Part shown: piece after piece, positions 1 through 48,054 of the stretch
Numbering within the stretch: position 1 is the first letter of the stretch
How the letters are laid out: each line of letters begins with the position of its first letter
Assembly: GCA_039832905.1 (NCBI GenBank)
Contig: JBDOLX010000069.1
Coordinates: 1 to 48,054 of the forward strand
DNA length: 48,054 bases
Origin: Desulfurobacteriaceae bacterium
Lineage (GTDB): Bacteria; Aquificota; Aquificia; Desulfurobacteriales; Desulfurobacteriaceae
Direction: 5' to 3'
Position numbers and translations under genes: made by a program
The notes under the pieces: model-generated
The model's input: only the letters and a program-made list of their open reading frames with translations
Databases searched by the model: none
What the model was told of the DNA's origin: nothing

Positions 1-2
1 GA

Positions 3-650
3 CCTCAGCACTACTTTCAATTTCAAGTTATCCTAAAACCTTCTCCCGAAAATTCCCAAGAGCTTTACTTGGGTAGTCTTGAGGCACTTGGAATAAAACT
101 CTCTGAACATGACATAAGGTTTGTTGAGGACGACTGGGAATCTCCGACTTTAGGTGCTTGGGGACTTGGTTGGGAAGTTTGGCTTGATGGAATGGAAATT
201 ACTCAGTTTACTTACTTCCAACAAGCAGGGGGAATTACTTTAGACCCTGTTTCTGTAGAAATTACTTACGGTTTAGAAAGAATTGCAATGTACATTCAAG
301 GTGTTGATAACGTTTACGATATTGTATGGACAGAAAACGTTAAGTATGGAGACCTTTACAAAGAAAATGAGTACCAGTGGTCTTGCTATAACTTCGAAAA
401 AGCGGATACAAAAATGCTATTTAAGCTTTTTGATATGTTTGAAGCAGAGTCCTTAAGGCTTGTGGAGGAAAATCTTGTCCTTCCAGCTTACGACTACTGC
501 CTGAAGTGTTCTCATATTTTTAACCTTCTTGATGCGAGGGGAGCAATTTCTGCTCTTGAAAGGGCAAGTTTTATCGGAAGAGTTAGGAAACTTGCTGCAA
601 AGTGCGCCAAAAAGTATTTAGAACTTGAAGAGGCCGAAAATGAAAACTAA
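3..650 (+). CDS. glyQ: Glycine--tRNA ligase alpha subunit (5' end outside window)
   Basis: This is the catalytic alpha subunit of the bacterial tetrameric (alpha2beta2) glycyl-tRNA synthetase, which charges tRNA-Gly in the cytoplasm. The open frame runs in from the left edge. The residues before the first internal start codon read [15 protein letters not shown] and continue through [12 protein letters not shown], which is core GlyQ sequence, so any start near position 69 is an artefact. Later family stretches are [31 protein letters not shown] and the C-terminal [19 protein letters not shown]. About 215 residues are visible of the usual 290-300, so roughly 75-85 N-terminal residues lie upstream. 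The 3' end overlaps glyS by 11 bases, which fits translational coupling of two subunits needed in equal amounts. Confidence 0.96.
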
Positions 651-2709
651 GAACCTGTTAATTGAAATAGGTTGCGAAGAGCTTCCTGCTTCATTTATAA
701 GACCTGCACTTGAATTTTTCAAAAATGAACTTTCAAAAGAACTTAAAAATAACGAACTTGTTCCGAGTGGAATAGAAACGTTCGGAACTCCAAGAAGGCT
801 TATTTGGATAGTTTATGACATTCCAACTACTCAAAATGATAAAGAAGTTCTGATAGTTGGTCCATCGGTAAAAGCAGCGTTTGATGAAGATGGTAATCCA
901 ACAAAAGCTGCAATCGGCTTTGCAAAATCAAAAGGTGTTTCCGTTGAAGATTTGATAAAAGTTGAAAATCCACAAGGAAGAAAAGGTATATATGTTGCTG
1001 TCAAGAAGCTTATTAAGGGAAGAAATACAGTTGAAATTCTTTCTGAAATTGTTCCAAAGCTTATCACTTCCATTCCATTTAAAAAGAGTATGAGATGGGG
1101 AACGAAAAAAGTAAGATTTGGAAGACCTATTAGATGGATTACCTGTGTTTATGGTGAAGATGTTGTTCCTTTTGAAGTTGATGGTATAAAAAGTGGCAAT
1201 GTTTCATATGGACATAGATTTTTATCTCCTGAGGCGTTTAAAGTTAAAAGTGTAAATGAATTTATCACTCAACTTGAAGAGCATTTTGTGATTGCCGATA
1301 TAGAAAAAAGAAAATCAATAATTCTTGATGTTAGTGAAACTTTAGCAAAAAGCGTAGATGGAGAACTGTTAAGGGATGATGATCTTTTAGAGGAAGTTGT
1401 TAACCTTGTTGAGTATCCCCATCCAATCTTAGGAAGTTTTGACAAAGAGTTCTTAGATCTTCCAAAAGAGGTTCCTATTGTTGTAATGAAAGACCACCAA
1501 AAGTATTTCTCCGTTGTGGAAAAAGATGGAAAACTTAAAAATCATTTTATAGGCGTATCAAATATAAAACCTGTAGATGAGAATGTTGTAAGACAAGGTT
1601 ATGAAAAGGTTTTAAGAGCAAGATTAAAAGATGCTCTCTTTTTCTTTAATGAAGACAGAAAAGTAAGACTTGAAGATAGAGTACCTAGTCTTTCTGGTGT
1701 GGTCTTTCATGAAAAGCTTGGAACTATGCTTGATAAAACAAAAAGACTTGAAAAACTTACTCCTTTCATTTCAGAAACCCTAGGATTTGATTGTCAAGAT
1801 AAGTCCAGAAGATCTTCTTTTCTTTCAAAAGCAGATCTTTTAACCGAAATGGTGAATGAATTCCCTGAGCTTCAGGGAACAATGGGTAAATACTATGCCC
1901 TTTTAGAAGGTGAAGAAGAGGAAGTAGCAATAGCTTTAGAAGAACAATATTTTCCAAGGTTTTCAAAAGACAAGCTACCAGAAACAAAAGTTGGAATTTC
2001 TCTATCCTTAGCTGAAAAGATTGATAACTTAATAGGATTCTTTGGAGTAGGATTAAAGCCAACAGGTTCTCAAGACCCGTTTGCTCTAAGGAGAAACGCC
2101 ATCGGACTTATTCAGATAATTTTGGAAAGGAAACTTCACTTGAACTTAAAACCTATCCTTGAAAAGGCGAAGGAAACTTATGAAAATCAAGGAGTAACCT
2201 TAGAAGAGGATGTGGTCTTAGATGTTCTCAGCTTTATCAAGGAAAGATTTAGAGTAATACTGCGTGAGAAAGGTTATAAAGTTGACACTATCGATGCTGT
2301 AATAGATACTTCAGATGACCTTTTAGATGTCTTGAATAGGGCTCGTGCTGTAGATAATCTAAGAGAGAAAGAAGAATTCGAAGAAGTTTTAATTACAATG
2401 AGAAGAGTTGTGAACATTATTCCAAAGGGATTTGAAGCTAAACCGTTTAGCCCTTCTGGAAAGTATGAAGTTGAACTTTTTGAAAAATTTATTTCAATCA
2501 AAGAAAGACTTAAATCTTTTGTATCTTCAGGTAGCTACAAAGAAGCACTTCTTCTTGTTAAGGAACTAAAGCCTTATGTTGACGCTTTCTTTGATAACGT
2601 TATGGTAATGGACAAAGATGAAGAGGTAAGAAATAGAAGGTTAAGTCTTTTAAAAGCTATTGGAGATGAACTAAAGAAACTTTTAGACTTTTCAAAAATA
2701 GCTTCTTAA
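640..2709 (+). CDS. glyS: Glycine--tRNA ligase beta subunit
   Basis: This is the beta subunit of tetrameric glycyl-tRNA synthetase, which partners GlyQ and supplies tRNA recognition through its C-terminal anticodon-binding region. The N-terminus [19 protein letters not shown] is the family signature. Other recognisable blocks are [36 protein letters not shown] and the [15 protein letters not shown] segment. I place the start at the ATG at 640, giving 689 residues, because GAAGAGG stands seven bases upstream. A TTG at 625 in the same frame would precede that ribosome-binding site. The length is normal for GlyS (about 690). ppdK follows after 13 bases, so glyQ-glyS-ppdK probably share a transcript. 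Confidence 0.96.
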
Positions 2710-2722
2710 GGGGGCAGGAACA

Positions 2723-5410
2723 ATGTCCAAGAAGATGGTTTATTACTTTGGTGGTGGTAAAGCTGAAGGTAGAGCTGATATGAAGCTCTTACTTGGTGGT
2801 AAGGGTGCTAACCTTGCCGAGATGACAAACTTAGGTCTTCCAGTTCCTCCTGGAATAACAATCACAACAGAAGTTTGTAGAGAGTATTACGCATTAGGTA
2901 AGCAGTTTCCAGAAGGGATGTGGGAACAAGTTTTAGAAGGTCTTAAAAAGATAGAAAATGAAATGGGTAAAAAGTTTGGAGACAAAGAAAATCCTCTCCT
3001 TGTTTCCGTTAGATCTGGAGCACCCGTTTCAATGCCTGGAATGATGGATACAATCCTAAACCTTGGACTTAACGACGAGACAGTTCAAGGGCTTGCTAAG
3101 TCTACCGGAAATGAAAGGTTTGCTTGGGACTCTTACAGACGTTTCATTCAGATGTTCGGAAACGTTGTTATGGGAATTCCTCACGATGAGTTTGAACACA
3201 TCTTGGAAGCCAAGAAAAAAGAGGTGGGAGCAAAAGCTGACGTAGACCTAACTAGTGAAGATCTAAAAGATATTGTTAATAAATATAAGAAACTTGTGAA
3301 GGAAAAAACAGGTAAGGAATTCCCTCAAGATCCTTACGAACAGCTCAAAATGGCTATTAGATCTGTTTTTGACTCTTGGAACAACCCAAGGGCTATCAAA
3401 TACCGTGAAATTAACAACATTCCAGAAGATTACGGAACAGCCGTAAACATCGTCGCTATGGTCTTTGGAAATATGGGAGAAACTTCTGGAACGGGAGTTG
3501 CCTTTACAAGAAACCCATCTACAGGTGAAAACGAGTTTTACGGTGAATATCTAAAGAACGCTCAAGGTGAAGACGTTGTTGCAGGAATTAGAACTCCACA
3601 ACCTTTAACAAAAGCTCAAAAGACTTCCTCTGAACAGGTATCCCTTGAAGAAGAATTCCCAGAGGTTTACAAGGAACTTCAAAAGATTAGAGAGATTCTT
3701 GAGGAACACTATAAGGATATGCAGGACATAGAGTTTACCATAGAGAACGGTAGACTCTGGATGCTCCAAACAAGAACAGGAAAGAGAACTGCAAGAGCTG
3801 CTGTAAAGATTGCTGTTGATATGGTTAAAGAGGGTCTCATTACCAAGGAAGAAGCAATCTTAAGGGTTGATCCTTCTTTAATTAACCAGCTTCTCCATCC
3901 AATGATTGATGAAGAGGATAGAAAGAAAGCCCTTTCCGAAGGAAGACTCATTACAAAAGGACTTCCTGCGGCACCAGGTGCTGTTTGTGGTAAAGTTGTT
4001 TTCTCTGCCGATGAGGCGGTAGAGCTTGCAGAGAAGGGAGAAAAAGTAATCCTTGTAAGACACGAAACCTCTCCGGAAGACATTCACGGAATGCACGCGG
4101 CAGAAGGTATTCTTACCTCCCGTGGTGGTATGACTTCCCACGCTGCAGTTGTTGCAAGAGGAATGGGTAAAACTTGTATCGTTGGTGCAGAAGAAATAGA
4201 AGTTGATTACGATAACCAGGAGTTTAGAGTAAAGGATGTTGTAGTTAAGAAAGGGGACATCATCACAATTGATGGTTCTACAGGTGAAGTATTTAAAGGA
4301 GAAATAAAGACAATACCTGCCCAAATTTCCGGTGAGTTTGAAGAACTTATGAAGTGGGCAGATGAGATAAGAGATCTTCAAGTAAGAGTTAATGCCGATA
4401 CACCAGAAGATGCAAAACAGGGAAGGGATTTTGGTGCTGAAGGTATAGGTCTTTGTAGGACAGAACACATGTTCTTTAAAGAAGAGAGAATTCCTGTTGT
4501 TCGTGAGATGATTCTTGCAAAAACAAAAGAGGAAAGGAAGAGAGCTCTTGAAAAGCTCTTACCAATGCAAAAAGAAGACTTCATTGCAATCTTTGAAGTA
4601 ATGAACGGTCTTCCTGTCAACATAAGACTTCTAGACCCACCACTTCATGAGTTCTTGCCAAGGACGGAAGAGGAGTTTGAAAGAACTGCCAAAGAAATGG
4701 GACTTCCTGTTGAAGAGATCAAAAAGCGTGCGGAAGAGCTTCATGAAGTTAACCCAATGCTGGGCTTGCGTGGTTCAAGACTTGGAATTGCATACCCAGA
4801 AATTTACGAAATGCAAGCAAGAGCTATTTTAGAGGCTGCTTGCCACTGTAAGAAGAAAGGAATTGAGGTTCTTCCAGAAATTATGCTTCCGTTAATTGCA
4901 GACGATAGAGAACTTGCAGAACTTAAAAAACTTATCGATAGAGTAGCTAAGGAAGTCTTTGAGAAAGAAGGTATAGAAGTTCTATATCAGGTTGGAACTA
5001 TGATAGAAGTTCCAAGGGCAGCACTTATTGCTGACCAACTTGCAGAGTATGCTGAATACTTCTCCTTTGGAACAAACGACTTAACTCAGATGACATTCGG
5101 ACTTTCGAGGGACGACTCCGGAAAGTTCATTGGAAAGTATGTAGAACTTGGAATACTTAAAGGTGATCCATTTATGCATATAGATGAAAATGGAGTTGGA
5201 CAGCTTATCAAACTTGCGATAGAAAGGGGAAGCAAAGTAAGACCAAACATCAAAACAGGAATTTGTGGTGAACACGGTGGAGATCCAAGGTCTATCAACT
5301 TCTTCCAAAAGATTGGAGTTAAGTACATAAGCCCATCTCCGTTTAGAGTCCCAATAGCAAGGCTTGCAGCTGCTCAAGCCAAAATTAGACAAAAGAGGGG
5401 AGAGATATAA
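2723..5410 (+). CDS. ppdK: Pyruvate, phosphate dikinase
   Basis: The enzyme interconverts pyruvate, ATP and phosphate with phosphoenolpyruvate, AMP and pyrophosphate. In autotrophic Aquificota it would feed gluconeogenesis from reductive-TCA products; that role is inference. The 895-residue length matches bacterial PPDK (about 875-900). The ATP-grasp N-terminal domain includes GGKGANLAEM near the start and SVRSGAPVSMPGMMDT. The phosphohistidine loop GGMTSHAAVVARGMG places the catalytic His near residue 473. The C-terminal PEP/pyruvate barrel has RLLDPPLHEFLP, GTNDLTQMTFGLSRDD and CGEHGGDP, with the catalytic Cys near residue 848. All key residues appear present. A GGGGG element precedes the ATG. 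The gene ends just before a strong terminator, so it closes the glyQS-ppdK unit. Confidence 0.97.
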   Translation: MSKKMVYYFGGGKAEGRADMKLLLGGKGANLAEMTNLGLPVPPGITITTEVCREYYALGKQFPEGMWEQVLEGLKKIENEMGKKFGDKENPLLVSVRSGAPVSMPGMMDTILNLGLNDETVQGLAKSTGNERFAWDSYRRFIQMFGNVVMGIPHDEFEHILEAKKKEVGAKADVDLTSEDLKDIVNKYKKLVKEKTGKEFPQDPYEQLKMAIRSVFDSWNNPRAIKYREINNIPEDYGTAVNIVAMVFGNMGETSGTGVAFTRNPSTGENEFYGEYLKNAQGEDVVAGIRTPQPLTKAQKTSSEQVSLEEEFPEVYKELQKIREILEEHYKDMQDIEFTIENGRLWMLQTRTGKRTARAAVKIAVDMVKEGLITKEEAILRVDPSLINQLLHPMIDEEDRKKALSEGRLITKGLPAAPGAVCGKVVFSADEAVELAEKGEKVILVRHETSPEDIHGMHAAEGILTSRGGMTSHAAVVARGMGKTCIVGAEEIEVDYDNQEFRVKDVVVKKGDIITIDGSTGEVFKGEIKTIPAQISGEFEELMKWADEIRDLQVRVNADTPEDAKQGRDFGAEGIGLCRTEHMFFKEERIPVVREMILAKTKEERKRALEKLLPMQKEDFIAIFEVMNGLPVNIRLLDPPLHEFLPRTEEEFERTAKEMGLPVEEIKKRAEELHEVNPMLGLRGSRLGIAYPEIYEMQARAILEAACHCKKKGIEVLPEIMLPLIADDRELAELKKLIDRVAKEVFEKEGIEVLYQVGTMIEVPRAALIADQLAEYAEYFSFGTNDLTQMTFGLSRDDSGKFIGKYVELGILKGDPFMHIDENGVGQLIKLAIERGSKVRPNIKTGICGEHGGDPRSINFFQKIGVKYISPSPFRVPIARLAAAQAKIRQKRGEI

Positions 5411-5416
5411 GAAGCC

Positions 5417-5442
5417 AAAGGGGGCTCCTGCCCCCTTTTTTT
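5417..5442 (+). terminator. Rho-independent terminator after ppdK
   Basis: A perfect 9-bp stem (AAAGGGGGC with GCCCCCTTT, loop TCCT) runs straight into a run of seven T. It lies seven bases after the ppdK stop codon, is GC-rich in an AT-rich setting, and separates ppdK from the next gene pair. Confidence 0.9.
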
Positions 5443-5467
5443 ACTTGAAAGATTTTAGGGGGTAAGG

Positions 5468-6349
5468 ATGAGATTTCTTTTAACTATTTTTACAATTTCT
5501 TTTCTATTTTCCTGTTCAACAACTCCAGGAAACGTTGCTTTTAAAGAGGAAGAGAGCTTAATAAAGTCAATTCTTAAGCCCTTAGCTGTGAAAGGGGTGG
5601 AAATAAAAGAAGTAAAAGCTACTGATGGGTCTCCATTTAAAGACTTTACACAGTTTGAAGTGGTTCTTGTCGATAAAAGGAGAAATCAGTTAGTTAAAAA
5701 ATATATCTGGGTTTCTAAGGATGGAAATTACTTAATTCTTGATGCTTTTAAGATTAGAAAAGAAGCTGACAGAGTTTCCCTTGTTCCTGTGAAACCGAAG
5801 GATAGCGAGGTTCCTTTAAAGCAAGATCTATCGTGGGTCGAAAAGATAGATGAAAAACTGACCAAGATGAATATTCCCCATGTGATAGGTAATGGAGAAA
5901 ATATCGTTTATATCGTTTGGGATGTTTACTGTCCTTTCTGCTATAAACACTTTGGAGAAATTGTAAAAAAGGCAAAAGAACTTAACCTTCAAGTTCATTT
6001 AATTCCTCTTGCTGTTCACGGAAAGAGTTCTTTAGAAGGTTTCGTTTACTTTACAAAGCTTGCAAGAGAGAAAGGTATGGAAAAAACTTTCCAGTATCTA
6101 CTTAAGAAAGGAGAAGGTGATTTCTTAAAGTATGCTAAAACATTCGAAGAGGAAACCAAGAAAAACCTAAATTCTGTACCTGCGGAAGAAAGAGAAAGTT
6201 TAATGGAGTTCTATAAAGATTTAAGAAACTCTTTAATTTCTCACAATATTACAGCTACTCCTACTGTTATTTTCATTCCAAAGGGTGAAACTCAAGGATA
6301 CGTTTATGTTGGATTTAAGCCTTTAGAAGAGGTTATAAAGAAAAAATAA
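5468..6349 (+). CDS. Thioredoxin-fold (DsbC/DsbG-like) lipoprotein
   Basis: This is probably a periplasmic thiol-disulfide oxidoreductase or isomerase anchored by lipid. The N-terminus is a short signal with a lipobox-like LFSC (Cys16). A DsbC-like N-terminal region of about 130 residues follows. The thioredoxin domain then starts near residue 145, with VYCPFCYKHF giving the active-site pair C155-P-F-C158. The cis-proline loop appears near the end as ATPTVIFIP. The length (293) exceeds classical DsbC (about 235), mostly in the N-terminal half. The start has GGGGG six bases upstream. The TAA overlaps the ATG of the following ABC ATPase by one base (TAATG), so the two genes are translationally coupled. 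Whether it acts on a metal transporter or on general substrates cannot be read from the sequence. Confidence 0.85.
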   Translation: MRFLLTIFTISFLFSCSTTPGNVAFKEEESLIKSILKPLAVKGVEIKEVKATDGSPFKDFTQFEVVLVDKRRNQLVKKYIWVSKDGNYLILDAFKIRKEADRVSLVPVKPKDSEVPLKQDLSWVEKIDEKLTKMNIPHVIGNGENIVYIVWDVYCPFCYKHFGEIVKKAKELNLQVHLIPLAVHGKSSLEGFVYFTKLAREKGMEKTFQYLLKKGEGDFLKYAKTFEEETKKNLNSVPAEERESLMEFYKDLRNSLISHNITATPTVIFIPKGETQGYVYVGFKPLEEVIKKK

Positions 6350-7125
6350 TGGAAGAAGGTATAAGAGTAGAAAATCTTACTATAGGTTACAAGAAGCCCC
6401 TCCTTTCGGGGCTTTCTTTTCACATGGTGGAAAGTGAATTTTGGGTAGTTGTCGGTCCTAACGGTGTTGGGAAAAGTACACTTTTAAAAACAATCCTTGG
6501 GATAATTCCGCCACTGTCAGGAAAAATCTTTATTCACGGTGTAGATTGTACAGAGGGTTGTAAAGAAAAGAAGTTTTTAGGTTATGTTCCACAGATGGAA
6601 GACTACTCCCATCACTTTCCAGCTACAGCTCTTGACGTTGTTCTGTCAGGTTTTTTCCCTCGTCTTTCAAGGTTTCAGAGAATAACAGACAAAGAAAGAG
6701 AAAAAGCCCTTTATTGGATGAAACTTCTTGAAATAGAAAGTATTGCTGATAGGCAATTTAACCTTCTATCTGGTGGTCAGCAGAGAAAAGTTTTAATTGC
6801 AAGAGCCCTTGTTAGCGATCCCCATTACATCTTTCTAGACGAACCTACAACAGGAGTTGATCTGAAAAGCACGAAAAGGATTTTAAGGATAATAGATGAT
6901 CTACATAAGAAAAAAAACTTTGGAATTTTGATGGTTACCCACGATTTAAACTTTGTCTGGAATTACATTGACAAAGTAATTTTAATTGGACATAACAAAT
7001 ACTTTATTGGTAAGAAGGAAGAAATTCTAAATGGAAAACTTTTATCAGAAATATATGAAGTTGATGTAAAGTTAGCAGAAACTCCTTATGGTCCTGTCTT
7101 TTTAGTTGGAGACAAGCACTTGTAA
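6349..7125 (+). CDS. ABC transporter ATP-binding protein (zinc/manganese-type, ZnuC-like)
   Basis: This is a cytoplasmic ATPase subunit of an ABC transporter. Visible motifs are Walker A GPNGVGKST (residues 36-44), a Q-loop near PQMEDY, signature LSGGQQRK (from residue 140), Walker B YIFLDEPT (near 160-167) and the H-loop in VTHDLNF. The 258-residue length and the ATALDVVLSGF segment after the Q-loop resemble metal-chelate and zinc/manganese ATPases. No permease or binding protein lies beside it: downstream, only eight bases away, is the convergent end of a restriction gene. The partner is therefore encoded elsewhere, or was separated when the restriction cassette arrived. The substrate is uncertain. 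Confidence 0.85.
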   Translation: MEEGIRVENLTIGYKKPLLSGLSFHMVESEFWVVVGPNGVGKSTLLKTILGIIPPLSGKIFIHGVDCTEGCKEKKFLGYVPQMEDYSHHFPATALDVVLSGFFPRLSRFQRITDKEREKALYWMKLLEIESIADRQFNLLSGGQQRKVLIARALVSDPHYIFLDEPTTGVDLKSTKRILRIIDDLHKKKNFGILMVTHDLNFVWNYIDKVILIGHNKYFIGKKEEILNGKLLSEIYEVDVKLAETPYGPVFLVGDKHL

Positions 7126-7133
7126 TTAAGTAA

Positions 7134-9452
7134 TCAGCTGGCTTTCCTACAAAAGTTAGATATGTATTCTCTTAGAACAATTAACACTATTTCATGGAGT
7201 TTTTTTATACCTTCAAAAGATGTTATTTCTAAAACCAATTTGTTAGCTTTTTTTCTAATGTTTATTCCAGAAGTGTTATTCATAAAAACTTTATATTTTT
7301 TCGACAGAACGATTTTCTTTAAAACATCTTTGTAAATGATTAGATTAAACATACTCTTTACAGTTTTGTAGGTTAGAATTTCAGAATAAATGGCGTTCCA
7401 ATCAAGGATATTAATATATTCATCTGGTATCTCTATCGGTTTTTCAGTTGAAGATACTGATTCTACTTTTAAGCCGTGTGCTATTGAAATTCTAGACCTT
7501 AAGTCCAGTTTGACGTTATTTAATATGGTTTCATCTAGTTCTAACTTAATAGGATGCCTTACAAAATTAAATTTTTTTTCTGCTTTTACTTGGTATAGTT
7601 CTTTCTTCCAGTTTTCTTTTTTTAGGACTTTTTCATAATCTATCTCTTCTTTCTCTATTGTTTTCAAGAATGCATTTATATAATCGGCATTCAGCCCAAA
7701 GATGAATAAAGTTTGAAGTACCTTTAATTTATAATCCGGGTTTTCTTCTCTTTTTAGAGAATAGTTTTTTCCTTTTAATCTAACTCCTCTTCCAAATAGT
7801 TGAATGATCTGAGGTCCCTCTCCTTTACCCATATTGATTAATCCCATGTTTGAGACACGCCAAGAATTCCAGCCTTCAACAAACTTCTTTGAACCAATGA
7901 GAATATTTATGGGAGAGTGGTTATTATTTATTTCTGAAAACAAAGATTGACTGAAGTGATCATCTTTTATTTCAATTTCAGCTTCTTTAATTAATTTCTT
8001 TAGTGAGTTTGTGTCTCCTACGTTTATTACTCCAAAATATTTTTCTGCTGTGGAAGTTTTAAGACCTATTTCGCCGTCGCTATTTTTTATGTCATATAAC
8101 TCAAGTTTTCCTTCTCCATCGAAAATTTTTTGATAGATACTTTCTACGATTTCATCTATAGGAAATTGTCTTAAGTATTTGAATTTGTCTTTAAAAATAT
8201 CATTTCCCCCATTATCTATAAGTCCAGATTTCCCTTCTATTATTTTTTTAATGTTATCCTTTAAGTGATCTTTATCAGTGGTTATTTTATTTAAGAACGC
8301 AACTATTCTGATTACATCAGAATTTAGTCCTTTTCCAGTAACTTTACTCCCAACAAAGACCCATAAAGGTTTTTCTACGTTGTATTCTTTTAGTTCGTTT
8401 TCATATTTACTAAAAATTAATAATTGTTCGTAGAAGGATAATAATCCTGCCGTGAGTAATAAGTCCTCTTGTACTTCTGAATAAGCGTCTTCTTTCATGT
8501 TGTAAACGTAGAAATCCTTACCATAACCGTCAGCATAGAAATATTTGTAGGAGTAATCAAAGATTATGGCTTTGCTGTATTCCTCAAGTAAGTTCCTATT
8601 TTTTCCTATAACCTGTCCGAAAGTTGCTGAATATTCAAATAGAAAACCTTCTTCACCTATTTTATCTCTTAACTTTTTCCATTTTTGTTCTTCAGACTTT
8701 TGTCCTTTATGTCCTTCGTCTATGAAAACAAGGTTTTTTCCGTCAAAGTAGGAAATATCTACACTAATACCTTTTCCCTTTTTTTCTTCCGTTAATTTAT
8801 AAATGTCAATAATTAAGACTTCTCCTTCTTTTGTTTTTAGATTATCTAGATTTCCATTGTAAAGTTTACAAGGTATTCCGCTTAATTTAAATTCTCTGTA
8901 ATGTTGTTTTGATAGTCCTTCATTGGGAGTAATTAGAATAATATTATCCCAGTTATTTCTTGAATATTTTAAACTTTGCCAGTAGTTTATATGCATTATG
9001 AGAGTTTTTCCGCTTCCAGTTGCCATCCAAAAGGCAAGTTTTTTAAGGTCTTCTTCAGTGAAGAGACTTATTTTTGACCTGCTTTCTTTATTAAATTTTT
9101 CCAGAAATTCATTAAGTTCATTCAAGAATTTTTCTTTCTCGTTGTAGTATTTATCTAAAAAGATTTCTGTGAACAGAACTGCCAAGTATTGGAAGTATTT
9201 AAGATTGAATTCTGGTTGTTTTCTGTTTTGCCTTAGCCTTTTAACATACTCTTCTATTGCTTCATCGTACTTTAAAAGTTCTGATTCCCATTCTGGCTTT
9301 AGGTTAACTAGAATATCAACAAAACAACTTCTACCTTGCGAGTTATAGTCTTCTTTAACGTCTTTCAATTTTTCTCTCAAATGGTTGAATTCGTTAAAGC
9401 CAAAAAGATTGAGAAAGTATTTATTCAAAACCAAGTATTTCTCAATTTTCAT
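7134..9452 (-). CDS. Type III-like restriction system helicase subunit (Res-like)
   Basis: This is a superfamily 2 DNA translocase/helicase of the DEAD/DEAH type, likely the ATP-driven motor of the restriction system whose methylase is encoded upstream. Motif I is MATGSGKT (residues 143-150), motif II is DEGH (245-248), motif III is probably EYSATFG, and motif VI is QLFGRGVRLKG near residue 550. The FVEGWNSWRVSNMGLINMG block just before motif VI is typical of type III Res proteins. At 772 residues it is shorter than classical Res (about 950-1000). I see no PD-(D/E)XK nuclease motif in its C-terminal third, where Res normally carries one. The small gene upstream may supply that activity. The start is an ATG preceded by AGGTAG. 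Confidence 0.85.
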   Translation of the reverse strand: MKIEKYLVLNKYFLNLFGFNEFNHLREKLKDVKEDYNSQGRSCFVDILVNLKPEWESELLKYDEAIEEYVKRLRQNRKQPEFNLKYFQYLAVLFTEIFLDKYYNEKEKFLNELNEFLEKFNKESRSKISLFTEEDLKKLAFWMATGSGKTLIMHINYWQSLKYSRNNWDNIILITPNEGLSKQHYREFKLSGIPCKLYNGNLDNLKTKEGEVLIIDIYKLTEEKKGKGISVDISYFDGKNLVFIDEGHKGQKSEEQKWKKLRDKIGEEGFLFEYSATFGQVIGKNRNLLEEYSKAIIFDYSYKYFYADGYGKDFYVYNMKEDAYSEVQEDLLLTAGLLSFYEQLLIFSKYENELKEYNVEKPLWVFVGSKVTGKGLNSDVIRIVAFLNKITTDKDHLKDNIKKIIEGKSGLIDNGGNDIFKDKFKYLRQFPIDEIVESIYQKIFDGEGKLELYDIKNSDGEIGLKTSTAEKYFGVINVGDTNSLKKLIKEAEIEIKDDHFSQSLFSEINNNHSPINILIGSKKFVEGWNSWRVSNMGLINMGKGEGPQIIQLFGRGVRLKGKNYSLKREENPDYKLKVLQTLFIFGLNADYINAFLKTIEKEEIDYEKVLKKENWKKELYQVKAEKKFNFVRHPIKLELDETILNNVKLDLRSRISIAHGLKVESVSSTEKPIEIPDEYINILDWNAIYSEILTYKTVKSMFNLIIYKDVLKKIVLSKKYKVFMNNTSGINIRKKANKLVLEITSFEGIKKLHEIVLIVLREYISNFCRKAS

Positions 9453-9503
9453 TTTATCTACCTATGTTGAATGGTTTAAACTTGCTTAAATTACTCTTAA
9501 AAA

Positions 9504-10061
9504 TTAGGACAAATGGGTCTGCACTTCCAAGTTTTCTAATTGTCCTTTCCTTTTGTTAATATGTTTTTTGTTTCTTCTTATTGGTCTTTTCTTCAAAATA
9601 TCTTTTGAAAATTTTTCAAGAATTTTATTTGTTCTTTCATCGAATTTGTCGGTGATAAATACTTTATCTACCAAATGAATAATATCCTTAGCGTGTAAAT
9701 AGGAAAGACTGATTTTACCCTGTTCATTTTCGTATCCATACACATATATTACGTTTAACCCTAGAGACTTTTCAAGTCGATAATTTACCATTAAAGGAAC
9801 CAATTCCAACGCTAAATTTTCGTATTGAGGCGATTTTGACTTTACTTCTATAAACACAGATTTATTATCTTTTACTGCAAGAATATCTGGTAAAGTTCTA
9901 AGAAATAAACATTCAAAAGAGTCACAGCTTTTTAACATTTCTGTCATTTCTTGATTGATGGAATCGTGGTATGTGAATTTGACAACCTTATAACCGTTGT
10001 CCTTCAGTTTGGAGATAACAATTTTCTCTATTTTGTCATGATAGACACTTATACTGTTCAC
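9504..10061 (-). CDS. Small PD-(D/E)XK nuclease-like protein in the restriction cassette
   Basis: I know no name for this protein, but it shows a restriction-endonuclease-like core: LPDILAV, then ten residues, then FIEVKSKSP. This places Asp59, Glu72 and Lys74 (numbered from the GTG) in the PD-x(12)-ExK pattern. The N-terminal helix and the later Tyr-rich strands (NVIYVYGYEN) are compatible with that fold. I choose the GTG at 10061, giving 185 residues: it begins one base after the mod stop codon and has GAAAGG about ten bases upstream. A TTG at 10079 would add six residues and overlap mod. The helicase gene follows after 51 bases. Its position between methylase and helicase suggests it is the cleavage subunit, or a nuclease accessory. 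Confidence 0.72.
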   Translation of the reverse strand: MNSISVYHDKIEKIVISKLKDNGYKVVKFTYHDSINQEMTEMLKSCDSFECLFLRTLPDILAVKDNKSVFIEVKSKSPQYENLALELVPLMVNYRLEKSLGLNVIYVYGYENEQGKISLSYLHAKDIIHLVDKVFITDKFDERTNKILEKFSKDILKKRPIRRNKKHINKRKGQLENLEVQTHLS

Positions 10062-10062
10062 T

Positions 10063-12903
10063 CTACCACACCCTTTCAAATATTAAAGATTTAAATAAAG
10101 GTTCTATAGGCTTAAAACCTTTAACTGTGGCATCTCCATTAATGTAAATTTCGTCAGGACTAAAGTCGCCTATTTGCTTCTCTATTATTTCTCTGTCACT
10201 TTCAAAATCGATGTTTTTTATGTTTCTCCAAACAATTACAATTCTTTTTCCTTCTTTTTCCCCAAAGACAAATATATACTTTCTTTCGTTATCTTTGAGA
10301 ACTTTATAGCCTTTAATATGTAAACCCAGAAGGTAGTTAAAGGTTTCCACAATATCTACATTGACAACTTTCTCTTGATAATTCTCTATGATTTTCATCT
10401 TGTAGTTAAAAGGATTTCCTAGTTCATCAATGTTGAGGAACGTCTTACTATTCTTAGTTTCCCATTCAAGCATGTATTTGACAAAGTAATCTGAAAGTTC
10501 ATAGAGTGTTTCTTGAGATTTTTCAAACTCAACGTTTTCTAAAGCATCTTCATACTGTTCTAAGGTATGATATTTGAAAAAGCCTCCTGCTGTTTTCTCG
10601 TTGTATTTTTCTTTAACGTCTTTTTCCTTGCTTATTCCTGATTTATCGTAAAACAGAACTTTTTTCGTTCTTGGCAAAATTACTGTCCAGAAATGCTCTC
10701 CCATCTCAATGCCAATCCATTTTCTTTTTAGTTTGTGGGCTACTGCTGTTGTTGTTCCACTTCCTAAGAAAAAGTCCAGAACTAAGTCGTTTTCATTGGA
10801 AGTGGATTCTATGACACGCTTTAGAAGAATTTCTGAGTTTTCAGTTCTGAAAGTGGTAGTAGAAGAGTATCCAGGAATATCAAGCCAGTTATTGTCAAGT
10901 AAAGTTTCCTCTTTAGGAGGTACCCAATATTGAATTGAGTTACCGTGTCTTCTTACAAACTCCAATTTCCTGCCAGTTCTGTTCCAATATTCTTCTAAAG
11001 TTTCGCCTGTTTTTTTAGCTACTTCAAGGTATTTTTTATAATTTTCTACCGCCCGATAAGCCCTTTCTTTACTCCACATCCACTGTCCTTTGGTTAAGTT
11101 TATCCCTAAAATTTCATACCTCATAGTAGGTCTATCGTAAATTTTTTTAAAACTTGTCCAGTATCCTTGTCTTTTCTCAGATAGGGGGGTTATGAAATTT
11201 CCGTAAACTTTTTCTTGATTCTTTGAATACCAGTAAAGGTTATCGTACATTACTCCGATAGATTTTAAGTTATTAAACTGCTGAAACAGCCCTGCTTTTG
11301 GAGATCCTCTTCTGACTACTATCTCGTTTCTAAAATTTTCTTTTCCGAAAATTTCGTTTAAAAGCAACCTAACGTACATATTTCCGTTGTAATCACATCT
11401 AACAAAAATACTTCCTCTATCGTTTAACAACTCTCTTCCTAGCCTAATCCTATTTTCAAGCATCGTTATCCACGTAGCATCTTTATAACCGACTTTGTAA
11501 AGGTAATCTGCTTCTTTTTCTTTGTTAAACGGCGGATCGATATAAATTGTTTGTATTTTCTCAGAATATTTATTTAAGAGTAAATTCAAAGCTTGCCAAT
11601 TTTCGCTTTTTATTAATATTCCATCTAAAATATTGTCTAAATCATTTTTCTCACTTAAAGCAGATAGTAATTTCCATTTGAAATCGTCATTAAAATATCT
11701 TGTATCAACTGGCAACTTCTTCCACTCTTTGTTTTCTGGTGTACTTTTCTCGATTAAATCTTTTTTGTCTTTAACTTCAATTTCAAACAGTTCTTTCCAT
11801 TCGTTAACCTGTTTTTTGTTACTCAAGATCTCGTCTAAAATACTCTCTAAAAACTTTTCTCCTGCGTATTCTTTAATTTTGTCTAAAGTAATTACATAGT
11901 TGGTTTCTATAACAAACTTTTTCTTTTCCCAAATCTTTTTTTGGAAATTTTCAATCTGTGCTAAAAACTCAACTATTTTTAGGGCAATATTTCTAAATAC
12001 TCTAACACCGGTAAGGTAAAGTTTTAGCTTATCAAAATAATCATTTTGTTCTAAAACTTGTAAATCATCTAGCTGTAAGAATTCGTTTTTAATGTAAAAG
12101 TCTAACTCCCTCTCTAAGAATTCCTTTAAATTTTTGTGAATAAAGTAATCTGTAGTGTTTCTTCTTGTATATCTGTAAAGGTGTTTTTCAATTAATGTTT
12201 TTTCTCCTTTTTCGGACTTTTCAAAAATTAAAGTTGCTAAACTATTTTGTGGGATTTTATCTTCTAAAGTCTTTATTGTTTCCTTATTAATTTTTTCCTG
12301 AACTTTTTGATTTCCGTACTTTTTTTTCTCTTCTTCTGTTAAAGATCTATACTCAAAGTAAACGTTTAATTCTTTCTTTTCATCATAAAAGTCAAAAATC
12401 TTTTCATTTAAAACAAAAAACTTCTTTTCTTGTGCTTTAACGTTTCCCTTTTCTTCCTCTGCTTCTACAACTCTAAAGTTAACCGTTATATCTTTAACTT
12501 TGAAAGTGTATCTTCTGAAATATTCTGTAGTCTTTATGTAGTAACTATCTCTATTTACCCAATAGAGGAAGATTTCTTCTCCGTTATAAGGAACGCAGTA
12601 TTTTTCTTTTTTTCCATATCTTCTTTTACTTATAAAGTCTCCGTTTTCATAATAGCGGGAAAAGAAGCTGATTAAATGATCATAAATGGTTTTTTCTAAG
12701 TTCTCAACTTCATTTTCGTTTAATATTGCTAGCTGTTTTTTTATACTGTCTATTAACTCTTCTTCAATGAACCTTTCAATTTCTTTCCGCTTATAGTTCA
12801 TTATTCTATATATTCCAAAGTTCAAATCTTCACTTTCAAACCGAAAAATTTCCTTTAATTTTTTCTTAAGTTCCTTTATTAAATCATTGGTTGAATATGT
12901 CAT
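10063..12903 (-). CDS. mod: Type III-like DNA (adenine-N6) methyltransferase, Mod subunit
   Basis: This is an S-adenosylmethionine-dependent DNA methylase that marks host sites and probably sets specificity for the whole restriction complex. The catalytic motif IV is DPPFN at residue 456. The AdoMet-binding motif I comes later, as LDFFLGSGTT near residue 709, so this is the beta-class order typical of type III Mod. The segment between the two motifs would hold the target-recognition domain. The protein has 946 residues. About 450 of these precede DPPF, far more than in EcoP15I-type Mod (about 650 residues in total), so this is the long Mod version. The ATG has AAGGAG nine bases upstream. Gene order is mod, nuclease, helicase, almost without gaps. 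Confidence 0.9.
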   Translation of the reverse strand: MTYSTNDLIKELKKKLKEIFRFESEDLNFGIYRIMNYKRKEIERFIEEELIDSIKKQLAILNENEVENLEKTIYDHLISFFSRYYENGDFISKRRYGKKEKYCVPYNGEEIFLYWVNRDSYYIKTTEYFRRYTFKVKDITVNFRVVEAEEEKGNVKAQEKKFFVLNEKIFDFYDEKKELNVYFEYRSLTEEEKKKYGNQKVQEKINKETIKTLEDKIPQNSLATLIFEKSEKGEKTLIEKHLYRYTRRNTTDYFIHKNLKEFLERELDFYIKNEFLQLDDLQVLEQNDYFDKLKLYLTGVRVFRNIALKIVEFLAQIENFQKKIWEKKKFVIETNYVITLDKIKEYAGEKFLESILDEILSNKKQVNEWKELFEIEVKDKKDLIEKSTPENKEWKKLPVDTRYFNDDFKWKLLSALSEKNDLDNILDGILIKSENWQALNLLLNKYSEKIQTIYIDPPFNKEKEADYLYKVGYKDATWITMLENRIRLGRELLNDRGSIFVRCDYNGNMYVRLLLNEIFGKENFRNEIVVRRGSPKAGLFQQFNNLKSIGVMYDNLYWYSKNQEKVYGNFITPLSEKRQGYWTSFKKIYDRPTMRYEILGINLTKGQWMWSKERAYRAVENYKKYLEVAKKTGETLEEYWNRTGRKLEFVRRHGNSIQYWVPPKEETLLDNNWLDIPGYSSTTTFRTENSEILLKRVIESTSNENDLVLDFFLGSGTTTAVAHKLKRKWIGIEMGEHFWTVILPRTKKVLFYDKSGISKEKDVKEKYNEKTAGGFFKYHTLEQYEDALENVEFEKSQETLYELSDYFVKYMLEWETKNSKTFLNIDELGNPFNYKMKIIENYQEKVVNVDIVETFNYLLGLHIKGYKVLKDNERKYIFVFGEKEGKRIVIVWRNIKNIDFESDREIIEKQIGDFSPDEIYINGDATVKGFKPIEPLFKSLIFERVW

Positions 12904-12997
12904 GTTATTTTTCTCCTTATGGTAATTTTTTCTGGTATCTTATAATTTAAGACAGATTAAGCGCTAATCCTTTTCTTTTCAAAGACACAGACAGCGC

Positions 12998-13011
12998 ACG
13001 CCGTAAGGCGT
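12998..13011. other. GC-rich hairpin with GNRA-type loop between mod and leuC
   Basis: ACGCC-GTAA-GGCGT forms a perfect 5-bp stem with a GTAA (GNRA class) tetraloop, flanked by CGCA on the left and TGCG further right. It stands out as GC-rich in a 239-bp intergenic region (12904-13142) that is otherwise AT-rich. It is not followed by a T run, so it is not an ordinary terminator. It could be a leader element, or a scar at the edge of the restriction cassette. Confidence 0.45.
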
Positions 13012-13069
13012 TTGGTTATGCGATTGCTTAGAAATAGTTCACGAAAAATGGAAGGAAAATCTCCCTATA

Positions 13070-13075
13070 TATAAT
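13070..13075 (+). promoter_or_regulatory. Probable -10 box upstream of leuC
   Basis: A perfect TATAAT sits about 70 bases before the leuC start. I cannot find a good -35 hexamer 16-18 bases upstream, so the assignment rests on the -10 alone. It is the best candidate in the mod/leuC divergent region. Confidence 0.35.
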
Positions 13076-13142
13076 ACATTGAAACTGAAGAGGTATAGAG
13101 ATAAAATTTCCAAACATAAAATCTTTTAAAAGGAGTAGTAAG

Positions 13143-14417
13143 ATGGGAATGACAATTACTCAAAAGATTTTAGCAGAACACGCTGGAAAAAAAGAGGTTT
13201 ATCCTGGTGAACTTATAATGTGTAAGGTTGATATTGCTCTTGCAAACGATGTTACTGCTCCTATTGCAATAAAGCAAGTTAAAGCTCTTGGAGCTAAGAA
13301 AGTTTGGGATAAAGAGAGAATAGCTCTTGTTCCAGATCATTTTGTTCCTGCCAAAGATATAAAGGCTGCTGAACAAGTTAAGATGATGAGAGATTTTGCA
13401 AAAGAATTTGAAATTAAACACTTTTGGTCTGAAGGTAGAGTGGGAATTGAACACGCTCTTTTACCAGAACAGGGTGTCGTTGTTCCAGGAGACGTTGTAA
13501 TCGGAGCAGATTCCCATACATGTACTTATGGTGCTCTTGGAGCTTTTGCAACAGGTGTTGGTTCTACCGATATGGCTTACGCTTGGCTTACGGGAGAAGT
13601 TTGGTTTAAAGTTCCAGAACAAATGAAGTTTATTTACTATGGAAAGCGTCAAAAGTGGGTAAGTGGTAAGGATTTAATTCTTTATGTAATAGGAATGATT
13701 GGTGTTGACGGGGCACTTTACAAGACTATGGAGCATACGGGCGAAGCTATTAGAGAGCTTCCAATGGATGATAGATTTACAATCTGTAATATGGCTATTG
13801 AAGCTGGAGCTAAGAATGGAATTATTGAACCGGACGAAATAACGCTTGAATACGTTAAAGGAAGAGCAAAGAGACCTTATAAGTTCTACAAGTCTGATCC
13901 AGATGCTGAATATTCTGAAGTTTACGAAATAGATGTTTCAAAGATAGAACCACAAGTAGCGTTCCCATACCTTCCATCAAATACGAGACCTGTTACAGAA
14001 GCAACTCACGTTACAATTGATCAAGTTGTTATTGGTTCTTGTACAAACGGAAGAATTAGCGATTTGAGAGTGGCAGCTCAAATCTTAAAAGGAAAGAAGG
14101 TAAATCCGAACGTGAGATGTATAATCATTCCAGCTACCCAAGATATTTACAGACAAGCTATGAAAGAAGGTCTTATAGATATCTTCATAGAAGCTGAGTG
14201 TGTTGTATCTACCCCAACTTGTGGTCCATGTCTTGGTGGACATATGGGAATTCTTGCCAAAGGCGAAAGGGCGATTGCAACAACTAATAGGAACTTTGTT
14301 GGAAGAATGGGACATCCTGAAAGTGAAGTTTACCTTGCATCTCCTGCAGTAGCTGCTGCTTCTGCTGTTCTTGGAAGAATTGCACATCCTGATGAAGTTG
14401 TTGGTTCTGAAAACTAA
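13143..14417 (+). CDS. leuC: 3-isopropylmalate dehydratase large subunit
   Basis: This is the [4Fe-4S] aconitase-family subunit that, with LeuD, isomerises 2- to 3-isopropylmalate in leucine synthesis. The 424-residue length is that of the thermophile/archaeal LeuC type rather than the 466-residue E. coli type. Substrate and cluster motifs are clear: [28 protein letters not shown] with Cys300, and TCGPCLGGH with Cys360 and Cys363, the three cluster ligands. An aconitase paralogue acting on homoaconitate is the main alternative, since this short type includes such enzymes. leuD is not adjacent: the gene stands alone between an upstream -10-like box and a strong terminator. GGAG lies seven to eight bases before the ATG. 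A second ATG two codons later is possible. Confidence 0.93.
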
Positions 14418-14428
14418 GAGAACAATTT

Positions 14429-14466
14429 AGCACTGGGCTTTTGCGTCCCAGTGCTTTCTTTTATTT
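14429..14466 (+). terminator. Rho-independent terminator after leuC
   Basis: A perfect 9-bp stem (AGCACTGGG with CCCAGTGCT, nine-base loop) is followed by TTCTTTTATTT. It lies 11 bases after the leuC stop and isolates leuC as a single-gene unit. Confidence 0.88.
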
Positions 14467-14489
14467 AAGCATTAATGGGGAGAATAGCT

Positions 14490-15104
14490 TTGGATCTTTT
14501 TGAGATAAGAAACTGGTTTGCTCACAATCTTGTAGACTATTTAAGGGAAAAGGAAGAGGAAAGTTTAAGAAAGCTTAACGTTCTAATAGAGATTGTAGAC
14601 GGAAAGAGCCCTGAAGTTGTTGAATACCTCAGAGAGGAGCTCCTTTCTGAATTTCCTTTATTAAAACTTGAAAACGGATTTCTGACTTTAAATGAAGAAC
14701 TCTTAGATCCTTTTACAAAGGAGTACTTGGAAGAGAAAAGCGAAAAATATAAAGACTTCTTGAAAACTCTTGGAGATTTTGAACCTGTCCATGATGATAT
14801 AGAAAAAAATATCCATATGGCGAGAAAACTCTTTAAATCAGGACTTTATTTTGAGGTTCATGAACTTCTTGAAGAGCTCTGGTTCAATGAATTTGGAAAG
14901 TACAGAGAGTTTATACAAGCCCTTATTCAGATAGCTGTTGCTTACTATCATCTTCAAAACTTTAACGTAAAGGGATATGAGCTTTTGATTCAGAACGCGA
15001 TAGAGCTTTTAAAAGGTTATGAAGGAGTTCTTTTTAGTGTAGATGTTGATAAACTAAAAAAAGACCTTGCTAATGCTACACAGGACGAGCTTGTAGAGTT
15101 TTAA
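14490..15104 (+). CDS. DUF309 domain protein
   Basis: The C-terminal half carries the DUF309 signature: YFEVHELLEELWF followed by REFIQALIQIAVAYYHLQ, an all-helical domain of unknown function with conserved His/Glu residues. The N-terminal 90 residues are charged and helical and I do not recognise them. Two starts are possible. The ATG at 14475 has no ribosome-binding site. The TTG at 14490 has GGGGAG eight bases upstream, lying inside the longer reading, so I prefer TTG (204 residues). The LysR gene follows after six bases and is probably co-transcribed. No catalytic role can be assigned. Confidence 0.8.
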   Translation: MDLFEIRNWFAHNLVDYLREKEEESLRKLNVLIEIVDGKSPEVVEYLREELLSEFPLLKLENGFLTLNEELLDPFTKEYLEEKSEKYKDFLKTLGDFEPVHDDIEKNIHMARKLFKSGLYFEVHELLEELWFNEFGKYREFIQALIQIAVAYYHLQNFNVKGYELLIQNAIELLKGYEGVLFSVDVDKLKKDLANATQDELVEF

Positions 15105-15110
15105 GAAGAA

Positions 15111-16013
15111 ATGGATTTAAGACAGCTTGAAGTTTTCGTGAAAGTTTTTGAGTTGAAGAGTTTTTCAAAGGCAGCAGAGAAATTAAACATTTCTCAACCA
15201 ACGGTTAGTGCTCATATACAAAATCTTGAAGATGAACTTTCTTTAAAACTTTTTGACAGGATAGGAAGAAAAGTAGTTCCAACTTTTGAGGCCAAAATTT
15301 TATATAAACATGCAGTAGAGCTAATAAAGAAAAGAGACGAAGCATTATCAGAACTGTTATCCGTGAATAAGAGGTCTAAAGGATTTTTAAAGATTGCTGC
15401 AAGCAATATTCCAGGAGATTTTCTAATCCCTCACACACTACCAAAGCTAAAACATCTTCTACCTGAAGTTATTGTTCGTGTTGATATTTTTGACTCAAAA
15501 AAAGTTATAAAGCTTTTGAAGGAAGTAATTCCTGATTATGATTTGGGAGTTGTAGGATCAAAACTTGAGGATCAAAAACTTGAATATAAAAAAATACTGG
15601 ATGATGAAATAGTGTTAATAGCTCCTCCTTACTATAAAAAGGACTCTTTAGAGCTCAAAGAACTTTCTGAAATTCCTCTTCTTCTAAGGGAAGAAGATTC
15701 GGGTACGAGATTAACCGTAGAAAAAGCGTTGGAAGAGAATGGTTTAAATCCACTATCCTTGAATATTATTGCAATTTTAGGAAGTAATACAGCTATTAAG
15801 GAGTCTGTAAAAAAGGGAGTGGGATTTGGACTTGTGTCAAAGTACTCTGTTTTAAAAGAGCTTGAGTGTAAAAAATTAAAAGTTTTGAAAGTTAATGGAC
15901 TTTCAATAAAAAGAAGCTTTTACGCTGTAAAAAGAAAGGATATTACCCTTACTCCACCTGCAAGGTTTCTATGGGAAAACTTGGAAAAAATATTTAACTT
16001 TCCAAGTACTTAA
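15111..16013 (+). CDS. LysR-family transcriptional regulator
   Basis: This is a DNA-binding regulator of the LysR type, with an N-terminal winged helix-turn-helix and a C-terminal periplasmic-binding-protein-like effector domain. The helix-turn-helix is visible as FSKAAEKLNISQPTVSAHI (near residues 22-40), after the standard MDLRQLEVFVKV opening. The next part, SLKLFDRIGRKVVPT, matches the family wing. At 300 residues it is full length. It lies six bases after the DUF309 gene and overlaps the end of the CitE-like gene by 20 bases in convergent orientation. LysR proteins often regulate divergent neighbours, but here the upstream neighbour is co-directional, so the target is unclear. Confidence 0.92.
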   Translation: MDLRQLEVFVKVFELKSFSKAAEKLNISQPTVSAHIQNLEDELSLKLFDRIGRKVVPTFEAKILYKHAVELIKKRDEALSELLSVNKRSKGFLKIAASNIPGDFLIPHTLPKLKHLLPEVIVRVDIFDSKKVIKLLKEVIPDYDLGVVGSKLEDQKLEYKKILDDEIVLIAPPYYKKDSLELKELSEIPLLLREEDSGTRLTVEKALEENGLNPLSLNIIAILGSNTAIKESVKKGVGFGLVSKYSVLKELECKKLKVLKVNGLSIKRSFYAVKRKDITLTPPARFLWENLEKIFNFPST

Positions 16014-16971
16014 GTTTGTTTAGAGCGTCTTTGTATATAGGTTGGTCAATAAACTTACCTTTGTAAGTAATTCCTCCTTTTCCTTCTTTTAGAGCTTCTT
16101 CGTAGAGTTTTACTATTTCTTTTGCTTCTTCTATTTCTCTTTTAGATGGGGAAAAGACCCTATTGGCAATCTCCACCTGTCTTACGGAAATGCACATTTT
16201 ACCGGCAAATCCAAGTTCTTTTTCAAAAGTTGCCTCTTTTTCAAATCCTTCTAAATCTTCATAATCCTGGTAGGCAGGGGCTATTGGTGAAACTCCAAAA
16301 GTTCTTGAAACTACTACAAATTTTTCCTTTATGTATCTTGCGATGCCACTTTCTCTTTTTAAAAGTTCCTGAGGAAGATTTAAATCTGCGAACATATCAA
16401 GAATTCCAAGGTAAACAGCGTTAATCCGAGAGGAGCTTTCTAAAATCTCCTTTAGGTTTTCTAAAGCTTTTCCTGTTTCTATGGAAAGCTGAATCTTTAT
16501 TGTTCCATTTCTTAAACCTCTTGAAAGCTCAAAGGACTCTATAAGTTTTGAAAGTGCTACCACATCTTCTTTTGTTTCTACTTTGCTAAGCCTTATAGCG
16601 TGAGGAATTACTGGTAGAAGTTCTACTATATCTTCAAAGAAAAACTCTGAATTCCAAGGATTTATTCTTATAACTATTTCCTTTGAACCGTCAAATGGGG
16701 AGTTTATTAAAAACTTTCTTAAAAAAGTTCTTGCAAAGCGTTTGTTTTTATCAGCAACTCCATCTTCAACGTTGAAAATTATAACGTCTGCATCCCTTTT
16801 AAATATTTTTGCAAGGTGCTTTACTCTATCTCCAGAAACTATTAGTGCAGATCTTCTAAATGGTTTTTCAAAAGGTTTCCTCTCTTTTAGCTCTTCTGGG
16901 TAGTTTTTTAGGTCTTGAATATTCTTTTCACCTGCCAAGACTTTTTCCCCAAGTTCAAAAAGCACTTCCAA
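15994..16971 (-). CDS. HpcH/HpaI aldolase / citrate lyase beta-like (CitE-like) protein
   Basis: This is a TIM-barrel C-C lyase of the CitE/malyl-CoA lyase group, which cleaves or forms acyl-CoA carboxylate bonds with a divalent metal. Recognisable parts are SALIVSGDR, ADVIIFNVEDGVADKNK (family motif usually LDLEDAVP), EIVIRINPWN and the metal-site glutamate in LSIETGKALEN. The exact substrate is unknown: citryl-CoA, malyl-CoA and related thioesters are all possible. I prefer the TTG at 16971, preceded by GGAGG with five bases between. A longer reading from a TTG at 17004 would start inside the loop of a perfect GC hairpin and lacks a ribosome-binding site. The upstream neighbour is the TonB receptor. 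Confidence 0.82.
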   Translation of the reverse strand: MEVLFELGEKVLAGEKNIQDLKNYPEELKERKPFEKPFRRSALIVSGDRVKHLAKIFKRDADVIIFNVEDGVADKNKRFARTFLRKFLINSPFDGSKEIVIRINPWNSEFFFEDIVELLPVIPHAIRLSKVETKEDVVALSKLIESFELSRGLRNGTIKIQLSIETGKALENLKEILESSSRINAVYLGILDMFADLNLPQELLKRESGIARYIKEKFVVVSRTFGVSPIAPAYQDYEDLEGFEKEATFEKELGFAGKMCISVRQVEIANRVFSPSKREIEEAKEIVKLYEEALKEGKGGITYKGKFIDQPIYKDALNKLKYLES

Positions 16972-16996
16972 CTTTTCCTCCGCGGAAGTTGAGATA

Positions 16997-17012
16997 CGGG
17001 GCAAAAGCCCCG
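16997..17012 (-). terminator. GC hairpin between TonB receptor and CitE-like gene
   Basis: A perfect 6-bp stem (CGGGGC with GCCCCG, four-base loop) lies just after the receptor stop codon. On the minus strand it is preceded, not followed, by T residues, so it may attenuate or protect the 3' end rather than terminate fully. Confidence 0.45.
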
Positions 17013-17019
17013 AAAAATT

Positions 17020-18801
17020 TTACTTGAAAGTTATGTCAACACCGGCAAAAATAGATCTTCCCATTGTGTTATATCCATAAGCGAGTTCGTACTTTTCGTC
17101 TGTAAGGTTAACACCTTTAAGGTAAAGTTTTGTTTTATCGTTAAGCTTATATGAAGCGTAGCAGTTAAGGGTGGTGAATGGAGATAGGGTGTTTTCTCCA
17201 TCTTTCCTTTCGCTGTAATGTTCTATCCAAGTAGACATTTTTAGCTTTTTAGTTTTGAAGTTGAGTCCTACAATATAGCTATTTTCGGGAACTCTATCTC
17301 TTATGTTTTCAGAAGCATTTATATAGGTATATTTACCATACAAACTTAAATGTTTGGAAACGATAGTTCTCGCTTTTACTTCTATTCCTTTGGTTTCTCC
17401 ACTCCCAATATTCTCGTAAGTATAATAATCAGTTTTATTAACACTTTGGATTTTATTCCATATGTAATTTCTAAAGTAATTTAACTCAAATAAAGACCGA
17501 ATTTTTTTCAATTTTTGTACCACTCCTACTGTCCATCCCCTTGACTTCTCTGGAGATAGATCAGGGTTTCCTTTGGTAGGAGGATAATAAATTCCATTCC
17601 AAGAAAAACCTGGATAGTATCCATAAAGTTGGTCAATGGTAGGTGCTTTAAAACCAGTACCATACTGAAGTTTAAATGTGGTTTCTGTTTTATCTATGGA
17701 GTAAGCTCCTGATAACTTGTAAGTACCATAGTAACCAAACAGAGAATGATTGTCTATTCTACCAACTCCTGTAATATATAATTTTGAAATTTCAGTATGT
17801 CCTTCAACAAATGCTGAACGAAGAGAAACCTCCTTATCTCCTACAGCACTTGTTTCTGCTCTTTCTTGTCTGTAATTGATTCCAGCTTTTAAGAAGCTTT
17901 TCTCGTTAAAATAGTATGTAGGAGATAAAGATAAATAGTTAGTGTATCCTATATAGTTTCCGTAAGAGTATTCCCGTTTTTCTCTATTGGTTGATGTTTT
18001 TAGGTTCCATATTAGATTCTCACTTTGGAGATAGGAAACACGGGTGGCTGCAAATAACCTCTTGTAGTCCATTTCTCCATTATCATATTCATTATGTCCG
18101 TATTTTGCCTGAACATCAGTTATTATCTTTAAATTTTCTGTAGGATAAAATCCGAAAGAAATTCCTCCCGTTGTATAACGGAAAGGATCGTCGTCAGGAG
18201 AAGAAGTAGTGGCACTAAAACCAGAGATTTTAAAGTTTTCAAGATAAATAGATGAGAATCCTTTGTTAAAAATCTTATCTATTTTTAGTTTTTCTTTAAA
18301 AGTCTTGTAGCTTCCACCTTCTAGAGTAATAGAAGCCTTATCTTTTTTAGGTTCCTTTGTAATTATGTTTATTACTCCTGCGATGGCTTCTGAACCGTAT
18401 AACGCACTTTGAGATCCTTTTAGGACTTCTATTCTTTCTACATTACTTAGATCTATCCATTCAAAGTTAGCTGTAGATCCTGGAGTTGAAGGATCATTTA
18501 TTGGTATTCCATTTACAAGAACAAGGATATATTCGCTACTTAGTCCTTGTATCCAAACACTGGTTTGTTTTCCCCATCCACCTGATGATACTACATGAAC
18601 CCCAGCTACATACTTTAAGACATCTGCAATACTTGTAAAACCATACTTTTCAATTTCCTCTTTTGTAATTACTTCAACATCGTCTCCAACGTGTTCAATA
18701 GGAACTTCAACCCTTGTTGCTGTAACTTGAACTTCTGGAATATCTTCAGCCATACCTTGTGAAACTAAAAGAAGGGAAAGAAGAACTAAACTTTTTCTCA
18801 A
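17020..18801 (-). CDS. btuB: TonB-dependent outer-membrane receptor (BtuB-like)
   Basis: This is an outer-membrane gated barrel that imports a scarce chelate, probably cobalamin or an iron/metal complex, using TonB energy. The signal peptide is MRKSLVLLSLLLVSQGMA. A TonB-box-like EVQVTATRVEV follows directly. The plug domain contains IADVLKYVAGVHV, WIQGLSSEYILVLVNGIPI and RIEVLKGSQSALYGSEAIAGVINI. The rest is a barrel rich in alternating strands, including the NPDLSPEKSRGWTVGV block, and it ends in an aromatic-containing strand (VDITFK). At 593 residues it matches BtuB size (about 594-614) rather than larger siderophore receptors. It is the last gene of the uptake operon, after binding protein, permease and ATPase. 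Cobalamin is the favoured but unproven substrate. Confidence 0.88.
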   Translation of the reverse strand: MRKSLVLLSLLLVSQGMAEDIPEVQVTATRVEVPIEHVGDDVEVITKEEIEKYGFTSIADVLKYVAGVHVVSSGGWGKQTSVWIQGLSSEYILVLVNGIPINDPSTPGSTANFEWIDLSNVERIEVLKGSQSALYGSEAIAGVINIITKEPKKDKASITLEGGSYKTFKEKLKIDKIFNKGFSSIYLENFKISGFSATTSSPDDDPFRYTTGGISFGFYPTENLKIITDVQAKYGHNEYDNGEMDYKRLFAATRVSYLQSENLIWNLKTSTNREKREYSYGNYIGYTNYLSLSPTYYFNEKSFLKAGINYRQERAETSAVGDKEVSLRSAFVEGHTEISKLYITGVGRIDNHSLFGYYGTYKLSGAYSIDKTETTFKLQYGTGFKAPTIDQLYGYYPGFSWNGIYYPPTKGNPDLSPEKSRGWTVGVVQKLKKIRSLFELNYFRNYIWNKIQSVNKTDYYTYENIGSGETKGIEVKARTIVSKHLSLYGKYTYINASENIRDRVPENSYIVGLNFKTKKLKMSTWIEHYSERKDGENTLSPFTTLNCYASYKLNDKTKLYLKGVNLTDEKYELAYGYNTMGRSIFAGVDITFK

Positions 18802-18813
18802 AACTTTACCTCC

Positions 18814-19563
18814 TTAAGGTTCTTTGATATCAGGCTTGATAAAAATTTCACGATTAAGTTTAATTATTTTAAGCTTAGCGTCAAATATGAAGTTTATGTT
18901 TTCTATGAATTTTTCCTTTTTTCCTTTAAAAATTATCCTGCCTTCTTTTAAAGCTAAAAATTCGTCAGCAACGTCAACTAAAAAGTTTAGATCGTGGGAA
19001 GTTAAAATGATAATTTTTCCTTTTGCTTTTAAATCTTCTATTATTCTTACTAAGAAAGGTAAAACCTCAACATCTAAGAAAGCTCCAGGTTCGTCAAAAA
19101 GATAGATTTCTGGATCAATAAGCAGTAATCTTGCTATAAAAACTTTTACCCTTTCGCCTCCACTTAAAGTTTGTAAACTTCTATCTCTAAGATGAGGGAT
19201 TTGAAGCTTTTCTAAGATTCTCTCTATCTTTTCAATATCACTTTTTGAATGATGTGCAAAAATTCCCTTTAAAGGAACTATTGAAGAAATGAGAAATTCA
19301 AGAACTGTATAGGAAGTTTCCATTTCAGTTACTTGGGGAAGATAGTTTATTTTCTTTACTCTTTCTCTCAAAAGTACTCTTTTTAGATCGATACCGTTAA
19401 AGAGGATAAAACCGGAACAGTTTAAAAATCCTCCAATACATCTAAGAAGTGTTGTTTTTCCTGAACCGTTTTTTCCGGCAAGACCTAAAATCGTTCCCTT
19501 TCTAACAGTAAAGGATATGTTTTTTAGAATATTTTTGTAGGAAAGGTTCCTAACTTCTAACAA
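18814..19563 (-). CDS. btuD: ABC transporter ATP-binding protein (BtuD/FecE-like)
   Basis: This is the cytoplasmic ATPase of the chelate importer in this operon. Walker A is GKNGSGKTT (residues 30-38), the signature LSGGE starts at 133, Walker B is IYLFDEP (153-159) and the H-loop is TSHDLNF near 190. At 249 residues it fits BtuD/FhuC-type subunits. Its start overlaps the permease gene by 14 bases, indicating coupled translation. The btuB-like receptor starts 12 bases downstream. The symbol is tentative because iron and cobalamin importers share this family. Confidence 0.88.
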   Translation of the reverse strand: MLEVRNLSYKNILKNISFTVRKGTILGLAGKNGSGKTTLLRCIGGFLNCSGFILFNGIDLKRVLLRERVKKINYLPQVTEMETSYTVLEFLISSIVPLKGIFAHHSKSDIEKIERILEKLQIPHLRDRSLQTLSGGERVKVFIARLLLIDPEIYLFDEPGAFLDVEVLPFLVRIIEDLKAKGKIIILTSHDLNFLVDVADEFLALKEGRIIFKGKKEKFIENINFIFDAKLKIIKLNREIFIKPDIKEP

Positions 19564-20467
19564 GCGAATACCTCCAAACTATAAAAAGAAAGGCTGGTAC
19601 CCCGATTAAAGAGGTTATTACACCTACCGGAAGGACTACGGGAGAAAGGATTGTTTTTGCCATTCCTTGAGAAAAAACAAGAACGCTTCCTCCTAAGATG
19701 AAGGAAAAAGGTAAAAGTTCTCTTAAGATTCTGAAGCCCAAGAGCCTTACAGCGTGGGGAACAACTATCCCAACGAAACCTATTATTCCCGTTTTTGCAA
19801 TAAATACAGAAACAAAAGAAGAAACAAGGATGATATAGATTACTTTTTCAAAAGTTGATATTCCGCTAAAGTAGGAGAGCTCTTCACCAAGACTTAAAGA
19901 ATCAATCCGAGGAGAAATTGCCAAGAAAATAGTTAACATAAGAATTGCTAAATTTAGGTAAACTAAGGAGGTGGTAAGTTCTACTGATGGAATATATCCA
20001 AGAGAAAAGAACAAAGCATCTTGGATGGAATAAAACGGAATGATTGCAAAAAAGAAAAGAATAAGGGCTGAGAAAAATGCGTTAAGACCTATTCCAAAGA
20101 GTATTATTCTTAAATTTTCCCGTAAGAAAATTGAAGCTAGAAAAATTAAAAACACACTGATAATTCCTCCGAGCAGAGCTCCCACTTCTACATTCCACCC
20201 TTTCCATGCGGAAAGTGTAGCTCCAAATGCACTTCCTGCAGAAACTCCAAGGATATAAGGGTCTGCAAGAGGATTTCTGAAAATTCCTTGAAAAATACCT
20301 CCACTAATGCTCAAAATCCCTCCAACAGCAAAAGCCAAAATAAGTTCAGGGAGTCTCAACTGGAAAACAATCGTTTTATTTACTTCGGGTAGCCCCACGA
20401 AAAGAGAGAAGAGAAAACTAAAAGCTGTGACAAGAGTAATAAGAAATGCTTTTAATAGCTTTTGCAA
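19550..20467 (-). CDS. btuC: FecCD/BtuC-family ABC permease
   Basis: This is the inner-membrane permease of a type II chelate importer. The family hallmarks are LRLPELILAFAVGGILSISGGIFQ near the N-terminus, GIFRNPLADPYILGVSAGSAFGA, IGLNAFFSALILF and IIGFVGIVVPHAVRLLG. Many long hydrophobic segments span the 305 residues, somewhat short for BtuC (about 326). The usual PRL motif after the first helix reads LRLPEL, close to the family consensus. The gene overlaps its neighbours on both sides (14-16 bases). The likely substrate is cobalamin or an iron chelate. Confidence 0.9.
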   Translation of the reverse strand: MQKLLKAFLITLVTAFSFLFSLFVGLPEVNKTIVFQLRLPELILAFAVGGILSISGGIFQGIFRNPLADPYILGVSAGSAFGATLSAWKGWNVEVGALLGGIISVFLIFLASIFLRENLRIILFGIGLNAFFSALILFFFAIIPFYSIQDALFFSLGYIPSVELTTSLVYLNLAILMLTIFLAISPRIDSLSLGEELSYFSGISTFEKVIYIILVSSFVSVFIAKTGIIGFVGIVVPHAVRLLGFRILRELLPFSFILGGSVLVFSQGMAKTILSPVVLPVGVITSLIGVPAFLFIVWRYSLVRS

Positions 20468-21216
20468 ACTTTTTCCTCTATCTCTTTAAGTCCTTTTAAA
20501 ATCCTTGGACTAGGATGTAAAAGATTGTCCTGTGAAACTTTAACGGTGGTTATTTTAAATTTTTTCAAAAAGCTTTCTACCTCTTTTAGTCTTTCTCGTC
20601 TTGCGGGAAGTATTGCTATTTCAGGTTTAGCTGATAAGAGTCTTTCATTTGATATTGGTTTAAATGAAACGTTAAATAAAACCTTAGCTCCACTAAGAGA
20701 GAGAATCTCTCCAATGAAACTTTTATTTCCTGCTATAAAAAGAGGTCTATAAGAAATTATGATAACAACCTTTTTTTTATTTAAACAGCTTTTTAATTCT
20801 TTAGCAAGAATAAGTAAATTTTTTCTAAATTCTTCCTTCTTAATTTTCCCATTACCATGTAAGGTATTACCTATCTTTTCTATTGCATTCTCAATATCCT
20901 TTAATGATATAAGTCTAAAGACCATCGTTTTTATTCCTAAGGTTTGAAGCTTAGTTATGAAACTTTTTGGAGTTAGATTAGATGCAATTACAAGGTCTGG
21001 ATGTAAAGAGTAAATCTTTTCTAAATTAGGATTTATTATTCCCCCAACTTTTTCGCTTTTATGTTTGGAAAATATAGTTGTTCCTATTAGTTTGTCTCCT
21101 GCTCCAACGTATTCAATAATATCGGTGATTGCCGGAGATAGGGAAACTATTCTTTCAAAAGAGTATCCTTGAAACGGGAAAACCAAAAAGAAGATAAGAA
21201 TAAACAGTATTCTCAA
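20452..21216 (-). CDS. btuF: Periplasmic chelate-binding protein (BtuF-like)
   Basis: This is the periplasmic binding protein that hands the chelate to the permease. The signal peptide is MRILFILIFFLVFPFQGYS. The mature part opens with RIVSLSPAITDIIEYVGAGDKLIGTT, the class III (BtuF/FhuD) pattern, followed by INPNLEKIYSLHPDLVIAS. At 254 residues it matches BtuF (about 266). The start is a TTG with AGAGG upstream. It is the first gene of a four-gene operon in the order binding protein, permease, ATPase, receptor. Only 87 bases separate it from the divergent alaC, too few for a standard cobalamin riboswitch on either strand. Confidence 0.85.
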   Translation of the reverse strand: MRILFILIFFLVFPFQGYSFERIVSLSPAITDIIEYVGAGDKLIGTTIFSKHKSEKVGGIINPNLEKIYSLHPDLVIASNLTPKSFITKLQTLGIKTMVFRLISLKDIENAIEKIGNTLHGNGKIKKEEFRKNLLILAKELKSCLNKKKVVIIISYRPLFIAGNKSFIGEILSLSGAKVLFNVSFKPISNERLLSAKPEIAILPARRERLKEVESFLKKFKITTVKVSQDNLLHPSPRILKGLKEIEEKVCKSY

Positions 21217-21249
21217 GGTCGTTAACCTCTAATGGATTTTTTCTATAAA

Positions 21250-21278
21250 TTGTAAAATAACATTTACTTTCTTTAAAT
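21250..21278 (+). promoter_or_regulatory. Candidate promoter of alaC-hom-pyrF
   Basis: TTGTAA and TTAAAT are separated by 17 bases in the short divergent region before alaC. The hexamers match the sigma-70 consensus only partly, and the expected leader is about 20 bases. Confidence 0.3.
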
Positions 21279-21303
21279 TCAGAACGGTTTTGGAGAGAGA
21301 GAA

Positions 21304-22521
21304 ATGTCAAAATTCCAGTTTGCAAGGATAGATAGACTTCCTCCTTACGTTTTTGCTGTTGTAAATGACCTAAAGACAAGTCTTCGCCGTGCAGGAGAAG
21401 ATATCGTTGACCTTGGAATGGGAAATCCAGATTTACCTACTCCACAGCATATAGTTGATAAGCTTTGCGAAGCAGCACAAAATCCGAAAAACCATAGGTA
21501 TTCTCAAACTAAAGGTCTTTATAAACTTAGAGAGGCTTTAGCTCTTTGGTATAAGAGAAAGTATAATGTTGAGCTTGATCCTGAAACAGAAGTAATAACT
21601 ACAATCGGTTCTAAAGAAGGTCTAGCCCATCTTGCCCTTACTCTTATCAACCCAGGAGATGTAGCTATTGTTCCAAGTCCTGCCTATCCTATCCACCCTT
21701 ATTCAATTATCATTGCCGGTGGAGATGTAAGGAGTGTTCCACTTTTAACCGATGGAGTTTTTGACGAAGAAGCTTTCCTTGAATCAATCATAAAAGCTTA
21801 TAAGGAAAGCTGGCCAAGGCCAAAGCTTTTAATTCTCAACTTTCCCCACAATCCAACTACTGCTTGTGTCGATATTAAGTTCTTTGAAAAGATTGTTGAC
21901 TTTGCAAAAGAAAACAACCTTATAGTGATTCAGGATATAGCTTATGCAGAAATCTCTTTTGATGATTACGTTCCTCCAAGTATCTTACAAGTTAAAGGTG
22001 CAAAAGATGTAGCTGTTGAGTTTTATTCTCTCTCAAAAACCTATTCCATGGCCGGTTGGAGAGTAGGTTTTGCTGCTGGAAATAAGGAAATTATCCATGC
22101 TCTTTACAGGATGAAGAGTTATCTTGATTACGGAATGTTCCAACCAATTCAGATAGCGGCCATTATTGCTTTAAAAGGGGATCAGTCCTGTGTCGAGGAA
22201 TATAGAAGAATTTACGAAAGAAGAAGGGATGTTCTTGTTGAAGGACTAAACAGGATTGGCTGGAAGGTGGAAAAGCCAAAAGCTACAATGTTTGTTTGGG
22301 CTGAGATTCCAAAAGAATTCCAGTCAATGGGGTCTTTAGAATTTGCCAAGATGCTCCTCCTTGATGGTAAGGTGGCTGTATCTCCTGGTGTTGGATTTGG
22401 AGAATATGGAGACAAGTTTGTACGATTTGCCCTTGTTGAAAACGAACTAAGAATTAAACAAGCCATTAGAGGAATAAAGAGGGCTTTTGAAAAGTATGGT
22501 CTTAGGAAGATAAACGTTTAA
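21304..22521 (+). CDS. alaC: Glutamate-pyruvate (alanine) aminotransferase, AlaC-type
   Basis: This is a class I PLP aminotransferase, likely making alanine from pyruvate with glutamate as donor. The sequence follows E. coli AlaC closely from memory: [12 protein letters not shown] at the start, [46 protein letters not shown], and the PLP lysine in [14 protein letters not shown] (Lys245). Then come [15 protein letters not shown] and [19 protein letters not shown]. At 405 residues it is full length. LL-diaminopimelate or aspartate aminotransferase activity is possible for relatives. hom follows after ten bases, so amino-acid genes are grouped here. Confidence 0.88.
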
Positions 22522-22531
22522 AGAGGAAAGG

Positions 22532-23815
22532 ATGGAGAGTCTAAAAGTTGGAATAATAGGTTGCGGTACTGTTGGAACTGGTGTTGTAAAGCTTTTAATA
22601 GAAAATGAAGAAGTAATTTCAAAAAGGATAGGTAAAAAGATTGAAATAGCTTTTGTAGCAGATAGAGATGTAGAAAAGATAAAAAAACTGGGAGTTCCTT
22701 CTGAAAAAATTGTTAGCGATGGATTTAAAGCTTTAGAAAGAGAGTGTGATGTTGTTGTTGAGTTAATTGGTGGAACGAAAGTTGCAAAAGAGATTGTTTT
22801 AAAGGCTTTAGATAAAGGTAAACATGTAGTAACTGCAAATAAAGCGCTTTTAGCAGACTTTGGAGATGAACTTTTTAAGAAGGCTAAGGAAAAGGGCGTT
22901 TCCTTAAAGTTTGAAGCGAGCGTTGGAGGTGGAATTCCGGTAATAAAAGCTTTAAGAGAAGGGCTTGTCGGAAACAGGATAAAAAGAATTTACGGAATAA
23001 TAAATGGTACTGCCAACTACATTCTTTCAGAAATGACCTTAAAAGGAATAACTTTTGGCGAGGCCTTGAAAAAGGCACAAGAGCTTGGATATGCTGAGGC
23101 AGATCCTACTCTTGATGTGGAAGGATATGATGCAGCCCACAAAATAGCGATTTTAAGTACTTTATCTTTCTGTACTTTCGTAAAGACTGATCAAGTTTAC
23201 GTTAAAGGAATTAGAGATATTACTCCCCTTGATATAGAACTTGCGAAAGAGTTTGGATTTGTTGTAAAGCTTCTTGCAATTTCGAAACTGGTTGATGGAG
23301 AGCTTGAAGTAAGAGTTCATCCTACAATGATTCCAGAAGACCATATCTTGGCGAGTGTTAATGGGGTCTTTAACGCTTGTTTAATAGAAGGAGATTTCGT
23401 TGGAGAAACCCTTTACTACGGTAAAGGAGCTGGACAAAAACCTACTGCAAGTGCTGTTGTTAGCGATATTGTGGATATTGCAATAAATAATGACTACTCT
23501 GTGCCAGAATGTCTTTTTAATGAAGAAGAGTCTATAAGTGTAAAAGCTCCTGATGATTTTATTTCAAGCTTTTACTTGCGTTTTACTGCTGTTGATAGAC
23601 CTGGAGTATTGGCAAAGATCTCTAAAATTCTTGCAGATTACGGTATAAGTATAAAAATGGCACTTCAAAAGAACATTGAAATTGACGGTGGGGTTCCTGT
23701 TGTAATGACAACACATTTAGCTAAAAAGAGCGAGATTCAGAAAGCTATAACTGAGATAGATAACCTTGATGTTATACTAAAACCAACCTTTGTATGTATG
23801 ATAGAGGAGTTCTAA
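22532..23815 (+). CDS. hom: Homoserine dehydrogenase
   Basis: The enzyme reduces aspartate semialdehyde to homoserine with NAD(P)H, on the route to threonine and methionine. The N-terminal Rossmann motif is VGIIGCGTVGTGV. The catalytic domain shows VVTANKALLADFG, KFEASVGGGIPVI, GIINGTANYILSEM and GYAEADPTLDVEGYDAAHK. A C-terminal ACT regulatory domain begins near residue 345 (YLRFTAVDRPGVLAKI). The 427-residue length is normal for the ACT-containing monofunctional type, so threonine feedback is plausible. The ATG has AGAGGAAAGG just upstream. Its final codons contain the ribosome-binding site for pyrF. Confidence 0.96.
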   Translation: MESLKVGIIGCGTVGTGVVKLLIENEEVISKRIGKKIEIAFVADRDVEKIKKLGVPSEKIVSDGFKALERECDVVVELIGGTKVAKEIVLKALDKGKHVVTANKALLADFGDELFKKAKEKGVSLKFEASVGGGIPVIKALREGLVGNRIKRIYGIINGTANYILSEMTLKGITFGEALKKAQELGYAEADPTLDVEGYDAAHKIAILSTLSFCTFVKTDQVYVKGIRDITPLDIELAKEFGFVVKLLAISKLVDGELEVRVHPTMIPEDHILASVNGVFNACLIEGDFVGETLYYGKGAGQKPTASAVVSDIVDIAINNDYSVPECLFNEEESISVKAPDDFISSFYLRFTAVDRPGVLAKISKILADYGISIKMALQKNIEIDGGVPVVMTTHLAKKSEIQKAITEIDNLDVILKPTFVCMIEEF

Positions 23816-23817
23816 AG

Positions 23818-24516
23818 ATGATAATAGTGGCTCTTGACTTTGACTCTAAGGACAAGGCTTTAAATCTTGTTGATACTGTAAAGGGAAAAATAAACCACTT
23901 TAAGGTTGGTCTGGAACTCTTTTCAAGGTGTGGAACAGAAATTGTAAGAGAAATTTCTAGTAGAGGCTGTAAGGTTTTCCTTGACCTTAAGTATCACGAT
24001 ATACCAAACACTGTAAAGTCTGCAGCGAGGGTGGCAATCGAATCGAAAGTATGGATGTATAACATTCACGCTCTTGGCGGTTTTGAGTTTATGAAATCTG
24101 TTGCAGAGTTTAATAAGGAGTATGCAGAAAAGGTAGGAGCTCCTAAACCTCTTTTAATTGCAGTTACTATTCTCACAAGTATGGGAAACGAGGATTTAAA
24201 GAGTATAGGTATTGAAAATGAGGTAGAAACCCAAGTTCTAAAGCTTGCTGAGCTTGCTAAAAAAGCAGGTCTTAATGGAGTTGTATGTTCAGCAAGAGAA
24301 GTTAAGAAAATAAAAGAAAACCTTGGAAGCAACTTTTTAACTATCACTCCGGGAATTAGACCAGCTTGGGCATCAAAAGATGACCAAAAAAGGATAGTAA
24401 CTCCAAAAGATGCTGTAAAACTTGGAACCGACTATATGGTTATTGGAAGGCCAATAACAAGAGCAGAAGATCCGAGAGAGGCAGCAGAGAGGATCCTTAA
24501 GGAAGTAAACTCATGA
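23818..24516 (+). CDS. pyrF: Orotidine 5'-phosphate decarboxylase
   Basis: The enzyme decarboxylates OMP to UMP, the last step of pyrimidine synthesis. The TIM barrel is opened by IIVALDFDSKDKAL. The catalytic Lys/Asp pair sits in FLDLKYHDIPNTV. The phosphate-binding end is ITPGIRP and YMVIGRPITRAEDP. I place the start at the ATG at 23818, which begins two bases after the hom stop, with GAGGAG upstream. An upstream ATG at 23794 would add eight residues that no PyrF needs. The resulting 232 residues match the family. It overlaps the convergent flavin reductase gene by six bases. Confidence 0.95.
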   Translation: MIIVALDFDSKDKALNLVDTVKGKINHFKVGLELFSRCGTEIVREISSRGCKVFLDLKYHDIPNTVKSAARVAIESKVWMYNIHALGGFEFMKSVAEFNKEYAEKVGAPKPLLIAVTILTSMGNEDLKSIGIENEVETQVLKLAELAKKAGLNGVVCSAREVKKIKENLGSNFLTITPGIRPAWASKDDQKRIVTPKDAVKLGTDYMVIGRPITRAEDPREAAERILKEVNS

Positions 24517-25095
24517 TTTTTGTGAGAAATCAATTTCATCATTGACTATAAAGTATCTTTTTCCTCCTAACCTTCCTACTATTCCTTTCTGCGTTTTAAG
24601 GATAGAAGGTTCGTAGTGGATTGCAACAACTTCTCCAATAACTAAATCCATTGGAGTATCGCCAATTTCAATAATTTCTTTAAGTTTGCATTCGAGAGCA
24701 GCTGGAACTCCTTTTACCTTTGGGGGAGTAACTTCTATCGAAGGTTCAAGTTCTATCCCAAGCTTTTCAGCTTCGCTTATCTCACTCGGGAAGTCATTTC
24801 CTGTTTCAACCATTTTGTCTAAGAACTCTTCACTTACAACGTTTATTACAAATTCTTTTGTTTCTCTAATGTTTCTACTGGTATCCTTTAGAGAACCATC
24901 TTTCCTCTTTCCGATTGATACAACCACTAAAGGTGGTTTTGTAGTAATTGCATTGTAAAACGAGAAAGGTGCTAAATTTACAGTTCCATCTTTTGAAACT
25001 GTAGTTATCCATGCGATCGGTCTTGGAACAACTACGTTAAACATTAGCTTACTTATAAGTTTTTGATCTGTTTCTTTTATCTTGGCTAGTTTCAT
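24511..25095 (-). CDS. Flavin reductase-like FMN-binding protein
   Basis: This is a split-barrel FMN-binding protein of the flavin reductase/NADH-FMN oxidoreductase family. The motif PRPIAWITTVSKDGTVNLAPFS is typical of the group that includes uncharacterised flavoredoxins. It is followed by PPLVVVSIGKRKDGSLKDT and by EFVINVVS. At 194 residues it is a single domain. The physiological partner is not evident, and in anaerobes such proteins often serve as electron carriers rather than free flavin reductases. GGAGG lies just before the ATG. It is a single gene on this strand, convergent with pyrF and divergent from the glycan cluster. Confidence 0.85.
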   Translation of the reverse strand: MKLAKIKETDQKLISKLMFNVVVPRPIAWITTVSKDGTVNLAPFSFYNAITTKPPLVVVSIGKRKDGSLKDTSRNIRETKEFVINVVSEEFLDKMVETGNDFPSEISEAEKLGIELEPSIEVTPPKVKGVPAALECKLKEIIEIGDTPMDLVIGEVVAIHYEPSILKTQKGIVGRLGGKRYFIVNDEIDFSQKS

Positions 25096-25172
25096 ATACT
25101 CCTCCCTTAATTATTATATCATTTCTCTTTATTGCGATTGGAGATTCTTTTCGTGAGGGAAATTGCAAGATA

Positions 25173-25201
25173 TTGTAAAATAACTTTGAAGGTATTTTAT
25201 A
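25173..25201 (+). promoter_or_regulatory. Candidate promoter of the glycan cluster
   Basis: TTGTAA and TTTATA are spaced by 17 bases in the 259-bp region before the epimerase gene, giving a leader of about 150 bases. The leader also holds a 9-base direct repeat around 25286-25302 (AGTAGTAT copies) and a weak AACTTT/AAAGTT inverted repeat at 25324-25341. I see no coding sequence in it. Confidence 0.3.
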
Positions 25202-25354
25202 TAGTATCTGAGAAAAGTGATTCGGGTATTACGAGTAAATAACTAACCAATGTAAGCTGAAACTGAAGATGGTAGTTCCAATATAAGTAGTATTAGTAGT
25301 ATCAACTGTAGGATCCTTTTTAGAACTTTTCACTTAAAGTTTTAGAAAAAGAAT

Positions 25355-26245
25355 ATGAAAAGAAGGAAAAAAAATATATTAATTGCTGGTGGAGCAGGAT
25401 TTATAGGTTCACACTTATGTGAACGTCTAGTAATAGAGGGATACAATGTTTATTGTCTAGATAATTTAAGCTCAGGAACTTTTGAAAATATAAAGCATTT
25501 AGAAAAAGAAAAGAATTTTAGATTTTATGAGTATGATATAGTAAAAAGTGTCTTTGATCCTGGAGATATTATTGATGAAATTTATCATTTAGCTTCCCCA
25601 GCAAGTCCTAAAGATTATAGGGAAATACCTGTAGAAACTGCTTTGGCAAATTCTGTAGGAACACTGAACTTGCTGAAGTTAGCTGTAAAACATAAAGCAA
25701 AATTTTTGTTTGCATCTACCTCAGAGGTTTACGGAAATCCGTTAGAACATCCTCAAACAGAAGAATACGTAGGTATTATTAATCATTTATCTATTAGGGC
25801 AAGCTATGCAGAATCCAAAAGGTTTGGGGAAATGTTAGTTTATTTGTTTAGAAGGAAATATTTTCTTGATACTAAAATAGTAAGGATTTTTAATACCTAC
25901 GGACCTAGAATGAGAATTAATGATGGCAGAGTGATTCCTACATTCATATGTCACGCTTTAGCTGATAAAAATATAGTTGTGTATGGTGATGGACAGCAAA
26001 TATGTTCTTTTTGCTATGTTGACGATATTGTAAATGGCTTATTAAAAGTCATGGATTGTAATTATCATAAACCTATAAATTTAGGAAACCCTAATGAAGA
26101 AATAAGTATCTATTCCTTAGCTCTCAAGATAAAAGATATAACAAAATCAAAATCCAGAATTTTATTTATGTTTAGAATGAAGGATAGCATTGAAAGAAGA
26201 AAACCGGATATTTCTAAGGCAATAAAATTATTAAATATAGTTTAG
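25355..26245 (+). CDS. NAD-dependent epimerase/UDP-glucuronate decarboxylase-like, C-terminus lost by frameshift
   Basis: This is an extended short-chain dehydrogenase acting on a nucleotide sugar. The NAD motif is GGAGFIGSH (residues 12-20). The HLASPASPKDY segment is characteristic of UDP-glucuronate decarboxylases (UDP-xylose synthases). The catalytic residues are in STSEVYG and Y151-AES-K155. It ends early, as RKPDISKAIKLLNIV. The missing tail is still present in another frame at 26239-26304, reading SLDEGLK and then YFKERMKENV, with a stop exactly before the next ATG. Compared with the family, about four codons plus one base are missing at the join. The 296-residue product lacks only the C-terminal helix, so partial activity is possible. 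A weak ribosome-binding site and high AT suggest acquired DNA. Confidence 0.85.
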   Translation: MKRRKKNILIAGGAGFIGSHLCERLVIEGYNVYCLDNLSSGTFENIKHLEKEKNFRFYEYDIVKSVFDPGDIIDEIYHLASPASPKDYREIPVETALANSVGTLNLLKLAVKHKAKFLFASTSEVYGNPLEHPQTEEYVGIINHLSIRASYAESKRFGEMLVYLFRRKYFLDTKIVRIFNTYGPRMRINDGRVIPTFICHALADKNIVVYGDGQQICSFCYVDDIVNGLLKVMDCNYHKPINLGNPNEEISIYSLALKIKDITKSKSRILFMFRMKDSIERRKPDISKAIKLLNIV

Positions 26246-26304
26246 ATGAGGGGTTGAAGCTTACAGTACGATACTTTAAGGAAAGAATGAAGGAGAATGT
26301 TTAG
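26239..26304 (+). pseudogene. Out-of-frame C-terminal tail of the epimerase
   Basis: In the frame shifted relative to 25355-26245, this stretch encodes SLDEGLK, LTVRYFKERMKENV and a stop. This is the usual C-terminal tail of UDP-glucuronate decarboxylases (compare SLEEGLKKTIEYF-type ends). The stop is directly followed by the ATG of the glycosyltransferase, as expected of an intact ancestral operon. Confidence 0.8.
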
Positions 26305-27645
26305 ATGTTGGAAAATAGTTTTTCGGAGAATTTTATAATAATTACTGTAATTCCTACTATAAATCGTCCTGATAAACTTAAGCGATCTGTAAATTCCGTT
26401 TTAATGCAGAAATACTTTCCTAATGAGATCTTAGTTGTATATGAAAAATATAAATCTAACTATCAGGAAGTAGAAAAAGTTGTTTTCGATTTTCAGAGAT
26501 TTGGAAAGACGAAAGTTTCTCTTATTCCTAATGTAAAAACAAATAACTTGTCTGGGAATATCAATACTGCAATTTTGTATATAAAGAATAAATATAAGGG
26601 TTTAACTGATAGAATAACTGATAGAATATTTGTATCTATTTTGGATGATGATGACGAGTATTTACCTGATTATATCCAAACATGTGTGAATGAAATAAAG
26701 AAAAATACAAACATAGTTGCTGTATTCAGCCCTATAAAGTGGAAAACAAAAGATGGGAGTTGGGTTAATTACATAAAGAAAGAAAATTTAACTCCTAGGG
26801 AGTTTTTCATAGGAAATCCTGGGGTTCAAGGAAGTAATATGTTTATTAAATTTGGTATTCTGGAAAAAATAGGAGGTTTTGATGAGAAACTAATAAGTAC
26901 TACTGATAGAGACTTAATGATACGCTTTTTGAGGTTTGTAGAAAGTTATAACAAAAAAAATAATGAACAAATGTATATAAAAGTTTTAGACAAATCTTTA
27001 GTTATTTATCACGCTGAAGAGGAACATGATAGACTTACCACAAATAAATTTAAAAAAGTGCTAGGATTGAATGCTTTTTATAGAAAATATAGAAGTGACT
27101 TTTCTCAAGAAGATTTTAAAAAGTCACTGGAAAGATCTCGAAAGCTTTTTGGATATGAATATATAAATAGAAAAGGAAAAATAGTAATAGGAATGCCTTT
27201 TAAAGATAATTTTAAGACTGTAGAAAAAGCTGTTAGGTCCGTTTTAAAGCAAAAGAGTTTAAGTAGAGAACTTATTTTATTAATAATAAATGAAGGTTCT
27301 TACAATGATTTAAAAAGGGAAATATCATCCTATTTAGATGATCCTAGACTGATAATACATAGCACTAATATAGGAAAAATAAGTGCTATTAGGAACTATA
27401 TAATAGATTTTGCAATAGATGCTATTCCAGATGTTGAGTATATAGGAAGACTTGACGCTGATGATTGGTTAGTTGATGATTATGTTCTTTCTAGACTAGA
27501 AAAGATTATGGATAAATATAGTCCTGATGTAATCATAGCTGGAAATAAACTGGCTATAGATGGAAAAGTTATAGATAGGATTAATTACGCTGATAAACGA
27601 CTACTAGATTTTAGCTTTTTAGAAAAAAAAAATTGCGTCAGATGA
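26305..27645 (+). CDS. Two-domain family 2 glycosyltransferase, main part (frameshifted at A10)
   Basis: This product carries two tandem GT-A fold glycosyltransferase family 2 domains, probably building a surface polysaccharide or glycan from nucleotide sugars in the cytoplasm. Domain 1 starts with IIITVIPTINRPDKLKRSV and has the metal-binding acidic run ILDDDDEYLPDY (residues 112-123). Its acceptor side contains GGFDEKLISTTDRDLMIRF. Domain 2 starts near residue 290 (IVIGMPFKDNFKTVEKAVRSVL) and has RLDADDWL near 390. The frame closes soon after a run of ten A at 27623-27632. The rest of domain 2 continues in the -1 frame to 27938. It follows the shifted epimerase tail directly. Confidence 0.85.
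   Translation: MLENSFSENFIIITVIPTINRPDKLKRSVNSVLMQKYFPNEILVVYEKYKSNYQEVEKVVFDFQRFGKTKVSLIPNVKTNNLSGNINTAILYIKNKYKGLTDRITDRIFVSILDDDDEYLPDYIQTCVNEIKKNTNIVAVFSPIKWKTKDGSWVNYIKKENLTPREFFIGNPGVQGSNMFIKFGILEKIGGFDEKLISTTDRDLMIRFLRFVESYNKKNNEQMYIKVLDKSLVIYHAEEEHDRLTTNKFKKVLGLNAFYRKYRSDFSQEDFKKSLERSRKLFGYEYINRKGKIVIGMPFKDNFKTVEKAVRSVLKQKSLSRELILLIINEGSYNDLKREISSYLDDPRLIIHSTNIGKISAIRNYIIDFAIDAIPDVEYIGRLDADDWLVDDYVLSRLEKIMDKYSPDVIIAGNKLAIDGKVIDRINYADKRLLDFSFLEKKNCVR
26604..26627 (+). repeat. 12-bp perfect tandem duplication (in frame)
   Basis: AACTGATAGAAT occurs twice in direct succession inside glycosyltransferase domain 1 and encodes the repeated TDRI. It keeps the reading frame. It is a second tandem slippage event in the same cluster as the frame-breaking 7-bp one. 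Confidence 0.85.
27623..27632 (+). repeat. A10 homopolymer at a glycosyltransferase frame break
   Basis: Ten consecutive A lie exactly where the glycosyltransferase reading frame must change by -1 to continue into its conserved C-terminal part. Slippery A runs are known sites of polymerase slippage, of transcriptional slippage, and of -1 ribosomal frameshifting. Confidence 0.9.
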
Positions 27646-27938
27646 GTTTAGGTTTACCTGAAGGTGAACTTCCCTCTTGTAATACTTTTATCAAACCTTC
27701 TGTTGATATTAGATATCAAGATATGGAAAGTGCAGAAGACCATTGGTTTACTGTTGATTTATTGTTAAACCAAGATAAATATGAAATATATATAGCAGAA
27801 AACATATTATATGCAGTATATTCTTTGGATGGATATCTTACCTCTATAAATAAGAAGAAGAATTTATATTTAAAATTCAGAAAAAGGCTTTATAAGTACT
27901 TTCTTAATAAAGTTAGAAAAATTAAATGGGGGCTGTAA
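27633..27938 (+). pseudogene. C-terminal fragment of the two-domain glycosyltransferase
   Basis: These 101 residues are not an independent gene. They contain GLPEGELPSCNTFIKP and MESAEDHWFTVDLLLN, the acceptor-binding half of glycosyltransferase domain 2, whose N-terminal half ends at 27645 in the neighbouring frame. Joining the two at the A10 run by a -1 shift gives one frame of about 544 residues from 26305 to 27938. No convincing ribosome-binding site precedes a separate start. The stop is followed directly by the GTG of the next gene. Confidence 0.8.
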
Positions 27939-28202
27939 GTGGATAGGAGAATGGAAGCACTAAAAATACTAAAAAAATATAGAAATCAAGACTATTATTA
28001 CTTAGGAGAAGGATTTTCAGGAGTTGTTTTTCATGATAATAGATCAGTATATAAAGTTCATATACCTCTCGCAAATAATTCATATGGTGAAAGTGATGGT
28101 TTATTATATTTAAGAGAAAAATTAGATGTTTTTAAAAATTCTAAATATTTCTATGAGGTAGACTTATTTAAAATAGATGATATTTATATCCTTAGATATT
28201 AG
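27939..28202 (+). pseudogene. Kinase-like domain, N-terminal lobe (broken by 7-bp duplication)
   Basis: This is the start of a large multidomain protein. It shows a protein-kinase-like N lobe: glycine-rich loop YLGEGFSGVVF, then VYKVHIP with the probable ATP-contacting lysine. It ends at the hinge with DDIYILRY and a stop created by a tandem duplication of TAGATAT. Removing one copy restores ILRYPYEQGEKV and joins it to the next frame. The GTG start follows the previous stop directly and has GGGGG six bases upstream. The kinase may phosphorylate a sugar or lipid acceptor; this is inference from fold and neighbours only. Confidence 0.75.
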
Positions 28203-29688
28203 ATATCCCTACGAACAGGGTGAAAAAGTAAGAGAAATTTCTGAAAGTGAATTTATTGGATTCTTAACAGAGTGTTGGGAGAAGAAAATTGTCTGTAAAA
28301 GTATAACAAAAGAGAAGAATTTTATAAGAGTTAATGGTGCCTTAAAGTTTATAGATTATGAAATATTACCTTATAGTGATAATCTTTTCTTAAATAGTGC
28401 AGCTAGAGCTTTTATGTATCTAAGGTATAAGAATTTGTCAGAAGAGAAATATAATAGAATAAAGAGAAGTATTATCAATAACTTCCATATAGAAGAAATG
28501 GAAGGATTCAATGAATTTTTAAATAAACTTTTCTTCAACATATCTTTCCATAGAAATAGAACTTTTCTAGAAAATAGAAAGCTGGAAAACTTAGAGAAGT
28601 TAAAGAACCTAGATGAGTCTATTTTCTGGAAGAAATTGGAAAAAGGAGAGTATATAACTGAGGTAATACCGGTCTTTCAAATTGACAATTACCACTTTAA
28701 AACTGAGTTTTTCATAAAAACAAAAAAATTAAATAACTTAAATAAAAGAGTATCCTTGTTGATCAAGACTTGCCCTCAAGAAAGTAAAACGATTTATCAA
28801 CAAGTAAAACATATAGTTAAACAACTATCTTGTCCAGATCTGTTTTTAGAAAAGGTTATAGCAATAGATAAAAAAGAGAAAGATTTCTTAAGGGAATATA
28901 CGAAAGATGGAAGTTTGGAGGAACTTTACAAAGAAATTCAAAAGTTGATAGATGAAGGAATAATTGATTATTATATAGAACTACCTGAAGAAGAAATAGA
29001 GGAAGTAAATTATAGATGGTTCGGTTTGAAGACTAAGGAGACTCACACTATTAACAATATACCTGTGACTCCTCAAGTTTATGCGTTCGAAAAAGTTAAA
29101 GGGGATTACATTCTTCAAATGGATAGCGATGTCTTAATTGGTAGAGAAGACTATAACCATTCATTTCTAGATGATATGATTCGTGCTTTGGAAGAGAATG
29201 AGAATGCAGTATCTGTTGGTTTTAATATTCCAAAAAGTAAAGATATTGTTTTTACGGAATATCATGCCCCTGAAGGTGGATACAAACCAGGAGTCAGATT
29301 TGCATTAATACACAAGAAAAGGCTTTTAAATGCAAGACCTTTACCTAATAAGCTTGTGAAAGGAAGACTAAAATGGGGTTGGTATCATTCTCTACATGAA
29401 TATCAAAAGAAAAATGGTTTAGTTTCTTTAAGAGGCGGGAGTTCAAAATCATATTATATTCATCCCCAAAATTTTAGAAAGCAATGTAAAGATGTATGGT
29501 TTACAATTCTGGATAGGGTGGAAAAAAATATTATTCCAGATATTCAAAGAGAACACTTTGATCTAGAAGGTTCTTTCTACGACTGGACTATACATAAGAG
29601 AAATGAAGAGTTGATAATATTTACAATCTTAGAAGATGGCAAAAAACTAAGTAATTTTTTCAGATTTTTTTACAGTATCTTAAATTAA
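28177..29688 (+). pseudogene. Kinase-like C lobe + GT2 domain + start of second GT2 domain
   Basis: This is the middle piece of the broken multidomain protein. The first 90 residues complete the kinase-like fold (NFIRVNGALKFIDYEI resembles the metal-binding DFG region). The place of the catalytic HRD reads CKS, so catalysis by the usual aspartate is doubtful. A family 2 glycosyltransferase domain follows (VSLLIKTCPQESKTIYQQV, then YILQMDSDVLIGRED with the DxD at 29122-29130). The frame ends at YSILN followed by TAA, where GT2 proteins have the conserved Gln of the SILNQ motif. The next codons, still in frame, encode SFKDYGVIIVNND, the following GT2 strand. The ATG at 28177 lies before the duplication and is probably not a natural start. 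Confidence 0.75.
28193..28206 (+). repeat. 7-bp tandem duplication causing a frameshift
   Basis: TAGATAT is present twice back to back. Seven is not a multiple of three, and the second copy begins with the stop codon TAG that ends the kinase-like frame at 28202. Deleting one copy restores a single frame. Confidence 0.92.
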
Positions 29689-29715
29689 TCCTTTAAGGAT
29701 TATGGGGTTATTATA

Positions 29716-31152
29716 GTGAATAATGATCCTAACCATCTAATAGATAAGATTTTATGGGATTTTTTAAAAAACTTTCCTAATGTTACTTATATTCACAATA
29801 AGTTTAGATTAAAGACTACTCACAATGTATATAAAGCTTTACACTATTTTGTTAGTAATTCTGAAAGTTTTATTTTGTTGGCAAATCCTAATGATTATTT
29901 TTTAGGCGAGAATGTGTTATCTGAAATAATGGAAAGGTTAAGGATGTATAAAGCAGATCTGTTAATTGGAAAGCATGTAGTTACGAGAAATATAGAAAAT
30001 TGTGGGTTGTTTAACGTAAACTTTTTACAAGCTAGGAATGTAGAGAGTAATCTTTATTCTTATGTGAAAGTATTTAAGAAATATTTGTTTGATAGTTTGA
30101 GTATGTATGACTTGAAAAAGGAAAAAGAAACGGGAATTATGTCTAATAACTTTCAAAGGCTAAGTGAAAAGTATGAGTGGTTTGATGATGATGATGAGTA
30201 CACTGCCTTGTTTTCTTTAATAGTAGAGTTAAGCGAAAATCCTATAAGATTTGATTATATTAACTATGTTATTGACTCAAGAGATATCCATAAAGAAAAG
30301 ATTCAATCTTCTATACATATAATTAAAAATAAGCAACCTAGGAATCATAAAAATATCGTAAGAGGTCGAAAGAACTTTATTCCAAATATAAACAAGATAG
30401 AAATAGATATAACTTATGACTGCAATTTAAAATGTTTGGGTTGCAATCGTTCATGTACTCAGGCTCCTTCCAAAGGTGATTATATGGAGATTGAACAGAT
30501 AAAAAGGTTTATAAAGGAAAGTGTAGAACTAGGTCATAAATGGGAACTCATAAATATTTTGGGTGGGGAACCCACCTTGCATCCTCAATTTATAGAAATA
30601 GTTGAACTTATGTTAGAAGAATATATTTGGAAACACTCACCAGAAACTATACTACAAATAACTAGTAATGGATATACGGATCATACAAGAAAATTGTTAG
30701 ACAAGGTTTCACAGTATAAAAATGTGGTCGTTGATAAACTTTCTTTTAAAAATGATAGAAATGTTATCTATTTTACATCATTTAACATAGCTCCGATAGA
30801 TTTAAAAGAATTTAAAAATGCGGAATTTCATAAAGGATGTTGGGTAACTTCTTACTGTGGAATTGGATTAAATAAATATGGAGATTATGCTTACTCCATT
30901 GCAGGAGGAATAGACAGGGTTATAGGGTTTGATCTTGGAATAAAAGCTTTGAAAGATGTCCGATCAGAGAAACTCAAAAAACATTTGGACATATTTTGTA
31001 GGTATTGTGGTAATTTCGTTGAATATGACATAAATAGAGGAGATTTTATTCCTAGATGTGAAAGGGATCGTTTCAAAAATAAAATAACAAAATTTTGGAT
31101 AAGGATTTACAAGAATTACAATAAAAGAAAACCTAAATTAACACATTACTAA
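29716..31152 (+). CDS. Truncated GT2 domain fused to radical SAM enzyme
   Basis: This is the last piece of the broken multidomain protein, 478 residues from a GTG that lies inside a GT2 domain. The N-terminal 210 residues are a GT2 domain lacking its first strands, with ILLANPNDYFLGENVL and an acidic run in EWFDDDDEY. A radical SAM domain follows, with the cluster motif CNLKCLGC (Cys236, Cys240, Cys243), GGEPTLHP and QITSNGY. The C-terminal part has more cysteines (GCWVTSYCGIGL, CRYCGNF, RCERDRF) that could bind an auxiliary iron-sulfur cluster, and GGIDRVIGFDLG. Radical SAM proteins of this look occur in surface-polysaccharide clusters. The domain itself seems intact. Whether it is translated from the GTG is uncertain, as no strong ribosome-binding site is seen. 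Confidence 0.82.
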   Translation: MNNDPNHLIDKILWDFLKNFPNVTYIHNKFRLKTTHNVYKALHYFVSNSESFILLANPNDYFLGENVLSEIMERLRMYKADLLIGKHVVTRNIENCGLFNVNFLQARNVESNLYSYVKVFKKYLFDSLSMYDLKKEKETGIMSNNFQRLSEKYEWFDDDDEYTALFSLIVELSENPIRFDYINYVIDSRDIHKEKIQSSIHIIKNKQPRNHKNIVRGRKNFIPNINKIEIDITYDCNLKCLGCNRSCTQAPSKGDYMEIEQIKRFIKESVELGHKWELINILGGEPTLHPQFIEIVELMLEEYIWKHSPETILQITSNGYTDHTRKLLDKVSQYKNVVVDKLSFKNDRNVIYFTSFNIAPIDLKEFKNAEFHKGCWVTSYCGIGLNKYGDYAYSIAGGIDRVIGFDLGIKALKDVRSEKLKKHLDIFCRYCGNFVEYDINRGDFIPRCERDRFKNKITKFWIRIYKNYNKRKPKLTHY

Positions 31153-31291
31153 TACCTTAGTTTTATACTCTATGATATGATCTTGAAAGAGAAAAACAGC
31201 AACTAGAAAAAATAAGAAACTCTTAGAAAAGGTTATGAGAGGAAATAAGATAAGATATTGTCACCTTTCTTGAAAAGGGAAAAACGATCAT

Positions 31292-31324
31292 TAAAAAAGG
31301 GGAAAAGGGAACGACAAGTTCCCT
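31292..31324 (-). terminator. Terminator of the five-gene envelope operon
   Basis: On the minus strand, a 7-bp stem (AGGGAAC with GTTCCCT, five-base loop) is followed by TTTCCCCTTTTTT. It lies 12 bases past the stop of the last operon gene. The remaining 31153-31291 region shows no gene. Confidence 0.8.
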
Positions 31325-31336
31325 CCTATGAAAAAT

Positions 31337-32563
31337 CTACTCTATTACAATTTCACTACTACCATCTCCTACCTTAATAACCAAGAAAGAACCAGCATCT
31401 AAGACCTTTTCTACTTTTCCAGGGCCATTGTAGAAGTCTTTTAACTTCATGTAAAGCTCAAAAGCATTTGGAACATCTTTTATATAGGCTATATAGCTCA
31501 TCATGGAGTTTCCAGAAGCAAGTCTCTTTACTGGACGCTTTGAAAGTTTTCTGAGAGCCATATAAATAGCTTCATCTACCTTAGGAGCTATTCCTTCTGT
31601 AGTAAAGACCACAAGCTTAAATGGTTTCCCTTTCTTGGCTTCTTTTATCCATTCTTTCTTAATCTGAGAAGTAATTTTGTCTGCAACATCGTTGGCAGCT
31701 TCCTGTACAACAACTTCAGGTGAAGATACTTCTCTTTCTACAGAGTATCCAGTTGAAGCACCAACCAGCTTCCCTGTAGCAGTTTCGTAAGCTTTTACAT
31801 TAACAATAGCTTTGTAGAATGGATGTCCATACTTATATCTTTGATTAACTTTAACACTTACATCAACGTAAATATCACTTCCAAACTGAAGTGCCATAGC
31901 GTACATTGGATCCGCTTTTCCTTCTAAAGTAGCAATCTTTTTGACAATGTTGTTTATTTTTGTTCCTTGTTCTTTAACGTAAACTTCAAAGTCTCTATCT
32001 TGGAGGTATTCTTGAAGTGTTGTTATCGCTGTTAAGGTTTCTGAAGAATCATCTCTTGAAAGAACAGCGATAGTTGGAAGTCCTATTTCTTCAGCAAGAT
32101 CTTCTGTAGACTTTATAACCCCTGCTTCTTGAAGTTTTTCAGTTAGACCGTTAACGTCAACTTTAAATAAGTAAGTAAGGAGAATAAAGTTTCCTTCTTT
32201 TCTTTTACTTTTGACGTCGCTTTGCCATCTTATGTACTGATCTGGATTTTGAAGAATTTCTTTCACTATGCTTTCAGCTTTTCTTTTCTCTTCTGGAGTT
32301 TTCAAAATAGGTCTGTCTCCAGCGTAGAGAACGTACCAAATAGCAGCTTTCTTAGCGTCTCTTGTTGCCTGTTCAAAGGTGCAACCTTTACCAGTTGCTC
32401 TTATTAAGCTCTCGCCGGTTGTGGTGCTTTCGACAAAGCTTGCTTGTTTTGAGAGAGGTTCTACAGTTAGTGGCATTTTGCAAACGGGTTCTCCGCAAGA
32501 GGAGAGATAGAAAAGTGCGAGAGTAGAAACTCCCGCAAGAGCTAATTTATTTGTTAATTTCAT
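31337..32563 (-). CDS. Exported lipoprotein, FlgT/LPP20-like
   Basis: I do not recognise a named gene. The N-terminus is a lipoprotein signal with lipobox LSSC (Cys23). A first domain (about residues 45-145) resembles the LPP20/FlgT N-terminal fold, with RATGKGCTFEQATRDAKKAA. The second part (from about residue 165) starts PTIAVLSRDDSS and continues with AMALQFGSDIYVDVSV and AYETATGKLVGASTGYS, a pattern seen in CsgG/TolB-like and flagellar FlgT-type alpha/beta domains. A repeat of the first type may close the protein. It is the last of five co-directional envelope genes, suggesting a role in an outer-membrane-linked assembly. Confidence 0.7.
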   Translation of the reverse strand: MKLTNKLALAGVSTLALFYLSSCGEPVCKMPLTVEPLSKQASFVESTTTGESLIRATGKGCTFEQATRDAKKAAIWYVLYAGDRPILKTPEEKRKAESIVKEILQNPDQYIRWQSDVKSKRKEGNFILLTYLFKVDVNGLTEKLQEAGVIKSTEDLAEEIGLPTIAVLSRDDSSETLTAITTLQEYLQDRDFEVYVKEQGTKINNIVKKIATLEGKADPMYAMALQFGSDIYVDVSVKVNQRYKYGHPFYKAIVNVKAYETATGKLVGASTGYSVEREVSSPEVVVQEAANDVADKITSQIKKEWIKEAKKGKPFKLVVFTTEGIAPKVDEAIYMALRKLSKRPVKRLASGNSMMSYIAYIKDVPNAFELYMKLKDFYNGPGKVEKVLDAGSFLVIKVGDGSSEIVIE

Positions 32564-32574
32564 CTTTCACCTCT

Positions 32575-34422
32575 TTATTTGGTTTTTTCTACTTTCATTC
32601 TACATACTGTAGAAGGTTTCTTGTAAAGTTTTACAAAAGGACCAACAGTCTTTATGTGGTAATTTATTCCTACACCGAAAGTAAGTCCTCCAGAAACTTC
32701 TGCATCAACATCTACATCACCTCGTTTTGCAGATGTTGAAAGTGGTTGATTCCAGCCAAGGTATCCTGCAATTTCGAAGTTAGGAGAGAAGTTATAACCA
32801 AACTGGACTTGAGGTTTTATTGCAAAGGAAGATACGCTAATATCTTCTCCATCGTAGAGTAAATATGTTTGATTTCCTTTAGCACTTAAACCTTCCAACG
32901 CAAATTCAGCACCTGGCGCGAGGTAAAGTCCAAAATTTCTAATATAAAATCTTTTGTAAAGTCCTAGCCCTAGAGTTAAATAACTTGGATCATCAGTAAA
33001 TGCAGAACCATTTCCTTCAAACTGAAGTGCATCTCCTCCAAATCCCAGTCCAAAGTTAACATCAAACCAAATTTCAGAAAGAAGAGGGCTGTTAACTGCA
33101 TATCCTAAATCTAGGGTAGCTCCAAGTTTTACAACTGTAAACATTCCACCGCCGGCAGAAAGATCTTCATCATCAAATTTGGTAACTTCATAATTTTCCA
33201 TTCCTACTCTTGTGTAGATAAAAAGACCTGTCCAAGGATGTTCTTTTAGTTGGTCTTTAAGTTCGGCTTTTCCTTTTATAAGTTGGAACTCGCTTTCTCC
33301 CCTTTCATCACAGTTTACAAAGACTTTACGTGCTTTTACAAAACCTACTGTTTCGATTTTCCCATCAATATTTTCTCTAACGAGATAAGGTGCATCAACT
33401 CTTAAGTCTTCTAAGACTCCAATATCTGCCTTTACGGTTGTTCCATTAACATCGTCTACAGTAGCGAATATTGCGAAGTTATCATCTTCTTTCAAAGTAG
33501 TATTTACATTTATTCCTGTAGCCTTTGCGGAAGTTAAGATACTTCTCTTAAATAAGAATTCTGTTTCGGTGTTTGTTGGACGGTGATCATATGTGTAGCT
33601 TTCTCCTGTTCCAAGTCCAGAAGAACCGTCTAGCTCCTTATAAAGAACAAACTTTCCTTTATCAGCATCAAATTTAAAGATGATTACTTTTACTTTTGAA
33701 GGAACCTCTATGGTTGTTGGATAAACTATCTTATAGCCTCTGGACGTTCTTATTTTTTGCGTACTATAGGTTGCTGAAGGATTTACAGGTTCAAAGTATA
33801 CACCGAAAACGAAAGCTGAATTCATAAGTTTTTTGGCAACTTCTACTGGTATTCCAAGTTCCTTAGCTTTTTCTGTTATAAATGTTTCTTGTTCAGTTTC
33901 TGGAAGTTCTTGGTATCTTTGTTCTAATGCGGAAGACATTAGTTTTTCTACAACAGGAGAAAGATCTTCGTTTAAGTAGTTTTCAAGACTTGCTTTAAAA
34001 TCTTCATAGTTTCCTGTGTCAAAAGAAAAAGTTTTCATCACGTTGTTATCAACACCTATTTTCTCCTTAGCGGTTATTATGTAAGCCTTCGAAGGAGTAA
34101 TAACTACCTTGTCAAACCTTTGGGTGATTAGCCAGTCGTAAAGTTCCTTGGCAATTTCATTTTCAAGATTCTGATCTATAGTGTAGTACCATGTTCCTCT
34201 GCTTTGGCATCTACCTCTTGGAGGGCAATAAGTAACTGGAACTTGTAGATCTCTTTTTGGAAGTCCTAAATCGAGACCTAAAACAGCTTTTCTTTCGTAT
34301 TTCTTTTGTGTTTCATCTGACTGAACAAGGCTTTCATCTTCTACAGCCCATGAGGAGCTGTTTAGTGCTATAATGGTTGTAAGTCCTAAAAGAAGTTTTA
34401 GTGTTGTTCTTGTTCTTTTCAT
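32575..34422 (-). CDS. Exported protein with C-terminal outer-membrane beta-barrel
   Basis: I do not recognise this 615-residue protein. It has a cleavable signal peptide ending near NSSSWA. A periplasmic N-terminal part of about 390 residues contains a Cys pair (YCPPRGRC). The last 200 residues alternate polar and hydrophobic residues with glycines and aromatics (LTLGLGLYKRFYI, IKPQVQFGYNF, GLTFGVGINYHI), as in outer-membrane barrels. It ends in a short lysine-rich tail rather than the usual aromatic residue, which is unusual for barrel insertion. It is encoded between the PEGA protein and the FlgT-like lipoprotein, 19 and 11 bases away. Confidence 0.65.
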   Translation of the reverse strand: MKRTRTTLKLLLGLTTIIALNSSSWAVEDESLVQSDETQKKYERKAVLGLDLGLPKRDLQVPVTYCPPRGRCQSRGTWYYTIDQNLENEIAKELYDWLITQRFDKVVITPSKAYIITAKEKIGVDNNVMKTFSFDTGNYEDFKASLENYLNEDLSPVVEKLMSSALEQRYQELPETEQETFITEKAKELGIPVEVAKKLMNSAFVFGVYFEPVNPSATYSTQKIRTSRGYKIVYPTTIEVPSKVKVIIFKFDADKGKFVLYKELDGSSGLGTGESYTYDHRPTNTETEFLFKRSILTSAKATGINVNTTLKEDDNFAIFATVDDVNGTTVKADIGVLEDLRVDAPYLVRENIDGKIETVGFVKARKVFVNCDERGESEFQLIKGKAELKDQLKEHPWTGLFIYTRVGMENYEVTKFDDEDLSAGGGMFTVVKLGATLDLGYAVNSPLLSEIWFDVNFGLGFGGDALQFEGNGSAFTDDPSYLTLGLGLYKRFYIRNFGLYLAPGAEFALEGLSAKGNQTYLLYDGEDISVSSFAIKPQVQFGYNFSPNFEIAGYLGWNQPLSTSAKRGDVDVDAEVSGGLTFGVGINYHIKTVGPFVKLYKKPSTVCRMKVEKTK

Positions 34423-34441
34423 TTTCTACCTCCTCCTCTTT

Positions 34442-36448
34442 TTATTTTAATTCCACTTTTATTGTTGTTATTTCCTTGGCAATGCTCTCTGGAACATAAC
34501 CAGAAAGATTTACAGGTTCCTTCCAGTCAAGGATTAGATAAAAGTTTGTATCTTTAAGTGTTGGGAGGTGGAATTTTAAGTATCTATCAAAAGGACTATC
34601 GTTTATTTCACTAAATTCAAGAGGGTGAACATCTGCTATAGATGGATAAGAGAAGCCTCCATCCCATCTATACTTTGCTCCAACGAGAGTAAGTTCATCT
34701 TTATCTTTAAAGGAAATTTCTAAGACTTTTTTCCTTAGAGTTCTATCAATTTCTTTTGCCAAAGATTCACAAGTTTTTCTGTCCATAGAAAATACAAAAC
34801 TCCAGATTTCGGAAGTTTTTAAAATATTTTTTATTCCTAAGAAAAATGTGCATTGGTAATCTTTGGTATTGCTTACTGGAACATCTCTTTCTTGCTTTTT
34901 AGCTATCGCTGATAGATAACTTTTAACTTTTCTTAAAAGACCTTTCGGATAACCTATTGAGAAACTTAACTTAATAAAGTATCTTTTATCTCCATAAGGA
35001 TTTTTCTTTAAAATCTCTCCAGTTTTTATGTTAATGTACTGCTTTAAAAAATGATCTGGTTTGTATATCTCATAGTTTAAATTCTCGATCTTAACACTGT
35101 TTAACAAGAAGCTCACAAGTTGCTTTGGAGAAAATTCCTCTTTTTCAGTATTAGTACTTTTACTTTCCATTCTCGTACTTGTTAAAGTTTTTATCTTAAA
35201 AAGAGGTCTATAGTCAAAGTCTTCTTCTCCTTTAAACTTTTCTGCGTCAAGTTGATTTATAAGTTTTTTTAGAATAGCAGATAAAAGCTTGTTGCTTTTT
35301 TTCTGTAAGATAACTTTTTCAGTTTCAAGCGTTGTGTAGAAAGGTTTCATTCTTCCTGAAAGGGTTAAAACAACCTTTCCTTCCTTGTAGGCTTCAACGG
35401 TTATGTTGATTGAATGTTTTGTGTATCCATCAATTTCTGTCTTTGTGTCCTTGAACTTTATAAGGATTGCGTTGGGTGATATAGGGAAAGGAGAAACCTC
35501 TAAACCACTCTTTGTGAGAATTGCTTTTGCTTCTTCTACCAAAAATGGAACGTTGGAATGAACGAAAACTTTCACTCTGCCCTTTACAATCTTTTGAAGT
35601 TCTACGGTTTTTGAAACTTTATCTCCTCTTGATAGAAAAACTGTAAAAGTTTCTGTTTTGTATCCTGGAGCACTTACCTTTACAAGGTATTCTCTTTGGG
35701 GAGGAAGTAGAATAGGAGTAAAAGGTTTGTAACTTTTTCCATTTACAAAAATGGAAGCATTTTCAGGTATTGTATTGATGGTAAGCATTCCATAATTTAG
35801 GTAAGTGTTTATTTCTTCTACTTTTTTCTTTACAAAGTTTACTATTTCTTTTCTGTTATTTGACAGGTAAGCTATAGAAAGAAGATAGTAAGCTTTGGTT
35901 AAGAGCTCTTTTAACTGGTTTTTGTTGAGTTTCGCGAAATCTACTTCTAAGCTTGTTTTTAAAAAGTCTATTGTTGCTTTTAGAGAATCTTCTGTGAAGT
36001 AAGCACATACCTTGTAATTGCCGTTTTCAAAGAGAGGTTTTGAAAGTAGGACGCCCTTTAGGAAAGATTCTGATTTCAAAGTTGAAGTTGACTTGTATTT
36101 TCTTGAAGTTCTGCCGTTTATTCTTTTTCTTTCTAACTGTGTTTCTGTTTCAACTTTTACCAAAATTTGTTCTGAGAGCTCTTTAAGGGCACTTACTCTT
36201 GCTTCTTTTGGAGTTTTCCCAAAACCACAGGCATTAAGTAGAACTTTCACTTTTTTTCTTTTATAGATTAAAACTTTTTCATTTTCAGGATCTACCGAAA
36301 AATCTTTTGGAGGTAAATTGGTTTCTTCAAGTTCCTTGAAAGCTTTTTGTGCCTTTTTTTCTTCAAAAAGAATTTTCTCATCTATAGGGGCTGCGTAACA
36401 AGAAGTAATGATCAAAAGCATTAAAAATGTTAAAAGTTCTCTTTTCAT
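34442..36448 (-). CDS. Exported LPP20-like protein with PEGA domain
   Basis: No known gene name. The N-terminus MKRELLTFLMLLIITSCYAA is an export signal, possibly a lipoprotein one (TSC, Cys17). Residues 65-165 resemble LPP20 (LNACGFGKTPKEARVSALKELSEQI). A PEGA domain lies at about 220-287 (MLTINTIPENASIFVNG, then APGYKTETFTV), a fold found in envelope proteins that bind glycans or other surface parts. The remaining 380 residues are mixed alpha/beta; I cannot assign them. The start ATG has GAGGTGAG upstream, three bases after the preceding gene. Confidence 0.72.
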   Translation of the reverse strand: MKRELLTFLMLLIITSCYAAPIDEKILFEEKKAQKAFKELEETNLPPKDFSVDPENEKVLIYKRKKVKVLLNACGFGKTPKEARVSALKELSEQILVKVETETQLERKRINGRTSRKYKSTSTLKSESFLKGVLLSKPLFENGNYKVCAYFTEDSLKATIDFLKTSLEVDFAKLNKNQLKELLTKAYYLLSIAYLSNNRKEIVNFVKKKVEEINTYLNYGMLTINTIPENASIFVNGKSYKPFTPILLPPQREYLVKVSAPGYKTETFTVFLSRGDKVSKTVELQKIVKGRVKVFVHSNVPFLVEEAKAILTKSGLEVSPFPISPNAILIKFKDTKTEIDGYTKHSINITVEAYKEGKVVLTLSGRMKPFYTTLETEKVILQKKSNKLLSAILKKLINQLDAEKFKGEEDFDYRPLFKIKTLTSTRMESKSTNTEKEEFSPKQLVSFLLNSVKIENLNYEIYKPDHFLKQYINIKTGEILKKNPYGDKRYFIKLSFSIGYPKGLLRKVKSYLSAIAKKQERDVPVSNTKDYQCTFFLGIKNILKTSEIWSFVFSMDRKTCESLAKEIDRTLRKKVLEISFKDKDELTLVGAKYRWDGGFSYPSIADVHPLEFSEINDSPFDRYLKFHLPTLKDTNFYLILDWKEPVNLSGYVPESIAKEITTIKVELK

Positions 36449-36451
36449 CTC

Positions 36452-37570
36452 TCACCTCGCAACAACACCAACGTATAAAACTCCATTCTTTTTATATATA
36501 CCAACGATTTTTGCCGATACTTCCTGACAGGTTTTTGTCTTTGTATCTACGTAAGTAAGCTTAAAAGTTCCAAAAGGATTTCTTCCTATTTTCCTAAAAA
36601 TGGAAGTGTTTATCCTTATTCCCTTTACTTTTGCCATTTCTACAAGTGCCTTTTTCAAGGCTGTTTTTAGTTGTCCTTTAAATCCGTTAAGGTTTTTCTT
36701 TGCAATACCAACATAGACGTATTCTCCTAAACAATCTGGATCGTCTATCCAGCAAGGTTTCTCTGAATTTAGCTTTTTGGTTGGAATGTCCGGTGATATA
36801 AGATAAACGAAAAGATTTCCTTCTTTATCAAAACATAAAGATCTTACCAAGAAGCGTAAAGAATTCTTTTTCCCCGTTGGAGTTACTACAGCGTCTTTTA
36901 GATAAAGTTTAAAAGAAGTTAATCTGGTCCTTATAACTTTTTTTACCTCTTTACTTTCAACTTTTGCATTATAAGAGTATAAGAAGAGATCCAATGCTCT
37001 TTTTACAGCGATTGAGTATTGTTCCTTAAATGTTGGAGCTTTGAATGCTACTCCTAAGCTTCCTACATAACCTTCAACGGTAGGGTTGCATAAGTACTTA
37101 GGTTTACACAATTCTAAAGAACAGATTTTTGCATCTTCAAAGTATGGGAAGTCTTTCTTTTTCTCTTTATAGGCGTAAGCAACGAAAATTTTACTGGAGT
37201 AACCAGGTATTTTTATTTTCTTGGTTTCAAATTTTATTCCTTCTTGAGAAGAAACGTTTTCAAGCTTTGTCTTTAGGACTTTAAGACTTTTTGATGAAAG
37301 ACTTTGAAATTGGGATGGACAAAAGAAAGGAGGATTTTTATTTTCCAAGTTAAGAAGGCTGTAAATAGCACGGCACTTTGCTAAAAACAGCGAATAATCA
37401 TTACCGTAAAAGCTTTTGTCTGAAAAACCAAGAGCTCCCAAGTGGGAAACATCGGCAGGCTCAAAGAACCACTTTGGGAGCTCTGCGGTATAAAGAGGCG
37501 TTGTTTTAACCTCACGACAACCAAGAGTGAGGAAACTTAGCAAAAACAGAAGAATAAGATTTTTCTTCAA
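36452..37570 (-). CDS. Lipoprotein with repeated LPP20-like domains
   Basis: This 372-residue protein has a lipobox LTLGC (Cys18). Three segments share the LPP20 pattern of a Trp/aromatic loop, a Gly-rich strand and a long helix: PKWFFEPADVSHLGALGFS near residue 32, VEGYVGSLGVAFKAP near 165, and PCWIDDPDCLGEYVYVGIA near 272. Several cysteines in the mature part (ICSLELCKPKYLC and others) could form disulfides. LPP20-type lipoproteins include the flagellar outer-membrane protein FlgP, but no flagellar gene is visible here. It sits in the five-gene envelope operon. Confidence 0.7.
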   Translation of the reverse strand: MKKNLILLFLLSFLTLGCREVKTTPLYTAELPKWFFEPADVSHLGALGFSDKSFYGNDYSLFLAKCRAIYSLLNLENKNPPFFCPSQFQSLSSKSLKVLKTKLENVSSQEGIKFETKKIKIPGYSSKIFVAYAYKEKKKDFPYFEDAKICSLELCKPKYLCNPTVEGYVGSLGVAFKAPTFKEQYSIAVKRALDLFLYSYNAKVESKEVKKVIRTRLTSFKLYLKDAVVTPTGKKNSLRFLVRSLCFDKEGNLFVYLISPDIPTKKLNSEKPCWIDDPDCLGEYVYVGIAKKNLNGFKGQLKTALKKALVEMAKVKGIRINTSIFRKIGRNPFGTFKLTYVDTKTKTCQEVSAKIVGIYKKNGVLYVGVVAR

Positions 37571-37579
37571 CTCTATACC

Positions 37580-38182
37580 TTACTTTGTGGTTTCTTTCTC
37601 AAGTTCCTGCTGAGCTTTGTAAGCTTTAAACTCTTCGTATAAGATTTCTTCGTCTCTTGGGTTGTTTAGATTTGCTTTTTGAGCAATTTCGTGAATCATC
37701 TCTTTAACAACTTGAGGCTGTAATCCTACGACAGCACAGGCTACAAACTGTCCATCTTGAGTTCTAAAGGTCTTATACTTAAGAGGTCTACTTCCTTCCA
37801 AGTACTTATCAGCTACTTGTTTTGCAACGTCTTCAAAAGTGCTACCTATGTATCTTTTCTTGCCTGCAACGGTTCTATTCTTGTATCTTTTTACCATGTT
37901 TTTAACTCTTATTCCCAATATTCTTGCAAGTTCACTTCTTGCATCTGCAACAGCTTCTTCCCTTGCATACTGAGCTTCTTCAATGCTTTGAGCAAAGTTA
38001 CATTTACAAGCAGCAATTCCACCTTCTAGATTGCTGTACTCTGAACAAAAGTCGTCCCAGGGGGTAGAGAATTCTATTGCATTCATAGAAGTTTTAGGCT
38101 CTTCTTTCTTTCCTCCACATCCAAAGACTCCAAAGGACATAGCTATCAGTCCTGCCATTCCAAGAACAAGTTTCCTTCTCAT
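37580..38182 (-). CDS. LPP20-family lipoprotein, single domain
   Basis: This is the first gene of the envelope operon. The lipobox is VFGC (Cys22), followed by a Gly/Lys/Glu-rich spacer. One LPP20 domain follows: CKCNFAQSIEEAQYAREEAV, then ARSELARILGIRVKNMV and VACAVVGLQ. The tail is charged and helical. The 200-residue size matches LPP20/FlgP lipoproteins. GGAGGG lies just before the ATG. The 165-base upstream region (38183-38347) has a promoter candidate near its far end. Confidence 0.8.
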   Translation of the reverse strand: MRRKLVLGMAGLIAMSFGVFGCGGKKEEPKTSMNAIEFSTPWDDFCSEYSNLEGGIAACKCNFAQSIEEAQYAREEAVADARSELARILGIRVKNMVKRYKNRTVAGKKRYIGSTFEDVAKQVADKYLEGSRPLKYKTFRTQDGQFVACAVVGLQPQVVKEMIHEIAQKANLNNPRDEEILYEEFKAYKAQQELEKETTK

Positions 38183-38330
38183 CTTTCCCTCCTTCGTTTA
38201 GGATTAAAGGTGGAGTGTTATTTCAAAGACCCCTCGGGTTATTCTTTTCAGCAATTTTATAATTGTATCATCTGTAGGTTGGTTTCTTTTTTGTATTTCA
38301 TAATACCCTCACTCAAAATTACCAGAATTA

Positions 38331-38360
38331 ATTATAATAGAAACCCTCTAAAAAAGTAAA
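38331..38360 (-). promoter_or_regulatory. Candidate promoter of the five-gene envelope operon
   Basis: On the minus strand, TTTACT and a perfect TATAAT are 18 bases apart, overlapping the end of the upstream barrel gene. The leader would be about 140 bases. No terminator is seen between the barrel gene and this point, so read-through is also possible. Confidence 0.4.
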
Positions 38361-39349
38361 GCTAAAGATACAAAAGGTCCTGAAAATTTGCTTTCAGCTC
38401 TGGCATAAATGTAAATATCGTCCTCCTTAGCTGTTTCTAAAACAAAATCAGAGTATCTGTATCCTATCTTACATGTAAAAATTTTAGGAAATACAGATTT
38501 TAGTAGTTTATTATCTACTTTAGATTTTTTGGAAAATAAGATACCAAACTCTATTTCGTAAAAGTAACCTTTTCCTCCTTGTAGATATTCTGATTCATTA
38601 GCTTTTTCTACATTTTCACTTTTAGGTTCCAACTTTAAAACATATCCCCCAATTACTTTTCCAAAAAAGTTTAAAAAGCCTTTTTGATTCTCTACTTTTT
38701 CTACAGTAAGAGTAAGAAAATGTGCTTTCCAGTTCATATTGGGTTCGACGAAGCGATATAGTTCTTTGTTGGATCCTATGACATATAAAGTTTGTGGTAG
38801 AGTGTAATCCATAAACCTATATCCAGCTCCTAACGCTAAACCTTCTTTATTAAAGAAAGGATAAAAAGTAATATCTCCTATATTTAGTTCTGTGCTAAAC
38901 TTAACAAATCCTTCATTTAAAGTGTCAGGATCTATTGAGGTAGAATAGCCTTCTGTTTTTGAATGGATATATGACGCTCTTGATGCCATTCCCTCCCACT
39001 CTATTCCTATAAATCCAAGAATTTTGGAAAGTTTCTGTTCTGTAGAGAGTGCTGTTGTTAGTTCTTCATCTTTTTTAGTGAATATATACTTTATTCCTCC
39101 TTTTACTCTATGCCATGATCCGCTTACTGCCACTTCCTTTGCAAAAGAGTTCTTTATAGTAAAACGATGGTAGATATCGTTTTCTATATCCTGGTTGTTG
39201 GGACTATCATCCTGTTCCCAATGTAAATACCAAGTTCCTAAGGTAAACTCAAGAGTTTGAGATTTTCCATATAAAGGTGTAAAAAGAAACATAAGAAAAA
39301 GAATTTGTAGAAAGACATAAAGCCTTCCTCTATATCCATTTTTCTTCAC
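38348..39349 (-). CDS. Outer-membrane beta-barrel protein
   Basis: I do not recognise a family for this protein. It has a signal peptide ending near LYGKS, then 300 residues of alternating strands with aromatic girdle residues (EFTLGTWYLHWEQ, FVSLALLF). It closes with a terminal Phe, the usual outer-membrane insertion signature. Long loops contain SENVEKANESEYLQGG. It lies 11 bases after the large surface lipoprotein gene, with which it is surely co-transcribed. It could be an exporter or anchor for that lipoprotein; this is inference from context alone. Confidence 0.72.
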   Translation of the reverse strand: MKKNGYRGRLYVFLQILFLMFLFTPLYGKSQTLEFTLGTWYLHWEQDDSPNNQDIENDIYHRFTIKNSFAKEVAVSGSWHRVKGGIKYIFTKKDEELTTALSTEQKLSKILGFIGIEWEGMASRASYIHSKTEGYSTSIDPDTLNEGFVKFSTELNIGDITFYPFFNKEGLALGAGYRFMDYTLPQTLYVIGSNKELYRFVEPNMNWKAHFLTLTVEKVENQKGFLNFFGKVIGGYVLKLEPKSENVEKANESEYLQGGKGYFYEIEFGILFSKKSKVDNKLLKSVFPKIFTCKIGYRYSDFVLETAKEDDIYIYARAESKFSGPFVSLALLF

Positions 39350-39360
39350 TACTGCCCCCT

Positions 39361-42300
39361 TTACTCTTCTTCTTTAGTGAGAGAAAATTTGTAGTGGGTG
39401 TCGTAGTTATTTTCTCTATAGATTTTCAATATATAAGTTCCTGGTTCGGAAATGGTATAAGTACAACTTCCTGTTTTTCCAATATTGCCATCCACACGAC
39501 AATCTGAATTATAAAATTTTGTAATGAGTTGGTAGTAACCCCAAGATTCTGTACCATCTAAAATTGATATGGTAAGTACATATTTTCCAGGTGTTGTGAT
39601 TTTAACTTCATAGTAGTCTACGGTATCAAAACCAACGCCAACCCAATTCTCTATCTCTTCCCCTATTTTTATAGGAGTTGCAAGATTAGGTGTATTATTT
39701 GGCTCCCCTTTAGCATCCTGTTTTAAGCCATTATCTACACTTGGATAAACTTCCAGAGCATAATAAGTATCGCACCAACTTTCTCTATAAACTTTTATTT
39801 TGTAATTTCCACTTTCCTTAGGTGTGAAATCGAACCAAGTTTGACAATTTGTACATTCACCATCAATAGATCCTTTTGCAATTTCTGAACCAGAAGGAGA
39901 GTAAATCTTTGCCCAAAGTTCGGCTCCCCAACAACTTTCTGTCCCTGAGTATGTTCTTAGTCTTACAGTATAAGTCTTATCTTTTTCAAGGTTTTTAAGA
40001 TCATACCAATCGTAAGGATCAGCTCCTACGCCTACATCAGCCTTTATCTCTTGTAAGAGCTCCAGAGGAGTTGCCATATATTCACTGTCATTCGGTTCTC
40101 CATTAACGTCCTGTTTGAGTCCATTGGTTATGGATGGATAAATGATGAATCTGTAATATGCATCACGGTTGTAGTCAGAGTAAATTTTTATGTAGTAATT
40201 TCCTGTAGTTTTAGCTTCAAATGAAAATACAGACCAGCCGATTCTATAAAGCCTAGTGGAACCTACTTCTGATCCTGAGGGATCATAGACTCTAAAGTAC
40301 ACATTGTTGTAGTCGTATGTTCCACTTAAAGTTTGAAATTTTACTGTGTAGTATCCTTTAGTAGTAATAGAAAGCCTATACCAATCGACGTAGTCGTGTT
40401 TCCAAATGTTTACATCCGAGTAAACAGCCTGCCCAAGCTTAATCTCATATGCTGTTGCCTTTACATCGTTTGGTTCAAGGGTGTTTCCATCCCAGGCAAT
40501 ACTACTTAAAAGATTACCGTCTTTATCTTTTACATCCCATCCGGGGAATAAAGCAATTTTTACATACTCTTTTCCTGAATAAGAAGAGTAGCGATTTTTA
40601 GGAATAAGCTTTAATTCATAGTCTGTCTCTTTGTCCAGAACTTCAAGCTGATAATAGGTATTTCCATCATCATACGAATTTCTATATCCGTCTGCATATA
40701 TCTCACTACGGGTATAACTTTCAGAAATAATATCTTTATCATCAAATATAAGTATTTCATATTTTCCTAGTTCTAAATTAGTAAGTTTTACTGTGTAGGT
40801 TTTATCTACTTTTACTTGGCGTATTTCTCCTGGACTTAAAGTATAAGTCCCATTATCATCAGTTTTCAGGTTATCTATAACACGTACTGTAATGTAGAAC
40901 TCGTAGAGAGGATTACCATTTTCATCCTTTTCTTGAGAGTAAACTCTAACCTTTGTAGTTCCTGCTTTTACAGCATAAATGATGCCATTACTGTCTACTG
41001 TAGCAACGCTTTCATCTAAGGATTCATAAAGAAGTGTTTTATCTGTGGTAGCTATAGGAATTTGATAAGTTGACGGGAGATCTATTCCATCTTCTGTAGT
41101 ATAAAGTTTAATTGTTCCAGCATCTGGAGCTTTTAGCCACACTAAATCCATAGGGTTCACTTTTATATAGAAGGTCTTTACGGTTTTTAGTCCATGCTCA
41201 TCTTGGACTTCCAAAGTAATAGTATGTGTTCCAGGAATTAAAACTTTTTGGAGATTTTCATTATCTCCTAAGTCTCCTTGTAGATCGGAGAACCATCTTA
41301 TAGTAACGTTATCAGAATCTGGGTCTGTTATTGAAGTATTTATTACAACCTCTTCATTAGCTTTATACTCTTTAGGATATTGGTTGTTTGTTATATCTGT
41401 TTCGGCTGGAGAAATAACTGTAATTTCGGGGTAATGGTTTACTTTAAAGGAAATAGTTTTAGAAGTAGTACGGGCATTACTTTTTGCTTTTACGACGATA
41501 GAATAAATTCCCCCTTCATCGGGAGATTTCCATGTAGCTTTTCCTGCAGTAGGATCCATAGCTATGAATTCTCCAAATTCAGAGTCAAATTCGTAAGTAA
41601 CATTATCTCCGTCCGGATCAACAGCCAATACTTCTATATTAACGGTATTACCAGGATTGAGGAAGTAATTGCCATTCTCATCTTGGGTAACATTTTCTGT
41701 AAGAGAATAAACATTTACAACTTTAAATTCAGGTGGATTAGGATCTACATATGTAATCTCGATAGGAGTGTCTATAGTTAAAGTCTCTCCAACAGAAAGA
41801 CTTCCTAATTCTTTCACTATTGTATTGATAAGATTTCCATCTTTATCGCTTCCATAAACTTTTATATAGTAATCGTTTCCAACAGGCACATTTTGAATAG
41901 TAAAGCTGAAAGTTCCATTTACTATATCTCCTATAGGAGAGTAAGTTGTTACAACGTTGCCAGTGCTATCTAATATGTCAATTTTGAGGTTTTCCAAACC
42001 TTCAAAATCTTCTGGAAGCTTTATAGTTCCTTCTACTGTTCCGGTTAATCTATGTAGAATGATAGGATCTTCTAATACAGTTGTAACACCTGCTATTACT
42101 TCGATTTCTTCCGTAGTAACTTCCTCGTAGGATGAGTCTGAAGATTTTCCAAAGTGGAGTCTATATTTACCTTCGGGGAGACCTGTTATTAAGAAAGCTC
42201 CATCTATTAAGGAACCATTCTGCTTTGTTTCAAATTCTCCGTCAAGCCTTTCTACTGTAATATCTATACCGGCATGTTCGGTAGAATCAGAGAAGTAAAC

Positions 42301-43335
42301 GTAACCTGCTATTGCTCCGGTTGTTTCGGATGGAGATAAGAATATAGTTCCTAAATCTTTACTGAGAGATGATAAGTCTATGTTTTCGACAGTTTTAGGT
42401 ATAAAACCTTCTTTTTTTATAAGGACTGTATAAGTTCCTTTAGCTAAATTTGTAAACTTAAAGTACCCATTATCATCTGTAATAGCTAAAAGATAATTGT
42501 CCTTATCCGGTTTTAGAAAAACTAGGGCATTCTGAATAGGATTACCCGTAGAATCTATAACTTTACCAGTAAGGGATCCTTCAAATACTAGATCATCAAG
42601 AGATATGGTTACATTCTGAGTTTCATTTCCTACAGAAACATATCTACTTAACAGCACATTTCCATTTATATCAGAAAGCGTAAGAAAATACCTTCCCTCT
42701 GGAATTCCTTTAATTATAACGTCTTCTCCTGTGGGGATTCTTTGATAAAGGTCTAAAGAGTTAATGTTTAACCAAACTTCTGAGAATCGGTTAGTTAGGA
42801 CTTTAATAGAAAAGTCGTATAAAGGTTTTAGTTCTATCTCTCCTAAATCAACAGTTTCTCCCTTTTTAACAGCAATATCGTTTATTTGAACCCCATATCC
42901 ATCTTCACTTTTGTAGGATATAGAGGCGTCTGCAGTAGGAGGAACGTTAGTAATTACCCAGGTACCATCTTCTTCTTCTTGTTTAATGTTAGATTCGCTG
43001 ACTTTTAAAGCAGCACTTATAGCCTGAGCTATTTTATCAGGAGTTGCTATTAAACCCCCAGAAGCTTCATACTCGTAGGATCTTTGGATATTTGGAGTTA
43101 CAAACTTTACTTTAATGGTACCTCCTTCCCTTTCTATTTCAGTAGAGGAGGTGATTTCATTGGAACTTGTGCTAGAACTGTAAGATGTAGTTGTAGTGTC
43201 GCTACTAGTACTAGTGGTATCTTGGTAGGTCGTTTGAGTAGTATCTGAATTAGAATTTGTAGAAGTTTCAACAGAACATCCTACTATGAAAGATAAAAGA
43301 AATACGAGAAAAATTGTTTTCAGATTTTTTCCCAT
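39361..43335 (-). CDS. Large multidomain surface lipoprotein
   Basis: This 1324-residue exported lipoprotein has lipobox IVGC (Cys20). A low-complexity Ser/Thr linker follows (residues 21-68). Carboxypeptidase-regulatory-like domains lie near 253-335 (LTGKVIDSTGNPIQNALVFL) and 340-428. Cadherin/Ig-like domains span about 560-725 (VDPDGDNVTYEF and DPDSDNVTIRW). A Big2-like domain is near 750-818 (LDESVATVDSNGIIYAVKAG). At least three pre-peptidase C-terminal (PPC)-like units follow, starting with EPND or EPNN near 954, 1073 and 1204. No peptidase or enzyme core is visible, so it is more likely adhesive or structural. Its start overlaps the transglycosylase gene by 16 bases, with GGGAGG inside that gene as ribosome-binding site. 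Confidence 0.82.
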   Translation of the reverse strand: MGKNLKTIFLVFLLSFIVGCSVETSTNSNSDTTQTTYQDTTSTSSDTTTTSYSSSTSSNEITSSTEIEREGGTIKVKFVTPNIQRSYEYEASGGLIATPDKIAQAISAALKVSESNIKQEEEDGTWVITNVPPTADASISYKSEDGYGVQINDIAVKKGETVDLGEIELKPLYDFSIKVLTNRFSEVWLNINSLDLYQRIPTGEDVIIKGIPEGRYFLTLSDINGNVLLSRYVSVGNETQNVTISLDDLVFEGSLTGKVIDSTGNPIQNALVFLKPDKDNYLLAITDDNGYFKFTNLAKGTYTVLIKKEGFIPKTVENIDLSSLSKDLGTIFLSPSETTGAIAGYVYFSDSTEHAGIDITVERLDGEFETKQNGSLIDGAFLITGLPEGKYRLHFGKSSDSSYEEVTTEEIEVIAGVTTVLEDPIILHRLTGTVEGTIKLPEDFEGLENLKIDILDSTGNVVTTYSPIGDIVNGTFSFTIQNVPVGNDYYIKVYGSDKDGNLINTIVKELGSLSVGETLTIDTPIEITYVDPNPPEFKVVNVYSLTENVTQDENGNYFLNPGNTVNIEVLAVDPDGDNVTYEFDSEFGEFIAMDPTAGKATWKSPDEGGIYSIVVKAKSNARTTSKTISFKVNHYPEITVISPAETDITNNQYPKEYKANEEVVINTSITDPDSDNVTIRWFSDLQGDLGDNENLQKVLIPGTHTITLEVQDEHGLKTVKTFYIKVNPMDLVWLKAPDAGTIKLYTTEDGIDLPSTYQIPIATTDKTLLYESLDESVATVDSNGIIYAVKAGTTKVRVYSQEKDENGNPLYEFYITVRVIDNLKTDDNGTYTLSPGEIRQVKVDKTYTVKLTNLELGKYEILIFDDKDIISESYTRSEIYADGYRNSYDDGNTYYQLEVLDKETDYELKLIPKNRYSSYSGKEYVKIALFPGWDVKDKDGNLLSSIAWDGNTLEPNDVKATAYEIKLGQAVYSDVNIWKHDYVDWYRLSITTKGYYTVKFQTLSGTYDYNNVYFRVYDPSGSEVGSTRLYRIGWSVFSFEAKTTGNYYIKIYSDYNRDAYYRFIIYPSITNGLKQDVNGEPNDSEYMATPLELLQEIKADVGVGADPYDWYDLKNLEKDKTYTVRLRTYSGTESCWGAELWAKIYSPSGSEIAKGSIDGECTNCQTWFDFTPKESGNYKIKVYRESWCDTYYALEVYPSVDNGLKQDAKGEPNNTPNLATPIKIGEEIENWVGVGFDTVDYYEVKITTPGKYVLTISILDGTESWGYYQLITKFYNSDCRVDGNIGKTGSCTYTISEPGTYILKIYRENNYDTHYKFSLTKEEE

Positions 43336-44579
43336 TTTTCCTCCCTTACTACTTTTTGAAGCTTAGAATATACTTTTTTTCTTCTTAAAACCCTTTTTAA
43401 ATAGTTCTTGGTTTCTAAAGGTACATTCTTTATAAGTATATCATAAACTTGAGTATGTGATAAAGTATTAATTCTTCCAATTGCTTTCTTAAGGTTGGTT
43501 GTTCCAGTAATTGCCCTTGCAACGTTTCCTACGCCTGTGTTGTAGGCAGCGATAGTGCAGTAGAGTCTGCTTCGTGGATCTTTGACATTCTTAAAGTAGT
43601 GGTGATATAGAAGATAAAGATAAGTTGTTCCAACTAGAATATTCTTTTCTCCATTGTAAAGGTACGAAGGAGCAAGTAGTACAGGTTTTCCGTAGATGAT
43701 TCTTGTTGCGTCCCTTCCTGCAGTTTGAGGAACTATTTGCATTAAACCGTAAGCCGGAACTGGAGATTGAGCGAAAGGGTTAAAAGAGCTTTCTGTATGA
43801 ATAATTGCAAAGACAAGAGCTGGTTCTAAATGGTATTTACTGGCAAACTTGTAAACATGAGGTCTATAGCGTAAAGCTTTTCTTAAAAGGTTTTTGTATG
43901 GAAACTTTATTTTTACAGTATAAACCCTGTTGTTTCTTATCTTTGACTTGGATACCGATAGGTTTGATGTTTTAACCACTCTTTCCGAAAACCTTTTAGC
44001 CTCTTTCAGAGAAGGTTTCTTTTTAAAAAGAAGATCAGTAATTAAAGGTTCTTTATCTACTTTTGCTTTCTTTACGTATTTTAAAGTTGAAATTCTTTTT
44101 TCCACCCTTTGTAATAGCTTGTTGTTTCTAAAAGCTGTTTCCTTATCTTCCAAAATAAGCTTAGTGAGTTCTTTCTTGATACGTTTTTCTGCTTCTTTTT
44201 TAGAGGGTGCTATAACTGAAATCTCTATTTCACCTTTTTCGTAATCTATACTCTTTTTGGCTTTTAAGTCTTGAGAATAGTCTACCCATCTTTTCTTCGT
44301 AGGTACTTCAGCTTTCCCCCAAACGGCAGCGATTTCTTTTTTGTACTTTTCAAACTCTTGTTGATAAATCCTTTTATATTCTTCAAACTCTTTATTCAGT
44401 TCCCTTACGTACTGATTAAAGCTGTTTTTTTCATTCTTACTAAAGGAGTTGAACTCTTTAGTTTGAGATAAATAGTAGTTTTTAAAACTTTCAGGATTTT
44501 CGGAATATGCCACACTATACATTGAAAAGGAAATAAAAGAAAAAGTTAATATCCTTTTAAGAATATGAAAAAGTTTCAT
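43320..44579 (-). CDS. mltC: Membrane-bound lytic murein transglycosylase (MltC-like)
   Basis: This is a periplasmic peptidoglycan-cleaving enzyme of the Slt family (GH23). The C-terminal domain has the catalytic glutamate in HTESSFNPFAQS (Glu263 from my start), then YGLMQIVPQTAGRD and CTIAAYNTGVGNVARA. The N-terminal part, with AAVWGKAEV and SIDYEKGEIEISVIA, resembles the N-terminal domain of MltC. A signal peptide is present, but the MltC lipobox cysteine is not seen, so membrane anchoring is uncertain. I start at the ATG at 44579, four residues inside a longer frame, because GGAGGG lies four bases before it. The gene leads an operon with the large lipoprotein and the barrel. Confidence 0.87.
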   Translation of the reverse strand: MKLFHILKRILTFSFISFSMYSVAYSENPESFKNYYLSQTKEFNSFSKNEKNSFNQYVRELNKEFEEYKRIYQQEFEKYKKEIAAVWGKAEVPTKKRWVDYSQDLKAKKSIDYEKGEIEISVIAPSKKEAEKRIKKELTKLILEDKETAFRNNKLLQRVEKRISTLKYVKKAKVDKEPLITDLLFKKKPSLKEAKRFSERVVKTSNLSVSKSKIRNNRVYTVKIKFPYKNLLRKALRYRPHVYKFASKYHLEPALVFAIIHTESSFNPFAQSPVPAYGLMQIVPQTAGRDATRIIYGKPVLLAPSYLYNGEKNILVGTTYLYLLYHHYFKNVKDPRSRLYCTIAAYNTGVGNVARAITGTTNLKKAIGRINTLSHTQVYDILIKNVPLETKNYLKRVLRRKKVYSKLQKVVREEKWEKI

Positions 44580-44618
44580 AAATCCCTCCATCTATCTTCT
44601 TCATTATTTATTTTAACG

Positions 44619-44643
44619 AAAAAAGGGCAGGAAAACTGCCCTT
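44619..44643 (-). terminator. Terminator between aminotransferase and mltC
   Basis: On the minus strand, an 8-bp stem (AAGGGCAG with CTGCCCTT, five-base loop) leads into TTTT. It starts five bases after the stop of the aminotransferase gene and separates it from mltC. Confidence 0.85.
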
Positions 44644-44647
44644 GAGT

Positions 44648-45796
44648 TTAGCTATTTTGATAAACTTCCATAGCTGCCTTAATAGAATCTCCAAACTTAA
44701 AATCTTTATATCCAAGTTCATAAAGTGCAAACTCAACAACTTCAAGACCTGTAAGAATGTCAAATATATCTACATATCCCATGTGAGAAAGTCTAAATAT
44801 CTTTCCTTTAAGATGTTCCTGTCCCCCTGCTATTGTTATTCCAAATTTTTCTCTTGCGAGTTTAACAATATCTTGTCCGTTGATACCTTCTGGAGAGTAA
44901 ACTGCCGTAACACCATTTGCAGGCCTTTCAGAAAAAAGTTTCAAACCTAAGGCTTTGACTCCTTCTTGAGTTGCTTTTGCTAAAAGAGCGTGTCTCTTTG
45001 CTACATTCTCAATTCCCTCTTCTTCTATCATCTTTAAAGCTTCATTTAAAGCAACTACAAGGTTTGTGCTTGCAGTATAAGCTGTCTGTCCTTCTTTCTG
45101 TTTTTTAAGTTCTTTTCTTAAATCAAAATAGTAGCTCCTTGATTTTACTTTTTTTAGTCTTTCCTGTGCCTTTTCGTTTAGGGAAATTATTGCAAGTCCT
45201 GGAGGTGTCATTAAGGCTTTCTGGGAACCTGTAATTGCTACGTCTATTCCCCATTCATCGGTTGGAATGTCGTAAACACCGTAAGCTGTTATTCCGTCAG
45301 CTATTAGAAGAATGTCATCGTAGTTTTTCAAGATCTCACCTATGCCTTTTACATCGTGTATTGTTCCTGTAGAAGTTTCACATATCTGAACTAAAACACC
45401 TTTAACAGTAGAATTTTCTTTTAATACTTTTTCTATCTTCTCCAAATCTACACTTTTTCCCCATTCAACTTCTATGACTATTGGATTTACTCCGTAAATT
45501 TCACAAAGTTCTTTCCATCTTTCTCCAAACTTTCCACCAACGACAACTACTGCACTATCGCCAGGATTGAAAAGGTTTACAACTGCCGATTCCATAGCAC
45601 CGGTTCCAGAAGAAGCTAAGATAAGAACTTCACCTTCCGTTTTAAAAAGTTTCTGTAGTCTTTCTCTTGCTTCAAGGAAAACCTTTTTGAACTCAGGACT
45701 ACGGTGATAAAGTGTTGGTCTTGATAAAGCTTCTAAAACTCTCGGTGGAACGATTGTTGGCCCTGGAGTTAAGAGTCTCTGTTTTATCGGTCTCAA
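44648..45796 (-). CDS. Class V aminotransferase, alanine/serine--glyoxylate type
   Basis: This is a PLP-dependent aminotransferase of the AGXT/serine-glyoxylate (PucG/SgaA) group. It begins LLTPGPTIVPPRVLEALSRP and has LASSGTGAMESAV. The aspartate lies in LLIADGITAYG and the PLP lysine in AITGSQKALMTPPG (Lys193). The end has EHLKGKIFRLSHMGYVDIFDIL. The length is 382 residues. In Aquificota, a broad alanine/serine-glyoxylate or serine-pyruvate activity linked to glycine and serine metabolism is plausible, but the exact substrates cannot be fixed. It follows the helicase gene after ten bases, with GGAGG upstream, and is probably co-transcribed with it. Confidence 0.88.
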   Translation of the reverse strand: MRPIKQRLLTPGPTIVPPRVLEALSRPTLYHRSPEFKKVFLEARERLQKLFKTEGEVLILASSGTGAMESAVVNLFNPGDSAVVVVGGKFGERWKELCEIYGVNPIVIEVEWGKSVDLEKIEKVLKENSTVKGVLVQICETSTGTIHDVKGIGEILKNYDDILLIADGITAYGVYDIPTDEWGIDVAITGSQKALMTPPGLAIISLNEKAQERLKKVKSRSYYFDLRKELKKQKEGQTAYTASTNLVVALNEALKMIEEEGIENVAKRHALLAKATQEGVKALGLKLFSERPANGVTAVYSPEGINGQDIVKLAREKFGITIAGGQEHLKGKIFRLSHMGYVDIFDILTGLEVVEFALYELGYKDFKFGDSIKAAMEVYQNS

Positions 45797-45806
45797 GGCA
45801 TACCTC

Positions 45807-47936
45807 CTAAATATTGTTTTCCCATTCTAAAACTTCTAAGAACTTCATAATTATCGTTTTTTCTCCAAAAGTTGGAAAGAATACAGTAACCTTTGCATTA
45901 TCTCCTGTTTCTGAAACTCTTAGAACCTTTCCTTTCCCAAATTTTTTGTGGAAAACTGTTTTTGGATTTTTTCTATGTTTTATGGAAGTTTTTATCTCAG
46001 CACTGGCAATTCCTTCACTTTGCTTCTTTTCTTTTTTCTTTACTTCCTTAATTAAGGATTTAGGAATTTCGTCCAAGAACCTTGACTTCTTAGTAGGTTT
46101 TACTTTCCCAAAACTTCTGCGACTTTTAGCGTAAGAAAGAGAAAGTATCTTTTTTGCCCTCGTTATAGCTACATAAAAAAGCCGTCTTTCTTCTTCCATT
46201 TCTTCAAAAGAATCGAGGCTTTTTATGTGGGGGAAAAGTCCTTCTTCCAAGCCTACAATAAAGACTATCGGGAACTCAAGCCCTTTTGAAGCGTGAACGG
46301 TCATTAAGACAACTCTTTCGCTTTCTTCCATTTCGTCTTGATCAGATGAAAGGGCTATTGTGTTGAAGAACTCTATATAAAGTTCTTTACCTTTTAATTT
46401 TTCTCTTTCTGCAAACTCAGAAATAGTGTTTCCAACTTCTTTTACGTTTTCAAGCCTTGTTTCAAAGTCTGTAGGGTTTTCCTTCCTTAAAAATTCTTCG
46501 TATCCGGTTTCTTTTAAGATAAAGTTAATGACGTCAAAAGGAGAGAAGTTTTTCTCTATTCTTTCCCTTATTTCTTTAATTATGTTTATAAGAAGTTCAA
46601 CAGAGTTTTTTTGCTTTTCAGTTTTAACAAAACTTAACAGTTTCTCTAAAGCTTTTATGGAGGACTTCTCTTCTTCAAGAAGTTCTTTTAGGACTTTTTC
46701 TACTTTTTCTCCAAGTCCTCTTCGTGGGGTGTTTAGAATTCTTAGCAAGGATATTTCATCGCTTTCGAAAATAGCCACTCTCAAGTATGCTAGGATATCT
46801 TTAACTTCCTTTCTTTCGTAGAACTTAATTCCACCAACGATTTGATAAGGTATATTCTCACGCCTTAGGGCATCTTCTATTATCCTTGACTGTGAATTGG
46901 TTCTGTAAATAACTGCAATTTCGTGTGGCTTTACGTTCTTTTTGAGAAACTGTTTAATCGTTTTAGCTACGAAAAGTGACTCTTGAGTATCGCTTTCAGC
47001 AGCAAAAAGTCTTATTGGTTCTCCTTGAGGGTTATCTGTGTAGAGGGTTTTTCCTTTCCTTAATTTATTATTCTTTATTACGCTATTTGCTGCTAAAAGT
47101 ATAGTTTTTGTACATCTATAGTTTTTCTCAAGCTTTATAACTTTTGCGTTTTTGAAATCTTTCTCAAATGAGAGAATGTTTTCAATGTTTGCTCCGCGCC
47201 AAGTGTAGATACACTGATCCTCATCTCCTACGACACAAATATTTCCTTTTTCTTTTGTTAGAGCTTTTACGATTTCGTATTGTATTTTGTTGGTATCTTG
47301 ATATTCATCTACTAAAACGTATCTAAAGAACTTAGAGTATTTTTCTCTTAGATTTTCTTTTTTTAAAAGATCTCTTCCTAAAAGGAGTAAATCATCAAAA
47401 TCTAATGAATCGGTTTCCCTAAGTTTTTTCTCATAAGCTTTAAATATTTCTTTTATTTTGTCTATTTCTATTTCCTCTAAGGATTGCGTTCCGTTTTTTA
47501 CGTTACTAATTATTGAAGAAATAGCTGCAGGGGTATAGAGTTCTAAATCAAGGTTTAAATCCTTTATTATTTCTTTTAGAATCCTTTTTTTGTCGTCGGT
47601 ATCAAGAATTAAAAAGTTTCTACTTAGTCCAACAGTTTCAGCTTCTCTCCTTAAAAGTTTTACGCAAAAAGAGTGAAAAGTCGAAACCCAGATGGGAGTA
47701 TCTAAACCAAGTAGATTAGAAACTCTCTCTTTCATTTCTCTTGCAGCTTTGTTGGTAAAGGTTATTGCCAGTATCCTTTGCGGTTCAAAAGAAAGGGCTT
47801 TTACCATGTAGGCTATCTTGTAGGTAATTACCCTTGTTTTTCCAGAACCTGCTCCTGCTAAGATAAGTAGTGGAGAATCAAAATGTAGAACAGCTTCCCT
47901 TTGCTCTCTGTTCAGATCTTTCAGAAGCTCTTCCAA
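45807..47936 (-). CDS. uvrD: UvrD/PcrA/Rep-family DNA helicase
   Basis: This is a superfamily 1 3'-5' DNA helicase for repair and replication-fork upkeep. Motif I is LAGAGSGKTRVI near residue 30. The others are ITFTNKAAREM (Ia), VDEYQDTN (II), GDEDQCIYTWRGA (III), EKNYRCT (IV), VVLMTVHASKGLEFPIVF (V) and YVAITRAKK (VI). The tail has the PcrA/UvrD-type TVFHKKFGKGKVL segment. The 709-residue length fits UvrD/PcrA. The start is a TTG, with GGAG seven bases upstream. UvrD, PcrA and Rep cannot be told apart from sequence alone. Confidence 0.95.
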   Translation of the reverse strand: MEELLKDLNREQREAVLHFDSPLLILAGAGSGKTRVITYKIAYMVKALSFEPQRILAITFTNKAAREMKERVSNLLGLDTPIWVSTFHSFCVKLLRREAETVGLSRNFLILDTDDKKRILKEIIKDLNLDLELYTPAAISSIISNVKNGTQSLEEIEIDKIKEIFKAYEKKLRETDSLDFDDLLLLGRDLLKKENLREKYSKFFRYVLVDEYQDTNKIQYEIVKALTKEKGNICVVGDEDQCIYTWRGANIENILSFEKDFKNAKVIKLEKNYRCTKTILLAANSVIKNNKLRKGKTLYTDNPQGEPIRLFAAESDTQESLFVAKTIKQFLKKNVKPHEIAVIYRTNSQSRIIEDALRRENIPYQIVGGIKFYERKEVKDILAYLRVAIFESDEISLLRILNTPRRGLGEKVEKVLKELLEEEKSSIKALEKLLSFVKTEKQKNSVELLINIIKEIRERIEKNFSPFDVINFILKETGYEEFLRKENPTDFETRLENVKEVGNTISEFAEREKLKGKELYIEFFNTIALSSDQDEMEESERVVLMTVHASKGLEFPIVFIVGLEEGLFPHIKSLDSFEEMEEERRLFYVAITRAKKILSLSYAKSRRSFGKVKPTKKSRFLDEIPKSLIKEVKKKEKKQSEGIASAEIKTSIKHRKNPKTVFHKKFGKGKVLRVSETGDNAKVTVFFPTFGEKTIIMKFLEVLEWENNI

Positions 47937-47970
47937 ACTACTACTCCATATTTTGCGATTTGGAGAGGGA

Positions 47971-48000
47971 ATTATCTTATAGTAAAGATAGAAAAGTAAA
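47971..48000 (-). promoter_or_regulatory. Candidate promoter of uvrD
   Basis: TTTACT and GATAAT are 18 bases apart on the minus strand, within the 89-base divergent region. The -35 is the same as that of the candidate promoter at 38331-38360. Confidence 0.3.
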
Positions 48001-48025
48001 GTAGTAAAATTTAAATAAGGAGAGG

Positions 48026-48054
48026 GTGGCAGGAAGCGAAGTGGAATTATTCTT
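48026..48054 (+). CDS. Start of a divergent gene cut by the window edge
   Basis: A GTG at 48026 directly follows AAGGAGAGG and reads on as AGSEVELF to the window end. A second in-frame GTG at 48041 has AGGAAG upstream. Too little is visible to name the product, and the frame may not be a real gene. Confidence 0.3.

Follow-up and report, generated by a model that had tools for sequence, protein, structure and literature searches.

A conserved unit of genes for exported FlgT-like and LPP20-type proteins in a heat-loving Desulfurobacteriaceae bacterium, tentatively read as an outer-membrane-associated periplasmic assembly

To our knowledge, FlgT-type rings are known only from flagellar motors. 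Among the nearest characterized relatives of the locus described here are the flagellar H ring of Vibrio-type motors, made of FlgT together with FlgO and FlgP (PMC7693769), and the FlgP disk; ring-forming FlgP is marked by a hairpin insert between the SHS2 helix and the second strand (PMC12222027). Periplasmic lipoprotein clusters that include an Lpp20 member, and for which a link to peptidoglycan has been proposed, are represented by Helicobacter pylori hp1454-hp1457, which encodes Lpp20 and the LpoB-like HP1457 (PMC11394524), and by Campylobacter jejuni cj0089-cj0091, described in its source as a lipoprotein operon (PMC3100323). Further points of comparison are the outer-membrane lipoprotein oligomers CsgG and PelC and the lytic transglycosylase MltC of Escherichia coli.

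The window analyzed here is the whole stretch of 48,054 nt (contig JBDOLX010000069.1) from a heat-loving Desulfurobacteriaceae bacterium, labelled G000 in the genome survey. Five contiguous ORFs occupy positions 31337-38182 of the minus strand, exactly as given in the original prediction, and are transcribed in the order A-B-C-D-E with intergenic gaps of 3-19 bp. All five carry export signals, lipobox-like in A, B, C and E and a plain signal peptide in D; the export proposed for four of the products thus stands, and the count was one too low. Likewise, the proposal of a five-gene operon was right about the five genes and fell short in extent, as the unit reaches ~44.6 kb and includes, on the same strand upstream of A, genes for a probable barrel protein, a large Ig-type lipoprotein and an MltC-like lytic transglycosylase. 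This enzyme and the FlgT-like part of D had both been overlooked. The resulting eight-gene unit is bracketed by terminator-like hairpins, both consensus matches only, and sigma-70-like sites in the region showed no excess over shuffles in the consensus scan. The features, in window coordinates, are:

31303-31327, minus strand: terminator-like hairpin after E (consensus scan match only)
31337-32563, minus strand: E, three-domain lipoprotein of 408 aa with predicted FlgT-like fold, PF19672/DUF6175 (Pfam, AF2, Foldseek)
32575-34422, minus strand: D, 615 aa, predicted FlgT-like periplasmic part (about residues 45-390) and 8-stranded outer-membrane barrel (about 400-590) (AF2, Foldseek)
34442-36448, minus strand: C, 668 aa, LPP20-like, PEGA and a third domain (Pfam matches)
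36452-37570, minus strand: B, 372-aa lipoprotein containing two or three LPP20-like units (hhalign chain B1-B2-B3-A)
37580-38182, minus strand: A, Lpp20-type lipoprotein of 200 aa (LPP20 profile match and invariant Cys)
38331-38360, minus strand: sigma-70-like site, 10/12, where the 165-bp gap ahead of A begins (consensus scan match only)
38348-39349, minus strand: exported probable beta-barrel protein (333 aa) that partners the Ig lipoprotein (adjacent also in G016 and G059)
39361-43335, minus strand: lipoprotein of 1324 aa with CarboxypepD_reg, PKD, Big and PPC domains (Pfam)
43320-44591, minus strand: MltC-like SLT lytic transglycosylase of 423 aa (Pfam and motif)
44623-44643, minus strand: terminator-like hairpin that precedes the unit and follows the aminotransferase gene (consensus scan match only)
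25096-44647, no strand: stretch absent from the corresponding site in congener G002 (flank comparison)

Similarity to the H ring is seen in the modelled structures of E and D. E matched PF19672 (DUF6175) at 1.1e-12 and 48.1 bits against a cut-off of 23; all 12 of its homologues matched this family too, and the literature searched held no paper on DUF6175. The AF2 model of E built with 12 homologues (pLDDT 84.9) gave as its best two solved structures in Foldseek LPHT-ring FlgT (8z5n, 1.9e-7) and crystallized FlgT (3w1e, 6.6e-7), with smaller envelope proteins including PelC, GNA1162, LptE and CsgG in the next ranks. The model of D built with 11 homologues (pLDDT 82.6, pTM 0.81) again placed FlgT first among solved structures (8z5n, 9.6e-7; 3w1e, 1.8e-6) and also retrieved the barrels NspA, OmpW, OmpA and TtoA. 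From chain length and the presence of 3w1e alongside it in both searches, we infer that the matched chain of 8z5n is FlgT. The model suggests that D joins, in one chain, a periplasmic part of FlgT-like fold and an 8-strand barrel in the outer membrane. No description of this architecture was found in the literature searched, and D would be the beta-barrel product that had been anticipated. The structure predictions of D and E returned folds of the expected kind, so that the refuting outcome named beforehand, structures without the LPP20 fold, did not occur for these two; for E this agrees with the earlier suggestion of a CsgG/TolB-like part in a FlgT-like pattern. The modelled middle domain of E has a PelC/CsgG-type fold that also matches GNA1162 and LptE, which leaves this protein with candidate analogues other than FlgT. 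Against FlgT, whole-chain TM-scores stay low for D and E alike (0.15-0.28), which indicates that the domain arrangement differs from that of FlgT or that the match is partial only. Neither protein matched the FlgT Pfam models (FlgT_N/M/C), and hhalign against canonical FlgT gave 0.6%, with no profile similarity. Homology of the D and E sequences to FlgT was rejected as undetectable by profile comparison; the likeness, as modelled, is one of fold rather than of demonstrated descent.

The remaining three products of the original five carry LPP20-type signals of differing strength. In a single-sequence Pfam scan, A matched LPP20 (PF02169) with an E-value of 8.4e-4 and 20.2 bits, below the curated cut-off of 25.9 bits, and a family profile of 11 members retrieved H. 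pylori Lpp20 (5OK8) at 4.6e-9. With the LPP20 domain and a lipobox whose Cys22 is invariant across the 11 A homologues, A is by sequence a member of the Lpp20 lipoprotein family, in line with the single LPP20 pattern foreseen for it. The alignment of A to Lpp20 is near-gapless across the region of the FlgP-type hairpin insert and shows no sign of it, so that, at the level of alignment, A seemingly lacks the ring-making hairpin of the FlgP disk. B matched no Pfam family; cut in three, it gave hhalign values of 69% for B1-B2, 77% for B2-B3, 88% for B3-A and 70% for B2-A, with a maximum of 10% among 40 reversed profiles used as control. This profile chain supports the triple LPP20 pattern proposed for B, with B1 joined through B2 only: as a directly detectable LPP20 unit B1 was rejected, since neither A nor B3 matched it directly. 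C combines PEGA (2.9e-9) with a weak LPP20 match (0.01), again as predicted, and one orthologue from a gammaproteobacterium matched LPP20 at 0.0046. The C-terminal extension (about residues 410-668) is specific to the C of the window, orthologues measuring ~365-430 aa.

Among the upstream products, the MltC-like protein matched SLT (9.1e-27) and Mltc_N (1.4e-5) in Pfam and retains the intact catalytic motif ESSFNP...AYGLMQI. It shares the SLT motif and the Mltc_N match with E. coli MltC and differs from it in being encoded inside the unit and in showing no lipobox within its first 45 residues. Close MltC relatives adjoin A in most genomes having both; specifically, a strong relative (E <1e-60) was found in 9/11 A-bearing genomes of the first survey, mostly directly beside A. 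The literature searched held no paper on LPP20 together with lytic transglycosylase or with Aquificota. The 333-aa probable barrel protein matched no Pfam family.

The grouping of these genes is kept even across phyla, so that the other refuting outcome, an unconserved grouping, did not occur either; the exact five-gene order, whose conservation across Aquificota had been set as a check, is limited to four Aquificota genomes. Three genomes of one related genus share the order MltC-A-B-C-D-(FecR-like)-E; in one of these, G008, MltC reads as two ORFs. E is present in 9/136 Aquificota genomes and in 5/245 genomes of the class to which the Balneolales examples belong. D-E-C was also found in two Marinospirillum and one Thiomicrospira, and A, MltC and D-E with a protein in the C position recur in Balneolales; for example, G265 has A, D-E, MltC and an LPP20-like protein in the C position, its orthology to C not established, all within ~10 kb. 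Adjacency of D-E-C or A-E thus extends over Balneolales, Gammaproteobacteria and Aquificota. Genus g19 has D separated from E-C and lacks a close MltC relative. The neighbours of A and MltC in G058 and G059 are other proteins matching CsgG and FlgT_C, with FlgT_N- or LptE-like ones nearby; here different genes with the same parts occupy the same place. The E tree splits cleanly by phylum, which speaks against a recent chance mobilization.

Taken together, domain content, export signals, predicted folds, linkage and cross-phylum conservation lead us to propose, tentatively and at somewhat under even odds, that the unit specifies an outer-membrane-associated periplasmic assembly of FlgT/LPP20/CsgG-type domains, probably a ring or collar, apart from the canonical flagellar ring genes, its complex formation, ring shape and function being inferred from those data. 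A ring or channel formed by the module proteins is plausible, though putative. Compared with the H ring, the unit shares FlgT as best solved fold for D and E and the company of LPP20/SHS2-type lipoproteins, whereas it lacks FlgT profile similarity and flagellar genes among the neighbours scanned, adds a barrel in D, PEGA in C and a dedicated lytic transglycosylase, and in Marinospirillum, as D-E-C, coexists with a real flgP-flgT pair. A more specific version, which we regard as somewhat unlikely, is a FlgT-type ring machine outside the flagellum, present in three phyla, in which D-E-C with A, B and MltC would build a barrel-anchored, peptidoglycan-piercing collar. In the tentatively preferred reading, the barrel of D would anchor its FlgT-like platform at or under the outer membrane, the lipidated three-domain E and the lipidated LPP20-PEGA protein C would assemble onto D, and the Lpp20-type lipoproteins A and B would add a lipid-anchored layer. 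The MltC-like enzyme might open or remodel the peptidoglycan locally at the assembly site, and the resulting ring or collar could keep the outer membrane and peptidoglycan in register around an envelope-crossing structure, like the flagellar H ring. Consistent with an assembly of this kind, FlgT was the top solved fold from separate models of D and E (pLDDT 82-85).

The same FlgT-like folds would suit an accessory ring of the flagellum itself, in this view an unrecognized variant of the H ring or basal disk in some polar flagella, whose genes lie at a distance from the flagellar loci. FlgI is present in all carriers tested except one 76%-complete MAG (7/8 of the further carriers outside the 61-genome set, including two Balneolales), an A-B'-MltC cluster in G046 lies ~4.5 kb from flgJ-flgI-flgH-like genes, and H. 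pylori Lpp20 binds FlgP and FapH, but its loss leaves motility unaffected (PMC11756786). Most flagellated relatives, however, are without the module: among the 61 surveyed genomes FlgI was found in 52, E in 6 and A in 11, and the association with FlgI was not significant (p = 0.19 for A, p = 0.58 for E), so that simple tracking of the module with flagella, a check set by the original prediction, drew no statistical support although the carriers are FlgI-positive. No flagellar gene occurs among the window genes scanned by Pfam, as had been remarked, and no FlgT_M match was found in G000, G008, G013 or G016. Marinospirillum already has its canonical flgP-flgT pair at a separate locus, so that D-E-C is a separate, additional system there. 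As an explanation of the unit, the flagellar accessory ring is rated rather unlikely.

Kinship of A with Lpp20 and the lytic transglycosylase within the unit would fit envelope maintenance, in which lipoproteins like those of hp1454-1457 or cj0089-0091 would regulate peptidoglycan synthases and hydrolases and stabilize the outer membrane without forming a ring. LpoB-like HP1457 and HP0018 have been tied to peptidoglycan remodelling and MltD (PMC11394524), and the corresponding clusters in G058 and G059 contain LpoB and CsgG matches. Yet LpoB (PF13036) matched only in those analogous clusters and in none of the window proteins, the barrel-fused FlgT-like D would be left unexplained, the accounts of the H. 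pylori and C. jejuni clusters in the sources cited report no FlgT-like barrel protein, and presence in only 9/136 Aquificota is thin for a housekeeping function; we judge this alternative distinctly improbable. An outer-membrane export apparatus of CsgG/PelC type, moving or anchoring either the 1324-aa Ig lipoprotein or a surface glycan, could account for PelC, CsgG and GNA1162 as next-best folds for E, whose modelled middle domain resembles these oligomers. The Ig lipoprotein and its adjoining barrel partner also have homologues next to the module in G016 and next to A-MltC in G059, and glycosyltransferase-type genes adjoin the unit inside the same stretch that is missing from G002. Against this, the Ig gene was found in only 4/61 surveyed genomes and is missing from most module carriers, and E has three domains where CsgG and PelC have one; the CsgG Pfam model (PF03783) matched 1/12 E homologues only (E 0.063) and gave no assignment for the E of the window. 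The predicted barrel of D has only 8 strands, and a barrel of that size is too narrow as a protein pore. Of the readings considered, we judge this export apparatus highly unlikely.

The tentatively preferred reading, an assembly specified apart from the flagellar ring genes, would have consequences beyond this genome. A conserved cluster of two FlgT-like proteins, one of them barrel-fused, accompanied by LPP20 lipoproteins and a peptidoglycan-cutting enzyme, would put FlgT-type rings into a wider class and, if the non-flagellar ring machine were true, H-ring parts would count among a broader set of assemblies that span the envelope. The module would also give DUF6175 its first functional context, and cultured Marinospirillum, which carries both D-E-C and, elsewhere, a canonical flgP-flgT, offers an internal comparison.

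Within the genus the unit is accessory. In congener G002, a stretch of ~19 kb with the unit inside is missing between flanks at 87548-88690 and 89151-89723, which are separated by 460 bp containing one small FKBP-type gene; the window genes flanking the missing stretch are an aminotransferase at 44648 and a flavin reductase at 24511. G002 has no counterpart of the eight unit genes or of the genes at 26305-31152, a generic SLT domain aside. Three origins for the unit were rejected: a plasmid (E had no tblastn match in 72,556 plasmid records), a tRNA-borne island (no tRNA in the window) and recent foreign import (the GC of 0.33-0.37 resembles the backbone and the E tree follows the phyla). GC is low only at 25-31 kb of the window.

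The gene order of the unit differs between the window and the related Aquificota genus g7, in which D (FlgT-like part and barrel) and E (FlgT-like DUF6175 lipoprotein) are separated by a FecR-domain protein of ~240 aa; the D–E interval of the window is without such a gene. The window C, an LPP20-like and PEGA lipoprotein, carries a C-terminal extension of ~250 aa that was not present in any orthologue of C found. These features, and those flanking the unit or at the corresponding site of the congener G002, are as follows:

L038:12446-13168, L039:12484-13215 and L040:1596-2327, FecR-domain protein, genus g7
window 34442-35220, C-terminal extension of C, residues about 410-668
window 25355-31152, + strand, low-GC gene group adjoining the unit, GC 0.27-0.30
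L098:8730-9152 (G002), small FKBP-type peptidyl-prolyl isomerase-like gene, named by eye from sequence

The low-GC group encodes an NAD-dependent epimerase, a family 2 glycosyltransferase, a 503-aa protein (no match in a Pfam search) and a radical SAM protein; for the latter three, no counterpart was found in G002, where the site corresponding to the window's 19-kb stretch holds the FKBP-type gene.

In other Aquificota (L047, L050, L051 and L052), Lpp20 lipoproteins of the A type are paired with CsgG/FlgT_C- and FlgT_N-like proteins, and these clusters are a second FlgT-like cluster type that is recognised better by Pfam.

The host genome (G000) contains two distinct flagellar gene sets, on contigs C40 (L084) and C64 (L085). 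Both sets include a separate FlgI as well as genes of hook or rod type; in G002, one FlgI was found.
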